Part shown: positions 1 to 64,000 of the stretch, piece by piece | Position numbering within the stretch: the stretch's first letter is position 1 | Layout of the letters: every line of letters begins with the position of its first letter | Origin: Phycisphaerales bacterium | GTDB taxonomy: Bacteria > Planctomycetota > Phycisphaerae > Phycisphaerales > SM1A02 | Length of the DNA: 64,000 nt | NCBI GenBank assembly: GCA_022446795.1 | Contig: JAKVBX010000003.1 | Coordinates: 51,056 to 115,055, forward strand | Direction: 5' to 3' | Program-made: the position numbers and the translations under genes | The notes under the pieces: generated by a model | The model's database searches: none | Seen by the model: only the letters and a program-made list of their open reading frames with translations | Told to the model about the DNA's origin: nothing

Positions 1-821
1 CCGATATCCAGTTCCGCCAGCCTGAGGTGCCCGTGGTCGTCCCGCTCCAGTGATCCGATTCCAGCCAGGTCCTCCTCCCGGATTCCCAGGCAGACCCCCT
101 CGGCGATCACGGCGACACCGTCCGACCGTCCCTCGGCCTGCCGCTTGATCACGGCACCGGCCAGGATGTTCACGAGTTGGTCGATCGATACCCCGCTCGA
201 ACCGAATTCCTCCGGAATCAGGGTCAGGGTGGCACCGGCGGCCTTGCCCATGCCCAGGGCCAGGTGGCCGGCCTTCCGCCCCATGGCAATGACGAAGTAC
301 CACCGGGAGGTGGTCTTGGCATCAACCATCAGGTTCTGGATCACCTCGACCCCGACATGCCGAGCCGTCTGGAATCCGAAGGTATCGATGTTCGGGGGCA
401 GGTCGAGGTCGTTATCGATCGTCTTGGGGACATGAGCGACACGGATTTCACCAGCCGTTGCCTCGGACAGGCACCTCGCTGAATAGGCCGTGTCGTCACC
501 GCCGATTGTCAGAACCATCGACACCCCGAGGTCCCGGAGGGACTGGACGGTCGCGGCCATGGAAGCCTCTTCACGAGTCGGGTTGGCCCGCGAGGTTCCG
601 ATGGCGGAGCCGCCTCGGAAATGAATTCGGCTGACCCGATCGATCGTCAGGGGAGTGACCTGGTCCAGGTCGCCCCGCATCAAGTGGGAGAACCCCTCCC
701 GGATGCCGACCACATCGAGACCCTCGAGACAGGCTCGGATACTGGCCGCCGCAATCACGCTGTTGATCCCGGGCGCGGGTCCACCACCTACGAGAATGGC
801 CATTCGTCCGTTCTGGGTCAT
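1..821 (-). CDS. pfp: 6-phosphofructokinase, probably pyrophosphate-dependent (partial, C-terminus outside window)
   Basis: Phosphorylates fructose 6-phosphate in glycolysis; in the PPi-dependent class the step is reversible. The N-terminal nucleotide/PPi loop GGGPAPGIN lies at about residues 11-19. The phosphate-binding motif reads GGDDTAYSA (about residue 107) and the catalytic loop reads PKTIDND (about 131). ATP enzymes have Gly at the second Asp of GGDD and at the Lys of PKTIDND, so Asp plus Lys is the recognised signature of PPi-dependent enzymes. The reading frame stays open to the window edge, so only about 273 N-terminal residues are present. The start ATG has a GGAGAG Shine-Dalgarno 10 nt upstream. 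It is divergent from the DUF1080 gene. PPi specificity is inferred from those two residues only. Confidence 0.85.
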   Translation of the reverse strand, partial: MTQNGRMAILVGGGPAPGINSVIAAASIRACLEGLDVVGIREGFSHLMRGDLDQVTPLTIDRVSRIHFRGGSAIGTSRANPTREEASMAATVQSLRDLGVSMVLTIGGDDTAYSARCLSEATAGEIRVAHVPKTIDNDLDLPPNIDTFGFQTARHVGVEVIQNLMVDAKTTSRWYFVIAMGRKAGHLALGMGKAAGATLTLIPEEFGSSGVSIDQLVNILAGAVIKRQAEGRSDGVAVIAEGVCLGIREEDLAGIGSLERDDHGHLRLAELDI

Positions 822-891
822 CGGCAGGTGCTCTCCGCGTCTTCAACCGGATGATACGTCCCCGGGTTCCGGGTGATGAAGCCGGGCCTGA

Positions 892-897
892 TACGAT
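892..897 (+). promoter_or_regulatory. -10-like hexamer TACGAT, leaderless arrangement
   Basis: TACGAT ends 7 nt before the ATG at 905, with no Shine-Dalgarno between. A start site 6-7 nt below a -10 box would coincide with the start codon. No convincing -35 is visible. Confidence 0.4.
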
Positions 898-904
898 CCC
901 GGCC

Positions 905-2197
905 ATGATCACCACCCTGACCATCGTATCGCTCCTGGCCATGTCCGCCCCCGACGCCGAGGGGTTTACCCCGCTCTTCAATGGCAATGACCTGTCCGGC
1001 TGGGTCAATGTCAACGGCGCCGAATCGACCTGGCGGGCGGAGGACGGCATGATCCGCTGCACCGGCAAACCCGTGTGTCTCCTGCGGACGGACCGGGCCT
1101 ACGAGGACTTCATTCTCGAACTGGAGTGGCGACATGAGTCACCGACCGGCAATGCCGGGCTGTTCGTCTGGTCAGATGCGCTACCAGCGCTCGGAACGCC
1201 CTTTGCCAAGGCCATCGAGGTCCAGGTGATGCTGGGTAATGAAACGCCCAACTACACCAGTGAAGGCGACATCTTCTCCATCTGGGGCGCCGTGATGACA
1301 CCGGATCGGCCGCATCCCAATGGTTGGGAACGCTGCCTTCCCAGTGAAGCCCGAACCAAGGGTGCCGGCGAGTGGAATCACTATCGCATCGAGTGCCTCA
1401 ACGGACGGATCACACTCGCGGTCAATGGCAAGGTCGTCAGCGGTGGCCATGACTGCAATCCCAGGCGAGGCTACATCTGCCTGGAGGCCGAGGGCTCCCC
1501 CATCGACTTCCGAAACCTGAAGATCAAGGAACTGCCGACCGAACCGGGCCCCTGGGCGATGAGCGCCAATGAAGCCGAGGGCTTCCGACCGCTGTTCAAC
1601 GGACTCGACCTGTCCGGCTGGAAACCACCCGCCGGGAACGAGGGGAACTGGAGCGTGACGGGTGGCCGGTTGTTCCACAACGGCCAGGGGGGCGACCTGT
1701 GGTCCACTCGGTCACTCGGTGATTTCGACATGGTCGTGGACTGGCGATGGACCCAACAGCACCAGGGCGAAATGGACCGGCCGGTCATCGGGCCAGATGG
1801 CAACACGGTCATGGATGATGCCGGGGAACCCATGACGACTCGAATCAAGGAACGTGACAGCGGGATCTTCCTTCGCGGCAACAGCAAGTCGCAGGTCAAC
1901 CTGTGGTGTTGGTCGGTCGGCAGCGGCGAAGTCTGGGGCTATCGAACCGATGGATCCATGCCCGCCGACATTCGGGCCGCGGTGACACCGCGGGTCGCGG
2001 CGGACAACCCCGTCGGTGAATGGAACCGCTTCTTCATCCGGATGCGTGGGGATCGACTGACGGTCGTGCTCAATGGGAAGACGGTGATTGACAACGCGGC
2101 GTTGCCCGACGTGCCCGCCTCGGGCCCCATTGCGTTGCAGAGTCACGGCAGCGAGGTCGAGTTCCGGAACATCCTGGTGCGGACCGTCGGCGACTGA
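905..2197 (+). CDS. Secreted protein with two DUF1080 (3-keto-disaccharide hydrolase-like) domains
   Basis: DUF1080 domains are concanavalin-like beta-sandwiches, abundant in Planctomycetes; some members hydrolyse 3-keto-glycosides. A hydrophobic signal-like N-terminus (about residues 1-17) suggests export. Two copies of the family opening motif are seen: GFTPLFNGNDLSGW at about residue 19 and GFRPLFNGLDLSGW at about residue 225. Each is followed by a domain of about 190 residues ending in a VEFRN/IDFRN strand, so this is a tandem duplication within one 430-residue protein. An in-frame upstream extension to 851 was rejected because the signal-like segment begins at 905. The 3' end lies 3 nt from the convergent lipoprotein gene. 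Substrate is unknown. Confidence 0.8.
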   Translation: MITTLTIVSLLAMSAPDAEGFTPLFNGNDLSGWVNVNGAESTWRAEDGMIRCTGKPVCLLRTDRAYEDFILELEWRHESPTGNAGLFVWSDALPALGTPFAKAIEVQVMLGNETPNYTSEGDIFSIWGAVMTPDRPHPNGWERCLPSEARTKGAGEWNHYRIECLNGRITLAVNGKVVSGGHDCNPRRGYICLEAEGSPIDFRNLKIKELPTEPGPWAMSANEAEGFRPLFNGLDLSGWKPPAGNEGNWSVTGGRLFHNGQGGDLWSTRSLGDFDMVVDWRWTQQHQGEMDRPVIGPDGNTVMDDAGEPMTTRIKERDSGIFLRGNSKSQVNLWCWSVGSGEVWGYRTDGSMPADIRAAVTPRVAADNPVGEWNRFFIRMRGDRLTVVLNGKTVIDNAALPDVPASGPIALQSHGSEVEFRNILVRTVGD

Positions 2198-2200
2198 CGA

Positions 2201-2821
2201 TCAGTCCACCTCGCATCGAGCCCGCAGAAGCACCAGGCACCGCTCCTGGAAGGCCTTCATGTCTTTCGCCATCCGCTCCAGCACGGTGATCCGATCAGAA
2301 TCATCCTCGGCATTCGCAAGAGCGGCCGCCAGGTGATGGCCGTACCCCATGGCCTGCTCCTGCGTCATCAGGATGCGAAGTTCGAACTCCGAGGACTCGG
2401 CCCCCAGCAGCAGACCGGCCATCTCGCTTGAGATCCTCGCTCTCGCGGAGGTCTCGATGTCCGGCAGTCCCGTGTTCAACAGCACCACCTGATCATCGGC
2501 CCGCGCCATGTCGTCAATCTCGCCCCGCATGTCCACGCAGGCGACCGCGATCTCCTTGAGAAGCGACTCGGTCTCCGGCGAGGCACTCTTGAGGATCAGG
2601 ATGCCATCAACCTGTGCCTCATCATCGAGCAGTTCCCGGAGCAGCGTGTACCCGGCGCTTTGCTCCTGCTCCGCCGTCGCCGAGTCCGGCAGTCGACCCC
2701 CCGAGGGCGAGTGGCAGCCCGCCAACAGGATCGAGGTCATGGCCAGGAGAGCGGCTGCCACTGCAGGTCGAAGCAAACCGACTGATCTACCTGGATGGCA
2801 TATTCCCGGGGTGCTGCTCAT
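2201..2821 (-). CDS. Putative lipoprotein of unknown function
   Basis: The N-terminus has a basic region, a hydrophobic stretch and the lipobox LLAGC (Cys at about residue 36), so it should be lipid-anchored in the envelope. The mature part is about 170 residues, mainly charged helices rich in Glu, Asp and Arg with no recognised domain. The start at 2821 was chosen because it places the signal peptide sensibly and follows a -10-like TAGACT; an in-frame ATG at 2863 would add 14 unlikely residues. It is divergent from the porin gene. Function is not recognised. Confidence 0.6.
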   Translation of the reverse strand: MSSTPGICHPGRSVGLLRPAVAAALLAMTSILLAGCHSPSGGRLPDSATAEQEQSAGYTLLRELLDDEAQVDGILILKSASPETESLLKEIAVACVDMRGEIDDMARADDQVVLLNTGLPDIETSARARISSEMAGLLLGAESSEFELRILMTQEQAMGYGHHLAAALANAEDDSDRITVLERMAKDMKAFQERCLVLLRARCEVD

Positions 2822-2831
2822 GGTCCGGGGC

Positions 2832-2837
2832 AGTCTA
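2832..2837 (-). promoter_or_regulatory. -10-like hexamer TAGACT, near-leaderless arrangement
   Basis: On the minus strand TAGACT ends 10 nt before the ATG at 2821 and no Shine-Dalgarno is present. The implied 5' leader is 0-4 nt. Confidence 0.35.
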
Positions 2838-2900
2838 GTCGCGGACCACGCGTCCATGTCCACGAGGCGGTGCGAGTGGCCGCCTACAGGCCGGTATCAG

Positions 2901-2906
2901 TAGACT
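2901..2906 (+). promoter_or_regulatory. -10-like hexamer TAGACT, leaderless arrangement
   Basis: TAGACT ends 7 nt before the porin ATG at 2914. The same hexamer serves the divergent lipoprotein gene about 65 bp away. Confidence 0.4.
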
Positions 2907-2913
2907 GGCGGCG

Positions 2914-4518
2914 ATGACATCATCCCTCACGCTCATCCTGACCTCGGTCCTGTTGGCGCAACCTGCCAATGATGTCCCGCCAGGAGGGCCGACGGCACCG
3001 CCGGCTGAATCGGCCCCATCCGATGCCCCGGAGGTGGCGGATCCATCGACGGCCCAGGCCCCCGCCGACAACCCGACGGAGCACCCCAAGGAACCGACTG
3101 GTAAACCCGATCGGAACTGGGGGGCCGAGAGCGCCTACACCGTTGCGAATACCGGGCTCGTGGGCACCCAGGATCGCATGAACCGTCCCAACCCGCTGTT
3201 CTCACCGACGGTGGCCCAGATCAACCTGACCCCGGGCGACTGGTCGGATTGGCCCTGGGACTGCAGCGGGATCACGGGTGGCTGGGGCGGTATCCGAAAT
3301 GAGCTCCAGGACAACGGCGTCTTCGTTGATGGCTTCTACGTCGCCCTGCTCAACGAGAACTTCTCCGGTGGCCTGGAAACCGGTGGATTCAGCGGCGGAC
3401 TGTGGAATGCATCGGTCACCGTCGACACCCATCCCCTCCTGGGCCATGCGGACGGGTTGTTCTTCGTGAACTTTCAGCACTGGGACTGGTACAGCAACAC
3501 GTTCGACATCGCTGGTGGCTTCGATCCAACGGGAAGCTACACCGGCACCAATGGCAACCTGCCCAATTCCGCCGCACTGAACCAGATCTCGCAGTTGTAC
3601 TATTCGCAGCATCTCTTCGATCGAAGTCTCAACCTCGCCTTCGGAAAGCAGGACGCCAACAACATCTTCTCCAACATGCCTGGCTCCGGTGCGTTCATGT
3701 ACAACGCGGCGTCCTTTACCCCCACGCTCAACGCCTACATGCCGACCTTCCCCAGCGAAGCCACGGCCCTGACCGCCATCGTCAACGTCAATGAGGACAT
3801 CTGCGGCTCGTTTGGTTGGTTCGATGGTTCCCTCGGCGGCTTGAACGAGACTCGCGATGCCCTTGGCCGCCTGATCTACAATCCCGCGCCGAACCCGGGT
3901 GGCCGCGGCCCCTCGACCTTCTTCGACAACCAGGGACATTGGTTCCTCATCACGGAATGGGGTGTCAACTGGCAGTTGGGCGAGTTGGACCTGCCCGGTG
4001 CCCTGTGCGCCGGAGGCTGGCTTCAGACCGGTCGATCCCGGACCAGCGGGACCCTGGAGGACGGCCCCGGTGTCCAGAATGTTCCGGGCACGTACGTGTC
4101 GCTCTCGCAGACGCTGTGGGCCCCCAGCCAGCAGTTCGCCAAGCAAGGCGGCGGCATCATGTTCTTCGGGCAATTCGGCTGGAGCGATCCGACGAAGAAC
4201 GCCGTGCACTGGTCACTGACCGGCGGACTCAGCGCCACCGGCGTGATCCCCGGCCGGCCCATGGATGCCCTGGGCATCCTGGGATCCTGGACCGGGTTCA
4301 GCAACGACCCGGGAACCTGGCAGTCCACGACGCCGACGGGCGGCGTAGGACCAACCGGTGGCGGCGAAGGCGCGTTCGAGGCCTTCTACCGGGTGCAGCT
4401 CACGCCGTGGTTTGCCGTCCAGCCCGGGATCCAGTGGTTGCCGACACCGGGCGGCGGTGATCCCGCCCAATTGGATGACGCCGTCACGGGCTACCTGATG
4501 GTGGAAGTGGTCTTCTGA
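2914..4518 (+). CDS. Carbohydrate porin, OprB-like outer-membrane protein
   Basis: OprB-type porins are outer-membrane beta-barrels that admit sugars. The 534-residue product has a signal peptide ending near LLAQPA, then a Pro/Ala-rich linker to about residue 65. It continues into a barrel-like region with many alternating aromatic/Gly strands, for example DGLFFVNFQHWDW and LNLAFGKQDANN, and ends with a terminal Phe (VEVVF) as expected for barrel assembly. The LYYSQHLFDRSLNLAFGKQD segment resembles the OprB core. It faces the SRPBCC gene convergently. Its position near sugar-metabolism genes fits carbohydrate uptake, though the substrate is not predictable. Confidence 0.75.
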   Translation: MTSSLTLILTSVLLAQPANDVPPGGPTAPPAESAPSDAPEVADPSTAQAPADNPTEHPKEPTGKPDRNWGAESAYTVANTGLVGTQDRMNRPNPLFSPTVAQINLTPGDWSDWPWDCSGITGGWGGIRNELQDNGVFVDGFYVALLNENFSGGLETGGFSGGLWNASVTVDTHPLLGHADGLFFVNFQHWDWYSNTFDIAGGFDPTGSYTGTNGNLPNSAALNQISQLYYSQHLFDRSLNLAFGKQDANNIFSNMPGSGAFMYNAASFTPTLNAYMPTFPSEATALTAIVNVNEDICGSFGWFDGSLGGLNETRDALGRLIYNPAPNPGGRGPSTFFDNQGHWFLITEWGVNWQLGELDLPGALCAGGWLQTGRSRTSGTLEDGPGVQNVPGTYVSLSQTLWAPSQQFAKQGGGIMFFGQFGWSDPTKNAVHWSLTGGLSATGVIPGRPMDALGILGSWTGFSNDPGTWQSTTPTGGVGPTGGGEGAFEAFYRVQLTPWFAVQPGIQWLPTPGGGDPAQLDDAVTGYLMVEVVF

Positions 4519-4555
4519 AAGCGGACGCACACCGCGCGGAGCGGCCAGCGACAGA

Positions 4556-5053
4556 TCACTCGTCCGGATTCCCCGTCTCTTCCGGCTCGGCGGGTTTCTC
4601 GACCCACGTGCCATCGGCGAGTTGACAGAGCGTGTCCAGGTCCCGGTTGACCGCCCGCTTCACGGTTCCCATCAACAACGGCGACAGGAAGAGGCCCATG
4701 AACCACGAGACCGGGTTCAGCGGCCTGATCTTCGTATTGACGATCAACCGCGTGCCGTCTTCCTCCGGTTGCAGATCAAAGCTCGTGGTCATTCGGATTC
4801 CGACCGAGGCGGCGGTGATGGCCCACCGGTTGGGCGGATCGAATTCCGTGAACTCCAACGAGGACGTTGATTCCCGTCCGAAGCCTGCTCGGGTTTCCTG
4901 GTACACCGTGCCGACACCGACAGGGCCGCTGGTATCGCGCTCGATCTTGACGATGTCCTCGATACGCGGCCACATGTGATCGAGGTCAGTAAAGACGTCG
5001 AACACCCGATCGATCGGGGCATTCACGGTCCGTGTGATCTCGAATCCTGCCAT
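4556..5053 (-). CDS. SRPBCC-family (polyketide cyclase/START-like) protein
   Basis: A 165-residue single-domain protein of the SRPBCC fold, which binds hydrophobic ligands in a deep cavity. The N-terminal strand and helix FEITRTVNAPIDRVFDVFTD are typical, followed by LEFTEFDPPNRWAI and a long C-terminal helix near SPLLMGTVKRAVNRDLDTL. The start at 5053 is supported by AGGAG 8 nt upstream, with a -10-like TATGCT further up; the open frame to 5263 is not coding. It lies 91 nt downstream of the symporter on the same strand and could be the last gene of that unit. The ligand is unknown. Confidence 0.75.
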   Translation of the reverse strand: MAGFEITRTVNAPIDRVFDVFTDLDHMWPRIEDIVKIERDTSGPVGVGTVYQETRAGFGRESTSSLEFTEFDPPNRWAITAASVGIRMTTSFDLQPEEDGTRLIVNTKIRPLNPVSWFMGLFLSPLLMGTVKRAVNRDLDTLCQLADGTWVEKPAEPEETGNPDE

Positions 5054-5144
5054 GACGCGGCTCCTGGTCTCCCGGGACTGGCCAAGCGGAGCAGCATAAC
5101 AGTACCCGGTCCTCCTGTCCCGGCACGGACCGCCTCGGACAGGT

Positions 5145-7472
5145 TCATGACCGCGGATCCACCTCATCCGCATTCCGGTGGTCAACCACCCGACCGTCAT
5201 CACGAGCATCAGACTCGTAGGACCGCAGCCGACGGAATAGTTTTCGGACGTCCATGGCCCCACCGATCGTAAACCAGGTGACCACGATCACCGCCGCCCC
5301 CAACGTGCAATAGATCCACCACTTCCACCACCCGGCCCAGGTCTCGGCCGGGATGTCATGCTGCTGCCGCCAGATGGTGCCCACCACGAAGACGATGGTC
5401 CAGAAGATGGGCCACGCCAACGTGATCGCCGTGATCCATCGATCGGCCTTCGTGAACTCTCGATCGAATCCGAGCCGTTCCAACCAGGTCCGGGGCTGCC
5501 CCTCGACCGCCGCGTCATCATCGCGGGCGTACTGGCCCCGGTGCAGCAGCCGATCCATGTCATGAATCCGCCGCGGGCCCAGCAGCGATACCAGGATGTA
5601 CAGCACCACCGCCACCACGATCGCCCAGAAGGTCATGACCTGGCCGGTGATCTTTCGATTCACGTAGTCACACAGGTCGAGGAAGGGAGACACGAGGCCA
5701 CGCGGCTGCTCACGGAGTTGAATCGTCCAGGCCTGGCCATCATGCTGAACCAGCGTTCCCGACCCGGACGCCTCCACCGGGTACTCGCCCAGCACCAGGC
5801 CAGACGAGTCCGCCAGCGAGACCTGGGCCCCATCGACCGGGGCCGAGTGCCAACCTGACCAGTCACCTGGTCGACTCGTTGTCCCCGTCACGCTCCACCG
5901 AACACCCGAGTCACCCAGCATCGGCCAACCGTCCGCTGAGTGTTCCTCGGTTTCGCCAGCGATCACGGGTTCATAGGCCAGTCGCTTGCCGTCGGCGTCC
6001 GTGACCTGCACGGTCGAGCCTGACCAATAGTTGGCGACCGGAATCTGTTTCACGATGATCCCGAATCCGCTGAGTGTCATGCCGGCAATCATGGCGGTCC
6101 AGGCCGCGGCCGTGGTTCCTCGCTTCCAGTACAACCCGCCGATGATCGCGGAACCGGCGCCGCCAACGAAGATCGCCCCCGTAATGGCCAGGAACATCGC
6201 GATGTATTGCGTCGGTGTGTACCAGAGGCTGAAGAAGAACGCGAAGATGGCGACGCCCAGGATGGAGAATCGCAGGAGCCAGAGATGCGCTCGTGCTGAT
6301 AACGGTTTCTTGCGGAAGGGCAGGATCACATCCTGGACGAAGATCGTGCCCCAGGCGTGAAGGTAGGTGTCATTGGTGCTGATGAACGCACCGAGCATCG
6401 CCGCGCACATCAAACCCAGCAGGCCGGCCGGTAACAGCATCCCCGTCGCCACGGGGGTCCGGATCTCCGCCCCCATCGCTGGCGTCGCCTGCTGATCGAC
6501 CGCTGCCTGGATGGCGGCCGCCTGCTCGGCATAGGCCTCATCATTCATCAGCACGCGAATGCAGATGGGCAGCACGAGCACGATCAGCATCAGCACGCGA
6601 AAGCGCCACCCATTGAGGATGTTCGCCATCTTGGCTTCGTGGGCGTTCAGGGCGGAGGCGTTGTACCCACTGGTTCCCTGCCACCCCAGCATGCCGTAGA
6701 ACAGCACGATGACACTGATGACCCAGTACCAGATGTTGAAATTCTCTTCCTTGCCCAGGTCGAATGGATCCACCATCGACTTGCCCTCGGGCGCCTGGAG
6801 CATGGCGTCGGAGATCTGTCCCCACCCGAAGGTCCACAGCAGGTAGACGATCACGAGGATGAACACGATGTTGCCGAAAGCACCCTGGATGAAGTCCGTG
6901 ACCATGACGGCGATCTGGCCGCCGAGAAAGACGAATACCAGTGCCGTCCCCAGCAGCAGGGCCATCAGCAATGGGAAGGTCTGGATCTCCAGCCCGACGA
7001 TCGACACGACCTCGGGAAGCCCGCACAGGTGAATGAAGAAGCGTGACGCCACCGCCGGAAAGATGCCGTAGTTGATGATCCCGGAGGCAAAGGCGACCAG
7101 CCCGGCGAACACCCGGAAGTTGCGGCTGTACCGGATCTCGAAGAACTGGGCCATCGTCATGGCCCGCGTCTGCCGGAATCGATAGACCACCCACCCGGTC
7201 AGCGCGATGAGGATGAGCGCGGGGCCTTCCATGAACCCCCACCAGATCGAGGTAAACCCCACGTCGTAGTTCTGTTGCCAGAACCAGACCAGCGAGATCA
7301 CGCCCAGTTGGGCCATGCCGTAGGCCATGGTGATCAGGTACCGACCGGCACATCGATTGGCGGCAAGGAAGCCGGACACGCTCCGGGCATATCGATTGGT
7401 CCTGATGCTCGTTACCGTCAGGACCAGCAGGAGCCCGATGACGATCGCCCAGTCAATCGCGCCCATGGTCAT
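5145..7472 (-). CDS. Sodium:solute symporter (SSS family) with a large hydrophilic insertion
   Basis: SSS transporters couple Na+ entry to uptake of sugars or other solutes. The 775-residue product starts with a typical first helix (AIDWAIVIGLLLVLTVTSI) and carries about a dozen membrane segments including QFFEIRYSRNFRVFAGLVAF. Between membrane segments, about residues 480-595 form a hydrophilic beta-rich insertion (around GKRLAYEPVIAG to WTIQLREQ) not usual in the family; it is flanked by helices and probably faces one side of the membrane. The ATG overlaps the end region of the mannosidase gene (TGATCATG), implying translational coupling. Uptake of mannose-containing sugars is inferred from that pairing. 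Confidence 0.85.
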   Translation of the reverse strand: MTMGAIDWAIVIGLLLVLTVTSIRTNRYARSVSGFLAANRCAGRYLITMAYGMAQLGVISLVWFWQQNYDVGFTSIWWGFMEGPALILIALTGWVVYRFRQTRAMTMAQFFEIRYSRNFRVFAGLVAFASGIINYGIFPAVASRFFIHLCGLPEVVSIVGLEIQTFPLLMALLLGTALVFVFLGGQIAVMVTDFIQGAFGNIVFILVIVYLLWTFGWGQISDAMLQAPEGKSMVDPFDLGKEENFNIWYWVISVIVLFYGMLGWQGTSGYNASALNAHEAKMANILNGWRFRVLMLIVLVLPICIRVLMNDEAYAEQAAAIQAAVDQQATPAMGAEIRTPVATGMLLPAGLLGLMCAAMLGAFISTNDTYLHAWGTIFVQDVILPFRKKPLSARAHLWLLRFSILGVAIFAFFFSLWYTPTQYIAMFLAITGAIFVGGAGSAIIGGLYWKRGTTAAAWTAMIAGMTLSGFGIIVKQIPVANYWSGSTVQVTDADGKRLAYEPVIAGETEEHSADGWPMLGDSGVRWSVTGTTSRPGDWSGWHSAPVDGAQVSLADSSGLVLGEYPVEASGSGTLVQHDGQAWTIQLREQPRGLVSPFLDLCDYVNRKITGQVMTFWAIVVAVVLYILVSLLGPRRIHDMDRLLHRGQYARDDDAAVEGQPRTWLERLGFDREFTKADRWITAITLAWPIFWTIVFVVGTIWRQQHDIPAETWAGWWKWWIYCTLGAAVIVVTWFTIGGAMDVRKLFRRLRSYESDARDDGRVVDHRNADEVDPRS

Positions 7473-7474
7473 GA

Positions 7475-10400
7475 TCAGCCGCCATCGACCAGGAGAGTGA
7501 CGATCTGGAACGGACGGATTCCGATCCGAGTCCGGTTCCCATCATGCGCCAGGTCGACCTCGACAGGAGTGGACTCGTGCAGATCGACCGCCTGGACACT
7601 TCGCATGTCATGGGACCAGTTGATCTCGACGTCACCGGCTCCACCATGAACCTCGACCAGTCGAAGCACCCGTGCCCCGGACTGCTCGGCTGGCTTGAAG
7701 GCCGCGATCTCCACGTGTGCGCCGCCATCGACCTGGAGCCGGAACGGCGCAGACTCGGTCTCGGTTCCCTGGGCCGAGCCCAGGAGACGCAACGGTCGAC
7801 AGAGCGCCTCGGCTTCGCCCCAGACACCTGCGGCCCGCCAGTCGCCCTCGTGTGGCATGAAGGCCACCGTGAAGCGATGCGTGCCCCGGTCGGCTTCCGG
7901 ATCCGGCATGCGTGGGGCTCGCAGCAGCGACAACCCGAGCGTGTCACCGTCCATTGATCGGCCGTATCGGCCGTCGTCAAGAACCGCCAGGCCACGACCG
8001 GGTTCGGACAGATCCATGAAGCGGTGACCCGGGAATTCAAAGCATGCCTGTTCCCAGGAGGTGTTTCGATGCGTGGGCCGTTCCTGGACACCGAACTGGA
8101 TTCCAACGGTCCCCATCCGGGTGCGGATGTCCGTCGGGCAGGAGAGTCGCAGCAACCGCTGGTCTTCCTGCCAGTCCACGAGGTACTCCACGTCGAGCCG
8201 AGGCGAATCAGCGCGAAGGACATATCGTTGCACCAGGCGGCTGCCTGTCCCCAGCGCTCGTCGGAACTCGACGATGGCACGCAGTGGATGCGACTCGATG
8301 ATCTCCATCTCCGCCACCGATTCGATCAGCGTGGCCGTGTCAACGTAGTCCGCATCGATATCCCAGGCTTCCCATCGACGTGGCTGGTCTTCGTACAGGA
8401 CCAACTGTCCCAGCGGTCGGTCTGGTGCCGTCACGCCTCGAGATGCGCCACGGCAGGCCAGATGAGTGACCCGCCCAGCCGTATCCAGCGTGGCCTCGAT
8501 GAGACCATTGCGGAGATGATGACCGTCGATCTCCACCGGGGCCACCTCTTCTGAAGAGGCGCCGACGACCCGACCACCCATGGCCGGAACCGACGCCACC
8601 CAGGTCGGCGTGCCGTCGACGTCAACGACACCAGAGCGGTCTGTACTCGCTGGGTTGAAACAGGCGACGCCTTCGCCCAGGTGCGACGACCAGGCCCGGG
8701 AAGCGGTCTCCAGTTCCTCGCGACATCGCGACTGGATCCGGTCGTACTGAGACCTGGCATCCTGGTAGACCTCGTGAATCGATGAGCCCGGCAGGATGTC
8801 ATGGAACTGGTTCAGCAGGACGAGCTTCCAGGTTTCATCCAGGGTGTCGCGAAGTGATGCGGCATCCGCTGCCCGTGGACCACCACACGTCATCGCCTCG
8901 ATGCAGCGAAGATCATCTTCACCGACCCGATTGGCCATCTTCAACCACGATTGGCTGGTGTAGGTCCCGCGGTGCAGTTCCAGGTAGAGATCACCATCCC
9001 AGGATGGCAACGCCCCACCCTGCTGCGCCTGTTCATGCAGGAGGCCGCAGAAGTCATCGGCCCGACCATGGCGGACGCCCGGAAGACCGGTGCATCGACC
9101 CGAGTGACCAATACGCTCGATCATCGAATCAGTCGGGCCTCCACCACCGTCGCCATAACCGTAGGGCTGCAACCAGGCATCCGGTCGCGGTCGAGGCTGC
9201 GCCATCAGGATCCCATGCCCGGCCAGGACATCACTCGGGTAGATCGGCGAGTTGTAATTGTGCCCCGGTGTCAGGTGCGACAGGACCTCGGTGCCATCGA
9301 TGCCCTTCCAGTTGAAGGTGACATGGGGGAACCGATTGGTCTCGCACCAGGAAATCTTGTTGGTGATGAAGGTATCCAGGCCCGCGAGCCGGATGATCTG
9401 GGGCAATGAAGCCGGGAACCCGAAGGTGTCCGGAAGGTAGAGGTGACGCTGCGGCGCCGCATCACCGAATCGATCCTGCCACCAGTTGGTTCCGTGCAGG
9501 ATCTGTCGCACCAGTGATTCACCCGAGGGGACGTTGCAGTCGGGCTCGATCCACATGGCCCCCCCGGCTTCCCATCGACCCTCGCGCACGCGAGCGGTGA
9601 TCTGCTCGAACAGTTCCGGGGAATCCTCTTCGATCCAGGCATACTGCTGGGGCTGGCTGCACAGGAACCTGAAATCGTCGTATCGCTCCATCAGGCGGAG
9701 CATGGTGGAGAAGGTCCGCAGGCACTTGCGCCGCGTCTCGGCCAACGGCCACAACCACGCCGTATCGATGTGAGCATGACCGACCGCCACGCAGGGACCA
9801 CCGTCCGCGGAACCGGTGCTGGTCAGCAGTGATTCGATCTCCGCCCGAGTGGCATCGGCATCATCAACCCCACCGGCGATCCCGCTGGCGATCCGATTGA
9901 GCCCTTCCAGGAGTCGAGCTGAATCTTCACTGTTCGCCGGCAGGGCCAGGAGGACTCGGCGAGCGACATCCCAGGCCTCGTGCAGTCGCCAGGCCGCCTC
10001 GTCCAACACGACCAGCGATGCTGATTCGACCCGACCCGGGCGTTCTTCACGCCATCGCGCCTGCACCTCGGGCGCATCCCACCAGAACGTACTGGCCCCC
10101 AGGGGCAGGGTGCAGGCGGCCTCGACCAGGAACTCCAGGACATCACCCGATCGGACGACGTCCGGCAGTCGAACGAGATCGCGATTGGCATCGAGCCCAT
10201 GGAATGGCACGCCCTCGTGCCAGAATGTCGCTTCGGTCCCACTTGAGAACTGGATCGCGGCACGGCATCCATCGAATGCCTCCGGAACGGTCGTCACCAG
10301 GTGGAACCAGGCCGTTGACCACGGTGGCCCCCACCGCCATCCCACGTCGACCGATGTAAAGGCATCCAGGTCCAGTTGGCCCGGACCCGGGCGATCAGTG

Positions 10401-10513
10401 GTCTGCCAGGCCCGGATGGCCAGGGGTTGACGATGACGGACGATCCCCGGGACGAGTACGGTCTCGGCGAGATTCTCGAACCGGATCGCGTCGAGTTCGT
10501 GTCGTGGTAGCAC
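7475..10513 (-). CDS. Alpha-mannosidase, glycoside hydrolase family 38
   Basis: GH38 enzymes are zinc-dependent retaining alpha-mannosidases. The catalytic domain shows the zinc motif GHAHIDTAWLWPL (about residues 244-256) and the nucleophile segment YLPDTFGFPASLPQI (Asp at about 360), followed by middle and C-terminal beta-domains, 1012 residues in all. There is no signal peptide, so the enzyme should be cytoplasmic and act on imported oligosaccharides. The start was set at a GTG at 10513 because it opens the homologous region and sits 7 nt after a -10-like TACACT; the open frame continues to 10726 into the divergent DUF167 gene. The symporter follows 3 bp downstream. Confidence 0.9.
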   Translation of the reverse strand: MLPRHELDAIRFENLAETVLVPGIVRHRQPLAIRAWQTTDRPGPGQLDLDAFTSVDVGWRWGPPWSTAWFHLVTTVPEAFDGCRAAIQFSSGTEATFWHEGVPFHGLDANRDLVRLPDVVRSGDVLEFLVEAACTLPLGASTFWWDAPEVQARWREERPGRVESASLVVLDEAAWRLHEAWDVARRVLLALPANSEDSARLLEGLNRIASGIAGGVDDADATRAEIESLLTSTGSADGGPCVAVGHAHIDTAWLWPLAETRRKCLRTFSTMLRLMERYDDFRFLCSQPQQYAWIEEDSPELFEQITARVREGRWEAGGAMWIEPDCNVPSGESLVRQILHGTNWWQDRFGDAAPQRHLYLPDTFGFPASLPQIIRLAGLDTFITNKISWCETNRFPHVTFNWKGIDGTEVLSHLTPGHNYNSPIYPSDVLAGHGILMAQPRPRPDAWLQPYGYGDGGGGPTDSMIERIGHSGRCTGLPGVRHGRADDFCGLLHEQAQQGGALPSWDGDLYLELHRGTYTSQSWLKMANRVGEDDLRCIEAMTCGGPRAADAASLRDTLDETWKLVLLNQFHDILPGSSIHEVYQDARSQYDRIQSRCREELETASRAWSSHLGEGVACFNPASTDRSGVVDVDGTPTWVASVPAMGGRVVGASSEEVAPVEIDGHHLRNGLIEATLDTAGRVTHLACRGASRGVTAPDRPLGQLVLYEDQPRRWEAWDIDADYVDTATLIESVAEMEIIESHPLRAIVEFRRALGTGSRLVQRYVLRADSPRLDVEYLVDWQEDQRLLRLSCPTDIRTRMGTVGIQFGVQERPTHRNTSWEQACFEFPGHRFMDLSEPGRGLAVLDDGRYGRSMDGDTLGLSLLRAPRMPDPEADRGTHRFTVAFMPHEGDWRAAGVWGEAEALCRPLRLLGSAQGTETESAPFRLQVDGGAHVEIAAFKPAEQSGARVLRLVEVHGGAGDVEINWSHDMRSVQAVDLHESTPVEVDLAHDGNRTRIGIRPFQIVTLLVDGG

Positions 10514-10520
10514 GGTGCAG

Positions 10521-10526
10521 AGTGTA
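10521..10526 (-). promoter_or_regulatory. -10-like hexamer TACACT, leaderless arrangement
   Basis: On the minus strand TACACT ends 7 nt before the GTG at 10513; no Shine-Dalgarno is present. It supports the GTG as the start. Confidence 0.4.
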
Positions 10527-10564
10527 GCACTCGGGAGTGGATCCTCCGCGGCCCACGACCGCGG

Positions 10565-10570
10565 TAGGCT
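10565..10570 (+). promoter_or_regulatory. -10-like hexamer TAGGCT, leaderless arrangement
   Basis: TAGGCT ends 6 nt before the ATG at 10577, divergent from the similar element for the mannosidase about 40 bp away. Confidence 0.35.
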
Positions 10571-10576
10571 GGGCGG

Positions 10577-10867
10577 ATGCCCGAGTGCCTCGTCGCCCAC
10601 GCCGACTGTCTCCACCTGCGGATCAAGGCCGTCCCAGGCGCCTCCCGGGACGCCATCGCCGGACGGCTCGGTGATCGGCTCAAGATCCGCGTGGCCGCAC
10701 CACCGGAGGACGGCAAGGCCAACCACGCCATCATCGCCCTGCTGGCCCGAACGCTGAGCCTGCCCGGATCACGGCTCGAGATCGTGGCTGGTCACACCGC
10801 CCGGGAGAAGACGATCCAGTTGAGCGGCATCACCCTCGATGCCGCCTCCGACAAACTTGGATTGTGA
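10577..10867 (+). CDS. DUF167 / UPF0235 (YggU-like) protein
   Basis: A 96-residue protein of the widespread UPF0235 family, whose molecular role is not established. The family core is clear: LRIKAVPGASRDAIAG near the N-terminus, then LKIRVAAPPEDGKANHAII and LPGSRLEIVAGHTAREKTI. Length matches the family. It is divergent from the mannosidase with 63 bp between starts, and its 3' end is 10 bp from the convergent MFS gene, leaving no room for a terminator. Identity of the family is firm; function is not. Confidence 0.85.
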   Translation: MPECLVAHADCLHLRIKAVPGASRDAIAGRLGDRLKIRVAAPPEDGKANHAIIALLARTLSLPGSRLEIVAGHTAREKTIQLSGITLDAASDKLGL

Positions 10868-10877
10868 TCAACCCGTA

Positions 10878-12128
10878 TCAGGCCTGGACAACCTCACCGG
10901 TGCCATCACGCGGCGACCGCACCAGCGCGATCACGATGAAGATCGCGAACCCACCCAGCGCAATCCAGAAGGACAGTTGCAGCACGCTCGAGATGGTCTG
11001 CCAGGTCGCTGACTCGCCTGCCGGAATGGTGGACGTCAGCAGCAGCAGCATCCCGGCAAAGGCCAGTCGACCAGCCAGGCTCTGCATCGAGAGATAGGTT
11101 GCGCGGTGCTTTCTGGCTACGCGGCCAGTCACGGTAGCGTTGATCACCGGCGCCATGAGCGCCCGCGGAACTGACCGAGCCAGCAGCAACACCACCACGA
11201 TGGATGAGAGGACCCACCCCATCACCCCGATGATCAGTGTCTGCAGCGCCGTGGCCAGCAACAACGTCCACCACAGGCCGATGCGGTTGCGGATCCTGAT
11301 GCTCCTGGCCCCGAAGTACGACGCCACCAGCAGGGTCAGTGTGACATGGATGCCGCTGACCAGGGGTGTGCCCATGTGCGCCCAATCAATGGACTCAAGC
11401 GAGAACTCGATGTACGACTGAAAAAACTCGTAGGGAACATGGTTCAGGATCGTCATCAGGACGAAGAACCCGAGTATGGACAGCAGGATCGGCTGGCGCA
11501 GATATCCCACGCAACGTGCAAACTCCCGGAAGGGATTGGCGTGGGTTTCCCCCTCTTCCTTGGGAGGCTCGGTGAATCGGGCCACCAGCAGGATCATGCC
11601 GATCGCGAAGACACAGGCCACCAGGTAGGCCATGCGGAGCGACCAGATGGCGATGAGTCCGCCGACAAGGGCGGCCGCAGCGCCGCCAAGGAAGCGATTG
11701 CGCGCGACGCGAGCCTCCCGGGCACCGAACTCGCCCTCCCGCCCGATCGCCTTCAACGAGTCGAAGTGGAAGGCGGTCTCGGTACCACTCTTGAACGATA
11801 TTCCCGCGGCCTTGAGGAACTGCGCAATCGCGAAGACGAGAAAGCTCCCACCGATGAAGATCATCCCATAGGCCACCGCCAGGACCGCGGCGGCCACCAG
11901 CAGCGTGACGCGTCGACCGAATCGGTCGGAGAACCAGCCGCTCGGGACTTCCATCACGTAGACGCCGAGGTAATAGACCATCTCGACCAGCAGAACGTCT
12001 TCCAGTGACAACTCCTCGCTGAAGTACAGGAAGAAGATCGGCAACCAGAAATAGGCATCCGACAGGAACGCATACCGGGGATACCAGCGTGCGTTCCACT
12101 TGCAGCCTTGTTCCATCGCGTCGCTCAC
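10878..12128 (-). CDS. Major facilitator superfamily transporter
   Basis: A 416-residue, about 12-helix MFS permease. The signature loop between helices 2 and 3 reads GWFSDRFGRRV, and the first half contains VEMVYYLGVYVMEVPSG. The GTG start at 12128 follows GGGAG by 9 nt, with a -10-like TAGCAT about 25 nt upstream of the start; an ATG at 12116 is the alternative and lacks a well-placed ribosome site. The gene is single, divergent from the secreted protein at 12249. Substrate cannot be told; the family includes drug and sugar exporters. Confidence 0.8.
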   Translation of the reverse strand: MSDAMEQGCKWNARWYPRYAFLSDAYFWLPIFFLYFSEELSLEDVLLVEMVYYLGVYVMEVPSGWFSDRFGRRVTLLVAAAVLAVAYGMIFIGGSFLVFAIAQFLKAAGISFKSGTETAFHFDSLKAIGREGEFGAREARVARNRFLGGAAAALVGGLIAIWSLRMAYLVACVFAIGMILLVARFTEPPKEEGETHANPFREFARCVGYLRQPILLSILGFFVLMTILNHVPYEFFQSYIEFSLESIDWAHMGTPLVSGIHVTLTLLVASYFGARSIRIRNRIGLWWTLLLATALQTLIIGVMGWVLSSIVVVLLLARSVPRALMAPVINATVTGRVARKHRATYLSMQSLAGRLAFAGMLLLLTSTIPAGESATWQTISSVLQLSFWIALGGFAIFIVIALVRSPRDGTGEVVQA

Positions 12129-12219
12129 GGTCTCGGACTCCCGGGTGGCGACGATGCTAACAGCCGGCCACGGACCGTGGTTGTCGTGAAACGAACGGCT
12201 CGACCGATAGGAATCCCCG

Positions 12220-12225
12220 TACACT
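12220..12225 (+). promoter_or_regulatory. -10-like hexamer TACACT with a 23-nt leader
   Basis: TACACT lies 23 nt upstream of the ATG at 12249, which has a strong AGGAGGT Shine-Dalgarno at 12237-12243. It contrasts with the leaderless sites in this window, which have the same hexamer but no Shine-Dalgarno. Confidence 0.4.
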
Positions 12226-12248
12226 GGCAGGACGACAGGAGGTCACCC

Positions 12249-13070
12249 ATGCATCGAATCGGGATCATCATCGCGGCCGCTATGACCCTGGGCTCGACCG
12301 TCACGGGCCAGTCCATCGAGGACCTCCGCCCCCCCTCAGGTGTCGCCGGGACCTCCCCCACGGCCGGCAACGACGCCCTGCTCCAGGGCATGCTCAACCT
12401 CGAGGCCCGGCAGCCGGGCCTGGTCCCCGTTCTCGCGGGACGAGTCACGCTCGAAAGCACAGCCGAGGAGATCGCCGAGGCCCAGGCCAGGATCCAGGGC
12501 TATGTCGATGAGACCGTGGATGTCCTGGTGACCGGCGGACTGCTGGTCAACAGCACCATGGAGCCACCTCTTCCGCAGGAGTCCCTCGTGGCCTTCATGC
12601 AGGGACAGATGTTCTACATCGCCGCCATCTCGGCACCACTGGGATTCGACACGGATGCCCTCTACCACGGGATCGCCCTCGACATCCGCTTCCAGGACAT
12701 CGACGCGGATGTCCAGGCGGCGATGATCGGCGGCTATGTCCAGGGGTTGCTGGTGAAGACGGAGCGGACCACGACCGAGACCAGCGTGCTGACTTCCGTG
12801 GAAACACCGGAGTTCATCGAGGCCCTGTCTCTCATCTCCGGTGTCTCCACCGGTGTCGAGGACCCTCGTGAACTGGATTGGGATGGCCTGGTCGGACAGA
12901 CGATCGACATCCGGTACTTCAATGAGCGACTGAGACTGACCGAACGGACCGTGGAAGTCCTGGACTACGACAGGCGATTCGGCGTCATCCTGCCGCCCAT
13001 GGCGGAGAACGAAGCCAATGTCAACGTGAAGATCTCGCGAATCGAATACGTCCGGATTACCGAGGGCTGA
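12249..13070 (+). CDS. Secreted protein of unknown function
   Basis: The 273-residue product has a clear signal peptide (MHRIGIIIAAAMTLGSTVTGQ) and no other membrane segment, so it is probably exported. After a short Pro-rich stretch it contains mixed helical segments such as TAEEIAEAQARIQGYVDETVD and a C-terminal region with several beta-strands. No family was recognised. The start is fixed by AGGAGGT 5 nt upstream; the open frame extends upstream but the signal peptide begins here. It is monocistronic and divergent from the MFS gene. Confidence 0.65.
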   Translation: MHRIGIIIAAAMTLGSTVTGQSIEDLRPPSGVAGTSPTAGNDALLQGMLNLEARQPGLVPVLAGRVTLESTAEEIAEAQARIQGYVDETVDVLVTGGLLVNSTMEPPLPQESLVAFMQGQMFYIAAISAPLGFDTDALYHGIALDIRFQDIDADVQAAMIGGYVQGLLVKTERTTTETSVLTSVETPEFIEALSLISGVSTGVEDPRELDWDGLVGQTIDIRYFNERLRLTERTVEVLDYDRRFGVILPPMAENEANVNVKISRIEYVRITEG

Positions 13071-13117
13071 TTCCAGGGACGGATCGACGGTAAGTGGATC
13101 ACCGGATCGGCTGTTCC

Positions 13118-13933
13118 TCAGGCGATCTCGAGTTCGGACACCGAAACATCACCATTGCTGACATGCATCAGTCCACGATCAGGAACTTCCTGCCAGTTGT
13201 ACTGGTGCATGTCGAGGGGCTCGGATACCACGACGGTCGAGTCTTCATGCAGCGTGTACACCTCACCGTCGTGACCGGCCAATGACAAGCCTCGTCCCCA
13301 GTACAGGGTCGGCGTATCACCATTGCTGCTGTATCGCGCCGCCCACAGGGACTGACCGTTGGTCACGGCCACGCTCATCCGGAATGGCTCGGCCACATCA
13401 TGCGCCCGACGAAGTTCCTCGACCTCCTGCACCATCCGGGACAGGGCTCCAGCCGGATCATCCTGGAGCCCCCGGCTCATCGCCAGGGCAAAGAGCGACT
13501 CGGAATCGGTCTGCCCCTGGCGAGCGGCGTAATACGGTGCCTCAATACGCTGATCAAGATCCTGGTGAACTCGATCCCAGCCCCCGACATCGCCGTTGTG
13601 CTGAAACAGCCACTGGCCCATGCGGAAGGGATGCGTGTTGATGCGGGCCACGGCGCCACGCGTAACCGCACGGACATGGGCCAGGAACAGGCCCGAGCGG
13701 ACATGGCGGCTCAGGCTGTCGACATTCTCATCATTCCAGGCCGCCCGCGTCTCGCGGTACAGGCCCGGCTCAGGCGACTCGGCGGAGTACCAGCCCACAC
13801 CAACACCGTCTCCGTTGACGGTGTACTGCGTCTGGATCGCCTGCCTGGACTGCTGAAGCAGCGAATGCTCCGGATCGGACAGCAGTTCGCACAGGGGAAT
13901 CGGTTCACCGCAGTAAGCCAACCAGCGACACAT
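13118..13933 (-). CDS. Class II glutamine amidotransferase (YafJ/EgtC-like)
   Basis: These Ntn-hydrolase domains release ammonia from glutamine or hydrolyse gamma-glutamyl amides, with Cys2 as nucleophile after Met removal. The product begins MCRWLAYCGEPI, exactly the family opening, and shows NGDGVGVGWYS, FLAHVRA and NTHPFRMGQWLFQHNGDV, the usual substrate-binding loops, over 271 residues. The start lies 6 nt after the acetyltransferase stop, making it the last gene of the polysaccharide operon. It might amidate a sugar or be an unrelated passenger; no synthetase domain is fused to it. Confidence 0.85.
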   Translation of the reverse strand: MCRWLAYCGEPIPLCELLSDPEHSLLQQSRQAIQTQYTVNGDGVGVGWYSAESPEPGLYRETRAAWNDENVDSLSRHVRSGLFLAHVRAVTRGAVARINTHPFRMGQWLFQHNGDVGGWDRVHQDLDQRIEAPYYAARQGQTDSESLFALAMSRGLQDDPAGALSRMVQEVEELRRAHDVAEPFRMSVAVTNGQSLWAARYSSNGDTPTLYWGRGLSLAGHDGEVYTLHEDSTVVVSEPLDMHQYNWQEVPDRGLMHVSNGDVSVSELEIA

Positions 13934-13939
13934 CGGTAC

Positions 13940-14524
13940 TCAAGCTCCCTTGCTCATGTCGCTGGAATCGAAGTCCTCGGGCCCGACGCCGCGGGCCCGA
14001 ACCGGGCGAGCCGGATTGCCCACGCAGATCTGCCAGGGCGGCATGTCCTTGTACACGGAAGAGCGCGCCCCGACCACAGCCCCCTCCCCGATCGTCACAC
14101 CCGGCCCCACGAAGACATCAGCGGCAATCCACGCCCGTCGACAGATCGTGATCGGCCGGGGGATCAGGGCGAAATCCACGTGATCGGCATCGTGCGTGGC
14201 TCCACACAGGTAGGTGTACTGGCTGACGGTGGCACCATCCTCGAGCGTGATGGTCGCCACGTTGTAGCAGTCCACCGCGTCACCAAGACAGGTGCCCACG
14301 CCCATGACGAGATTGCCCGGGTACCAGACCTTGACCTTGGGATAGACCCGTGCGGATTTGTGGATCCGGGCGCCGAACAATCGCAGCACGATGTTGCGCC
14401 ACGTGTGGAATGATCGTGGCGTCGGTCGGAACAACACGACGTAGGTTACGGACCACAGGAACCGGGCAAGCCGGTTGCGCAGGGAGTGTTCGCTCCTGGG
14501 ATGGGTGGGCGTACTCTCGCTCAT
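13940..14524 (-). CDS. WcaF/WbbJ-like hexapeptide acyltransferase
   Basis: A 194-residue left-handed beta-helix O-acetyltransferase of the type that modifies exopolysaccharide sugars using acetyl-CoA. A membrane-proximal N-terminal segment (FLWSVTYVVLFRPTPRSFHTWRN) is followed by hexapeptide repeats around ITICRRAWIAADVFVGPGVTIGEGAVVGARSSVY. The putative catalytic His is in CGATHDAD, and the typical IYxGNPA-type end appears as CVGNPARPV. The ATG overlaps the TGA of the deacetylase gene (ATGA). The upstream open frame to 14641 is excluded. Confidence 0.8.
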   Translation of the reverse strand: MSESTPTHPRSEHSLRNRLARFLWSVTYVVLFRPTPRSFHTWRNIVLRLFGARIHKSARVYPKVKVWYPGNLVMGVGTCLGDAVDCYNVATITLEDGATVSQYTYLCGATHDADHVDFALIPRPITICRRAWIAADVFVGPGVTIGEGAVVGARSSVYKDMPPWQICVGNPARPVRARGVGPEDFDSSDMSKGA

Positions 14525-15387
14525 GCCGCAGCCTCCGTCGAGGGTGAATCCAGGCCAAGGACGGTCTCGCAGGCTGCCCAGGGGAAGCTCGAGAGCAGGG
14601 CGTCCAGTTTGCCCGTCGTGGTCTTGAGACCAACATAGCACTTGAACCGCCGCTTGAGTGGCATGGGCACCCGCGGGCAGTCCGGGGCGAAGTCACGGGG
14701 ATGCAGGTAGACCACGGCGGGCATGCCGCGACGATTGAGTCGCCGAATGCCCCGGTGAACGAACCACGTCGGCAGGAATCGCAGGTAGCCGCCCCCGGTG
14801 AAGCCGAGTCCCGCGGGACCGACACGCATGACACTCATGGGGAGCTCCGGGATATCACGACCGGATGGAACATCCGTAAAGCGGTGCATGCCTCGCGGGG
14901 ATGGATAACCGCCGTGCCCCCGCGGTGCCGGGAAGAGGCTCGCGTCATACTCAAGGCCGCAGTCCAGCATCACATCGAAGGCCCACTCGGTCCCCGGCCG
15001 GATCGAGAATGATGGCGCCCGGAATCCCCGAACCCGCTGCGACGAGGCCTGTTCGATGACGTCGATCGAGCGTCGAAGATCCTCTGCAAAGCTGTCGGGA
15101 TCAAGCATGTCCACGCGACGATGCCAGTAGGAGTGCGTCCCCAGCTCATGCCCGGCCTCAGCAATTCGACGGACCAGCTCGGGATATCGCTCCGCAATCC
15201 ATCCGAGCATGAAGAACGTCGCTCGCGTCTCATGAGCGGCCAACTGGGCGAGGATCTGATCGGTATAGCGTTCCACCAGCGAGGGGAAGGTCTCCCACTT
15301 GCCGGTATCCGCAACGGCATCGATCTCCACCATGTGAAACCAATCCTCGATATCGAAGCTCATCGCATTGACGATCGGGTGGTTCAT
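14521..15387 (-). CDS. XrtA-system-type polysaccharide deacetylase
   Basis: Zinc-dependent carbohydrate esterase family 4 enzyme. Metal and catalytic motifs are visible: NAMSFDIEDWFH at residues 7-18 (catalytic Asp and metal Asp), ATFFMLGW, HELGTHSYWH (metal His pair), FRAPSFSI and YLHPRDF. The DIEDWFH variant and the DUF3473-like C-terminus are characteristic of deacetylases encoded with exosortase A and PEP-CTERM systems. Length is 288 residues. It sits in the middle of the exopolysaccharide operon, 24 nt after the formyltransferase. It probably de-N-acetylates the polymer during export. Confidence 0.85.
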   Translation of the reverse strand: MNHPIVNAMSFDIEDWFHMVEIDAVADTGKWETFPSLVERYTDQILAQLAAHETRATFFMLGWIAERYPELVRRIAEAGHELGTHSYWHRRVDMLDPDSFAEDLRRSIDVIEQASSQRVRGFRAPSFSIRPGTEWAFDVMLDCGLEYDASLFPAPRGHGGYPSPRGMHRFTDVPSGRDIPELPMSVMRVGPAGLGFTGGGYLRFLPTWFVHRGIRRLNRRGMPAVVYLHPRDFAPDCPRVPMPLKRRFKCYVGLKTTTGKLDALLSSFPWAACETVLGLDSPSTEAAA

Positions 15388-15411
15388 GGCGTTCCAGGGG
15401 AGCAGGCAGGA

Positions 15412-16200
15412 TCAGGTAAATCGATGTCCGTGGGCTCGGAACCGACGAACATCCTCGCGGGTGGGCATGGAGAAGTGGGTCGACTCGTCCTCTGGATTGT
15501 CCAGGAGGGGCGGGTCCCCTGCTTCTACGAGGCGAATGCACTCGATGATCGCCTCGGCCGCCAGGTCCTTGGATCGACCCATGATGTCCTCCAGGGAGTC
15601 ATGGGCATGGATTCGATACCGCCGCTGGACCACGATCGGCCCATCATCCAGTTTCTCGTTGACGAAATGCACGCTGACGCCGCCCTCGGTCTCGCCATTG
15701 GCCAGGGTCCAGAACGAGGGCATCAGCCCGCGGTATTTCGGCAGCAGGGCGCCGTGACAGTTGACGATGCCCGCGGACGTCTGCTCCCGGAGCTTCTTCC
15801 CGTAGAACTGCGTCCCTGAAATGGAGACGATGAACTCCACCCCCGAGTCGCGGAGATGAGTGCGAAACTCCTCGCTGTTGACATCAACCGCCTCGGTCAC
15901 CTCAACGCCATACTTGCGGGCAACGGCCGCGACGCTGTAGCAGCGTTTCGTGCTGCCCATCCATCCGTTGACGACCTTGGCCTTGACCTTGTTCCAGAGA
16001 TACTGGCGGAGCTTCCGCTGGAAGTAGCCGAAGCCATAGAGCTTCAGGAGATCCATCGCGGTCCCCACGACCGATCGCTTTCCCTGGGCAACGGACTGCA
16101 CGTTGATGCCGACGACACTGTCGTCGAACTCACGCAGGACCTTGTCGAGAACCCGCGGGAGGTAGAAGGGATCGTTCTGGATGAAGATGTACTTCTTCAC
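15412..16200 (-). CDS. Formyltransferase-fold enzyme (sugar N-formyltransferase candidate)
   Basis: The 262-residue product has the formyl-transferase domain used by methionyl-tRNA and nucleotide-sugar formyltransferases, with formyl-tetrahydrofolate as donor. The catalytic region reads GIVNCHGALLPKYRGLMPSFW, supplying the Asn and His of the conserved triad, and GVSVHFVNEKLDDGPIVVQ supplies the Asp. It lacks the C-terminal tRNA-binding domain, and its operon holds a glycosyltransferase and an epimerase, so N-formylation of an amino sugar in the polysaccharide is the better inference. It begins 3 nt after the upstream stop. Confidence 0.75.
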   Translation of the reverse strand: MKKYIFIQNDPFYLPRVLDKVLREFDDSVVGINVQSVAQGKRSVVGTAMDLLKLYGFGYFQRKLRQYLWNKVKAKVVNGWMGSTKRCYSVAAVARKYGVEVTEAVDVNSEEFRTHLRDSGVEFIVSISGTQFYGKKLREQTSAGIVNCHGALLPKYRGLMPSFWTLANGETEGGVSVHFVNEKLDDGPIVVQRRYRIHAHDSLEDIMGRSKDLAAEAIIECIRLVEAGDPPLLDNPEDESTHFSMPTREDVRRFRAHGHRFT

Positions 16201-16203
16201 AGG

Positions 16204-17448
16204 TCAGGTCCGATTCTCGACCACGTCACAGAATCGACCACAGAGCAGGTTTCGCGACAGATCCCGTCGAATGACGGCCTGCGCCCGGCGGCCCATCTCC
16301 TGGAGGGTTTCCCGTGGTGTCGCCTGGATCTCACGGATCACCTCGATGGCCCGATCGACATCGCCGTGACTGATCTGCCAGCCGATCTCGTTTTCCAGGA
16401 CCAGGTCCGACGCATGACAGGGATCAGGGCCCAGCAGCAGGATCGGTCGCCCGACCGCCATCGCACCATAGATCTTGCAGGGATGGACGACGCCAACTAC
16501 GTCGTTGCCGACCGACACCAGGTGGACGTCTGCTGCAGAGAGTGAGAACCGAAGGGTCTCGAAGGGCTGGTAGGGCATGGACCGCACGTTCGTGGGCGTC
16601 TCACGCTCCAGTGTCTCGTCGACTTCCTTCTTGCCGACGCCTCCGCCGATGAAGAGGAACTCCAGGGCATCCTCATCCTGCATGCGAAGGGCTGCCTGAA
16701 GCACCGTCATGACCGGTGTCGAGAAACCATGGTTGCCGCTGTACATGATCACGAAGCGATCATCGCCGATGTGTTCCTTCCGCCAGGGGTTGTCGGCATG
16801 GTCGATCATCTCGACCTGGTCATCATGCGGCCATGGCGGCATCACGGCGGTCTTGTCCCGCACATCTCGCTTTCGATACAAGCGATCCGCCATGAATCGA
16901 TCCAGGGCCACGATACGACGGGCTCGCTTGAGAATCCGGCGGTTCAACCAGTTGAAGACCCGTGCCGCCAGGGAGCGTTCCTTGATCTTGCCCAGTTCGA
17001 TCATCTGGTCAGGATTGAGATCCATGACCCAGTACGTGATGGGCTTGCGACGAATAAACGAGATCACCATGGCCGCGATCGGGCACATCGGCGGCGACGT
17101 ACTCACGAGGATGCTGTCGAGCTTCCGGGTGAAGACACCGCGCACGATCTCCTGCACCATCAGGAAGACGCCAGCAGCCACTCGGGCCGGTATGGACCCC
17201 TTGCCAAAGGAAGACAGCGGCAATCGGCGAATGTCGACACCATCGCGCATTTCCCGACGAGCGTATTTCCTGCTGGGATCGTCATAGCCCCGGGCGGAGG
17301 CCAGGACCTTCACGCGGTGACCACGTTGAACCAGTTCCGCCGCCGCGTCATGCAGGTGCTGGCCGACGCTGGCCGGATCGGGGACATAGACCTGCGTAAG
17401 CAGGAGGATCGTGCCCGACTTGCCACCGCGATGACTCTGCTGAGACAT
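16204..17448 (-). CDS. Family 4 glycosyltransferase (WcaI-like)
   Basis: A 414-residue GT-B fold glycosyltransferase. The N-terminal half carries LLLTQVYVPDPASVGQHLHD and WVMDLNPD as in WcaI-type fucosyl/hexosyl transferases of capsule clusters. The C-terminal nucleotide-sugar half has IMYSGNHGFSTPV, FLFIGGGVGKKEV and VVHPCKIYGAMAVGRPIL, followed by the acidic region of the sugar-nucleotide site. It lies 32 nt downstream of the epimerase gene and 3 nt before the formyltransferase. It probably adds one sugar to a lipid-linked repeat unit; the sugar is not predictable. Confidence 0.85.
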   Translation of the reverse strand: MSQQSHRGGKSGTILLLTQVYVPDPASVGQHLHDAAAELVQRGHRVKVLASARGYDDPSRKYARREMRDGVDIRRLPLSSFGKGSIPARVAAGVFLMVQEIVRGVFTRKLDSILVSTSPPMCPIAAMVISFIRRKPITYWVMDLNPDQMIELGKIKERSLAARVFNWLNRRILKRARRIVALDRFMADRLYRKRDVRDKTAVMPPWPHDDQVEMIDHADNPWRKEHIGDDRFVIMYSGNHGFSTPVMTVLQAALRMQDEDALEFLFIGGGVGKKEVDETLERETPTNVRSMPYQPFETLRFSLSAADVHLVSVGNDVVGVVHPCKIYGAMAVGRPILLLGPDPCHASDLVLENEIGWQISHGDVDRAIEVIREIQATPRETLQEMGRRAQAVIRRDLSRNLLCGRFCDVVENRT

Positions 17449-17480
17449 GGCTGCTGGAAACCTCGTCTGATGACTTGAGA

Positions 17481-18473
17481 TCAGGCGTTGGCCGTGGCGC
17501 CGTACTTGGCCATGTACTCGTCGTGAATCCAGCGGTAGGTCCGCTCCATCCCGTCACGAAGCTTGATGGAGGGGGCCCAGCCGAGCTCGTCCATGATCAT
17601 CGTGTTGTCCGAGTTGCGGCCGTTGACACCCTTGGGCGCATCGAGCTTGTGGGTTCGCTCGAGCTTGATCCCGGCGATTTCCTCGACAATGTCCACCAGG
17701 CCATTGATCGTGGTCAGCTCATCCGACCCGAGGTTCATGGGCTCCAGGGTATCGCTGGCGAGGATGTCCTGGGTGCCCTTGACGCAGTCATCGATGTACA
17801 TGAACGAACGGGTCTGGAGACCGTCTCCCCAGATTTCGATGCTGTGATCGCCCGTGTGCTTGGCGTGAATGACCTTCCGGCAGATTGCCGCGGGCGCCTT
17901 CTCGCGGCCGCCTTCCCATGTTCCATCGGGGCCATAGACGTTGTGATACCGGGCCATCCGGCACTCCAGGCCGAAGTCCTCCCGGAAATGTCGACACATC
18001 CGCTCCGTGAAGAGCTTTTCCCACCCGTATCCATCCTCGGGCATCGCCGGATAGGCATCCGCTTCCTTCAGCGGGATGACATCCTCGCTCTTCTGCTTGT
18101 CCGCGTTGTAGACACAGGCGGACGAGGAATAGAAGAACCGCTTGACGCCGTGATCACGGGCCGCCACGAGCATGTGCGTACTGGTCAGCACGGTCAGCAT
18201 GCAGAGGGCCTTGTTGTTCTCGATGAACCCCATGCCGCCCATGTCCGCGGCCAGTTGGAAGACCTCGTCCATGCCCTCGCAGGCCGATTGGGCATGCTCC
18301 AGGTGGGACAGGTCAGCAACGACGTTCTCGGCATCACCATGGACCTGGTACCAGTTCTCGGTTGGCTTGATGTCGACACTGCGGACCTTGTGGCCCTGTT
18401 CCAAGAGGGCGCCGACCAGATGCCCACCGATAAAACCGCCGCCCCCGCCGACCACGATGCTCTTCTGAGACAT
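17481..18473 (-). CDS. NAD-dependent epimerase, GDP-mannose 3,5-epimerase-like
   Basis: An extended short-chain dehydrogenase of 330 residues. The Rossmann motif is GGGGGFIGGHLV, the catalytic Ser and Tyr-Lys are in SSSACVY and GYGWEKL. The segments ADMGGMGFIENNKA and RYHNVYGPDGTWEGGREKAPAA closely resemble GDP-mannose 3,5-epimerase, the plant enzyme that makes GDP-L-galactose. The start at 18473 has AGAGGA 7 nt upstream; the open frame to 18536 is excluded. It is the first gene of the six-gene polysaccharide operon, so it probably makes the activated sugar used by the glycosyltransferase. Confidence 0.85.
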   Translation of the reverse strand: MSQKSIVVGGGGGFIGGHLVGALLEQGHKVRSVDIKPTENWYQVHGDAENVVADLSHLEHAQSACEGMDEVFQLAADMGGMGFIENNKALCMLTVLTSTHMLVAARDHGVKRFFYSSSACVYNADKQKSEDVIPLKEADAYPAMPEDGYGWEKLFTERMCRHFREDFGLECRMARYHNVYGPDGTWEGGREKAPAAICRKVIHAKHTGDHSIEIWGDGLQTRSFMYIDDCVKGTQDILASDTLEPMNLGSDELTTINGLVDIVEEIAGIKLERTHKLDAPKGVNGRNSDNTMIMDELGWAPSIKLRDGMERTYRWIHDEYMAKYGATANA

Positions 18474-18802
18474 GGAAAGTCCTCTTTGTTCTCTCTCTGG
18501 ATGGGGATAGGGATGCTTGAACCGTTCTGACACCATCGGTTCCGACCACTTCGAGCATGAACGGAATCAGGAGACAGACTGGGCAGTTTACCCGGAAAGA
18601 TGCCTCAGGCTCCAGAGTCCCGGCCCATACGGACTGGAATCCAAGCCTGGCCGGTGGGACCCCGGGGGTCGACCGGCCAGGGTCGATCCTGAGCAAAAGA
18701 AAGCCCCCGCTCTTACGAGCGGGGGCTTCGGGAAGAAATCGAATCTAGTACGGTCAGGGATCAGCTAGGAGATGGAGAATTCTCCTGATCCCGGAACCAT
18801 AC
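18474..18802. other. Intergenic region between polysaccharide operon and PAP-CTERM gene
   Basis: Contains a minus-strand -10-like TAAACT at 18585-18590, which would give the epimerase gene a leader of about 110 nt, and the terminator of the upstream PAP-CTERM gene at 18694-18728. No credible coding frame was seen. Confidence 0.5.
18694..18728 (-). terminator. Rho-independent terminator of the PAP-CTERM gene
   Basis: A perfect 12-bp inverted repeat (18701-18712 with 18717-18728, loop TTAC) forms a GC-rich stem. On the minus strand it is followed by a T-rich run (TTCTTTTG). It lies about 75 nt downstream of the stop at 18803. Confidence 0.8.
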
Positions 18803-19405
18803 TCAGCGGCGACGACGGCCCATGCCGGCGACACCCGCGAGGCCCAGAAGGGCCAGGGCGCCAGGAGCCGGGATAGTGTCGATCGTCACCCAAGCCGTAC
18901 CACTGGTGAACACACCAGCGTCGAGGCCGGAGCCGTCGTTCCAGGAGCTAGTTGCCACGAGCTCAACGTCACCCTCTGAACCGATGTTCCAACCGTAGCT
19001 TGAGATGTCGCCACTGGAGAAATTGCCGCCCGTGTAATTCACGTACGTGCCGGCTGTATCAGCGCCAGCATTTTGCGTGAACGGGTTGGCATAGGTCCAG
19101 TAGACGTCGCCAGCGGTGTCACCAACGCTGAAGTCCAGAATGCCGATACGGCACTCAGAAGCCCAGTTCGAGTAACCCGAACCTTCGTTGAAGTAGACGT
19201 CAGCGGAAACGTTGCTGAAGCCCCAAGACACGATGAGGGCACCAGCGTAAGACGCGCCGGAGAAACCGCCGCCCAGGGACGTGAAGGTGCTGGCGTTGTA
19301 GCCATTACCCGCGATGTCCACTGAGACAGTCAAAGTCTCGCCGATTGCGGCCCCAGCCATGGCCACGGATGCAATACCCGCAGCAGTAAGCGTAAGCCTA
19401 TTCAT
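18803..19405 (-). CDS. PAP/PEP-CTERM surface protein
   Basis: PEP-CTERM proteins are exported and processed by an exosortase at a short C-terminal signal. The 200-residue product has a signal peptide (to about residue 22, IGETL), a Ser/Gly/Thr/Asn-rich beta-type body with few charged residues, and the tripartite C-terminus IPAPGALALLGLAGVAGMGRRRR: a PAP variant of the PEP motif, a hydrophobic helix and a basic tail. This variant is common in Phycisphaerae. AAGGAGGAG lies 5-7 nt before the ATG and a dedicated terminator follows. It is next to the XrtA-type polysaccharide operon, which supports a shared role at the cell surface. Confidence 0.85.
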   Translation of the reverse strand: MNRLTLTAAGIASVAMAGAAIGETLTVSVDIAGNGYNASTFTSLGGGFSGASYAGALIVSWGFSNVSADVYFNEGSGYSNWASECRIGILDFSVGDTAGDVYWTYANPFTQNAGADTAGTYVNYTGGNFSSGDISSYGWNIGSEGDVELVATSSWNDGSGLDAGVFTSGTAWVTIDTIPAPGALALLGLAGVAGMGRRRR

Positions 19406-19427
19406 TCTTTCTCCTCCTTCTCAAAGG

Positions 19428-19433
19428 ATCCTA
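19428..19433 (-). promoter_or_regulatory. -10-like hexamer TAGGAT for the PAP-CTERM gene
   Basis: TAGGAT on the minus strand lies 22 nt before the ATG at 19405, with AAGGAGGAG between; a leadered arrangement. No good -35 seen, and no convincing sigma-54 site. Confidence 0.35.
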
Positions 19434-19950
19434 ATTTCGTCCGTCCGGGCCGATTGCCAGATCAGACACACCATGGTTTGTGCTCGCCACCTCGGTTCCC
19501 GAAACCCAGGCTTCTCGACGCGAACATGCATGCATGATGAGCAATAGCACCCAACGACAACGTGGCCGCTGGTCGCGCGGTGCAGTTCTACTCATCTGAA
19601 AGGGAACTACGCATCTCCCCCTTCTCTCTCTTTCCTCTGCTGCACCCTTGCCCAGAACGACCAGGAAGGGAGTCAGCAGTAAGTACAGATTGCCAGCCCT
19701 GATACCGCTGGTCAAGGTCCAGTATCGAATTCAGTGAAGTTCTTCTAGGACCTTGTTAAAGAGGTATTTACGGGGTCATAACCGGTACAAGACCAGGATA
19801 TAAGCCGCTGGAGGCCCTTAAACCGGTTTTTGAAACTGGCCGGCGGCCTCACCCAGGCCAAGCTCAATCGAGATGGATGAAACCGCCTCCCTGGGCCCAC
19901 TGCATCACCCCGCCCCACGGGTAATGACACGCTCCCAGCCCCTCCAGGCC

Positions 19951-19990
19951 CCCCTCGGGACCCCTCGGCCCCCCTCGGCCCCCCCTCGGG
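19951..19990. repeat. Four tandem copies of a 10-bp C-rich unit
   Basis: Four consecutive units of the form CCCCTCGGNN, about 75 bp upstream of the tricorn protease start. Its role is unknown; it may be simple replication slippage. Confidence 0.7.
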
Positions 19991-20066
19991 AGCCCATTGT
20001 CGGGTGCTTCACTACAGTACTCGATACACCCAAGAACCCCATTTTCCCCGGGAGCCCGTGATAGCC

Positions 20067-23000
20067 ATGAGACGCGTGATGATGCCCCTTGCCTCACTGA
20101 CCACCGCCACCGCACTGTCGACGGCCGTGCTGGCCGCCTCCACCCCATCTACCAACGGATTCCCCCAGTACCCGTCTGTCTCCCCCAATGGGCAGGTCAC
20201 GGTGTTCTCATTGGGTGGCGATCTCTGGGCGGTGCCGACCGGTGGCGGACATGCGGAACGACTGACCGCTCACGAAGCAACGGAACGACGCAGTGCGTTC
20301 TCCCCCGATGGCAATTGGCTCGCGTTCGAATCCGATCGCAATGGTGCCAACAGCATCTTCGTGATGCCGGTGGAGCAGCGAGGTGGACGACTCGTGGCAA
20401 CGGGTCCGATCGAACGGCTCGTCGTCAGCGATCGAAGCCAGGCCCTCTCCGGCTTCACACCCGAGGGTGACGCCGTCCTCTTCTGGAGCAGCCGTGACCC
20501 GTCGCTGTTCCGTGAGTCGGGCATGTACATGGCGCCATTGGACCATGGTCCCGTCACGCCACTGACCAAGGCCAAGGGTGAGCGACCGCGCATCAGTGGC
20601 GACACGCTGTGGTTCTCTCGTGGCGGCGCTCCCATGGAACGCCCCGGGTACCGCGGCAGCAGTAATCACGACGTCTGGTCAATGGACATGACCGACGGCA
20701 CATTCCGACGAGTCACCAGCAACCGAGCCAACGACACCAGTGCCTTTCCGACACCCTCCGGTGACGTGATCCTGCTGTCCTCGCGTGATGGCCAGAACAA
20801 CCTCTGGCGGCTCCCGGCCGGTGACAGCGAGGAGAACATGGTCCAGTTGACCACGCTCGCGCCCGCCGCCGGACAGGCCACCATCGGGCATGGCGCCCGT
20901 GACCTGACGGTGTCGGCCGATGGCCAGACGGCGGTCTTTGCCGTCTGGGATCAACTGCATCGCCTTGACCTGGACGATCCAGCATCCGGCCCATCGGTCA
21001 TCGATCTCCGGGTCGGCCCGGATCACGCCACGTCCCCCACGCGGCGACAGCGGCTGAATACGGCCGTCACGGAAGTGGCTCGGCACCCGGATGGCAAGGC
21101 CATTGCCGTCGCCGCCCGTGGCGAGTTGATGGTCCGCAGCACCGAGGACGACCACCCCACGCATCGCATCACCGAGGATCACGCCCGTGACCAGTCCATT
21201 GCCTGGTCGCCTGACGGTCAGAAGCTGTACTTCACCTCCGACCGTGATGGCCATGAGGGCATCTGGGCCGCAACGGTCTCACTGTCCCGGGGGGACCTTG
21301 AGGACAAGGACGACGAGAAGTCGGAAGACAACTCGGCGGATACCACGGAGGCAGAGGACAGCGAAGACAAGGCGGCACCTGATGCCGACGAGCCCGCGCC
21401 CGATGCCGATGCGCCCAAGCCGATCGTGGCCAATGACAACGCCACTGCTGAACCCGCCGAGTCAAAGGATGACGAGGAAGACAAGAAGGCGACACCCAAG
21501 AACGAGTCCGGCAAGCGCTGGGCCGAGGCCCTGCGATTCGACATCGAACCTGTCATCGTCAATGACAGCCCCAACCACCATCCCATGCCGTCACCGGATG
21601 GCCGCTCGCTCCTGTACATGAAGGAACGTGGTGACCTGTACCTTCGCGACCTGGCGTCTGGCGAGGACCGACTGCTGCTGAAGGGCTGGTGGCCGCCGGA
21701 GGTTCAATGGGCCTCCGACTCGAGGCACATCGTGTACGCCACCATGGACCTGGATTTCAACGGTGACATCTGGATCATGGATGTCGAGTCCCCCGAGTCG
21801 GCAGTCAATCTCACGCGCCATCCCGACGTGGACGAATCACCGCGGCTCAGCGCCGACGGCAAGGTGCTCATCTTCCGCAGTGACCGAAGGCAGATCGGTG
21901 GCTCCGATGAGTACGACGTCTACCGGGTCTTCCTGGACGAATCCCTCGACGGCATGACCGACTGGGAACGGGCCAATCACTTCGAAGCCGCTGACAAGGT
22001 TGCCGGGAAGATCAAGATGATCGACACGGTCGACCTCGAGGAAGACGCCGAGGCGAACGAGCCCCTGGAGTTCGAGAACCTCGACACCGCGTGGCGACGG
22101 GCGCAACAGATCACGTCATTCGACGGCGGCGAGAGCGATCTGCTCCTCTCCCCCGGCGGCAACGCCGTCGTGTTCTCCGCCAATGTCGACGGCACGAGTG
22201 GCCTGTATCGCGTTGACGCCATGGGCAAGGATCGCAAGCGGATCGTCAGCGGTTCGGTCAGCGATCTCCGGATCAACCCCTCTGGCTCCACACTCAGTTA
22301 CGTCAGTGGTGGCTCGGCCAAGACGGTCCCGATCAAGGGTGGAACGGCCAAGAGCTTCGGGGTCAGTGCCGATGCGGAAATCGTCATTGCCGATGAGCAG
22401 GCCCAGAAGTTCGACGAAACGGCACGACTCTTCGGTCGCTGGTTCTATCACCCCGACCTGAAGGGACTCGACTGGGAGGCATTGTCCGACCAGTATCGAG
22501 ACCTGGCCACGACGACGCGAACCCCCCAGGAATTCAACCGGGTGGTCACGATGTTCTTCGGCGAGGTGGAAGGATCCCACACCGGTATCAGTGGCGGAGG
22601 CGGATTCTCAGCGTCCTCTGATCCCATCGGCTACCTGGGCCTCTCGGCGCGGCCCGTTCCCGGTGGCTATGAAGTCATCGAGGTCCTTGATCGATCACCC
22701 GCCGCACACGAGGACTCCCGTATCGAGATCGGGGATGTCATCACCGCGGTCAATGACAAACCACTTGCGGATGGCCCCGACAGGCTTCCCCTCGTGGACC
22801 TGAATTCGGCCATGGCCGGCACCCGGGGCCAGGAGACGCTCCTGGACGTGAGATCCCCCGGTGAAGAAGGTGGCGAGGCAGAAGATCGAATCGTCATCAT
22901 CTCTCCCATCTCGTGGTATTCCTGGAGCACGCTCTCGTATAACGACGAGATCCGACGCAACCAGGAACTGGTGGATGAACTGAGCGATGGCCGCCTCGGG

Positions 23001-23579
23001 TACCTCCATATCCGAAGCATGAACATGCCATCGGTCCATGAATTCGAGCACCAGTTGTATGCCGCCGCCCATGGCAAGGAAGGCCTGGTCATCGACGTCC
23101 GGAACAACGGCGGTGGATGGACCACTGACATCCTGCTCACGTCGCTGACGGCTCCGGTGCACGCGTCCACCATCCCGCGTGGCGTCGCCTGGGAAGATGC
23201 ACCCTCTGATGCGTATCCCCAGGATCGCCGGCTGATCTATGCCTGGTCACGCCCCATCGTGGTCCTGGCGAACGAGCATTCCTTCTCGAATGCGGAGATC
23301 TTCACACACGCGATCAAGAACGAGAACCGGGGCCGCGTGGTCGGGGAAGAGACCTTCGGTGGTGTCATCTCGACCGGCAGTTTCCGGCTGATCGACGGCA
23401 GCCGCGTGCGTCGCCCGTTCCGGGGCTGGCGACTGCCGGACGGCACGGACATGGAGGCCCGGGGCGCCATGCCGGACATCCGCGTGGAACGGACACCGAC
23501 GGACGAAGCCGCGGGACGCGACCGCCAGTTGGAAGTGGCCATCGATGATCTCGTCAAGCAACTGAACAGCGGAGAGTGA
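20067..23579 (+). CDS. Tricorn protease homologue (S41 family)
   Basis: Tricorn-type proteases degrade peptides and combine beta-propellers with a PDZ and an S41 serine-protease core. The 1170-residue product has a signal-like N-terminus (to about residue 25, VLAAS), suggesting export. TolB-like propeller repeats (YPSVSPNGQVTVFSLGGDLW, then SPDGNWLAFESDRNG) begin at about residue 33. An acidic low-complexity insert lies at about 411-482. A second propeller follows, then a PDZ domain near 845-920 and the S41 core with NEHSFSNAEIF, whose second Ser (about 1074) is the predicted nucleophile. The start was chosen at the signal-like segment. A 39-residue membrane protein follows one base downstream. 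Confidence 0.9.
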   Translation: MRRVMMPLASLTTATALSTAVLAASTPSTNGFPQYPSVSPNGQVTVFSLGGDLWAVPTGGGHAERLTAHEATERRSAFSPDGNWLAFESDRNGANSIFVMPVEQRGGRLVATGPIERLVVSDRSQALSGFTPEGDAVLFWSSRDPSLFRESGMYMAPLDHGPVTPLTKAKGERPRISGDTLWFSRGGAPMERPGYRGSSNHDVWSMDMTDGTFRRVTSNRANDTSAFPTPSGDVILLSSRDGQNNLWRLPAGDSEENMVQLTTLAPAAGQATIGHGARDLTVSADGQTAVFAVWDQLHRLDLDDPASGPSVIDLRVGPDHATSPTRRQRLNTAVTEVARHPDGKAIAVAARGELMVRSTEDDHPTHRITEDHARDQSIAWSPDGQKLYFTSDRDGHEGIWAATVSLSRGDLEDKDDEKSEDNSADTTEAEDSEDKAAPDADEPAPDADAPKPIVANDNATAEPAESKDDEEDKKATPKNESGKRWAEALRFDIEPVIVNDSPNHHPMPSPDGRSLLYMKERGDLYLRDLASGEDRLLLKGWWPPEVQWASDSRHIVYATMDLDFNGDIWIMDVESPESAVNLTRHPDVDESPRLSADGKVLIFRSDRRQIGGSDEYDVYRVFLDESLDGMTDWERANHFEAADKVAGKIKMIDTVDLEEDAEANEPLEFENLDTAWRRAQQITSFDGGESDLLLSPGGNAVVFSANVDGTSGLYRVDAMGKDRKRIVSGSVSDLRINPSGSTLSYVSGGSAKTVPIKGGTAKSFGVSADAEIVIADEQAQKFDETARLFGRWFYHPDLKGLDWEALSDQYRDLATTTRTPQEFNRVVTMFFGEVEGSHTGISGGGGFSASSDPIGYLGLSARPVPGGYEVIEVLDRSPAAHEDSRIEIGDVITAVNDKPLADGPDRLPLVDLNSAMAGTRGQETLLDVRSPGEEGGEAEDRIVIISPISWYSWSTLSYNDEIRRNQELVDELSDGRLGYLHIRSMNMPSVHEFEHQLYAAAHGKEGLVIDVRNNGGGWTTDILLTSLTAPVHASTIPRGVAWEDAPSDAYPQDRRLIYAWSRPIVVLANEHSFSNAEIFTHAIKNENRGRVVGEETFGGVISTGSFRLIDGSRVRRPFRGWRLPDGTDMEARGAMPDIRVERTPTDEAAGRDRQLEVAIDDLVKQLNSGE

Positions 23580-23580
23580 C

Positions 23581-23700
23581 ATGCTGGCCTGGCTCGTGAC
23601 GGGTGTCGGCATGGTCGCCGTCGGGTGGCTGGTCTGGTCACTGCTCAAGGCCCAGGGGCCGGCCACGCCGCCACGTGATGACATGACGCTGGAGGACTAG
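23581..23700 (+). CDS. Small single-pass membrane protein (39 aa)
   Basis: Begins one base after the tricorn stop codon and encodes 39 residues: a hydrophobic segment from about residue 3 to 24 (LVTGVGMVAVGWLVWSLL), a short Gly/Pro stretch and an acidic tail ending MTLEDD-like (MTLED). GGAGAG precedes the ATG. Hydrophobic helix followed by a charged tail in frame with a well-placed ribosome site argues for a real small protein, translationally coupled to the protease. Its TAG stop shares three bases with the convergent MscS stop. No family recognised. Confidence 0.6.
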   Translation: MLAWLVTGVGMVAVGWLVWSLLKAQGPATPPRDDMTLED

Positions 23701-25115
23701 CTGCCCGCCTTCGCCGCGGCAACAGCCGCGCCGGCTTCCCGGACGTCCTGCCCGGACGGCGACTGGTGGACCTCGAGCCCGAACCGCGGCACTGCCGCCA
23801 GCAGGTGATCGAAGATGTCCGCCTGGATCTCCTCGTAGGGCACCCAGTTATTGTCATTGGTGAAGACATAGATCTCGATGGGCAGGCCCTCGGCCGTTGG
23901 CTCCAGTTGCCGGACGAGGAACGTGAATCCCTCGGTGTGGATCTTCGGATGAGCCCGGAGGTAGGCCTTCACGTAGGCGCGGAAGATCCCGATATTGGTC
24001 TGCCGGCGACCATTGACCTCGGTCTCGTCATTGACGTCGTTCTCACGATTCCATTTCGCCAGTTCCTGGATCTTCTCCTCCAGGTAGGGCTCCAGGATCG
24101 TGAACGTCTTGAAGGTCTCCAGCATCTCGACCGTGGCGAAGGTGATCGTGGACACGTCGATGTTGATCGATCGCTTGATTCGACGGCCACCCGAATCTGC
24201 CATTCCCCGCCAGTTGATGAAGGACTTCTGGAACAGGTCATACGCCGGAACCATGGCGATGGTCCGATCCCAGTTCTGGACCCGGACCGTCGTCAGGCTG
24301 ACCTCGATGACATCACCGTCGACCCGCGTGCCCGGAATCTCGATCCAGTCACCGACCCGCACCATGTCGTTGGCCGCCAACTGCAGACCCGCGACCAGGC
24401 CCAGGAGCGAGTCACGGAAGATCAGCAGCACGATGGCCATGAAGGCACCGAGGCCGGAGAGGAACCACAGCGGCGACTTGGCGAAGATCACGCTCAGCAC
24501 CAACAGGATGGCCACCATGGTCAGGACGAGCTTGGTCGCCTGGAGGATGCCCTCGATGGCGGTGTCCTGCGTGTGCTCCCGGGAGGTATAGAGCCGGCCA
24601 CCCACCTCGACCAGGGCATAACCGACCACCAGGAAGATCCAGATGGCGTAGATATCCAGCAGTGGGAACAGCCATCGATTGATATCGTCAGACAGGATCA
24701 ACGGCAGGGCCGTCGCCAGGATGACGATCGGAATCATGTGCGACAGCCGCGTAAGAACCTTGTTCTCGACGAACTGCTTGCCCCAGACCGTCCCGGTCTT
24801 CACCAGGGCGCGGTCACCGAGGGCGTGAATCAGGAATCGTGCAAACCAGTTCGCGATGACACAGACCAGGAGCACCGCGACGACGAACACCGCCCAGGCG
24901 GTCCACTCGACGACGCTCTCGTTCCACCCCGAGTACCGGATGAGGGATTCCAGGCTGTCATGCCAGCCCTTGACGTGGGCGCCGACCTGCGAATCCCGAA
25001 GTCCCTGGAGGGCACCGAAATCCGTCGTCGCATTGGTCTGCGCCGTGGCATTGGTCTGGGCCGTGGCATTCGCCTGGGCCGTGGCATTCACCTGCTTAGC
25101 CGCATCGAAGAACAT
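23697..25115 (-). CDS. MscS-family mechanosensitive channel with repeated N-terminus
   Basis: MscS channels open under membrane tension to release solutes on hypo-osmotic shock. The 472-residue product is of the long YbdG-like type: several membrane helices, then the pore helix and beta-domain region GAFMAIVLLIFRDSLLGLVAG and VRVGDWIEIPGTRVDGDVIEV, where the channel Gly/Ala pattern and the DWIEI strand are visible. It ends with a soluble alpha/beta domain. The extreme N-terminus has NATAQ repeats (residues 10-29) from an 18-bp minisatellite. The ATG is 7 nt after a TACAGT hexamer. Confidence 0.85.
   Translation of the reverse strand: MFFDAAKQVNATAQANATAQTNATAQTNATTDFGALQGLRDSQVGAHVKGWHDSLESLIRYSGWNESVVEWTAWAVFVVAVLLVCVIANWFARFLIHALGDRALVKTGTVWGKQFVENKVLTRLSHMIPIVILATALPLILSDDINRWLFPLLDIYAIWIFLVVGYALVEVGGRLYTSREHTQDTAIEGILQATKLVLTMVAILLVLSVIFAKSPLWFLSGLGAFMAIVLLIFRDSLLGLVAGLQLAANDMVRVGDWIEIPGTRVDGDVIEVSLTTVRVQNWDRTIAMVPAYDLFQKSFINWRGMADSGGRRIKRSINIDVSTITFATVEMLETFKTFTILEPYLEEKIQELAKWNRENDVNDETEVNGRRQTNIGIFRAYVKAYLRAHPKIHTEGFTFLVRQLEPTAEGLPIEIYVFTNDNNWVPYEEIQADIFDHLLAAVPRFGLEVHQSPSGQDVREAGAAVAAAKAGS
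25030..25094. repeat. 18-bp coding minisatellite in the MscS gene
   Basis: Three full 18-bp units (25030-25047, 25048-25065, 25066-25083) and a partial fourth, encoding NATAQ(T/A) hexapeptides. Unit length is a multiple of three, so copy-number change would keep the frame. Confidence 0.8.
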
Positions 25116-25122
25116 GGCGGGG

Positions 25123-25128
25123 ACTGTA
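25123..25128 (-). promoter_or_regulatory. -10-like hexamer TACAGT, leaderless arrangement
   Basis: On the minus strand TACAGT ends 7 nt before the MscS ATG at 25115; no Shine-Dalgarno is present. Confidence 0.4.
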
Positions 25129-25142
25129 CCAACCCCTGCTGA

Positions 25143-26078
25143 CTAGTACACCTCGACCATGCACCGATCGCCGGGACGGACCTTCTTCATCGCAGCGGCA
25201 TCCGCATCGGCCATGGAGACCATCCCCTCGGGGGTGGTCACGTAGCCCCCGGCGACGCCCAGGCGTTCCAGGAGCTTGTAGATCCCGATCTGCATCCCCT
25301 CGATCCCGCAGACGTAGAGGAGCGTCCGATCCCGGGCCAGGACCTCGTGGAACGGATCCTCGGTCTCCACGATGTACTGATCGACGTACATCCGGCGGCC
25401 CACCTCGGGACGGCTGATGACCGTGTGGTAATGGAAGCCGGGGTGCTCATCCTGCATCCTGGAGAAGAAATCGTCGTACATCAGGTCCGTGCCATAGGGC
25501 ACCCCGATGACCAGGTGGATCTCGCAGTTGCGAGGCCCATCCGGATGCTGCAGCAGCTCCATGACCATGCCCCGGAAGGGCGCGATGCCCGTACCGGTAG
25601 CGACGAAGACGTAGTCATGCTTCTCCGGGTCGTCGGGCAGGAGAAACCGCTTGCCCGCCGGACCGGAAACGAGGACTTCATCACCCACGCGGCAGTCGCA
25701 GAGATAGTTGCTGCACACGCCCAGGAAGAGACTGTGCTCCTCCGAGTCATCACTCTCGGTCTCATCAATCAACCGCTTGCACGTCGTCGACAGGACATTG
25801 CCATCACCGTCCTCGCCCCACGTCGGCGCAGAGATCGAGTACAGCCGAACGGCATGTGGCTTGCCCTTTTCATTCTCCCCGGGGGGAACAACTCCGAAGG
25901 ACTGGCCGACCCGGAAAGAGCCCGCCAGTGGCGTCCCGGAAACATCGATCGCAACGTGACGAACATAACTGGCCGATCGCCCCTTCAGGCACGGGGTCGA
26001 TTCAACCACCCGCCCGATGACCGGTTCCTTGGGGCGAACGACGTGCATGTTCACATCAGAGAACGTGGGTGTAGTCAT
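25143..26078 (-). CDS. Ferredoxin-NADP(+) reductase, plant type
   Basis: A 311-residue flavoprotein that moves electrons between ferredoxin and NADP(H). FAD-binding motif RLYSISA, second FAD motif GVCSNYLCD, NADP motif GTGIAPFRGM and the C-terminal nicotinamide-region motif YVCGIEGMQ are all present. It ends in EVY, the conserved terminal Tyr that stacks on the flavin in plant-type enzymes. The gene is monocistronic, 27 bp downstream of the MscS start on the same strand order, with its own terminator-flanked promoter region upstream. Confidence 0.9.
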   Translation of the reverse strand: MTTPTFSDVNMHVVRPKEPVIGRVVESTPCLKGRSASYVRHVAIDVSGTPLAGSFRVGQSFGVVPPGENEKGKPHAVRLYSISAPTWGEDGDGNVLSTTCKRLIDETESDDSEEHSLFLGVCSNYLCDCRVGDEVLVSGPAGKRFLLPDDPEKHDYVFVATGTGIAPFRGMVMELLQHPDGPRNCEIHLVIGVPYGTDLMYDDFFSRMQDEHPGFHYHTVISRPEVGRRMYVDQYIVETEDPFHEVLARDRTLLYVCGIEGMQIGIYKLLERLGVAGGYVTTPEGMVSMADADAAAMKKVRPGDRCMVEVY

Positions 26079-26087
26079 GCTGTCACG

Positions 26088-26093
26088 AGTATA
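26088..26093 (-). promoter_or_regulatory. -10-like hexamer TATACT, near-leaderless arrangement
   Basis: On the minus strand TATACT ends 9 nt before the ATG at 26078, within a TTATATACT run, and no Shine-Dalgarno is present. A TTGACG lies 25 nt upstream of it, too far for a standard -35. Confidence 0.45.
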
Positions 26094-26121
26094 TAAGGAG
26101 CGTGGGCTGAAGGCTCACCGT

Positions 26122-26162
26122 CAAAATAAAGGGCGTACGAGCGGTTTTCCGCTCGTACGCCC
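26122..26162 (-). terminator. Rho-independent terminator of the fibro-slime gene
   Basis: A perfect 14-bp inverted repeat (26131-26144 with 26149-26162, loop TTTT) followed on the minus strand by TTTATTTTG. It starts 43 nt after the stop at 26205 and insulates the reductase gene downstream. Confidence 0.85.
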
Positions 26163-26204
26163 CGGGCGATTCAGCACGATGAAAAGCCAGTAGCTGCCGC
26201 CGGG

Positions 26205-27092
26205 TCAGTCATAGGCCGCCGTCATGGGCGGCACCTGGCTGGTTTCCAGCAGCAAGTTCGTGACCAGTCGGAAGTTGGATTGCGTGCGATGACGCTCGGC
26301 AAAGAAAAAGTCCAGCGTATACGTCTCGCCATCGGCCAGGCCCAGCCGGTCCAGGTCGATGGTCTGGTCCACGGCCGGGTGCACCCCGCCGATGTCGATG
26401 ACCAGTTTGCCGTCCACGAAGACCCAGACGTCGTCATCTCCCGTGAACCGGAAGTGATTGTCCTGGTTGGCGTCATACGTGAATTCGGTATGCAGTTCGA
26501 ACGTGAAGTGGAAGTTATGGTCAGGCGATCCACCCGAGTTGCCGAAGAGTTCATCGTCGATGGGGAAGAACCCACCCCTCGCGCTGTAGGACGGATCGGT
26601 CTTGTCATCAAAGACATAGCTGCCATCGCTCTGGCGATTGAAGACCAGCTTCAATGGCTTGGACATGTTGACACCGGGGACATCCCGGTACCACTGGTCG
26701 AAGGTCGCCGCAGACTGGATGCCACCCGAATCAGAACCACCCTTGCGACCACGCCGGTCACCGAGGCCCTGGTCGTAGACGCTCCAGCAGATGGGATTGC
26801 CTGCCGAGTCCTTCCATTGGCGGCGGACCCAGTACCCCTCGCCCGTGAAGACCGGACGACCGTCTTCACCGAGTTGCTCAGCGACATTGCCGGAGAAGTG
26901 CTTGAAGCCGCCGTCGGGCTGACGTTCAAAGTCGGGATGGCCCCCCTGGACCGTACGTTCCTTGAAGTCCCGGACGACCCCGATGAGCTCAAGCGTGGCC
27001 GGTGGCTCCTCGTCGGCCTGGGCGGACAACATGACCATCTCGAGTGGAACCAGGAGCGAGATGACGGCAATGGAGGGGAGGGCGGGATGCAT
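26205..27092 (-). CDS. Secreted fibro-slime domain protein
   Basis: Fibro-slime domains are PA14-like beta modules found in secreted and surface proteins. The 295-residue product has a signal peptide (to about residue 26, SAQADE) and a single domain: GVVRDFKERTVQGGHPDFE at the start, then WYRDVPGVNMS, GDDDVWVFVDGKLVIDIGGVH and FFFAERHRTQSNFR, all family hallmarks. The start at 27092 rather than 27098 is decided by the ribosome site. A strong terminator follows. The role is probably structural or carbohydrate-binding; it is one of several surface proteins in this window. Confidence 0.85.
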   Translation of the reverse strand: MHPALPSIAVISLLVPLEMVMLSAQADEEPPATLELIGVVRDFKERTVQGGHPDFERQPDGGFKHFSGNVAEQLGEDGRPVFTGEGYWVRRQWKDSAGNPICWSVYDQGLGDRRGRKGGSDSGGIQSAATFDQWYRDVPGVNMSKPLKLVFNRQSDGSYVFDDKTDPSYSARGGFFPIDDELFGNSGGSPDHNFHFTFELHTEFTYDANQDNHFRFTGDDDVWVFVDGKLVIDIGGVHPAVDQTIDLDRLGLADGETYTLDFFFAERHRTQSNFRLVTNLLLETSQVPPMTAAYD

Positions 27093-27098
27093 GGGCAT

Positions 27099-27106
27099 TC
27101 CTCCTT
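27099..27106 (-). promoter_or_regulatory. Shine-Dalgarno AAGGAGGA that decides the fibro-slime start
   Basis: It is 6 nt from the ATG at 27092 but abuts the in-frame ATG at 27098, which is too close for initiation. Confidence 0.75.
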
Positions 27107-27376
27107 GGAATGGGGACAGGGCACAAGGCCTTCATAGGACCCTACGATCCAGGTGTTGGAGTCATGTGCCCTCGTCTGCCGAAGCGATGAAAAGGGGCCG
27201 GCACCATGCGGGTTGTATGGAAGACGCGGGCCGGAACCGTGATCTGCTGCACGAGGTGTGGCGGATCGCGGTAGGATCACCCCCGTGGCGTCCAGAGGGA
27301 GTTGGACGCCACCCCCGCCACGGACTCGAACCTCCGCCGGGGCTGGGCCAGCACTCTCAAGGGACTGCAACGCTGC

Positions 27377-28708
27377 ATGGATGCATTCAGGATTACCGGG
27401 AAAACACGACTCAGCGGCAGGATCCGCGTGGATGGGTCGAAGAACGCCGCCCTGCCGGAGATGGCCGCCGCCTTGATGGCGACCAGCCCGGTCCACCTGC
27501 GTGGCCTGCCCGAGTTATCCGACATCGACAACATGGTCCGGCTTCTGGCTGAACTCGGCTGCGAGGTCGAGCGTGACGGTCGTGACCTGAGGCTGATTCC
27601 TTCCGCCGACGGTTCGTGCCATGCCCGCTATGACATCGTCCGGACCATGCGAGCGAGCATCTGCGTCCTGGGCCCGCTCCTGGCCCGCTACGGCGAAGCC
27701 CGCGTGGCGATGCCCGGTGGCTGTGCCATCGGTGACCGCCCGGTCGACCTGCACCTGCGAGGCCTGGAAGCACTTGGAGCGACGATCGAACTGGACGGCG
27801 GCGACATCGTCGCGAAGGCCGACCGCCTCACAGGCGCCACGGTCTTCCTTGGCGGCCCATTCGGCTCAACCGTGCTGGGCACGGCGAACGTGATGTGCGC
27901 CGCCACGCATGCCGAGGGCGTCACCGTCATCGAGTCCGCTGCCTGCGAACCGGAGATCATGGACCTCGCGGACATGCTCAACCGGATGGGCGCCTCGATC
28001 ACGGGAGCCGGAACCCCACGCGTCACGATCCGTGGCCGCGGCACGCTGGAGGGATGTGACCACCGGGTCATGCCCGACCGCATCGTCGCCGGAACACTCG
28101 CGATCGCCGCCGCGATCACCAATGGCGACGTCACCCTGGAGGACTTCCCCCTGGATCACCTCCTGGCGGTCGTCGACCGCTTGCAGGCCACGGGCGTCTC
28201 CGTCCAGCGAATGGATGAACTGGAGCCCGCCCAGCGATGCACGGTGAAGATCACCAGTGAACGACGCCTCAAGCCGGTGCTCTTCACGACCCAACCCTAC
28301 CCGGGCTTCCCGACCGATCTGCAGGCCCAGATGATGACGCTGCTGTGCTTTGCCGACGGCAACAGCATCGTCACCGAGAAGATCTTCCCCGATCGATTCC
28401 TGCACGTCTCCGAGTTGACCCGCATGGGCGCCCAGGTCTATCGCCAGGGTGGAACCGTCGTCGTCCAGGGCGTACAGGACCTCGTCGGGGCACCGGTCAT
28501 GGCCAGTGACCTCCGCGGGTCGGCCAGTCTCGTCCTCGCGGGCATGGCCGCGAAGGGGACGACCACGGTCAGCCGGATCTACCACCTCGATCGAGGCTAT
28601 GCCAACCTGGAGTGCCAGTTGAACACCCTGGGCGCGGAGATCGAGCGATTTGATCCAGACGCCGAGGCCCAGGCCCAGGCCGCACCGTCTCAAGCCGAGG
28701 TCTGCTGA
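27377..28708 (+). CDS. murA: UDP-N-acetylglucosamine 1-carboxyvinyltransferase
   Basis: First committed step of peptidoglycan synthesis: transfers enolpyruvate from PEP to UDP-GlcNAc in the cytoplasm. The 443-residue product opens with FRITGKTRLSGRIRVDGSKNAALP and has the catalytic loop GGCAIGDRPVDLH, whose Cys is the residue alkylated by fosfomycin, and LTRMGAQVYRQGGTV near the C-terminus. Its presence with murD argues for a peptidoglycan wall in this planctomycete. The start is placed by homology of the N-terminus; AAGGGA is 12 nt upstream, a weak site. It is monocistronic. Confidence 0.95.
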   Translation: MDAFRITGKTRLSGRIRVDGSKNAALPEMAAALMATSPVHLRGLPELSDIDNMVRLLAELGCEVERDGRDLRLIPSADGSCHARYDIVRTMRASICVLGPLLARYGEARVAMPGGCAIGDRPVDLHLRGLEALGATIELDGGDIVAKADRLTGATVFLGGPFGSTVLGTANVMCAATHAEGVTVIESAACEPEIMDLADMLNRMGASITGAGTPRVTIRGRGTLEGCDHRVMPDRIVAGTLAIAAAITNGDVTLEDFPLDHLLAVVDRLQATGVSVQRMDELEPAQRCTVKITSERRLKPVLFTTQPYPGFPTDLQAQMMTLLCFADGNSIVTEKIFPDRFLHVSELTRMGAQVYRQGGTVVVQGVQDLVGAPVMASDLRGSASLVLAGMAAKGTTTVSRIYHLDRGYANLECQLNTLGAEIERFDPDAEAQAQAAPSQAEVC

Positions 28709-28721
28709 CGCTCCACTCCAC

Positions 28722-29543
28722 CTATTGAGTTCGACGCCGCTCCCACAGCAGGATGGCCGCCGCGGTCGCCACGTTGAGGGATGGCACCCCCGTCGCCATG
28801 GGAATCTCCACCACGGCGTCGCAGGCGGCAAGCGTGTCCGCATCCAGCCCGTGCCCTTCCGAGCCCACGATGAAGCCCGTCCGCTCGGGCGGGGTGCAGG
28901 AGATCACGGACTGGCTGCGGTCGTGACACTCGGCAGCCACCAGGTGAACCCCCCACTGCGATCGAAGCGCCTTGAGATCGTCCAGCCAGTTCCCGGTCAT
29001 GGCCCACGGCAGGCCCAGGACGTGCCCCATCGAGACCCGGATGGCCTTCCGGTACAGCGGATCGCAGCAGGTCGCATCGAGGATCACGGCATCGACGCCG
29101 AAGGCGGCCGCATTCCGAAACAGGGCCCCCATGTTGTCGACGTTGGTGATACCCGTTGCCAGCAGCAGCGTGCAGTCGCCGGCCGAATCGATTGTCGACA
29201 TCACGGCCGGTACCGAGACCTGCTCAGGCGAGGGACGATGTCCAGCAGCCAGCACCCCACGGTGAACATGGAAGCCTGCGATATCGCTGATGACCTCGAG
29301 ATCCGCCACCAGTACGGGGACGGCCTCCGGCAGGGCCAGGAGTTCGTCCTGGAGCCGGTCAAACTTCTCCGGCGACAGCAGGAGCGAATGCAGCCGCTCC
29401 GGCTGTCGCAGGAGACGGCGAAGGACGAGTTCGGACTCGGCCATGAACAGGCCATCACGACCCCGCAGATCACGGTCCCGCACATCACGAAATGGCTCAA
29501 CCCGCGGGTCGTCCAGCGAAGCGACCGGATGTGGTCCGTTCAC
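28722..29543 (-). CDS. TrmH/SpoU-family RNA 2'-O-methyltransferase
   Basis: SPOUT methyltransferases use S-adenosylmethionine to 2'-O-methylate tRNA or rRNA. The three family motifs are present: NVDNMGALFRNAAAFG, GFIVGSEGHGL and IPMATGVPSLNVATAAAI, the last forming the trefoil knot. An N-terminal substrate-binding domain (about residues 1-110) is present, 273 residues in all. The ATG overlaps the stop of the mlaD-like gene (ATGA), so it is the last gene of the MlaFD operon. The target nucleotide cannot be predicted. Confidence 0.9.
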   Translation of the reverse strand: MNGPHPVASLDDPRVEPFRDVRDRDLRGRDGLFMAESELVLRRLLRQPERLHSLLLSPEKFDRLQDELLALPEAVPVLVADLEVISDIAGFHVHRGVLAAGHRPSPEQVSVPAVMSTIDSAGDCTLLLATGITNVDNMGALFRNAAAFGVDAVILDATCCDPLYRKAIRVSMGHVLGLPWAMTGNWLDDLKALRSQWGVHLVAAECHDRSQSVISCTPPERTGFIVGSEGHGLDADTLAACDAVVEIPMATGVPSLNVATAAAILLWERRRTQ

Positions 29544-30946
29544 GAGCCGCTGTCGCTTGCCTCAGCCGTGGCATCAACCGGATCCTCGCCCCGGAGGATC
29601 TCCATGAGTTGCTGCTGGGCTCGCTCGTAGCGGCGGAAACTCTCGACGAGGTTGTCCCGGATCATCATGAAGTCCTGGTCATCCCCGTTCAGGGTCGATC
29701 CCCTGGCGTCGAGCAGTCGCTGCATGGAACCGGCCGCGGACTTCAGGTCCGCCGCACCAAACGAGAAGTTCCGAGCCGCCTCGTACAGCAACTCGTTGGT
29801 GTACTCCTTGTCAGTCGGTCGGTAGAGCAGCCGCCACGGGCTCGCGGAGACCTCCGCGATGGCCCGGTTGAGTTGCTGCGAGGCAACGTTCACGTTCGCC
29901 AACGCATCGCCGACGTTGTCGATCATGAGCGGCGCCTGGGCCCTCACGTCCGCAACCACGACCTGCACGTCATCCAGCGTCGAAGAGGCCTTCGAAAAGA
30001 CCGCCGTCAACTCCGGCGACCAGGTCTCCCGGGCCTCGTTCGTCACGGACTTGATGTCCGCCACGATCTGGTTGATCGACTCCTTGTTGTCCGCCACGAT
30101 CTGGTCGGCATTGGCCGACAGGCTGTCCACGCTGGCCAGGATGCGATCCACCTCGTTGGACCAGGTGGCACTCCAGTTGGACTGGATGTCCGCGATGACC
30201 GTGTCCACGTTCTTGATGGCGTTCTGGACCTCTTCCGCGGTCGGCGCTCCAAAGACCCACTTCAGGACGTACCCGTCGGTCTTCATTCGCGTTGAGATCT
30301 CGTCGAGGTTGGCGAGGAACGTATCGACGTCCTCCGTGGCCTCCTCACCGAACAGGGCCACCATCATGCCGTCTTCGTCATTCAGCTTCGCCGTCAGGTC
30401 ACGGATGTTGGTGATGATCTCCTCGGTCTTCGCGGCGCCCTTGGGGCCCAGGAGTGCACCGAGCATGCCGGGGGCGCCCGTGCCCGCGAAGCGTTCATTC
30501 TCCGACAGTCGGGTTCCGGCAGGCCCCTTCTCCTCCGGCCCCCGGTTGTTCTCATCGAATCCAACCGATGTGATGGCCACGAACGAATCGGCACTGATCA
30601 GGCCGCTCTTGATGGTGGCCACCGCATTGGAATACAACGGAATGCTGGTAGGAATGGCGAAGGTGACATCGATGCGTTCGAGCGCACCGTCCTTGGTCTC
30701 GTCGAAGGTCACGGCCTCGACCCGGCCGACCTTGATCCCTCCGATACGGACCTCCGAACCGGTCTGCAGGTAGCCGACCCCGTTCATGACGGTGAACGTG
30801 GTGCGGTACGGCGTCAACGGCGGACCGAAGAACTTGTCCCAGAGATTGCCCAGGAGGAAGACCACCACGAGGCCCACGATGAGGGCGACGATGACGAAGA
30901 TGCCGGCCTTGACGTTGTTCGCTTGTCGAAGTGACTCGTTGCTCAT
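29540..30946 (-). CDS. mlaD: MlaD/MCE-family lipid-transport protein
   Basis: MlaD proteins are periplasmic, membrane-anchored rings that bind phospholipid and work with an ABC transporter. One N-terminal membrane segment (VKAGIFVIVALIVGLVVVFLLG, residues 12-33) is followed by the MCE domain at about 40-125, including GVGYLQTGSEVRIGGIKVGRV. A long helical region to residue 468 contains repeated helices with Asp/Ile/Asn. Its length exceeds E. coli MlaD and is closer to the longer single-MCE proteins. It overlaps mlaF by 4 bp. No adjacent permease is visible. Confidence 0.85.
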   Translation of the reverse strand: MSNESLRQANNVKAGIFVIVALIVGLVVVFLLGNLWDKFFGPPLTPYRTTFTVMNGVGYLQTGSEVRIGGIKVGRVEAVTFDETKDGALERIDVTFAIPTSIPLYSNAVATIKSGLISADSFVAITSVGFDENNRGPEEKGPAGTRLSENERFAGTGAPGMLGALLGPKGAAKTEEIITNIRDLTAKLNDEDGMMVALFGEEATEDVDTFLANLDEISTRMKTDGYVLKWVFGAPTAEEVQNAIKNVDTVIADIQSNWSATWSNEVDRILASVDSLSANADQIVADNKESINQIVADIKSVTNEARETWSPELTAVFSKASSTLDDVQVVVADVRAQAPLMIDNVGDALANVNVASQQLNRAIAEVSASPWRLLYRPTDKEYTNELLYEAARNFSFGAADLKSAAGSMQRLLDARGSTLNGDDQDFMMIRDNLVESFRRYERAQQQLMEILRGEDPVDATAEASDSGS

Positions 30947-31923
30947 GACTTGTCCTGTCCCTCTGGCGATCCTTGTTTCGACCGCCTGAACTTCTTGAAC
31001 AGGCCTTTCGGCCCGCCGGGATTGGGTACCCGTCGCGTGGTCTGAATGGATCGACCACCGGTGAGCTTGCTGTTGTCAATCCCGAGCAGATCCGCAGCGT
31101 AGCTGCTTTCACCCGTGGATTCCTCGGTCAACGGACCCTCGGCATCGCCCCTGAGGAACTGCCGGATCAGTTGCTTTGTTTCATCCAGTTCATCGAGCCG
31201 GTCGTGCGGCCAGTCCCGCAGCTTCTCGAAGGCCTCGCGTTCATCGAGCATCAGGACCTGCCCCTTGTTGAGCATGGCCATCCGATCGGCGATCGTGAAC
31301 GCGGAGTCCATCTCGTGTGTCACCACCACGCTGGCCACGCCGAGCTTCTGCGTCAGGTCGATGATCAAGCGATCGATGGACGCGGACGTCACCGGGTCCA
31401 ACCCGGCACTGGGCTCGTCATAGAACAGGATCCGTGGGTCCAGGGCCAACGCCCGGGCCAGGCCGGCTCGCTTCTTCATGCCTCCGCTGATCTGGGCGGG
31501 GAACTTGTGCGAGGCTTCCCGCAGGTCGACCAGTTCAAGCTTGATCTTCACCATGAAGTCGATGATGGCCGCGTCGAGGTCAGTATGTTCCTCGAGGATC
31601 AGGGCGACGTTGTCACCGACCGAGAGTGACTGGAAGAGGGCACCGGACTGGAACAGGATTCCGAACTTCTTGCGAATGTCATCCAGTTCGTCCTCGCCCA
31701 GGTCCGCCAGGACGTGACCGAAGAGCTTGACCCGGCCCTCGTCCGGGTGCAGCGATCCGATCATGTGCCGCAGCAAGGTCGACTTGCCGCAACCGGACCC
31801 ACCCATGATCACCATGGTCTCACCGGGCTTGATCTTCAGGTTGATGCCGTCGAGAACCGTCTGGTCGCCAAATCGCTTGACGAGGTTCTCGATCTCGATG
31901 ACATACTCGTCGTCAGTTGGCAT
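30943..31923 (-). CDS. mlaF: ABC transporter ATPase, MlaF-like
   Basis: Energises lipid transport with MlaE and MlaD. The 326-residue product has Walker A GGSGCGKSTLL, Q-loop FQSGALFQSLSVGDNV, signature ISGGMKKRAGLARALA, Walker B ILFYDEPSAGLDP and H-loop VVTHEMDSA. The FQSGALF and SGGMKKRAGLARAL forms are typical of the Mla/Ttg2 subgroup. A basic tail (KKFRRSKQ) extends beyond the usual end. The ATG at 31923 overlaps the upstream gene by 11 bp. No MlaE permease is encoded next to it. Confidence 0.9.
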   Translation of the reverse strand: MPTDDEYVIEIENLVKRFGDQTVLDGINLKIKPGETMVIMGGSGCGKSTLLRHMIGSLHPDEGRVKLFGHVLADLGEDELDDIRKKFGILFQSGALFQSLSVGDNVALILEEHTDLDAAIIDFMVKIKLELVDLREASHKFPAQISGGMKKRAGLARALALDPRILFYDEPSAGLDPVTSASIDRLIIDLTQKLGVASVVVTHEMDSAFTIADRMAMLNKGQVLMLDEREAFEKLRDWPHDRLDELDETKQLIRQFLRGDAEGPLTEESTGESSYAADLLGIDNSKLTGGRSIQTTRRVPNPGGPKGLFKKFRRSKQGSPEGQDKS

Positions 31924-32560
31924 CGTCGTCCTCGGTGTGATCCCCCGTGTCCGCACCGGGCGGGAAGACCAGGGGTGACGTATCGCCGATCCGCACCCAG
32001 GCGAATCGCAAGACCAATGCCGGCCCCTGTCCGCCGCGATCCAGGATCACGTAGCGAGCCGCGCCGGGAACCGACTCCCGGCTGAAGGTGAAGACGTAGG
32101 GTACCGAAATGGACCCGCCGTCGGGGGACCACATCGCGTCCCGCCCGGCATCCTGACTGATCGAGACAAGCGTCCCGAACCGGTCCCCCATGGCCCTCAG
32201 GAAGGTCGCCGCCTCCGACCCGGATGCGGCGTCCGTTGGGAATGCCTCCAGGAGGGCCGCCGGCGAACCCCCTTGACCAGCCAGCAGTGCCTCCTGTGGA
32301 CCATGGAGCAGGGGCGTCCGGATCGCGTCGTTCCACCAGACCAGTGCGAACGTGGTCGCCGGGGTCACTACCAGCCCGATGATGATGGCGGCAATGGCCA
32401 CCCGCCGGCCTCTTCGCTGGTGAAGACGGACGTCTCTCAAGCCCATCAAGCCACAGACGACGCCGAGCATCGTGATGACCGGGCACAACCCGACCGAGAA
32501 GGCAAGGCCCACCAGGGCCCACACGCTCCAGGGCTTCGGACTGGTCGGGGGCGCATTCAT
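31913..32560 (-). CDS. Membrane protein of unknown function with DUF4190-like N-terminus
   Basis: The 215-residue product has two N-terminal membrane segments around WALVGLAFSVGLCPVITMLGVVCGLMGL and VAIAAIIIGLVVTPATTFALVWW, the pattern of DUF4190-like proteins. A soluble domain of about 130 residues follows. Its hairpin resembles that of the next upstream gene, suggesting paralogues. It overlaps that gene (ATGA) and mlaF. The association with mlaFD suggests a membrane accessory role, but no function is established. Confidence 0.65.
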   Translation of the reverse strand: MNAPPTSPKPWSVWALVGLAFSVGLCPVITMLGVVCGLMGLRDVRLHQRRGRRVAIAAIIIGLVVTPATTFALVWWNDAIRTPLLHGPQEALLAGQGGSPAALLEAFPTDAASGSEAATFLRAMGDRFGTLVSISQDAGRDAMWSPDGGSISVPYVFTFSRESVPGAARYVILDRGGQGPALVLRFAWVRIGDTSPLVFPPGADTGDHTEDDDAN

Positions 32561-33288
32561 GTCGAGGTGGGATCACCCGGTGGTGGGTCGAGCGGCGGTG
32601 CGTCCTCGGCGACCGGCGGCATGGACAACTGGCCGTCGGGATCCTCGATACGAAGCTGTCGCAACCGGGCCTTCCACTGGAACGTCTGCATGTCCATTTC
32701 CAGCACCAGTGCCCCGGCACCGTTTCGAGATCCCGCCTCGAACTCGTAGATCAACCACACGTCGACCGCCTGTTCCAGGAACGCGGCATTGGCCGCCTGG
32801 GACACCTTGCCGACCCGCAGCGACTTGAGCGGGCCGAGCTGTTCCGTAACGGTCTCGCCGAAGGCGCCAACGGCCTCGATGTCCACGGGTGTCGAACGCA
32901 GATCCCACTGGGCCAGGGCCCCGGTCGTATTGCCGTTGGACGACTGAACGATGAAGTCATAGACGGTCGTCGTGATGGCTTCATTGGTGGTCCGCTGCAG
33001 GTAGCCCTCCAGGCTCCGCAGCACCAGGACGCCCGCCAGCGTCACGACCAGGCTGAGGATGATCGCCACCCGGGCCACGTTGACACCGGTGAGCGTTCCG
33101 CCCGAGTGCCGAATGCGACTGAGTGCCATGAGTCCCAGCACCGCACCGACGAGACTCATCGGGGGGCATGGCAGGCAGGCCACCACGACCGCCACGACGG
33201 CCAGGGCCGAGAGCCTGGGCGCCACCGGTCGCCCCTGCGGTGCCGGGGGCGGATTCGGTCCACCATGTTCGTCCTGGGAGTTGGTCAT
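32557..33288 (-). CDS. Membrane protein of unknown function with DUF4190-like N-terminus (paralogue)
   Basis: A 243-residue product with a Pro/Gly-rich cytoplasmic N-terminus (to about residue 25), membrane segments around LSALAVVAVVVACLPCPPMSLVGAVLGLMAL and VNVARVAIILSLVVTLAGVLVL, and a soluble C-terminal domain. The GLMAL/GLMGL hairpin matches its downstream neighbour. The start was placed at 33288; the open frame to 33441 runs into murD and is excluded. It is the first gene of the mlaF operon, with a -10-like TACCAT at about 33331. Confidence 0.6.
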   Translation of the reverse strand: MTNSQDEHGGPNPPPAPQGRPVAPRLSALAVVAVVVACLPCPPMSLVGAVLGLMALSRIRHSGGTLTGVNVARVAIILSLVVTLAGVLVLRSLEGYLQRTTNEAITTTVYDFIVQSSNGNTTGALAQWDLRSTPVDIEAVGAFGETVTEQLGPLKSLRVGKVSQAANAAFLEQAVDVWLIYEFEAGSRNGAGALVLEMDMQTFQWKARLRQLRIEDPDGQLSMPPVAEDAPPLDPPPGDPTST

Positions 33289-33358
33289 GGGCCGTGCACA
33301 CTGTCCCGGGGAAGACCGGGGACGTCGGGATGGTAGTCCGTCCACCCCTCGACCGTCG

Positions 33359-33364
33359 TACACT
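33359..33364 (+). promoter_or_regulatory. -10-like hexamer TACACT, leaderless arrangement
   Basis: TACACT ends 6 nt before the murD ATG at 33371; no Shine-Dalgarno lies between. Confidence 0.4.
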
Positions 33365-33370
33365 CGCATC

Positions 33371-34630
33371 ATGAACCCGCCCGCGGGGACAACCTGCACC
33401 GTCATGGGCCTTGGCCGATTCGGCGGCGGCCTCGGGGTCACCCGATGGCTGCTGGATCGAGGCTGTCGCGTACGGCTGACGGATCTGTCGGATGAGGCCG
33501 CCCTGTCGGAATCGCTGGCCTTGCTTCAGCCCGAGATCCAGGATGGCCGCATCCAACTGCGGCTGGGCGGCCATGCCATCGAGGACTTCACCCAATCTGA
33601 CCTGGTGGTGGCCAATCCCGCGGTCCCGCGACCCTGGGAGAACCCCTTCCTCATGGCGGCCCGCGAGGCCGGCGTCCCCATCACCACGGAGATCCGGCTG
33701 CTGAGCGAGCACCTGAACCCGACCCGGGTCATCGGTATCACCGGGACCAACGGCAAGTCGACGACGGCGTCCATGGTGCATCACATCCTGGACCGCAACG
33801 GCATCGATGTCCGGCTCGGCGGCAACTTCGGCGGGAGCCTCCTGCAGGAGGTCACCACCCTGTCCGACGAAACCTGGATCGTGCTGGAACTGTCCAGCGC
33901 CATGCTCTGGTGGCTGGGCGAGGACACGGGGACCGGCTGGTCACCCGGCACCGCGGTCATCACCAACATCGCGGCCAACCACATCGACTGGCATGGAACC
34001 GAGCAGCACTATCGCCAGTGCAAGGAGAACATCACCCGATGGCAACGCGATGGTGACCTCGTGCTCCGGGGAGATCATGTCGCCCCTCGGGCGACGCCCA
34101 TTCCCATGCCGATTCCCGGTCGACACAACCAGGCCAATGCGCACCTGGCGGTCATGACCGTTGCACGGGCCGTGTCGATTCCGCCCGGTGACGCCGCGGC
34201 GGCCCTGGCCGACTTCCCGGGCCTGCCCCACCGACTGGAAGCCGTGGATGCCGCCAGTCGATTCTTCAACGACTCCAAGTCCACGACGCCGGAGGCCACC
34301 CTCCTCGCCGTCGAGGCCTTCGCCCCTCGGCTCAGCCGTGTCCACCTCGTCGCCGGTGGGTATGACAAGGGTGTGTCCCTGGAGGCCATCGCCGCGCTCG
34401 GTCCACGCATCGCCGGCCTCTACACGATCGGCACCACCGGCCCGACCCTGGCCGCGGCTGCAACCGGCACGGTCCACGAGTGCGGCGACCTGGAAACCGC
34501 GGTTGCCACGGCTCGTCGACACATGGTCGAGGATGACGTCCTGCTGCTGAGTCCTGGCTGCGCGTCCTGGGACCAGTTCCCGCATTTCGAGGCTCGCGGC
34601 GAGGCTTTTCGTCGGTTGGTGCTGGCCTAA
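33371..34630 (+). CDS. murD: UDP-N-acetylmuramoylalanine-D-glutamate ligase
   Basis: Adds D-glutamate to UDP-MurNAc-L-Ala in peptidoglycan synthesis, using ATP. The 419-residue product has the N-terminal UDP-binding fold, the ATP loop GITGTNGKST, the ELSSAMLW segment and HRLEAVDAASRFFNDSKSTTPEAT, the Mur-ligase C-terminal start. The C-terminal domain contains VAGGYDKGV and SPGCASWDQF, which is specific to MurD. The start was placed at 33371 because the Rossmann strand TVMGLGRFGGG begins there; an open frame to 33059 is not coding. Its TAA overlaps the convergent pyrD stop. Confidence 0.95.
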   Translation: MNPPAGTTCTVMGLGRFGGGLGVTRWLLDRGCRVRLTDLSDEAALSESLALLQPEIQDGRIQLRLGGHAIEDFTQSDLVVANPAVPRPWENPFLMAAREAGVPITTEIRLLSEHLNPTRVIGITGTNGKSTTASMVHHILDRNGIDVRLGGNFGGSLLQEVTTLSDETWIVLELSSAMLWWLGEDTGTGWSPGTAVITNIAANHIDWHGTEQHYRQCKENITRWQRDGDLVLRGDHVAPRATPIPMPIPGRHNQANAHLAVMTVARAVSIPPGDAAAALADFPGLPHRLEAVDAASRFFNDSKSTTPEATLLAVEAFAPRLSRVHLVAGGYDKGVSLEAIAALGPRIAGLYTIGTTGPTLAAAATGTVHECGDLETAVATARRHMVEDDVLLLSPGCASWDQFPHFEARGEAFRRLVLA

Positions 34631-35565
34631 CCCGGCACGACCGGCTCGGTCCGCATGCCACCGATGAGTTCCGACAAACCGGCGGCCCCCTGTCGACGCA
34701 CCCATCGCCCCAGGCCGCGTTGAATCCGCGTCGCGAGGCGAGGATCAACGAACAGCGCCGTGGCCAGGCCCACGGCCGACGCTCCGGCAAGAACGAGTTC
34801 TGCCGCGTCCTGCCACCGAAGAACACCGCCGAGCCCGATGATCGGCACTCGATTCGCCTCACCCAGTTCAGCCCGGACGCCCGCGATCATCCGGACCGCC
34901 AGGTGATGAACTGCTGGGCCACTGAGTCCCCCGGTCGTATTGGACAGTCGAGCGCATCGCGATTCCACATCGATGGCCATCGCGGGCACGGTATTGATCA
35001 TGGTCAGGGCATCGGCGCCGGCCTCGACCGCCGCCATCGCGATGGGGAAGCCCGGGGTCATCTCCAGTGGCACCTTCACGATCAACGGGGTATCGGGAAG
35101 GACTGACTTGATGGCCGACACGGCTTCCTTCATCAGTTCCGGATCATCCGTGAACTGGCGACCGGTCGAGGTGTTGGGACAGGACAGGTTGGCCTCGACC
35201 AGCGGCAGCGCCGGAACAGCGTTGAAGGCCTGCGCAACCGTGACATAGTCCTCCACGGTGTGCCCCGCCATCGATCCGATGAAGGCCGGACCACCCGAGA
35301 GGTGAGGCACGACCTCGGTCATGAATCGGTCAAGCCCGGGGTTGGCCAGGCCAATCGCGTTGAGCATGCCGGTTCGGACTTCCACCATCCGCCACGGTGG
35401 ATGACCATCGCGTGGTTCCGGGGTGATCGACTTGGTGGTGATGGCCCCGAGGGTCCCGGCCGGAACGGCATCGAGGACTTCCGGCCCACAGCCCGCGGCG
35501 CCGGCAGCGGCGACCAGCGGCCCGCTCAACTCCACGCCGGCGAGGGTGACAGCCATGCTGGGCAT
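34627..35565 (-). CDS. pyrD: Class 1 dihydroorotate dehydrogenase
   Basis: Oxidises dihydroorotate to orotate in pyrimidine synthesis, FMN-dependent TIM barrel in the cytoplasm. The 312-residue product shows ITTKSITPEPRDGHPPWRMVE, GLANPGLD, the catalytic Cys loop VEANLSCPNTSTGRQF and the FMN phosphate site GLGGVLRWQDAAEL near the C-terminus. A Cys base places it in class 1 (1A or 1B). No pyrK is adjacent, so the electron acceptor is unclear. The start at 35565 is supported by TATCAT 6 nt upstream. Confidence 0.9.
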   Translation of the reverse strand: MPSMAVTLAGVELSGPLVAAAGAAGCGPEVLDAVPAGTLGAITTKSITPEPRDGHPPWRMVEVRTGMLNAIGLANPGLDRFMTEVVPHLSGGPAFIGSMAGHTVEDYVTVAQAFNAVPALPLVEANLSCPNTSTGRQFTDDPELMKEAVSAIKSVLPDTPLIVKVPLEMTPGFPIAMAAVEAGADALTMINTVPAMAIDVESRCARLSNTTGGLSGPAVHHLAVRMIAGVRAELGEANRVPIIGLGGVLRWQDAAELVLAGASAVGLATALFVDPRLATRIQRGLGRWVRRQGAAGLSELIGGMRTEPVVPG

Positions 35566-35571
35566 GTGCGA

Positions 35572-35577
35572 ATGATA
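35572..35577 (-). promoter_or_regulatory. -10-like hexamer TATCAT, leaderless arrangement
   Basis: On the minus strand TATCAT ends 6 nt before the ATG at 35565 and supports that start over 35556. It suggests an internal promoter downstream of the TPR-YggX gene. Confidence 0.4.
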
Positions 35578-35590
35578 CGAGTTCGGACTC

Positions 35591-36217
35591 TCAGGCGGTG
35601 GATGCGATGTCCCCGGGCACCCCGAGGAACTCGCACATGTGCTGATCGTAGGTCGCGGAATCCTCGTCCCGGGACAGATCAAGCCGAAGTTCGTTGATCA
35701 CCTTCGTGCCCTGGCCGACCCACTCCTGCCACGTTTCGACCGTGATGTGCTCGGCAATCCACTCTCCCACGGCGCCCCGGAATGGTGGTCCATCCATCTT
35801 CGTCCCGGGTCGACCCGTCTGCTGACAGATGAAGGACCCCGAGGAGGCAGCCGCCTGGGCTCGCTTCTCGACATCCTCGGACAATTCCGGTGGCTCACGA
35901 CCGATGCTCCGCAGCAGGTCCGCCATGGCATCGCGTGGGAGCAGGTCGCCCTTGCCCGCCGCGATCTCGTATCCCTCCTGGAGCACGGCGACCGCCTGGT
36001 CGGACCAGCCCGCATCGATCAGGGCCTGGCCACGCAACTGCCAGGCCTTGCTCATCTCGCGATTGAGATCCGTGCATCGCTCGAGACTGACCGCCGCCTC
36101 GGCCGCCCGGCCGGCCTGCAGGTAGGCCGAGCCCAGGCTGAAATGGGCCATCTCGTTCTCGGGATCGGCCTCGGCCATGTTCTCGAACTGCGCAATACGT
36201 TCTTCGATGGTCGCCAT
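35591..36217 (-). CDS. TPR domain fused to a YggX-type Fe(II)-trafficking domain
   Basis: Residues about 1-120 are TPR-like helices (AHFSLGSAYLQAGRAAEAAVSLERC, AWQLRGQALIDAGWSDQAV). After an acidic/Ala linker, residues about 128-208 match the YggX family: a Cys in FICQQTGRPG at the position of the YggX Cys, then PPFRGAVGEWIAEHITVETWQEWVGQGTKVINE. In E. coli YggX is a stand-alone protein of about 90 residues that protects iron-sulfur clusters. The start at 36217 is set by CAGGTG about 8 nt upstream. It lies between pyrD and the BatA-like gene. The fusion is unusual. Confidence 0.8.
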   Translation of the reverse strand: MATIEERIAQFENMAEADPENEMAHFSLGSAYLQAGRAAEAAVSLERCTDLNREMSKAWQLRGQALIDAGWSDQAVAVLQEGYEIAAGKGDLLPRDAMADLLRSIGREPPELSEDVEKRAQAAASSGSFICQQTGRPGTKMDGPPFRGAVGEWIAEHITVETWQEWVGQGTKVINELRLDLSRDEDSATYDQHMCEFLGVPGDIASTA

Positions 36218-36286
36218 TGCATTCACCTGTTCAGGGCCGCAGCGTTCGCGGGATCAGACCGGAAGTGTAGCAGTCCCGCCAGGGTG

Positions 36287-38287
36287 TCACGTGGCATCCG
36301 GCTGCAGCATGATGCCGGCCGGTCGCTGCCCACCGGCTCGCGTGCTCCAGATCCACCACTCGAGCATCAGCATCACCAGGGCCGCTGCAATCGCCCACGG
36401 CCAGATGGGAACGGAACCGGTCACACCAGTCGTGGTGGCCTCCACCGTCTCCTTGCCCAGCACGATGGCCTCCCGGGGCTGAAGGCTCGACTCCTCCAAA
36501 GCGGGAAAACGAACCGAGCGCCGCCTGACCCGTTGCTCACCATCCAGGCCGTCGTACTCGAGCACGTGCAGGCCGGACAAGTCCACCGGGGCCCAGGACA
36601 CGCGACCGTCCACGCTTGACGCCAGTGTCCGAACCGAGCCGTCCGGACGAGTCAGCACGGTCTCGAGATCACCACCATCCACCTCGAAGACCAGTGAACC
36701 ACCTGGAACCGCCTGCTCCTGCACGAGCGCCTCTCGACTGTGGCCCAACCAGTCCACCGCGTTGACGAGAAAAGCCACGAAGGACGGGTCATACGGCCAG
36801 GTCGACTGAACCAGGTCAAAGGCGACGTGAACCCGCGGCTGCCCCTCGTCCTGCCAGGCCATGATCAGCGGTGTCCGGCTGCCCTCCAGCAGAACGGTGA
36901 CCGATTCATCAGGTTGAATCGACTTGGTTTCGTTCACGAACAGGCGGTCGATATCGACGTGACGCATGACCGGGTGATCGGCCTTCGCCTGCAGAGCGAC
37001 CTGGCCTTCCTCCTGTGTGCCATAGACCGTCAGGAGTTCCGTCGGGGGCAACGAGCCGATGGTCAGCGTCGGGGCGTCCACCATGGTTGCTGGTGTCGTT
37101 CCATCGAAGATGACCAGGTCCCACGGTATTGCCGTATCCCGATCCTCCCACTGCGCCGACGTGAACAGTTCGAGCACTTCCAATGACACGCCACCAAGAA
37201 GCCGAGCGAGCAGTTGCCGATTGTCGGCCACGAGTGCCACGCGAAGTCGTCGCGGTGGCGGGACGACGAGCACGGCCGTGTCGTCAGCCGCCAAGGCGTC
37301 CTCACCCAGGATGGCCACCTCGATGACGGCGCCACGGGCCAGTTCAAACGGCGAGAACACGAGGCTGCGACGACCGACCACCACCTGGCCATCAAGCATC
37401 TCGCCAGCCGGGATCTCGACCTCCTGGACCGATCGGGCAGCGCCATCCACCGTCAGTTGAACATCAACCGTCGCAGGCTGCAGGGTGAAGTTGCCCAGCG
37501 AGGCAAAGACCTCGATGGCGGAAGGCTCGTCCCAGGGCCGGTCGGCCGCCAGTTGGAGAACCGCGAAGTTGACCGGCGACGCCGTCCCGATCTTGTGGAA
37601 CGTCAGCGTCTCACCCCGGAGGACCTGGTCATCGAGGTCGTCGATCCGGCCATCACTGAACAGTTCCAACTCGGCCGGGATCACCTCGGGCGTGTCCGGG
37701 TTGTCGGGGTCCGTGTTGATGGAATAGACACGAGCCAGGCGTAGCGCATCACCCAACCGACTCCGCCCATGCGATGGTTCGATGCGATCCAGCGCGGTCA
37801 GGAGTTGGGCCCGGGAATCGGAGAAGGGCTGGAGAATCTCGGCGGACTCCCCGAAGGCCACGATCATGGTCTCTCCATCACCATTGGAGAAGAGGCCACG
37901 GGGATGAAGTCGATCGATCGCGGCGCGAGCCAGCGTCAACGCCTGATCCAATCGCGACTCCCCCCCGCCATCGGTGGCCGTCATCGAACCGGAGCGATCG
38001 ATCAACAGTACGGTCCGTCCCCCCGCACCGCGGCGTCCCTCCAGTTGAGGCTGCATGATGGCCAGCACCAGCAGCAGGAGAACGATCAACTGCAGCAGTA
38101 GGAGAAGATTCCGCCGAAGACGCTGAAACGGTGAGTTGGCCTGCAGGTCGGCCGTTGATGTGAGCCACAGCAGGGTGCTGGAGACGGGCATGGTCCGTCG
38201 CCGCAACTTCAGGAAATAGAGCAGCAGCAGCGGCGGCACGACTCCCACGAGCAGGAAGAAACCAGTCCATGGCGTCAGGAGCGTCAT
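36287..38287 (-). CDS. BatA/VWA-domain membrane protein
   Basis: A 666-residue protein with the BatA N-terminus: a membrane helix (FFLLVGVVPPLLLLYFLKLRRR), the motif PVSSTLLWL, a second helix at about 60-80, then a von Willebrand A domain starting VLLIDRSGSM, where the MIDAS Asp-x-Ser-x-Ser is intact. A later beta-rich region and a C-terminal membrane helix (WPWAIAAALVMLMLEWWIW) follow. In related operons such proteins work with MoxR and DUF58 partners. The ATG overlaps the DUF58 stop by 4 bp. Function in this group is not known. Confidence 0.8.
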   Translation of the reverse strand: MTLLTPWTGFFLLVGVVPPLLLLYFLKLRRRTMPVSSTLLWLTSTADLQANSPFQRLRRNLLLLLQLIVLLLLVLAIMQPQLEGRRGAGGRTVLLIDRSGSMTATDGGGESRLDQALTLARAAIDRLHPRGLFSNGDGETMIVAFGESAEILQPFSDSRAQLLTALDRIEPSHGRSRLGDALRLARVYSINTDPDNPDTPEVIPAELELFSDGRIDDLDDQVLRGETLTFHKIGTASPVNFAVLQLAADRPWDEPSAIEVFASLGNFTLQPATVDVQLTVDGAARSVQEVEIPAGEMLDGQVVVGRRSLVFSPFELARGAVIEVAILGEDALAADDTAVLVVPPPRRLRVALVADNRQLLARLLGGVSLEVLELFTSAQWEDRDTAIPWDLVIFDGTTPATMVDAPTLTIGSLPPTELLTVYGTQEEGQVALQAKADHPVMRHVDIDRLFVNETKSIQPDESVTVLLEGSRTPLIMAWQDEGQPRVHVAFDLVQSTWPYDPSFVAFLVNAVDWLGHSREALVQEQAVPGGSLVFEVDGGDLETVLTRPDGSVRTLASSVDGRVSWAPVDLSGLHVLEYDGLDGEQRVRRRSVRFPALEESSLQPREAIVLGKETVEATTTGVTGSVPIWPWAIAAALVMLMLEWWIWSTRAGGQRPAGIMLQPDAT

Positions 38288-39207
38288 TGCAGAAGCCCCT
38301 GTCTTCGCAGGTACTCCACGAGCAGGACTTCCATGTCGACATCCGTCCCGATCGTGAGATGCCCGATACCACGACGACTGCACCATTCGCGCAAGCCCGT
38401 GCAGTACCGGTCCAGCCGCTCGCGATAGGACCGGAGCAACCCGGGTGTCACGGTGATCTCGCAGTGCGCTCCCGTCTCCATGTCGCGAAGACGGACGTCC
38501 CCGGAGAGTCCACGGGACGCCGGGTCCAGTTCATCCGGAGCGAGGGCCTGGATGCAGAACACGTCGTCTCCTCCACCGGTGATGTAGCGAAGCCCGGTGT
38601 CGTAGCCCTCGGGATCAAGGAAGTCAGAGAGCACGACCAGCACCCCTCGACCTCTCCGGCCCAGCGCGATGGAACGCATCGATGCGTCCATCCCACCGGG
38701 TTCACCGGCTTCCAGTTCAAGCAGCCACTTGGCCATCTCGCGCGTCCGCCGTCGACCACGCAGGCTCGTCAGGGGCTTGACCCCCTCCCCGTCGAAGCCG
38801 TAGAGGCTGACCCGGTGCTGGTTGGCCAGGCCGATGTAGCCCAGGGCCATGGCCAGCCGCTTGCAGAAGCCCAGCTTGTTCGGACCACCCCAGTCCATGG
38901 AGGGACTCGTATCGATGGCAATCGCCAGCGAGAGATCCTCTTCCTCGAGGAACAGCTTGAGGAAGAGCGTCTCCAGGCGAGCGTAGATATTCCAATCCAC
39001 GAAGCGCAGATCATCGCCTGCGGAGTACGGGCGGTAATCCGCAAAGTCGATGCTCTGACCGCGACGTCGACTCCGTCGCTCACCATGCACCTTGCCGCTG
39101 AAGATCTTGCGGGAGAGAACGTCCAGCCGATCCAACTTGGCCATGAGCGCGCCGCCGAGCAGATCCTCGACCGTCTGCGGTGATGTGCCTTCGCCCCAGG
39201 AACTCAT
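38284..39207 (-). CDS. DUF58 domain protein
   Basis: DUF58 proteins are VWA-like partners of MoxR ATPases; some affect peptidoglycan or oxidative-stress responses. The 307-residue product has the family block FADYRPYSAGDDLRFVDWNIYARLETLFLKLF near residue 57, preceded by basic residues (RRSRRRGQ), and an MIDAS-like motif AIDTSPSMDW. It is cytoplasmic, with no membrane segments. It overlaps both neighbours by 4 bp (moxR before, BatA after), which indicates coupled translation and likely physical partnership. Confidence 0.85.
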   Translation of the reverse strand: MSSWGEGTSPQTVEDLLGGALMAKLDRLDVLSRKIFSGKVHGERRSRRRGQSIDFADYRPYSAGDDLRFVDWNIYARLETLFLKLFLEEEDLSLAIAIDTSPSMDWGGPNKLGFCKRLAMALGYIGLANQHRVSLYGFDGEGVKPLTSLRGRRRTREMAKWLLELEAGEPGGMDASMRSIALGRRGRGVLVVLSDFLDPEGYDTGLRYITGGGDDVFCIQALAPDELDPASRGLSGDVRLRDMETGAHCEITVTPGLLRSYRERLDRYCTGLREWCSRRGIGHLTIGTDVDMEVLLVEYLRRQGLLQ

Positions 39208-40289
39208 GCCGCATCCTCGCTGGCCGGTACGGACTCCGGTTGGAAGGCGGGCGTATCCACTGGAACCTCGCGAAGCAGGGCACGCACGACGTCCGACCCA
39301 CGGACACCGTCGGTTCCGGCTTCGAAGGTCAGGCCCAGTCGATGCCGGAGCGCCGCCGGCGCGACTCGACGGATGTCCTCGATGGAAGCGGCGAAGCGAC
39401 CATCCGCGACGGCCAGCACCTTGGCCGCCATGATCAGGGCCTGTGCCCCTCTCGGGCTGGCGCCCATGCGGATGTGACGACGCAGCGGCTCGGGAAAGTC
39501 CGGGTGCTCGGGCAAGGTCGCCAGGATCAGTCGAATGGCATAGTCCTGCACGTGCGGCGCCACGACCGCGTCACGCATCAGCCGACGGGCGGCCAGCAGG
39601 AATCCGCCATCGAGACGCTGGTTGGCCTCGGGCTGCTGGTTTCCCGTCGTGCGGGACAGGATCTCGTTCAAGTCGTCACGAGCCACGCCGGGCACCTCGA
39701 CCTTGAACAGGAACCGATCCAGTTGTGCCTCCGGAAGTGGATATGTCCCCTCCTGCTCAATCGGGTTCTGCGTGGCCAGGACGAAGAAGGGGTCCGGCAG
39801 GGAACGCGTTTCACCCCCGCTGGTCACGGTCCGCTCCTGCATCGCTTCCAGCAGAGCCGACTGGCTCTTGGGCGTCGCGCGGTTGATCTCGTCCGCCAGC
39901 ACGAGTTGGTGGAAGATCGGTCCCGGTCTGAACACGATCTCACGCTTCCGCGTCACCTCGTGCTCGACGACGATGGTCGTTCCCGTGACATCCGCCGGCA
40001 TGACGTCCGGCGTGAACTGGATCCGTGCGAAGTCCAGGTCCAGGGCCTGCGCAATGGTCCGAACCAGGAGCGTCTTGCCCAGGCCGGGAACACCTTCCAG
40101 CAGGACATGGCCACCGGCGAACAGCGCGACGAGCGTCTCGTCAACGACCTGCTGCTGGCCCACGATCACCCGGCCGATCTCGGCACGCAACAGGGAGAAC
40201 TGCTCACGGGCCGTCTCGCATGCCGCGCGAACACTCTCCAGGTCCGCTGGATCCCAATCAAGTACGACATGGCCACCAGCCCTGGTCAT
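39204..40289 (-). CDS. MoxR-family AAA+ ATPase
   Basis: MoxR ATPases act as chaperones for assembly or metal insertion of partner complexes, often with VWA proteins. The 361-residue product has Walker A GVPGLGKTLLVR, Walker B VLADEINRATPKSQSALLEAM, sensor-1 FFVLATQNPIEQEGTYPLPEAQLDRF and the arginine finger in the same segment. The C-terminal lid region contains GASPRGAQALIMAAKVLA. It overlaps the VWA gene before it and the DUF58 gene after it by 4 bp each, giving a VWA-MoxR-DUF58-BatA order. Confidence 0.95.
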   Translation of the reverse strand: MTRAGGHVVLDWDPADLESVRAACETAREQFSLLRAEIGRVIVGQQQVVDETLVALFAGGHVLLEGVPGLGKTLLVRTIAQALDLDFARIQFTPDVMPADVTGTTIVVEHEVTRKREIVFRPGPIFHQLVLADEINRATPKSQSALLEAMQERTVTSGGETRSLPDPFFVLATQNPIEQEGTYPLPEAQLDRFLFKVEVPGVARDDLNEILSRTTGNQQPEANQRLDGGFLLAARRLMRDAVVAPHVQDYAIRLILATLPEHPDFPEPLRRHIRMGASPRGAQALIMAAKVLAVADGRFAASIEDIRRVAPAALRHRLGLTFEAGTDGVRGSDVVRALLREVPVDTPAFQPESVPASEDAA

Positions 40290-43234
40290 GGCCCGTCATC
40301 TCCCAGGCCACGCTTGCGAGCCCGCTCACGAGCAGCCTTCAGCCGGGCGGTCATGCCACCTTCCGCCTCGGTGTCCTCGATCTCATCCGTGCCCTCGACC
40401 GGCGATGGTGTCGACGCCGTGGGCGTTGTCTCATCCGACGTCGACAAGGCAGAGGACTCGCCGGTCTCCGCCGTCAGGTGATCCAGTTTCGTCTCGTTGA
40501 TCCGGGTCCTGGTGGACGCAGACTTCTTGGTCCGCCGCCACGCAGACAACGCCCCGTCGCTTCGTTTTTCCCGGCGGGCCGAGGCCCGGGCAATGGCCTC
40601 CCGGACACGCTCTGGATCAACGGCCAGGCGACGCAGTGCGACATCCAGAACCAGCAGGATCGCCGCCGCAATGGCCAGCATCGTCCACATGTCACTTGCG
40701 GAGGAGGGCATCACCAGTGACTCCCGGTCATACAGGTCGACGGGAACGGCATCCTCCATGGACAGGACTCGCCCCCCGGTCTGCTCGGCGACCCTGCGCA
40801 GCATGGATGCATTGTCCACCAGGTCGCGGTACTCGTCGGAATAGGCCCGCGTCGCGGCAGCCTGGACATTGCCGTTGATCGTCTCACCCTCGGCGTCACG
40901 ACCGGCGAAGTTCACGTTGATGACGGACGTCCCCGCCTGCCGCTGGTGGAATTCACCGCGGTAACGACCCGGTCCGATCTGCTGCAGGTCCAGTGGTTCC
41001 GTCTGGCCATCGGGCCCGATGCGGGCTGCCTTGGTCTCCAGGAAGTTCAGGAACGTCTCGCTGGGATCAAAGGCCTCCAGTTCAACCACGAACTGCCCCC
41101 CGCCGACGTCCTCGATGTTCAACTCGAAGTCCGACCGGGTGGAGGAACGCATCAACCACCGGATGGTCTGCTCGGCGAATGCACCAAACCGGCTCCATCC
41201 GACCCAGTTGGCCCCCCATCGTCCCGAGAACTCACTGGTGAAGGCGACGGATCGACCGAGCCCGTAGTTCCACCACGCGTAGAGGGGATCCTCGTGCTCC
41301 TGGTTCCGAACGATCATCCCCACCCGCGCCAGGCCCTCGCGTGCCACGGTCAGGACATACCCGCGAACATCGGGAATCTCACTGATTCCCTGGGCCGGTC
41401 CCGTGATCGTGTCGACGACGGCTGTCGAGAAGGCCCCCTCCTGGATCAGCGACCGACTGACGACGCGGGCTTCCTTGATGAAGATCTGCGGCAACTTGTT
41501 GGGATCGTCAACCCGGTAGTAGGTGCCACCGGTGATGGTGGCGATCCGCTGCATGGCCGCTTCATTCAGGGGGTTGTTCGCATGCCATCCCACCATGATC
41601 GTCGACACGGTCACGCCGGCATCGGCGTACCGGGAGAGCAACGCCCCCGACGGCGGCTGCGGATCACCATCGGAAATGATGATGACGTGACGCTGCCCGG
41701 CGTCGCTGGCGGCCAGCCCCTCGAGCGCCATCGTCATCGACGGCCCGAAGTACTGCATGTCCCCGAACGTCAACTGCTTGGCCGCGGACAGGGCGCCCAG
41801 TCGGTCACCCACCGGCTGCATGTCATAGACCCACACGGCGCTGCCGCCGCCCTTCTCGATGATGCCGACGTCGTCGGCCGCATTGAGCGTCTCGATGGCC
41901 GCTTCGGCGACCCGGCGTCCCCAGTAGTTGCCCTGGGGCATCTCGCAGGAGTGCACGATGATCGCGAGTGCGCCCTTGACGATCTGCCGTTCCGCGGGCG
42001 GATCCAGGTTGAGTGGAATCGCCGGTTCCAACGACGATCCGATCCAGCCGCCTGCGCCGAAGGACTCGGGTCCGCCGGACATGAACAGTCCACCGCCGGT
42101 GTCGTGGACATAGGCGTGCAGATCGCGAACCTGGGCATCGGTAAACAACCACCGGGGAACGTCACAGATGGCAATGGCGTCATAGGCCAGCATGCCAACC
42201 ACGCCCGTGCCGATCTCCGACGGAAGCTTGCGAACGGACTGGATACCGGCATCGGTCAGCGCTTCCTGGAGCGCCTGGCCACCCCCGGTTCCGCTGTCGA
42301 TGATCAGGATGGCCCCGGCGCCCGAGACGAAGGTGACCGCGGCTCCCGCGTTGTTGGCGGCGACGCGATCCCCACCCGCGGCGCCGGGATCCGGTTCAAA
42401 CGTCGCCTTGAAGACAACCGGTCCCGGTTCGCCCGCGTCCACCGTGATGCGCTCGACATGAACACCACCCTCCAGTGAGAGTGGCACGGCATACCCCGGC
42501 TCGGCACCATTGATGTCCACGACCGTGCCATCACGTTCCAGGACAAGCCGTCCCGAGGACGCCCCGCGGCTCCGGAGCACCAGCCGCAACTCGATGGACT
42601 GGCCCATGCGCGCATGTGATGGCGCGATGATGCGGTCGAAGAGCACCTCGTCGCTGTATTCGTACTCGATCGGCAGGACGTCGATGGGAATGCCCTGCGC
42701 CAGGTCGATCGCCGCCAGCAGGTTGCCGACGGTCTCATTGCCATCACTGACGAGCACGATCCGGCTCGCCGTATCGCGCGGCAGCAATCCCTTGGCCTGC
42801 TCGATGCCGGCCGCAAGGTTGGACTCCGTGACATCCGCCGGCCCGCTCTGCAGGGAGATCACCGAGGCTGGATCCGGCATGGCCGTCGGGACGGCATCCC
42901 GGCCGACCTGGACGACCGCCAGGCGATCGTCCGGCAGCCGCTGCGGTCCCTGTGCTGCTTCTTCCAACCAGTAGCTGGCCCGCTCCAGTTGACTGCGACC
43001 GATGGACCGGCTGCGATCGAGCACGACCGCGACGGTCAGTCCCTCCGACTCCCGTTGCAGCACGGGCTCGGCCATCGCCACGCTGAGAACCAGGATCAGC
43101 AGGGTCCGGGCGATTCCGATCGAGATCCAGCGGCCCGGTCCGAACGCCTCCTGGCTGCGTCGCAACCACCACCACGTCGGTACCAGCAACACCGCCAGGA
43201 GAAGCCAACCGGGTTGTTCAAAGTGAATCGGCAC
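40286..43234 (-). CDS. Large membrane protein with VWA and class I GATase-like domains
   Basis: The 982-residue protein has two N-terminal membrane helices (LLLAVLLVPTWWWL; IARTLLILVLSVAMA), then a VWA domain starting VAVVLDRSRSI, with the MIDAS DxSxS. A GATase1/ThuA-like region follows around residues 320-440 (ILIIDSGTGGG, SGGPESFGAGGW), then a second VWA-like half with VIIISDGDPQPPSG and a C-terminal membrane helix at about 868-885. A long polar tail rich in Ser/Thr/Glu closes it. The start codon is GTG. It heads the tight VWA-MoxR-DUF58-BatA block. Confidence 0.75.
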   Translation of the reverse strand: MPIHFEQPGWLLLAVLLVPTWWWLRRSQEAFGPGRWISIGIARTLLILVLSVAMAEPVLQRESEGLTVAVVLDRSRSIGRSQLERASYWLEEAAQGPQRLPDDRLAVVQVGRDAVPTAMPDPASVISLQSGPADVTESNLAAGIEQAKGLLPRDTASRIVLVSDGNETVGNLLAAIDLAQGIPIDVLPIEYEYSDEVLFDRIIAPSHARMGQSIELRLVLRSRGASSGRLVLERDGTVVDINGAEPGYAVPLSLEGGVHVERITVDAGEPGPVVFKATFEPDPGAAGGDRVAANNAGAAVTFVSGAGAILIIDSGTGGGQALQEALTDAGIQSVRKLPSEIGTGVVGMLAYDAIAICDVPRWLFTDAQVRDLHAYVHDTGGGLFMSGGPESFGAGGWIGSSLEPAIPLNLDPPAERQIVKGALAIIVHSCEMPQGNYWGRRVAEAAIETLNAADDVGIIEKGGGSAVWVYDMQPVGDRLGALSAAKQLTFGDMQYFGPSMTMALEGLAASDAGQRHVIIISDGDPQPPSGALLSRYADAGVTVSTIMVGWHANNPLNEAAMQRIATITGGTYYRVDDPNKLPQIFIKEARVVSRSLIQEGAFSTAVVDTITGPAQGISEIPDVRGYVLTVAREGLARVGMIVRNQEHEDPLYAWWNYGLGRSVAFTSEFSGRWGANWVGWSRFGAFAEQTIRWLMRSSTRSDFELNIEDVGGGQFVVELEAFDPSETFLNFLETKAARIGPDGQTEPLDLQQIGPGRYRGEFHQRQAGTSVINVNFAGRDAEGETINGNVQAAATRAYSDEYRDLVDNASMLRRVAEQTGGRVLSMEDAVPVDLYDRESLVMPSSASDMWTMLAIAAAILLVLDVALRRLAVDPERVREAIARASARREKRSDGALSAWRRTKKSASTRTRINETKLDHLTAETGESSALSTSDETTPTASTPSPVEGTDEIEDTEAEGGMTARLKAARERARKRGLGDDGP

Positions 43235-43303
43235 GACACGGGCACCTGCTGTCCATGGACCTTGACGATGTGATCATACCCCCGGCAAGACGAGCCCCGT
43301 CAC

Positions 43304-45787
43304 TCACGGCTCCCCGGGGTTCAAGCGGAGGATCCGGTTGTTGCCGCTGTCGAGCACAAGCGTCGTTCCACCCTGCTCCACGACGGCCCAGGGATCGCGC
43401 AATTGACCCGGACCCCATCCCCATCCCCCGTTGGCGGCCAGGATCTCACCATCGGCCGAAAGGTGAAGCAGGAGATTGGTCCCGGTGTCGCTGACCAGCA
43501 GCGATCCGTCATCGCGGAACCAGACGCTGAATGGGGTCCGCAGATCGCCCTCGTAGCCACCTTGCCGCAGGACCCGCCAGTCACCACTGGCCAGGTCCAT
43601 CAACTGGATCCGCTGGTTGCGGGAGTCGGCCACGGCCATCGTCCGTCCATCCGGGGAGATGCACATGGACTGGGGGCGATCGAACATCCCCGGCGCCGTC
43701 CCGGTCCCACCGATGGTCCGGATCCACTCCCCATCGATCGTGAAGACCTGGATGCGGTCGTTCCCGCCGTACTCACTCACGAACACGACGTCATCATCAC
43801 CGAAGGCGATGTCCGTGGGGTAGATGAACTGGCCGGGACCGGTTCCGTAGGACCCCACCTGCTGCTTCCACTCACCGTCCGGCCCGTAGACCATGACGCG
43901 ATGTTCATGCGTGTCCGCCACCCAGATGTTGCCACGCGGACCGATCGTGATCCCCGTGGGGCGACCCTGGTTGATGCGCGGCATGGTCCAGGAGGCCAAC
44001 GGACGCCCCTCGGGATCAAGCCGTTGCACACGGCCGGATTTGTCGACGACGAACAGCTCACCGGTTTGCGCATCCACGTCAATCGCCCGCGGGTAGTCGA
44101 AGCGTCCCGGCGCATGTCCCGCGCCACCGATGATGGAGTCCACGGTCAACGGGACTGGACCCTCCTCCGGATCACTGCTGCAGCCGACAAGCATGATCGA
44201 GAACGCGAGCAACAGGACGGCCGGTGCGTTGGAGACTCGGCGGGCCATGACCAATGAAGCCCCGCCCAGCCCGCTGGCCACCACGAGGCCGACCACGACC
44301 AGCAGGGCCAGGACCGCCACCACGGTGTCCGGTCGCTGGTAGTGCATGGCATTGAGCAGGGTCACGCTGATCGGTGGCGAGGGGGCCGGTGGCGTCAGGA
44401 GCATCGAGACCGGGATCTCGCCCAGCGCCAGCAGTCCTGACACGGCTCCCACCCCCGCAGCCATCAACCAGGTGCGCGGGCCTTCGGCTCGCCAACCGCC
44501 CGGGTTGAGCCGGCGGAGGTCACGCAGCGGCGTTGGTTCCGACCACACGATCCATCGGGCCGCCAACGCCGCCAGGCCTCCGAAGCGGGCAACGAGTCCG
44601 ATGAACAACGCGGCTCCGTCCCGCAGCAGCCAGGCCTGCACCGACGTCCATGGCAGCATGGTCACACCCGCAAGCACCATCGCAGCCACCAACGAACCAG
44701 GCGCCAGCAATGCGGCGAACCACAGGATTGACAATGCGTTTCCAATGCACCGCCACGGGCGACTCTCCGCACGGAGCAAGGCAAGCAGGCCCAGGAACAC
44801 GATGATCACCAGGCCACCCGTGATCAGTGCGCGAATCGCGTCCCGCCCGATGGACTCACCATGACCTGCCCACAGGTCGAGCGACGCCGCATTGAGCCCG
44901 ACGAAGACCAGGACAACTGGTACGAGTACCGTCAGCCCCCAGGTGATCACCAGCATGGCCCAGGCACCTCGTCCGATGGGCGCCGGCTCCGGTGCCGCAT
45001 CATCGATGGGACGACCAAGCGTCCACCAGGTGATACCGGCAGCCAGGATCGCCGCTGCGCCGGCGGGAATCGACACCCAGACCATCGCACTCGGTCCGGC
45101 CTTCATCGCGGCCAGGGCACGCAACTCGTTACCAACGGTAAACACGCCGGCCAGGTCGAAGCAGATCACGTTTCCAAAGACGAAGGCCGCCACCAGAAGT
45201 CCGCCAAGCAGCAGCCCTCCACCGTCGTGATGCATCCGAGCCCGGGCACGCTGCCACCACGACGCTCCGTCGGTCTGCAACTGGTCGCTTCGGGACCGAG
45301 GCCACGTCGCCGCGGCCGGCGCCACGCAGAGGGCCACCAGTGGCCACGACCACGAGACCAGGGCGACGGCCAGCGTGACGGTGCGGCCGAAGCCCACCGC
45401 ATCCCAGGCCACCAGTCGATCGAACAGCCAGGACCCGGCGGGCCAGGTCTGCCACCAGGCATAGAAGAGCGCATAGGACGGGACCAGCAAGGGGAAGAGG
45501 ATCAACGCCAGCGCGATGGGCCAACCCCTCGCCCCGGATTGGCGACGGGCATGCAACAGTCCCCCAAGCACTCGGCCGGGGATCCAGCCCAGCGCCATCG
45601 CAACGAGGCCCACGCCGACCGACCAGGCGATGGTCCGCAGCGTCAGAACCAACGGGTCATGCAACATCGGCGTGGCCGCAGTCGGCGAATCGGATCCGAA
45701 GCTGTCCAGGATGATCGCCACGAGGGGCCAGCACAGCGTCGCGAGGCCACCGACGAGAACCAGTCCGGCAAGACTACGGCGCAGCAT
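43304..45787 (-). CDS. Iron-type ABC permease fused to an NHL-repeat lipoprotein-like domain
   Basis: Residues about 1-510 are a two-lobed binding-protein-dependent permease with about 12 membrane helices, as in ferric-iron (FbpB-like) systems. In the same frame, residues 514-536 read MARRVSNAPAVLLLAFSIMLVGC, a signal peptide with lipobox LVGC, followed by NHL repeats to residue 827 (GRFDYPRAIDVDAQTGEL, GRPTGITIGPRGNIWVADT, GPGQFIYPTDIAFGDDD). The internal ATG at 44248 has no clear Shine-Dalgarno. It may be a natural fusion or two proteins from one frame. It overlaps the binding-protein gene by 14 bp. No ATPase gene is nearby. Confidence 0.75.
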   Translation of the reverse strand: MLRRSLAGLVLVGGLATLCWPLVAIILDSFGSDSPTAATPMLHDPLVLTLRTIAWSVGVGLVAMALGWIPGRVLGGLLHARRQSGARGWPIALALILFPLLVPSYALFYAWWQTWPAGSWLFDRLVAWDAVGFGRTVTLAVALVSWSWPLVALCVAPAAATWPRSRSDQLQTDGASWWQRARARMHHDGGGLLLGGLLVAAFVFGNVICFDLAGVFTVGNELRALAAMKAGPSAMVWVSIPAGAAAILAAGITWWTLGRPIDDAAPEPAPIGRGAWAMLVITWGLTVLVPVVLVFVGLNAASLDLWAGHGESIGRDAIRALITGGLVIIVFLGLLALLRAESRPWRCIGNALSILWFAALLAPGSLVAAMVLAGVTMLPWTSVQAWLLRDGAALFIGLVARFGGLAALAARWIVWSEPTPLRDLRRLNPGGWRAEGPRTWLMAAGVGAVSGLLALGEIPVSMLLTPPAPSPPISVTLLNAMHYQRPDTVVAVLALLVVVGLVVASGLGGASLVMARRVSNAPAVLLLAFSIMLVGCSSDPEEGPVPLTVDSIIGGAGHAPGRFDYPRAIDVDAQTGELFVVDKSGRVQRLDPEGRPLASWTMPRINQGRPTGITIGPRGNIWVADTHEHRVMVYGPDGEWKQQVGSYGTGPGQFIYPTDIAFGDDDVVFVSEYGGNDRIQVFTIDGEWIRTIGGTGTAPGMFDRPQSMCISPDGRTMAVADSRNQRIQLMDLASGDWRVLRQGGYEGDLRTPFSVWFRDDGSLLVSDTGTNLLLHLSADGEILAANGGWGWGPGQLRDPWAVVEQGGTTLVLDSGNNRILRLNPGEP

Positions 45788-46832
45788 CGGCTTGGCTTTC
45801 CTTCAGGGCGGTCACCGCCTGGTTGACGGCCATGGGATAGATCGATGCCACCTGCTCGAGATCAACGGGCATGGGATCGGGCACCTGCAACTGCGGGAAG
45901 TCATCGGCCACCTCCGGCACCAACGGCACGTTCCCGGAAACCGACTCCGCCAGCGCCCGGGCGACGTCCGCCGACAACAGGAAGTCGACCAGTTCACCGG
46001 CCCGAGGATGGGACGAGCCGGAAACCAACGCCACCGTGTTGGGCATCATGAAGGTGCCGACCCCGTCAACGGGACCAACCGCGTGCATCTCCAGTTGGGC
46101 GCCGAGTCGATTCGCCGCGCGCACGTCATCGGCATCGGTCAGGCCCACGAGGGCCCGGCCCACCCGGACCTCTTCAACCACCGCCGCATTGCCGCCCGGC
46201 AGAACACGGACACCATTCGCCGAAAGACCATCGAGCAGCGAGGCATAGCCCGCGGCATCATCCCGATCGTCATACCAGGCGCGAAGCGCCGCGAGGTGAC
46301 CGCCGGTAGTGCCGAATCGTGGATCGGCCATGGCGATCTGCCCCCGCCATCGCGGATCGGACAAGGCGGCCAGTGACGTGGGAACATCTCCCGCGTCCAC
46401 CTGTTCCGGGTCGTATACCAGGACCCGCGGCCGCGGCGAAAAACCGAACCAACGGCCGTCGGGATCACGCCACCGGGGAAACCAGTCATCGACCGCCTCG
46501 GATTGAAATGGCTGCAGCAGGTCTTCCCGGGCCAGTTGGATCGTCATGAACGCCTCGGAAGACCAGAACACGTCGGCCAATGGCGACTGGCGTTCCGCGC
46601 GGAGACGCTCGACGAGGCCGGTCGTCTTCGTGGCCTCGGTATCACCGACCATGTGAACAGGAATACCGGATTGACGTGAAAACGAATCGAGGATGGGACG
46701 AGCGACGTATTCATCAGCCGAGACGTAGACGACCAATGGCGTCTCGCGACGCTCGCATCCCGTCGACCAGGCCGACAGGAGGAACAGGACCACGATTGGC
46801 AGAACGGCGAACGAGCCGCTATTGCGCTCCAC
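45774..46832 (-). CDS. Iron(III)-type ABC transporter substrate-binding lipoprotein
   Basis: A 352-residue periplasmic binding protein of the FutA/FbpA type. The signal has lipobox LLSAWSTGC (Cys at about 26), so the protein should be lipid-anchored. Family segments include PLVVYVSADEYVARPILDSFSRQSGI at the start, SPLADVFWSSE and FMMPNTVALVSGSSHP. The start is a GTG at 46832 that overlaps the upstream stop by 14 bp; the longer frame is excluded because it runs through the upstream coding region. The permease gene overlaps its end by 14 bp. Metal identity is not proved. Confidence 0.8.
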   Translation of the reverse strand: MERNSGSFAVLPIVVLFLLSAWSTGCERRETPLVVYVSADEYVARPILDSFSRQSGIPVHMVGDTEATKTTGLVERLRAERQSPLADVFWSSEAFMTIQLAREDLLQPFQSEAVDDWFPRWRDPDGRWFGFSPRPRVLVYDPEQVDAGDVPTSLAALSDPRWRGQIAMADPRFGTTGGHLAALRAWYDDRDDAAGYASLLDGLSANGVRVLPGGNAAVVEEVRVGRALVGLTDADDVRAANRLGAQLEMHAVGPVDGVGTFMMPNTVALVSGSSHPRAGELVDFLLSADVARALAESVSGNVPLVPEVADDFPQLQVPDPMPVDLEQVASIYPMAVNQAVTALKESQADAAP

Positions 46833-48591
46833 CGGACGCGCCCCCGTTGGACTTCTCCGCCGGCTTCTCGTCGGAAGCCTCGGTTGATTCCTTCGCGTCT
46901 GACTCCACCGCCTTCTCAACCGCAGCCTGGTCACCGAAGTAGTGCTTGAGGGCCTCGTGATACTGGCGAGGCAGACGGCTCTCGTTGAAGGCCTCATCGA
47001 ATCCCTCGCGGGCGGCCTGGCGAGCCTGGGTAAAGGTCATGCCCGAAGTACCAACGTCGGACGCCCGTTCGACCGGCATGCTGGAGACCACCGGACCATT
47101 CCCCGCGGATCCGCTGTCATCTTGAAGCGTGGTATTGCTGGCCGTGACCTCTTCACCGACCGATTGCCCCTGGCCCCCCATCCCCCCGACACCCGGCTTG
47201 GGGCCGTTGCAGGCCCCCTGCTTGGCGAGTCCCTGCCCCAGCTTGTCGCATTGACTCTGGCAGGCGCTCCGGGCGGACTTGGCCTTGTTGATCATGTCCT
47301 GGAGTTGCTCGATCTGGCTCAGCTGCTGGGACATGCCCTTGCAGGCCTGCTGCGACTCGCTCTGCTTGCCGCCGGACTTGCCGTTCTTGCAGTTGGAGCA
47401 GGCCTGTTCCGTGGCCTCGGCCAGTTCCTCGAGCATCTTCTTGACCTGCTCGCTCGACTCGGCCATTTCCTTGAGCTGCTGCTTCTGCGTTTCATTGAGT
47501 TGCGAGGCCTGCTCCAGGGCCTTCTTCAGGGCCTCGGGATCAGAGGCGAGACCGGGGTCCAACCCCGCCTGCTTGAGCGCGTCGGAAAGCGCCTGCTGAT
47601 CGGACGAGAGGTCACGGAGTTGTTCCGCAAGATCCTTCAACGCCGCGGCCGCCTGATCACGCTGGGCCTGGGTCATGTCACTGGACTGGATCTTCTGATC
47701 GAGCGCCGACAGGGCGTCCTCGGCCTTGCCGAAATCCGCCTTCGACAGCGCCTCGACCAGTTCCTTGATCGGGCTGTCTTCCGTCGAGTTGAGTGACTTG
47801 AGTGATTCTTCCAACTGCTCCAGGGCCTGGCCCTCGGTGCCGTTCAGGAGATCCTCGAGGCGACGATCCAGTTCCGACACGCGCTTGAGCGCCTCGCGAC
47901 GGATCGACTCCTCGTCCTGCTTGGAGTCCAGGGAGCCCTCCATCTGGGCCTCCATGTCCGCAATCGCATCCGCCATCGCCTCGGACAAGGCCGGGTCTTC
48001 CTTGATGGCATCAACCGTTGCGTCTACCGATTCCACCGCATTGGCACGGACTTCTTCGAGATCAACCGTCTCGATCTGCCGCGCGGAGAGCAGATCCCAC
48101 TGGCCGAAGAACGTGATGACCAGGGCCACCACGGCCAGGGCCGGCGTGGCCCACCAGAATGGTGGAGGCGAGACGCGGAACCGCCGCTTGGTCGACTCGC
48201 GAACCTGTGGCGAACCGGCCACGGTCCGTGCGTCCTCTACCAACGCTCGTGCAAACGGATCCTCTCGATCCGAACAGGCCAATGCAGATGAGAGCCGATC
48301 CTTCAAGCCCAGGCGCCAGTCGATCTGTCGAGCGGTCTCCAGGGGGAGCGGTCGGCTCCGCCACCAGCCAACGATGCCCGCAAGCACCGCGATGATGGCA
48401 CTGGCCACGATGAACAACGTCCACGGGACCCAGGCCTCGGCGCCGAGTCGATCAACCATGGCCAGCACGACGGCCACCACGGCCAGGGCCAATGCCACGA
48501 GACTGAACCAGGCCAGGCCGGCAGACAACCGTTCGCGCCGGCTGACCATCCCGACGACCCGCTTGATCTCATCCTTCTGGTGGTTGCTCAT
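46819..48591 (-). CDS. Membrane-anchored coiled-coil protein with a cysteine-rich region
   Basis: The 590-residue protein has three membrane helices (about residues 22-40, 45-68 and 147-167), then a long coiled coil rich in Glu, Leu, Ala, Gln and Ser (about 190-390). A cysteine-rich, Gly/Lys/Gln-rich region at about 395-480 includes EQACSNCKNGKSGG, SACQSQCDKLGQG and GACNGPKPG. With three helices the coiled coil should be periplasmic. It resembles in outline the DUF4175-like proteins of bat-type operons but is not confidently assigned. It overlaps the binding-protein gene by 14 bp. Confidence 0.65.
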   Translation of the reverse strand: MSNHQKDEIKRVVGMVSRRERLSAGLAWFSLVALALAVVAVVLAMVDRLGAEAWVPWTLFIVASAIIAVLAGIVGWWRSRPLPLETARQIDWRLGLKDRLSSALACSDREDPFARALVEDARTVAGSPQVRESTKRRFRVSPPPFWWATPALAVVALVITFFGQWDLLSARQIETVDLEEVRANAVESVDATVDAIKEDPALSEAMADAIADMEAQMEGSLDSKQDEESIRREALKRVSELDRRLEDLLNGTEGQALEQLEESLKSLNSTEDSPIKELVEALSKADFGKAEDALSALDQKIQSSDMTQAQRDQAAAALKDLAEQLRDLSSDQQALSDALKQAGLDPGLASDPEALKKALEQASQLNETQKQQLKEMAESSEQVKKMLEELAEATEQACSNCKNGKSGGKQSESQQACKGMSQQLSQIEQLQDMINKAKSARSACQSQCDKLGQGLAKQGACNGPKPGVGGMGGQGQSVGEEVTASNTTLQDDSGSAGNGPVVSSMPVERASDVGTSGMTFTQARQAAREGFDEAFNESRLPRQYHEALKHYFGDQAAVEKAVESDAKESTEASDEKPAEKSNGGASGGAQ

Positions 48592-48632
48592 CGTCGCTCC
48601 GCAGACAGGTGGAGGTGAATTCCACCTCAAGT

Positions 48633-49205
48633 CTACCCCTCCGATGGCGATGGCACGGCCTTTCCGGCACGAACTCGCATCACGATGCCCACGATCAGGC
48701 ATCCCAGGCCGACCGGCCCCATGATCGCGGCCACCAGGGCCCCCACCAGGATGGGCATGACCACGGCCATGACGGTGAAGGTCCCGTAGGCGTACACCGC
48801 GGAGCGATCGTCATCCGACGGGGCCACCCCGACCAGTCGCCACCGACCCGCACCGAGGTCCGCGGTCGCGATCATCCGACCTTGACGTTCCAGCAACTTG
48901 TAGTTGGCCTTCAGTCCCGGCGACTCAAGCGTGACCTCCGCCCCGCTGTCCACCGACACCAGGCTGAGCGTCATGGTGGGCTCCTCGGGAGAGACGTAGT
49001 CGGCGCCGTCCACTTTGGACATCGGCTCGTAGCCCACGTTCAGCGTCGCGGGCTGGTCCAGTTCGAACTCGACCGAACCGGGCATGACTACCTGGCGCAT
49101 GTCGAAGGTCGAGATCGACCAGGCCAGGCCGACGATCACCACGATGGTGGCAAACACCATCAAGATGATCCCGCTGATGATCCACTTGCGAGGCGAACGC
49201 CTCAT
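48633..49205 (-). CDS. Two-helix membrane protein of unknown function
   Basis: The 190-residue product has an N-terminal membrane helix (WIISGIILMVFATIVVIVGLAW), a soluble beta-type domain of about 100 residues (VEFELDQPATLNVGYEP, AEVTLESPGLKANYKLL) and a C-terminal hydrophobic pair (FTVMAVVMPILVGALVAAIM and GLGCLIVGIVMRV). Export of the central domain to the periplasm is likely. It overlaps nrnA by 4 bp and lies 41 bp before the coiled-coil gene, so it belongs to the same array. No family recognised. Confidence 0.65.
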   Translation of the reverse strand: MRRSPRKWIISGIILMVFATIVVIVGLAWSISTFDMRQVVMPGSVEFELDQPATLNVGYEPMSKVDGADYVSPEEPTMTLSLVSVDSGAEVTLESPGLKANYKLLERQGRMIATADLGAGRWRLVGVAPSDDDRSAVYAYGTFTVMAVVMPILVGALVAAIMGPVGLGCLIVGIVMRVRAGKAVPSPSEG

Positions 49206-50230
49206 TCGGTGGCACCCAGTTCACTGGTGACCTCGAGGATCCGATCCCGGGCCACGTCGATCGGTCCGGCAACCCGGGCGCCCGCCGCGTGAACATGACC
49301 ACCCCCACCCAATTGGCGGGCCAGCGCGCTGGCATCAACGAACGGACCACCGGCACGCTTGGGCGGCTTGGATCGGAAGCTGATCTTGGTCTCCGCGTCC
49401 CCCTCGCTGCAGAGCAGGACGGAACATTCCACGGAGGCAATCTCCATCGGGATGTTCACGGTTCCGGCCAGTTCACCCTGGTTCCCGCCGGTCTCCTTGA
49501 AGTCCCGCGGATGCAGTGACATCAGGGCACAACGGTCATCGTGCAGGAGTTCCAGCGATTGCATCGCCCGGGCCTGGAGCGCCAGCCGAGTGGGACGCGC
49601 CGTTTCCTCGATCGTGCGATACAGACCATCTCGATCCACGCCGATCTCCAGCAGTCGTGATGCGGCGGCAAAGGCGCGGGAGTCGGCATTGCTGAATCGG
49701 AACCACCCGGTATCGGTCGCCAGTCCACAGAACAGCGCCTCGGCCACGCTCTCGGGACCGCCCGTGATCGGCAGTCCCATCGTGTCCAGGAGATCCATCA
49801 TGACCAGCGTGCACGACGCTGCCTTCGTATCAACCCACCGGAGACCACCCATGTCATCCCCGGACGCATGGTGATCCAGCACGATGATCCGATCCTGCCG
49901 TTCCCGCAGCCAGGGCGCCACCTGTTCGACCTGGCTGTAGGCACCGGTGTCCACCACCAGCACCAGGTCCTCGCCGGATTCGGGCATCTGCTGCGAGGCG
50001 TCGATCCAGGGGGTCGAGCCGGCAATCAGTCGGATTGCCGAGGGAACCGGTCCCATCAGCAGGACATCGACGCGGTCCCCGAGGGCCCGTCGGATCGACA
50101 TGGCCGATCCGATGGCATCACCATCAGGCTTGGCGTGCGTCGTGACAACGATCCGCCCGGCGTCTGCCACCAGCGCCGCGATGTTGGCCAGGTCGGTATT
50201 GGATTCGTATTTGAACATGGCTGTGGCCAT
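49202..50230 (-). CDS. nrnA: DHH-family phosphoesterase, NrnA-like (oligoribonuclease/pAp phosphatase)
   Basis: NrnA removes nucleotides from short RNA oligomers and dephosphorylates 3'-phosphoadenosine 5'-phosphate. The 342-residue product has the DHH-family metal motifs THAKPDGDAIGSA (residues about 31-43), VLVVDTGA and LDHHASGD, and the DHHA1 end GGGHVHAAGA. Order and spacing match the NrnA group. The start is 3 nt after the ribF stop. In this class the activity substitutes for the Orn oligoribonuclease. Confidence 0.9.
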   Translation of the reverse strand: MATAMFKYESNTDLANIAALVADAGRIVVTTHAKPDGDAIGSAMSIRRALGDRVDVLLMGPVPSAIRLIAGSTPWIDASQQMPESGEDLVLVVDTGAYSQVEQVAPWLRERQDRIIVLDHHASGDDMGGLRWVDTKAASCTLVMMDLLDTMGLPITGGPESVAEALFCGLATDTGWFRFSNADSRAFAAASRLLEIGVDRDGLYRTIEETARPTRLALQARAMQSLELLHDDRCALMSLHPRDFKETGGNQGELAGTVNIPMEIASVECSVLLCSEGDAETKISFRSKPPKRAGGPFVDASALARQLGGGGHVHAAGARVAGPIDVARDRILEVTSELGATE

Positions 50231-50233
50231 ACT

Positions 50234-51133
50234 CTACCGGGCGACCAGTTCCCGCACGCGATCCAGGTCATGTCCGATGGCCCGTTTCAGGGCCTCGATC
50301 GAGTCGAAGACCAATTGCTCCCGCAGCCAGTGATGGAGTTCCACGGACAGCGTCCAGCCATAGGAATCGACCGGGCCGTTGAATTCCAGGAGGTGGACCT
50401 CGCAGGATCGCCGACCGTCACCGAAGGTCGGATTGGTACCAACGCTCACGGCTGCCGGCCAACGCGTGCCATCCTCCATGAGGCCGACCCCGGCGTAGAC
50501 GCCGTCTGCCGGCAGCAGCAGGTCAGCGGTCTCGAGGTTGGCCGTTGGCCACCCCAGTTCCCGCCCACGCTTGTGACCGGACTCGACCGTCCCCCGGACC
50601 TGCCAGGGACGACCGATCATCACGTTGGCATCGCGCACGCGACCGCGGTCCAGCAGGCGCCGAATCACCGAGCTGCGGACCGGGACAACGGAACGATCCA
50701 GGAGCGTGGTCTCCACGACCTCGACCACGTGGACCCCGAAGCCCTGGTCCCGGCCGATCTCGCGGAGTCGATCCAGGTCACCGCCTCGTTGATGGCCGAA
50801 GCGAAAGTCAGGTCCCTCCACGATGTGATCGGGCTGATGCTGTCGGCAGAGGTCATCAATGAAGGACCGGGCGTCCATCGCCAGCAGGTCCGTCGTCGTG
50901 TCCAGCACATGGACATGATCCACGCCTGCCGCCTGGAGGGCCTCGGTCCTCTGGGAGGCCATCGTCAGCCGGGCGGGCTCCCGACCGGGTGCCAGGATGG
51001 CGGCTGGACTGGGCTCGAAGGTCACCACGACCACGCGGCCCTCCGGACCCACCAGTTCCCGGGCCCGATCGACCAGCGCACGATGGCCCTGGTGGACGCC
51101 GTCGAACATCCCGATGGAGACTGCCGTGGACAT
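50234..51133 (-). CDS. ribF: Bifunctional riboflavin kinase/FAD synthetase
   Basis: Makes FMN from riboflavin and ATP, and FAD from FMN. The 299-residue product has the N-terminal FAD synthetase nucleotidyl-transferase motif IGMFDGVHQGHRALV and the loop RTEALQAAGVDHVHVL, then the flavokinase domain beginning RPWQVRGTVESGHKRGRELGWPTANL with VYAGVGLMEDG. It heads the long minus-strand array and is divergent from the glutamate dehydrogenase gene. A -10-like TAGGCT ends 7 nt before the ATG. Confidence 0.95.
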   Translation of the reverse strand: MSTAVSIGMFDGVHQGHRALVDRARELVGPEGRVVVVTFEPSPAAILAPGREPARLTMASQRTEALQAAGVDHVHVLDTTTDLLAMDARSFIDDLCRQHQPDHIVEGPDFRFGHQRGGDLDRLREIGRDQGFGVHVVEVVETTLLDRSVVPVRSSVIRRLLDRGRVRDANVMIGRPWQVRGTVESGHKRGRELGWPTANLETADLLLPADGVYAGVGLMEDGTRWPAAVSVGTNPTFGDGRRSCEVHLLEFNGPVDSYGWTLSVELHHWLREQLVFDSIEALKRAIGHDLDRVRELVAR

Positions 51134-51140
51134 GGTGCGG

Positions 51141-51146
51141 AGCCTA
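51141..51146 (-). promoter_or_regulatory. -10-like hexamer TAGGCT, leaderless arrangement
   Basis: On the minus strand TAGGCT ends 7 nt before the ribF ATG at 51133, with no Shine-Dalgarno. Confidence 0.4.
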
Positions 51147-51185
51147 GCACGACGGTGCCTGGTCAGCCGTTACGGAATGTTCTCG

Positions 51186-51214
51186 TTGCAGCGTCTAGAG
51201 GCCCCGGATACAGT
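51186..51214 (+). promoter_or_regulatory. Promoter TTGCAG-N17-TACAGT, leaderless arrangement
   Basis: TTGCAG (51186-51191) and TACAGT (51209-51214) are separated by the ideal 17 bp; the -10 ends 6 nt before the ATG at 51221. This is the best-formed leaderless promoter here. Confidence 0.6.
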
Positions 51215-51220
51215 TCCGCG

Positions 51221-54190
51221 ATGGGCGAGAATTCGCACAATCCGACCCCGGACATCGCCGGGGCCCAGGTCGATACGGAAGCCGTGATCGACCAGTTGAC
51301 CAGTGGCCTGCGATCCCATTCGGAACAGGTCGTGCCATGGTTCCTGGAGCAGATGCCCCCGATGTACTTCCAGGACACGGACGAGGACACTCGCCTGGTT
51401 CACCTGCGTGCCATCATCGCGGCCCGGGCGTCCGGACGGCCCATCGAGATGACGCTGCGGAGCGAGGACGGCTCCCAGTGGACATCGATGCGACCGCTGG
51501 ATTATCCCGGCGTGCTGGCCGAGCTGGTTGCGGAACTCCCGACGGATCAACCGCTTCGGACGGCCAAGATCCATACCGCCCAAGATGGCTCACTGGTCCT
51601 GGACACGTTCGAGTTTGGTGACAGCCCACGGTGTGATCTCGAGGACCCGGCCCAACAGGAGAAGCGGACGGAGATCCTGGCCTACGCGCAGCAGGAGATG
51701 CCCGACTGGACACCGGAGCAGATCACGGACTTCCTCGAGCGATGCTCCGCCGACTACGTGCTCACGCTGACGCCACTGCGGATGGCCAAGCACTACGAGA
51801 TGTACCGGAAGGTGACGGGCACCGACGGCGCCGCGATCACGCTGGAACCGGAAGCGGATCCCTTGCAGAGCCGCATCTCCATCGCCGTGGGCAACAGCAC
51901 GCGGCGGACGATGCTCGAGCGAATCGCCGATCGTCTCAGCCATTCCGCGATCAACATCCACCGCGCGTACCTGGACACCATTGCCGACGGCGACAACGGC
52001 ACGATCACGATCCTGGGATTCGTCGTTCAGGGCCCCGAGGGCGCGATCGATCCGGACGGCGCCCTCTGGGGGCGTGTCGAGTACGACCTGCGGCGCATCA
52101 AGTGGGTCCACCAGCGCAGCATCGACCTGAGTCGGCGGCACGAGGCCCTCGATCTCACGCACGCGGAACTGTTCGAAGCCCTGTGTGACCTCGTCCACCA
52201 GCGGCTGCTGAAGATCAACCGGTACGCCTTCACCGCGGAGCGGATTCGTCGACTGGCGGAAGAGAACATCGAGCTGTCACTGGCCGTCTGCGACCTCTTC
52301 CTGGATCGATTCAACCCCCACCATCCGCTGGACGACACGGTCTTCGATGACCGCTCGGCCGCCATCCGGAGTCGCTTCGATGACGAGGTCGACCTGGAAG
52401 ATGCCCGGACGATCCTCAAGGCGATGCTCACCGCGACGACGATGGTGCTGAAGACCAATATCTACGTGGACGGTCGCTATGCGTTGGCGATGCGACTGGA
52501 CCCGCAGTTCCTCCAGTCGGAGGACCGGCCCGATGTGCCCTTCGGTGTGTTCTTCGTGCACGGGCGGGGATCCAATGGATTCCACGTGCGATTCCGCAAC
52601 ATCGCCCGCGGCGGTATCCGCGCCATCATTCCACGCAGCGCCGCACAACATGCCCGGGAGGCCGAGCGGTTGTACGACGAAGCCTGGGGCCTGGCCCAGG
52701 CCCAGCAGTTGAAGAACAAGGACATCCCCGAGGGTGGCTCGAAGGCCGCCGTGCTCGTGGCACCCGGCGCCCGGGCAGACCGCGCGGTAAAGGGGTTCGT
52801 CGACTCGCTGCTTGACCTGATCACGCCGGATGAGAAGACCACGGCCAGCATCGTCGACCGGCTTGGTGAGCGTGAACTGCTGTACCTGGGACCGGACGAG
52901 AACATCACGCCGGCCCTGATCGACTGGATCGTGGATCGGGCCCAGCGTCGCGGCTACCCCGTGCCGACGGCCCTGATGAGTTCCAAGCCCGGGGCCGGGA
53001 TCAACCACAAGGAATACGGCGTCACGTCCGAGGGCGTCGCGGTGTTCCTCGAGGTCGGCCTGAACGCGATCGGCATCGATCCCCGGAAGCAGACCTTCAC
53101 CGTCAAGCTGACCGGTGGTCCCGACGGCGATGTCGGTGGCAACCTGATCCGCATCCTGGTCCGTGACTTCGGCAAGAACGTCCGCTTCGTCGGGATTGCC
53201 GACGGCAGTGGCTCCGCGGAGTGCCCTGACGGCCTGGATCACGAGGAACTGCATCGACTCGTCGAGGCGGGACTGCCCATTGCCGAATTCAATCCCGAGA
53301 GACTGCCTCCCTCGGGCCGGGTCACCAGCCTGGACGAGACGGATGGCGTCCGCCTCCGCAACAGCCTGCACAACCGCGTCGTCGCTGATGCCTTCGTCCC
53401 CTGCGGCGGACGCCCCGCGACCATTCACGAACGCAACTGGAGGGAATTCCTGCGACCGGACGGGTCCTCCTCGAGCCGGATCGTCGTGGAGGGCGCCAAC
53501 CTGTTCCTGACACCGCAGGCCCGTTCCGAACTGGCCGCCGTGGGCACGCTGATCTTCAAGGATTCGTCTGCCAACAAGTGCGGCGTGATCTGCTCGAGCT
53601 ACGAGATCATTGCCAGCATGATGCTGACCACCGAAGAGTTCCTGGCGATCAAACCACGGTTCGTTCCGGAAGTCCTGGCCAAGCTCCGCTCGTTCGCCCG
53701 CCGCGAGGCCCAACTCCTGGTCCGTCTCCACTGCCAGCAGTGCGATGTGCAGTTGCCGGAGATGAGCATTCGACTCAGTCGTTCGGTCATCCGAACGGCG
53801 GATGCCATCGAGCCCGCCATCGGCGAACTCACCGGTGACGACCTGGAACTGATGCGTGACGTCGTGCACGAGCATCTGCCGGCATCCCTGCTCGAGATCG
53901 CGGAGGACCGCCTGCATACGCACATCCCCGAAACGTATCTGATGTGGATGGCCGCCAAGTCACTGGCCGCACGCCTGGTCTATCGCGAGGGCATCGATCC
54001 GCTTGAGAAGATGTCGACCGACACGATGTGCTCGATGGCCATGGACTTCCTCCGCATGGAACAGGAGCGTGATCAACTGGCGGCCGAGTTGGACGCCTCC
54101 ACGATGGCCAATGGCCAACGGATCGCCGCCATCCTCCGGCAGACCGGCATCCTCAGCACGATGAATGCCGACGACGAATCGGTTTCATGA
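51221..54190 (+). CDS. Large NAD-type glutamate dehydrogenase (about 110 kDa)
   Basis: Converts glutamate to 2-oxoglutarate and ammonium. At 989 residues it resembles the large fungal-type NAD enzymes rather than the 450-residue hexameric ones. The N-terminal 450 residues are an extension of unknown role. The catalytic part starts around GFHVRFRNIARGGIRAI and has QLKNKDIPEGGSKAAVL (active-site Lys), NHKEYGVTSEGVAVF, GGPDGDVGGN and VEGANLFLTPQARSEL. It starts at 51221; the frame is open upstream to 49868 but that crosses ribF antisense and is not coding. It overlaps the following gene by 4 bp. Confidence 0.9.
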   Translation: MGENSHNPTPDIAGAQVDTEAVIDQLTSGLRSHSEQVVPWFLEQMPPMYFQDTDEDTRLVHLRAIIAARASGRPIEMTLRSEDGSQWTSMRPLDYPGVLAELVAELPTDQPLRTAKIHTAQDGSLVLDTFEFGDSPRCDLEDPAQQEKRTEILAYAQQEMPDWTPEQITDFLERCSADYVLTLTPLRMAKHYEMYRKVTGTDGAAITLEPEADPLQSRISIAVGNSTRRTMLERIADRLSHSAINIHRAYLDTIADGDNGTITILGFVVQGPEGAIDPDGALWGRVEYDLRRIKWVHQRSIDLSRRHEALDLTHAELFEALCDLVHQRLLKINRYAFTAERIRRLAEENIELSLAVCDLFLDRFNPHHPLDDTVFDDRSAAIRSRFDDEVDLEDARTILKAMLTATTMVLKTNIYVDGRYALAMRLDPQFLQSEDRPDVPFGVFFVHGRGSNGFHVRFRNIARGGIRAIIPRSAAQHAREAERLYDEAWGLAQAQQLKNKDIPEGGSKAAVLVAPGARADRAVKGFVDSLLDLITPDEKTTASIVDRLGERELLYLGPDENITPALIDWIVDRAQRRGYPVPTALMSSKPGAGINHKEYGVTSEGVAVFLEVGLNAIGIDPRKQTFTVKLTGGPDGDVGGNLIRILVRDFGKNVRFVGIADGSGSAECPDGLDHEELHRLVEAGLPIAEFNPERLPPSGRVTSLDETDGVRLRNSLHNRVVADAFVPCGGRPATIHERNWREFLRPDGSSSSRIVVEGANLFLTPQARSELAAVGTLIFKDSSANKCGVICSSYEIIASMMLTTEEFLAIKPRFVPEVLAKLRSFARREAQLLVRLHCQQCDVQLPEMSIRLSRSVIRTADAIEPAIGELTGDDLELMRDVVHEHLPASLLEIAEDRLHTHIPETYLMWMAAKSLAARLVYREGIDPLEKMSTDTMCSMAMDFLRMEQERDQLAAELDASTMANGQRIAAILRQTGILSTMNADDESVS

Positions 54191-55602
54191 TGATCCTGGC
54201 CGCCATGTCGATCTGGGCCACCGCCTGGTTGTTCCAACCCGCGGACCCGACGACCACACCACCAGCCAACACCAACGGACAGGCTGGCGAACCCGCACCC
54301 GACTCGACACCAGACGCCCCGCTGCCACGGGTCATCGTCTACCCGTCACGGCTGCATTCCATCGCGGGACATCTCGTCGAGGAATCACCGGACCGCATCA
54401 CGGTGCGCTCACGCACCGGTGAGACCCAGACCTTCGACCCGTCACTGATCTTCTCGATGATCCGGCTGCATGACCTGGATGAACCGGCACCGGCCATCGT
54501 CCTCCTGCAGGACGGGAGACGCCGGGAAGGTCTCCTCGTCGTGGACGGCTTCGATATCGTCCGCCTGCTCATCCATGACGTTCCCCACGAGTTCAAGCGT
54601 GAAGACGTGGCCCTGGTAAAGCTGCTCCCGAGCTTCCAGGAACGCTACGAGCAGTTGCGAGGTCGGCTGAACGAGGAAGACGTCCAGGCCTACCTGGGCT
54701 TCTGCCAGTGGCTGATGGACGAAGGGCGCCTCGAGGAAGCCGAGAAGGATCTCGAGAAGCTCATCCAACTCCATGACTCGGAGTTGGGCCGACGACTGCT
54801 GCGTCGTGTTCAAGCCCGCCTGGCATTGAAAGCCACGCGGAAGACCAGTCCCGAAACGAGTACACCGGCCCGTGGAAATGACATGCCGCCGCTGGTCTCG
54901 GACGAGGACGTGAACCTGGTGCGGGTCTACGAGATCGACCTGGACAACCCCCCGCGATTGCGTGTTCCCGTCACCACCATCCGATCGCTGTTCGACCGGT
55001 ACGGAAACAGCACCTTGCTGCCCGATGATGCCGCCGGCCGAGCGGCCTTTGCCAAGGCCGAGCCGGTCAAGATCGTCGAGGTCATGTTCGCCCTGCGAGC
55101 CCGCGACCTGTATGGCGACATCAAGGTCCTGACCGAGCCCGCTGTGCTGCAGACCTTCCGTACCCAGGTGCACGACACCTGGCTGCTGAACAAGTGCGGA
55201 TCAAAGGCCTGCCATGGCGGCTCCTCGGGCGGCCGATTCCGCCTGCATTCGAGTCGCCGCCCGGACGACCGAGTCCGCACGAGCAACCTCCTGACATTGA
55301 ATCGACTGGAACTGGATGGTCGCCGGATGCTCGACTGGTCTTCCCCGGAGGACTCGTTGACCTACCAGTACGCCCTGCCTCGTTCGGAGGCCCGGTGGCC
55401 CCACCCGGACGTCAAGGGCTTCGAGCCGGCCTTCAACCCCGGGGGGTCCCCCGCTCGTCGGGCCTGGAAGAAATGGGTTGAGGCCATGAATGACCGCCAT
55501 CACCGGGAGTGGCCGGTCGAGTACACGCCCTGGGCCCCTCCCGCGAAGGCTGCCCCGGATGCCCGGGACGATGCCGAATCGGCCCCGGTCGAGGACCGGT
55601 GA
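54187..55602 (+). CDS. Exported protein with CX4CH heme-like motif, unknown function
   Basis: The 471-residue product has a signal-like N-terminus (MMILAAMSIWATAWLF), a Pro/Thr-rich linker, a beta/helix domain starting VIVYPSRLHSIAGHLVEES, and a TPR-like helical stretch (LNEEDVQAYLGFCQWLMDEGRLEEAEKDLEK). The C-terminal part contains LLNKCGSKACHGGSSGGRF, a C-x4-C-H pattern resembling the start of planctomycete cytochrome-like domains, at about residue 336. The usual heme motif is CXXCH, so attachment is uncertain. It is coupled to the dehydrogenase by an ATGA overlap. Confidence 0.65.
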   Translation: MMILAAMSIWATAWLFQPADPTTTPPANTNGQAGEPAPDSTPDAPLPRVIVYPSRLHSIAGHLVEESPDRITVRSRTGETQTFDPSLIFSMIRLHDLDEPAPAIVLLQDGRRREGLLVVDGFDIVRLLIHDVPHEFKREDVALVKLLPSFQERYEQLRGRLNEEDVQAYLGFCQWLMDEGRLEEAEKDLEKLIQLHDSELGRRLLRRVQARLALKATRKTSPETSTPARGNDMPPLVSDEDVNLVRVYEIDLDNPPRLRVPVTTIRSLFDRYGNSTLLPDDAAGRAAFAKAEPVKIVEVMFALRARDLYGDIKVLTEPAVLQTFRTQVHDTWLLNKCGSKACHGGSSGGRFRLHSSRRPDDRVRTSNLLTLNRLELDGRRMLDWSSPEDSLTYQYALPRSEARWPHPDVKGFEPAFNPGGSPARRAWKKWVEAMNDRHHREWPVEYTPWAPPAKAAPDARDDAESAPVEDR

Positions 55603-55637
55603 CCCGCCAGAAGGCGTTCCCCCACGGGTCCATCCGC

Positions 55638-55643
55638 TACACT
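55638..55643 (+). promoter_or_regulatory. -10-like hexamer TACACT with a 29-nt leader
   Basis: TACACT lies 29 nt before the ATG at 55673; the leader contains GAGGAG as Shine-Dalgarno. A leadered counterpart to the leaderless sites. Confidence 0.4.
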
Positions 55644-55672
55644 TGCCGGCTCGACCCTTGCGAGGAGCACTC

Positions 55673-57607
55673 ATGAGACTGCGCCCTGTCCGACTCATTT
55701 CCGCGGGCCTCCTGGCCCTGTCCACCGTCTCGCTGACGTCCTGTGACGACGCCAACGCCGCTGCTCGGATGGAGGCTGCCGCCGCGATCAACCAAGCGGC
55801 CAGCGACACCTTCCTGGCCGGATCCAATCCGGCTGACCTGAAGCGGATCGTCGGACAACTCAAGAGCGTCTCGAACGGAACCAAGGAACAGATGGCGACC
55901 CGTGATCGGCTCCTGGCCTCCATCCAGTTGCACCTGGCCATCATCCAGATGAGCAAGATCAACGCGATGGAAGTCGCCATCCGCCATGACCTCCTCCGGC
56001 TGCGAGCCAAGGCGGACGTGGCTGCTCGGCTCTCGACCTTCGCCGAGACCCGCGAGCGCGCGGACACCCTGCAGAGTGCCGACCACCTGAATACTCGGCG
56101 AGACCAGATCTCGTCACAGCTTGAACAAGTTCGGCAGCAGACCTCCCAGATGGAAGAACCCGTCCGGATCACGATGGAGTTCCTCCAGGGTTCCGCCGAG
56201 GAAGTCGCTCGCCTGCTTCGCCAGGCCAGTCGCCTTCGCGAGGAAGCCGGACTGGTGGGACCACTGCAGCGATTCCCGAAGATCGAGGAAGCCATCGACC
56301 TGGAGCGGCAAGCCGACCGGATCGAGGCCGAGATGATGCGTAAGGAATTGACGCTGGAACTGGCCTATCGCCCGGCCAAGTCGATGTTCGATCGATCGCA
56401 GGTCGACCTCGAGGAGATGCTGGAGGAGATCAAGGCCGCCCACGGCTCCCTGCAGCAGTCCAGTCAACAGGCCAACGATGCCGCCGCACAGGCCCGGGGC
56501 ACGCTGAACACGCTCGACGCCGAGATCACATTGATGAGCAGGCAGATCTCGGACTGGATGTCCGGAGAATTGAGCCAGGCCTACGAACAGGCCAGCCGTG
56601 ATCTTCGCACCGCCAACGCGAATGCCCGCAAGGCCGGACGTGGTGGCGATGGTCGCCTCGCCAAGGACGAGGTGTCCCTGCTGACTGCCCGGATCGAACT
56701 GGCTGAGGCCGACCTGTGGACCACCCGCGTCCATGGACTGGACGAATGGATCCGGATGCTGGAACTGCTGGCCAGCAATGATGAAATGGGCAACCGGGAC
56801 GCCTGGAAGTTGGAAGCCGATGAGGCCCGCAGCCAGCGTGACACCGCGGCCGAAGAAGGCACCAAGGCGATCGACGCCGTCCTGCAGTCCGCCAGCCGGA
56901 CCTCGACGTTCCAGGAGATGCAGCCCAATCTCGAGGCCAACAAGGCCTACCTCGCAGGCGAGGCCATGCCGGCCCTGTCGACCACGACAGCGACGACCAC
57001 GAGAACGATGCCGCGGAATGATCTCGCCTCCAGCGGTGGCTCGAGTGCCGCCTCCTCCGCGTCCGCCCGGGGCATTGCGAGCAAGGCCTACGCCTCGCCC
57101 CAGGACCTGGTCGCTGCGTTCAACGCCGCGGCGAGTTCCGGCGATGGCGGGAAACTCATGCTCATCATGATGGCGTCCGCCACGAGTTCCTCCCCGGCAG
57201 TCGTGGAGCAGATGCGAATGAGCGGTCGAGTGCTGGAGTTGATTCTCGACATCCAGTCCACGGCCAAGGCCAAGTTCGGCGGCACCCTGCCCCCGGAACT
57301 GGAGATGGGCATGGGCATGCTGAACATGCTCTCGGCCATGCGACTGGACCCCTCTTCCATCGCGGTGAATGGAGACCGAGCCACCGTCAACATGAGCATC
57401 ATGGGCCAGTCCGAGCCCGGCGGCATGGTCAAGACGCCCGAGGGCTGGATGATCGATGGTGATGAAATGGCCGGCCAGACACCTGGATTCGATGGTGGTG
57501 CGATGGCCGTTGCCCAGTTGCAGGACGTCCTGACGAAACTGCAGAACGGCACGATCTCAACGCAGGATCAATTGAACCAGGCGATGAGTGGCATCGATAC
57601 GATCTAG
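55673..57607 (+). CDS. Coiled-coil lipoprotein of unknown function
   Basis: The 644-residue product has a signal peptide with lipobox LSTVSLTSC (Cys at about 24). A long helical, coiled-coil region rich in Ala, Glu, Arg and Gln runs to about 430 (SSQLEQVRQQTSQMEEPVRI, SLQQSSQQANDAAAQARGTL). A Ser/Thr-rich linker follows, then a small C-terminal domain with beta-strands (SIAVNGDRATVNMSIMGQ, PEGWMIDGD). It should be lipid-anchored at the envelope. GAGGAG lies 6 nt before the ATG. Its TAG overlaps the convergent queG stop by 3 bases. No family recognised. Confidence 0.65.
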   Translation: MRLRPVRLISAGLLALSTVSLTSCDDANAAARMEAAAAINQAASDTFLAGSNPADLKRIVGQLKSVSNGTKEQMATRDRLLASIQLHLAIIQMSKINAMEVAIRHDLLRLRAKADVAARLSTFAETRERADTLQSADHLNTRRDQISSQLEQVRQQTSQMEEPVRITMEFLQGSAEEVARLLRQASRLREEAGLVGPLQRFPKIEEAIDLERQADRIEAEMMRKELTLELAYRPAKSMFDRSQVDLEEMLEEIKAAHGSLQQSSQQANDAAAQARGTLNTLDAEITLMSRQISDWMSGELSQAYEQASRDLRTANANARKAGRGGDGRLAKDEVSLLTARIELAEADLWTTRVHGLDEWIRMLELLASNDEMGNRDAWKLEADEARSQRDTAAEEGTKAIDAVLQSASRTSTFQEMQPNLEANKAYLAGEAMPALSTTTATTTRTMPRNDLASSGGSSAASSASARGIASKAYASPQDLVAAFNAAASSGDGGKLMLIMMASATSSSPAVVEQMRMSGRVLELILDIQSTAKAKFGGTLPPELEMGMGMLNMLSAMRLDPSSIAVNGDRATVNMSIMGQSEPGGMVKTPEGWMIDGDEMAGQTPGFDGGAMAVAQLQDVLTKLQNGTISTQDQLNQAMSGIDTI

Positions 57608-58692
57608 GTTTCGACCGCACCGTCGCCGAGCTGAGCCAACACATCACGAGCGGTTGCTCGAACCAGTTCGTCTTCTGACGGATCCGCCGCCAATTGCGCC
57701 AGGCGATCCAGCAGATCCGGTGCCCCGCCGCCTCGGGCCAGGTTGCCCGCGACGATCACGGCATTCCGGCGCATCATGCCCAACTTGGCCCGTTTCATCG
57801 CCGAGGTCTCGAAGGCCCGGCGTCGATCCTCCTCGGTCCAGTCAAGAACCTCGCGGATGTCGAACGAAGCGCCAGCAGCGTCTCGCCCCTCCGAACGCGC
57901 CTCGTACTGGGCCTCCCGGGATGAAGAAGCCGTGCGATCCGTCGGTTGATTGTGTGGACAGGCTTCCTGGCAGAGATCGCAACCGAACAACCAGTCTCCC
58001 ATGCCCTCGTGGAATGCCGGGTCGATCCTGGTCCGATGCTCGATCGTGAGGTAGCTCACGCAGCGGCTCGCATCAACCGACCAGGGCGTGATGGCATCGG
58101 TCGGGCAGGCCTCGATGCAACGGGTGCACGTTCCACAGGGATCAAGACGCTCATCGCTTCCGGTCGGCTCGACCTCCAGCGTCGTGACGATCTCACCCAG
58201 CAGCAGCCACGATCCGACCGCAGGCTCGATCAACAGCGTGTGCTTGCCGATGGCACCAAGCCCCGCTGCAGCAGCCACCTCGCGCTCCAGGATGGGCGCG
58301 GTATCGACGCAGGCCCGGAAGACCTCCCCGGGGTGATCCGCCAGCAGGGCATCGGCAACACGATGCAGTCGCTTCTTCATGTACCGGTGGTAATCACGGC
58401 CACGGGCATAACGGGCGATGCGGCCACCACCGGGTGGCCGGTTGTCGTCCGACGACCCGTCGTATCGGTCCGCCACAACGATGACGCTCCGGGCCCCGGG
58501 GACCAGCTCCCGCGGATCCACCCGCACGTCGACGTGCTCGGCCATCCAGTGCATCTCCCCATGACGGCCTTCCGCCAACCACTCCTGGAACTGCGCCGCC
58601 GTGGGACTCCGCCTGGCCGGCACCACGCCAGCGGCAACGAAGTTCTCCTCGAGGCAGCGGTCGATGATCGGTTGTGCCGGACTGGTTGGCAT
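57604..58692 (-). CDS. queG: Epoxyqueuosine reductase
   Basis: Final step of queuosine biosynthesis in tRNA: reduces epoxyqueuosine with cobalamin and two 4Fe-4S clusters. The 362-residue product shows the cobalamin-region segment IARYARGRDYHRYMKKRLHR, the GLGAIGKHTLLI strand, the ferredoxin clusters CGTCTRCIEACP and GCDLCQEACPHN, and a C-terminal HEAT-like helical repeat. The start at 58692 is at the first homologous Met; the open frame to 59019 overlaps the helicase and is excluded. It follows the UvrD gene by 16 bp. Cobalamin use fits the class II ribonucleotide reductase nearby. Confidence 0.95.
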   Translation of the reverse strand: MPTSPAQPIIDRCLEENFVAAGVVPARRSPTAAQFQEWLAEGRHGEMHWMAEHVDVRVDPRELVPGARSVIVVADRYDGSSDDNRPPGGGRIARYARGRDYHRYMKKRLHRVADALLADHPGEVFRACVDTAPILEREVAAAAGLGAIGKHTLLIEPAVGSWLLLGEIVTTLEVEPTGSDERLDPCGTCTRCIEACPTDAITPWSVDASRCVSYLTIEHRTRIDPAFHEGMGDWLFGCDLCQEACPHNQPTDRTASSSREAQYEARSEGRDAAGASFDIREVLDWTEEDRRRAFETSAMKRAKLGMMRRNAVIVAGNLARGGGAPDLLDRLAQLAADPSEDELVRATARDVLAQLGDGAVET

Positions 58693-58708
58693 GATCCGAT
58701 TCCGTGGT

Positions 58709-60910
58709 TCAGGCCCCGGTATCGTCGTACTCGGCGCCGACGCGTTCGAGGCCGGCCTGCGCAACCAGCAGCGTCCGGGGACCGTATTCGTCGAAGTCGA
58801 TCGTAGCCGTCGTGCCGCGTGGCCGGGCCATGACCCGCTGGATCCGCCCGAGTCCGAACCGGGGATGCTCGACCTGGTCCCCCACCTTGAACAGGGTCGG
58901 CCCCCGCGGTGTCGAGGATGCCGTGTTCTGCCAGGGCTCCACGGGCATGACGACCTGGGCGTGTGCCGCGGGAATCTCGTCAAGGAAGGGACTGGACATG
59001 GTGCGATCACGCAGGCCACGATGAGTCCGCATCATCGCTCGAGTCATGAGCAGATCCAGGCGGGCACGGGTCATGCCCACGTAGCACAGCCGCCGTTCCT
59101 CCTCGAGGGACTCCGGATCCATCGCGGATCGCGAGTGCGGCAGGACGCCCTGTTCCAGCGCCGCCACCGCGACGACATCGAATTCGAGCCCTTTCGCCGC
59201 ATGAAGCGTCATCAGGGTCACGGCGCCTGACTCCGGATCGATCGCATCCGAATCACTGACCAGCGCAATGGACTCCAGCCAGTGCGCCAGTTGTCGATCC
59301 AGGTCCGGGAGGTTGCCCTCCTCATCTGGCTCGATGGGCCGATCGGCCGCTGCGCTCACGAGTTCCGACAGGTTTTCGACCCGGTCTTCACCATCATCGG
59401 TATTGACCATCGCTGCCTCGAGACCGGAGTCCCGCAGCACCATGGACACGACGTCTGCCAGGTCGAGCCCCAGCAGGGAACTCGTCATCGCCTCCCGCCA
59501 CCCATCGACCATCTCGGTGAACCGGGACAGCGCCTTGCGGGCACGATCGGTCAGTTCCGGAACGCCGGAGGGTTGTCGAATCGCCTCGCCCAATCGGCAG
59601 CCCGTGGCGGTGGCATGGGCCGCGACGCGATCAAGCGTGGTCTTGCCGATGCCCCGGGTCGGGACGTTGATGATCCGGCGAAGGGCGATGTCGTCATTGG
59701 GATTCAGCAGCAGTCGCAGGTAGGCCAGGGCATCCTTGATCTCGCGTCGTTCATAGAACGCCGTACCGCGTGCGACCACGTGGGGAATATCAGCACGCCG
59801 GAACGCGTCTTCCAGCACCCGGCTGAGGCTGTTGATGCGGTACAGGACGGCCATTTCCTTCCATGGCCGCCCCTGGGCCGCCGCGGCCCGGAAGTGATTC
59901 ACGATGGCCTCGGCTTCCTCGTGCTCATCGAGACAGGTCCGGATGGTGATCGGTGCCCCGTCGTCCAGCTGCGTATGCAGATCCTTGTGCCGGTGGGACG
60001 TGTTGCAGGAAATCAAGCCGGCCGCAGCAGACACGATGTGCCCGGTGCTTCGGAAATTCCGGCCGAGGGGAACGACGCGAGCCTCGGGATAATGCTCCTC
60101 GAAGTCGAGGATGTTCCGAATATCGGCGCCACGCCAACGGTAGATCGACTGGTCCGGATCACCGACCACGCAGATGTTGCGGTGGGATTGCGCCAGGCTG
60201 GAGGCGATGATGAACTGCGCGTGATTGGTGTCCTGGTATTCATCAACCAGGATGTACTGCCAGCGCTGCTGGAACGAGGCGCTCACCGAAGGGTTATCAA
60301 GGAGCATCCGAGCAACCAGTCGAAGGAGATCATCGAAGTCCAGTGCATCATTGCGCCGCAGGATGGCTTCGTAGCGGTTGTAGACCTTGGCGACCATGCG
60401 ATCGTTGAAGTCCGTCGCTTCCTGCTCGAAAGTCGCGGCATCAACGAGCCGGTTCTTCGCAGCGGAAATCGTCGACAGCACCGATGCCGGTGGCCAGTTG
60501 GACGTGCTCATGCCTGCGTCGGCAACCGCCTGCTTCGCCGCATCACGCTGATCCGTCGTATCCCAGATCGAGTAGTTCGGTGACACACCGGCCGCATCCG
60601 ACCAGATCCGCAACTGGCGAGCGCAGAACGCGTGGAACGTGCTGACCTGCATGCCGGCGGTGACGGTGTCACCCACGAGCGCGGACACGCGTTCACGCAT
60701 CTGCGCGGCAGCCTTGTTGGTAAAGGTCAGGGCGAGGATGCGAGCCGGATCGGTGCCCTCGGCAACCAGGTGAGCCACTCGCCGGGTCACCACCATGGTC
60801 TTGCCGGACCCGGGACCGGCCAGGACCAACAGCGGCCCCTCCAGCGTGGTGACCGCCTCCAATTGGGCCTCGGTGAGCCCTTCCAGTAGTTGCATCCCTG
60901 CTTCCACCAT
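58709..60910 (-). CDS. UvrD/PcrA-type DNA helicase
   Basis: Superfamily 1A 3'-5' helicase for DNA repair. The 733-residue product has motif I LAGPGSGKTMVVTRRVAHLV, motif II VDEYQDTNHAQF, motif III VVGDPDQSIYRWRGADI, and motif V TLHAAKGLEFDVV. The C-terminal tail HPRFGLGRIQRVM is the tudor-like PcrA end. The start at 60910 is favoured by TACCAT 8 nt upstream; an ATG at 60895 is the alternative. It precedes queG and faces the dcd-nrdJ unit divergently. Confidence 0.95.
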   Translation of the reverse strand: MVEAGMQLLEGLTEAQLEAVTTLEGPLLVLAGPGSGKTMVVTRRVAHLVAEGTDPARILALTFTNKAAAQMRERVSALVGDTVTAGMQVSTFHAFCARQLRIWSDAAGVSPNYSIWDTTDQRDAAKQAVADAGMSTSNWPPASVLSTISAAKNRLVDAATFEQEATDFNDRMVAKVYNRYEAILRRNDALDFDDLLRLVARMLLDNPSVSASFQQRWQYILVDEYQDTNHAQFIIASSLAQSHRNICVVGDPDQSIYRWRGADIRNILDFEEHYPEARVVPLGRNFRSTGHIVSAAAGLISCNTSHRHKDLHTQLDDGAPITIRTCLDEHEEAEAIVNHFRAAAAQGRPWKEMAVLYRINSLSRVLEDAFRRADIPHVVARGTAFYERREIKDALAYLRLLLNPNDDIALRRIINVPTRGIGKTTLDRVAAHATATGCRLGEAIRQPSGVPELTDRARKALSRFTEMVDGWREAMTSSLLGLDLADVVSMVLRDSGLEAAMVNTDDGEDRVENLSELVSAAADRPIEPDEEGNLPDLDRQLAHWLESIALVSDSDAIDPESGAVTLMTLHAAKGLEFDVVAVAALEQGVLPHSRSAMDPESLEEERRLCYVGMTRARLDLLMTRAMMRTHRGLRDRTMSSPFLDEIPAAHAQVVMPVEPWQNTASSTPRGPTLFKVGDQVEHPRFGLGRIQRVMARPRGTTATIDFDEYGPRTLLVAQAGLERVGAEYDDTGA

Positions 60911-60918
60911 GGTTCCTG

Positions 60919-60924
60919 ATGGTA
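60919..60924 (-). promoter_or_regulatory. -10-like hexamer TACCAT, leaderless arrangement
   Basis: On the minus strand TACCAT ends 8 nt before the helicase ATG at 60910, with only a weak AGGA between. Confidence 0.35.
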
Positions 60925-61077
60925 TCAGGCCCGATTGACCATGAGTCCGCAGCACCAAAATCGGCCCTCAAGGGTCCTCCAGACAGGTTTTCCACCGCGG
61001 TCGCGACAGGTTGAGCCGGTGAGACGAGGTGGATAAGGTCCGCAGCATGGGATGTTTACGCAGGTTCAGATTCGGAA

Positions 61078-61093
61078 TACCAAGATTGTGTGT
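61078..61093 (+). promoter_or_regulatory. NrdR box 1
   Basis: Matches the 16-bp NrdR consensus ACACWATATATWGTGT at 10 of 16 positions and at 5 of 6 of the most conserved ones. It lies 31 bp (start to start) from the second box, the usual tandem spacing. Confidence 0.55.
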
Positions 61094-61102
61094 GCGGCAT
61101 TG

Positions 61103-61130
61103 TTGCAGACACAAGATGTAGTAGTACGAT
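61103..61130 (+). promoter_or_regulatory. Candidate promoter TTGCAG-N16-TACGAT for dcd-nrdJ
   Basis: TTGCAG (61103-61108) and TACGAT (61125-61130) flank and overlap the second NrdR box, so repressor binding would block polymerase. The spacing is 16 bp. The predicted start site is near 61137. Confidence 0.5.
61109..61124 (+). promoter_or_regulatory. NrdR box 2
   Basis: Matches the 16-bp NrdR consensus at 12 of 16 positions, including all six most conserved bases (C4, A6, A8, T9, T11, G13). It lies between the -35 and -10 elements of the candidate promoter. Confidence 0.7.
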
Positions 61131-61141
61131 ACGACCCCTGT

Positions 61142-61270
61142 ATGGGCGGTCACGCTTCCAGGGGCCTTCAGCGGACATCACGTCCGTACCAGGGTCCCGC
61201 TGAAGAGGCACGCATCGCCTTGGTGGACTGGAGTGGGAGTGGGCAGAGGTGGATCGAAAGGTCTTCATGA
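61142..61270 (+). CDS. Candidate small ORF upstream of dcd (42 aa)
   Basis: A 42-codon frame whose ATG lies 11 nt after the -10-like TACGAT, so it could be read from a nearly leaderless transcript. Its stop overlaps the ATG of the next small frame (ATGA). The product is Arg/Gly/Ser-rich, with no recognised domain. An imperfect hairpin (61164-61174 with 61197-61209) lies inside it, so a structured leader RNA is an alternative reading. Evidence is only positional; it may be chance. Confidence 0.3.
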   Translation: MGGHASRGLQRTSRPYQGPAEEARIALVDWSGSGQRWIERSS

Positions 61271-61374
61271 AAACCGGGTTCAAGTCTGGCTGGGCCGCGA
61301 ACGAACGCGACACGACGCGTCCCGTCGCGATGACTGACCAGCAGACGTCCGGTATTCACATGAAGCAGACGTGA
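61267..61374 (+). CDS. Candidate small ORF directly upstream of dcd (35 aa)
   Basis: A 35-codon frame with AAAGG 6 nt before the ATG, overlapping the previous small frame by 4 bp and ending 6 nt before an in-frame ATG of dcd. The product, starting MKTGFKSGWAANERDTTRP, is polar with no signal or membrane segment. If translated it would couple expression to dcd. It may equally be a non-coding leader. No family recognised. Confidence 0.3.
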   Translation: MKTGFKSGWAANERDTTRPVAMTDQQTSGIHMKQT

Positions 61375-61408
61375 TTGGCCATGACGGGCCACTCGCTCGT
61401 CAAGCATG

Positions 61409-61416
61409 AAGGGAAG
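61409..61416 (+). promoter_or_regulatory. Shine-Dalgarno AAGGGAAG favouring the GTG start of dcd
   Basis: It lies 6 nt before GTG 61423; the in-frame ATG at 61381 has no such site. Confidence 0.55.
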
Positions 61417-61422
61417 TCACAG

Positions 61423-61995
61423 GTGGCGGTGCTCAGCGATCAACAGATTCTCGATGACATTCGCATCGAGCCCATGCACAACGAACAGTGTGCAGAAGGC
61501 GTCGTGTCCTATGGCGTCTCCAGCTACGGCTATGACGTTCGCGTCGGCACTCGATTCAAGATCTTCACGAACACCACGTCCGGTGGTGTCGCCGTCGTGG
61601 ATCCCAAGCGTTTCACCGATGACCTCTTCCTGACCGTCGACACCGCGGACAACGATGTCGACCATGTCATCATTCCACCCAACAGCTTCGCCCTGGCCGA
61701 AACGGTCGAGTGGATCGAAGTGCCCCGCGATGTGCTGGCCATCTGTGTCGGCAAGAGCACCTATGCCCGATGCGGTCTGGTGGTCAATGTCACGCCACTG
61801 GAACCCGAGTGGCGAGGCAAGGTCACCCTGGAGATCAGCAACACCACACCGCTTCCCGCGAAGGTCTACGCGAATGAAGGCATCGCCCAGATGATCTTCC
61901 TTCGTGCCGACAGTGTCTGCGGGACCAGTTATGCAGACCGACGCGGCAAGTACCAGGACCAGGAGGGCCTGACGCTGCCGCGAATGCTGCACTGA
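61423..61995 (+). CDS. dcd: dCTP deaminase
   Basis: Deaminates dCTP to dUTP, or directly to dUMP in bifunctional members, for thymidylate synthesis. With the GTG start the product is 190 residues and begins AVLSDQQI as family members do; the in-frame ATG at 61381 would add 14 residues. The active-site strand reads [32 protein letters not shown], which supplies the conserved Ser, Arg and Glu, and the C-terminus has [20 protein letters not shown], the substrate-closing tail. It precedes nrdJ by 92 bp, and both lie downstream of the NrdR boxes. Confidence 0.9.
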
Positions 61996-62087
61996 AACGT
62001 TTTATTCACGATCACGAGACAACAACAGGAACGACTTCACGGACGAACGACCGAACCTGGAAGAGCCACGGAAGGCCAAGGTACGAC

Positions 62088-64000
<1,913 letters not shown>

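Follow-up and report, generated by a model that had tools for sequence, protein, structure and literature searches.

A transporter subunit and a beta-propeller encoded as one chain with an internal lipoprotein signal in planctomycetes: a candidate polyprotein

In many planctomycetes a transporter subunit and a beta-propeller are encoded as one chain with a complete lipoprotein signal between them, which suggests a single precursor that is cut into two proteins. The example considered here comes from a 64,000-nucleotide stretch of a Phycisphaerales genome (contig JAKVBX010000003.1), below called the window. Post-translational cleavage at the internal lipobox fits the data best; this idea was absent from the preliminary description of the window. 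It is probable that the gene encodes a polyprotein, whose chain would enter the membrane, receive a lipid from Lgt and be cleaved by LspA at the internal lipobox to give a transporter subunit and a periplasmic lipoprotein. It is also rather likely, if slightly less so, that planctomycete LspA serves as a polyprotein-maturation protease, the signal having been internalised repeatedly behind a permease or an ATPase and each such chain being cut in two.

The gene is a single 827-codon frame on the minus strand, from the ATG at 45787 to the stop at 43304. This agrees exactly with the preliminary description, in which the strand was unstated; in the matching frame of the plus strand, stops interrupt the reading and there is no open frame. 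The permease part, described there as about 510 residues, covers residues 1-513 and is followed by a lipoprotein signal and then by NHL repeats, and Met514 at 44248 indeed begins the mid-protein signal. Residues 514-536 consist of MARRVSNAPAVLLLAFSIMLVG, immediately N-terminal of Cys536, and then this cysteine itself. The parts of the gene and its neighbours are as follows, the fraction 26/26 referring to large fused loci.

44249..45787, minus strand: FbpB-like ABC permease part (residues 1-513), predicted from the AF2 model and Foldseek
44183..44248, minus strand: candidate internal lipoprotein signal peptide, residues 514-535 (positive n-region, hydrophobic h-region, lipobox LVG), from the sequence
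44180..44182, minus strand: lipobox Cys536, predicted point of lipidation and LspA cleavage, invariant (103/103)
43304..44179, minus strand: NHL-repeat beta-propeller (residues 537-827, predicted periplasmic) and stop codon, by Pfam NHL and Foldseek
45774..46997, minus strand: substrate-binding lipoprotein gene (Pfam SBP_bac_6, 7.1e-21), overlapping the start of the fusion by 14 bases
46819..48702, minus strand: conserved neighbour gene with a membrane and coiled-coil look by eye; no Pfam match, BLASTP homologue in 26/26
40286..43234, minus strand: vWA-domain protein, conserved neighbour (Pfam VWA; 26/26)
39204..40289, minus strand: MoxR-type AAA+ ATPase, conserved neighbour (Pfam AAA_3; 26/26)
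38284..39207, minus strand: DUF58 protein, conserved neighbour (Pfam DUF58; 26/26)
36287..38386, minus strand: BatA/vWA protein, conserved neighbour (Pfam BatA and VWA_2; 26/26)

Residues 1-513 match no Pfam permease model at E up to 0.001, none of the permeases of 34 aligned relatives does so at E up to 0.01, and an NCBIfam search of the permease part found nothing. Thus fold comparison was needed for its identity. The AF2 model (mean pLDDT 88.6) consists of two confident modules with a junction below pLDDT 50 at residues 518-542. According to Foldseek, the permease part resembles the FbpBC ferric importer 9j4r_A (TM-score by target 0.77, 527 columns). The helix list, read by eye from the DSSP assignment of the model, comprises 12 transmembrane helices in two six-helix halves with coupling helices. 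The predicted fold is that of an FbpB-type permease with both halves present. Such an arrangement would leave the permease C-terminus in the cytoplasm, so that the next helix would run outward and the propeller would be periplasmic. The NHL part matches Pfam NHL (1.9e-20), and its Foldseek matches are the NHL domains of Thin and TRIM71.

The proposed course of events is the following. Firstly, the permease would insert with both termini in the cytoplasm, as the model implies. Secondly, the internal lipoprotein signal would act as a thirteenth helix and export the NHL propeller. Then Cys536 would be lipidated by Lgt, and signal peptidase II (LspA) would cut before it. The products would be the permease, retaining the spent signal as its C-terminal helix, and an NHL lipoprotein anchored to the membrane on its periplasmic side; relatives in which the parts are split are predicted to make this pair from two genes. 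Both would be components of an ABC uptake system of the FbpB type; in this lineage the ATPase gene of the system is not beside the fusion. The own genome, that is, the genome containing the window, encodes both LspA and Lgt.

The preliminary description proposed a natural in-frame fusion, and this is upheld by a single frame covering both parts in 38 of 61 genomes (the own genome and 60 relatives from the same genus to the same order; one of the 38 is cut by a contig end). Two-gene homologues, the search for which was suggested in the same description, do exist. In G028 and G008, both of the same family, the propeller has a frame to itself, which includes a lipobox. The permease stop lies 4.6 kb before the Cys codon in G028, and in G008 it overlaps the propeller ATG. 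The fusion would have been discounted if all relatives encoded two genes, and the 38 fused genomes show that they do not. The pattern of a polyprotein, one frame here and two separate proteins in relatives, is thus observed.

In a broader set the starting point was 213 loci, of which L038 has no NHL part; removal of duplicates reduced the other 212 to 166 distinct cases, 108 fused and 58 non-fused. The loci were picked by best match or by frame length, which favours fused ones, and therefore the ratios of fused to split cases are not prevalences. Many of the frames derive from metagenome-assembled genomes. The separate propeller gene of split relatives carries its own predicted lipoprotein signal: 56 of the 58 non-fused rows have a cysteine at the equivalent place behind a hydrophobic stretch, as located by a hydrophobicity rule that is biased toward finding one. 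Of the other two, L210 has lost the cysteine and L042 is cut off at a contig end, as is L037 among the same 58 rows. For 31 of these non-fused rows a permease frame was found on the propeller's strand. Outside the class, all but one of the matches listed start at profile position 500 or later, that is, they have no permease; the exception, G692 (L280), adds another permease fusion, whose N-terminal part lies in a different frame. On a FastTree tree built from the NHL domain only (161 propellers, 160 of them labelled; five short rows left out, L037 unlabelled), the fused or split state changes nine times, and eight of the changes are forced by well-supported branches. Candidate reasons for recurrent fusion are equal dosage, coupled synthesis, or neutrality because processing would undo the fusion.

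An assembly error at the junction, against which the preliminary description had cautioned, does not account for these data. A stop codon between two genes could be misread in assembly or sequencing. Indeed, at least 11 genomes with a match over both parts contain one to three stops, so that one misread stop could fuse some of them, and each of the fusions isolated among split rows (L156, L164, L183, L191) is known from a single assembly. Two of these eleven genomes, G292 and G119, read as one frame over both parts on re-reading. However, the single frame recurs in 38 of the 61 genomes, and the 108 distinct fused frames come from many assemblies and group strongly on the tree. They lead us to reject an artefact for the whole clade, and its probability for the gene under study is close to nil.

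Evidence for processing comes from the conservation of the internal lipobox. In an alignment of 103 distinct fused proteins the lipobox cysteine is invariant, and the preceding position is G in 79, S in 13, A in 10 and N in one, i.e. G, S or A in 102. Position -3 is mostly L, M, I or V, and position -2 is less constrained, with P or F in many of the proteins. Only 38 of the 103 conform to the strict pattern [LVI][ASTVI][GAS]C, and 97 to a wide one. The n-region (positions -32 to -17) has a mean net charge of +2.2 and at least one R or K in 91 proteins; the mean hydropathy of the h-region is 1.9. This alignment predates five added fused rows (L164, L183, L191, L212, L213), all of which have the cysteine. 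In the full set of 108 rows the cysteine was found by a pattern requiring G, A, S or N at -1, and for this reason the -1 counts are those of the 103-row alignment. Judged from sequence, the candidate signal thus has the attributes of a lipoprotein signal, with a small residue at -1, Cys at +1, a positive n-region and a hydrophobic h-region. It starts at residue 514 of an 827-residue frame rather than at the N-terminus, and the lipoprotein class would fit only the predicted mature NHL product, not the primary chain.

The surroundings of the cysteine are variable. The only column consisting entirely of Cys is that of the lipobox, the next-highest Cys column reaching 67%. In columns 518-534 the most common residue of any column reaches at most 38 of 103. 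In the alignment of the 34 relatives, C536 is the sole invariant residue between Y483 and G557. The helix ahead of the cysteine varies freely while the cysteine and the small residue before it stay. The distance from Y483 to the cysteine may be as short as 39 residues; helix 12 and the signal can thus be joined by a short loop, and access of Lgt and LspA is not assured.

One possibility is that the chain remains uncleaved, the former signal serving as a thirteenth transmembrane helix that permanently tethers the propeller to the permease. The single frame is conserved across many genera, and linking the propeller to either subunit of one transporter, permease or ATPase, would be functionally sensible. 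However, a tether needs hydrophobicity only, whereas the cysteine is kept in all 103 permease fusions and in 19 of 19 ATPase fusions, with G, S or A before it in 102 of the former and G in all of the latter. Moreover, split relatives encode the propeller separately with a predicted lipoprotein signal. Selection for processing by Lgt and LspA predicts retention of the cysteine and the small -1 residue, and a mere tether does not. We consider a permanent tether unlikely. The suggestion in the preliminary description that the old signal had become a linker helix is likewise not borne out: a decayed signal is ruled out by the invariant cysteine, and the conservation of the cysteine and of the -1 position is much like that in the neighbouring substrate-binding lipoprotein, where Cys is present in 102 of 103 aligned homologues and position -1 is G, S or A in 100 and C in two.

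The other suggestion made there was a second start at 44248. Internal initiation would yield the lipoprotein separately while the long chain is also made. The ATG at 44248 is 22 codons before the cysteine, a suitable distance, and some ATG occurs at positions -36 to -14 in 55 of the 108 fused rows. However, the Met514 column is Met in only three of the 103 fused proteins. Between residue 505 and 13 residues before the cysteine, ATG is lacking in 63 of 103, and 14 contain none of ATG, GTG and TTG. The ribosome site sought at 44248 is not apparent, there being no Shine-Dalgarno-like 4-mer upstream of this ATG; before a possible junction start such 4-mers occur in 7 of 108 fused rows versus 12 of 56 split rows. 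At positions -36 to -14 any start codon is absent in 8 of 108 fused and 8 of 56 split rows, and ATG in 53 of 108 and 23 of 56, respectively; this narrow interval alone does not separate the models. In addition, two of the 19 ATPase fusions lack a candidate start at -36 to -12, and with no stop at the junction the permease alone would never be produced. The lipobox is kept, yet no start-codon position is conserved, and internal initiation seems very improbable.

Cleavage of a precursor would apply equally to a second type of fusion, present in other planctomycetes. G446 has a single frame in which an ABC ATPase (PF00005 and TOBE_2) comes first and the same propeller second, with an internal lipobox between them. 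Among 20 further long frames, 18 are fusions of the ATPase and NHL parts; the lipobox cysteine is missing from the remaining two, L293 and L295, which are not fusions of this kind. The 20 candidates were chosen by frame length, and the 19 ATPase fusions, with that of G446 among them, were kept by a search for Walker A and the lipobox, none failing on the lipobox. The 19 fusions (L281, L290-L292, L294, L296-L309) all have Gly-Cys at the internal lipobox. Their ATPase has Walker A and the signature motif (LSxGE), and the TOBE end continues straight into the signal. In family f73 (L293 and L295) the NHL protein is seemingly anchored by a plain N-terminal helix without the lipobox cysteine. These two propellers, together with the loss of the cysteine in L210, indicate that lipidation is not indispensable everywhere.

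At four loci with ATPase fusions (L310-L313) BLASTP finds the substrate-binding protein in all four and the vWA gene in three, and a permease profile matches three. For the gene at 46819 a single weak match was obtained at these loci. In L311 and L313 the order of genes is a transmembrane protein (by position), the substrate-binding protein, the permease, the ATPase-NHL fusion, and the vWA gene. This is the order of the window plus an ATPase. It suggests that the lineage of the window lost the ATPase here, and that the fusion partner of the propeller gene is whatever gene stands in front of it.

The gene adjoining the fusion upstream encodes a substrate-binding protein of the type that matches an FbpB importer, similar to ferric-binding proteins. 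Its homologue was found in 94 of the 108 fused loci, and in 92 of these it ends close upstream on the same strand. The motif TDxDD is invariant (103/103) and occupies roughly the position of the iron-binding tyrosines in ferric-binding proteins (FbpA). The tyrosines expected of a ferric importer were not found in the substrate-binding protein, and with TDxDD roughly where they would be, its ligand may not be ferric iron.

Transporter genes, namely those of the substrate-binding protein and of the permease-NHL fusion, co-occur with a MoxR/vWA/DUF58 cluster over 36287-48702. Each of the 26 fused loci that span 18 kb or more has BLASTP homologues of the gene at 46819 and of the substrate-binding protein, vWA, MoxR, DUF58 and BatA/vWA genes, the comparison scoring gene presence rather than order.

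With a profile of the ATPase half, no ABC ATPase was found beside any fusion in loci L001-L213. The profile matches five of these loci; four are among the 26 large ones, where the match lies about 9 kb downstream at the locus edge. The ATPase of L136, the only one of these tested, is GldA/DrrA-like. The only match in the window, at 30943-31956, is 11 kb from the fusion and MlaF-like. It adjoins a gene with an MlaD/MCE domain (29540-30946), and the two likely form a lipid-transport system. Elsewhere in the window, a 1440-residue plus-strand frame with NAD-glutamate dehydrogenase domains (49868-54190) overlaps minus-strand genes of a DHH protein (49202-50230) and of FAD synthetase/riboflavin kinase (50234-51133); its true start is therefore probably further in.

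An orphan ATPase of the PotA subfamily is encoded on another contig of the own genome (C7, L248:4324-5385), with no permease or substrate-binding protein gene as a neighbour and between mnmE-like and parB-like genes (N-termini read by eye). It has the best score of four ATPases compared with the ATPase profile. At 1e-80 its homologues occur in 51 of 61 genomes, including some without the fusion, and at the same threshold are absent from seven fusion carriers (G013, G017, G025, G026, G029, G034, G038). Its presence thus tracks the fusion poorly, and it is a candidate partner that we do not claim.

The same neighbourhood allows a different view of function, in which the substrate-binding protein, the permease-like protein and the NHL protein serve the adjacent MoxR/vWA/DUF58 cluster as a scaffold or sensor in the envelope and no longer form a transporter. 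This would agree with the lack of an FbpC-type ABC ATPase beside the fusion, with the failure of all 34 permeases to match a Pfam permease model, and with the MoxR, vWA and DUF58 homologues in all 26 large loci. However, other families fuse the propeller to an ABC ATPase with Walker A and the signature motif, next to a permease and a substrate-binding protein. The permease model has the FbpB fold, and the genome does contain, at another place, the gene of the orphan PotA-subfamily ATPase. We regard loss of transport as doubtful. It concerns function rather than processing, and can be combined with the polyprotein explanation.

If the predicted cleavage does occur, lipoprotein signals are not necessarily N-terminal, and predictors of N-terminal signals would miss these lipoproteins. 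Lgt and LspA would have to accept a signal attached to a 12-helix protein in one case and to a folded ATPase in the other, and the fusions would provide a natural experiment on the working of both enzymes' lateral entrances. They would also represent a cellular bacterial polyprotein that evolution has switched many times between the fused and split states.

Clusters with the same trio of gene types have been described: MoxR-vWA-beta-propeller ternary systems are reported to combine MoxR, vWA and beta-propeller genes in one cluster (eLife 2020, PMC7159879). The cluster studied here differs in that its MoxR protein matches AAA_3 at 1.2e-62 versus 4.4e-15 for bpMoxR, and in that it includes transporter genes; membership is not claimed.

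The propeller fold is common to the NHL part and the propellers of TRIM71 and Thin, and models of the ScyF/ScyE family match it with scores below their cut-offs. Unlike all these propellers, the NHL part is a predicted lipoprotein and clusters with ABC-transporter genes. The permease part shares its predicted fold with the FbpB-type permease of Thermus thermophilus FbpBC (9j4r), and both go with a substrate-binding protein of the ferric-binding type, encoded here by the adjoining gene. In contrast to FbpBC, an NHL lipoprotein is fused on, no FbpC-type ATPase adjoins, and the permease has no Pfam permease match.

Titles and abstract openings, with few subscription journals among them, contained no bacterial polyprotein with an internal lipobox. 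The closest precedent is FbcH of Bradyrhizobium, a cytochrome b/c1 polyprotein with an internal signal peptide, cut post-translationally by signal peptidase I. There, too, a polytopic membrane protein is fused to an exported protein via an internal signal peptide. However, FbcH is a cytochrome precursor cut by signal peptidase I, whereas here an Lgt/LspA lipobox joins an ABC subunit to a lipoprotein, and the cleavage is predicted.
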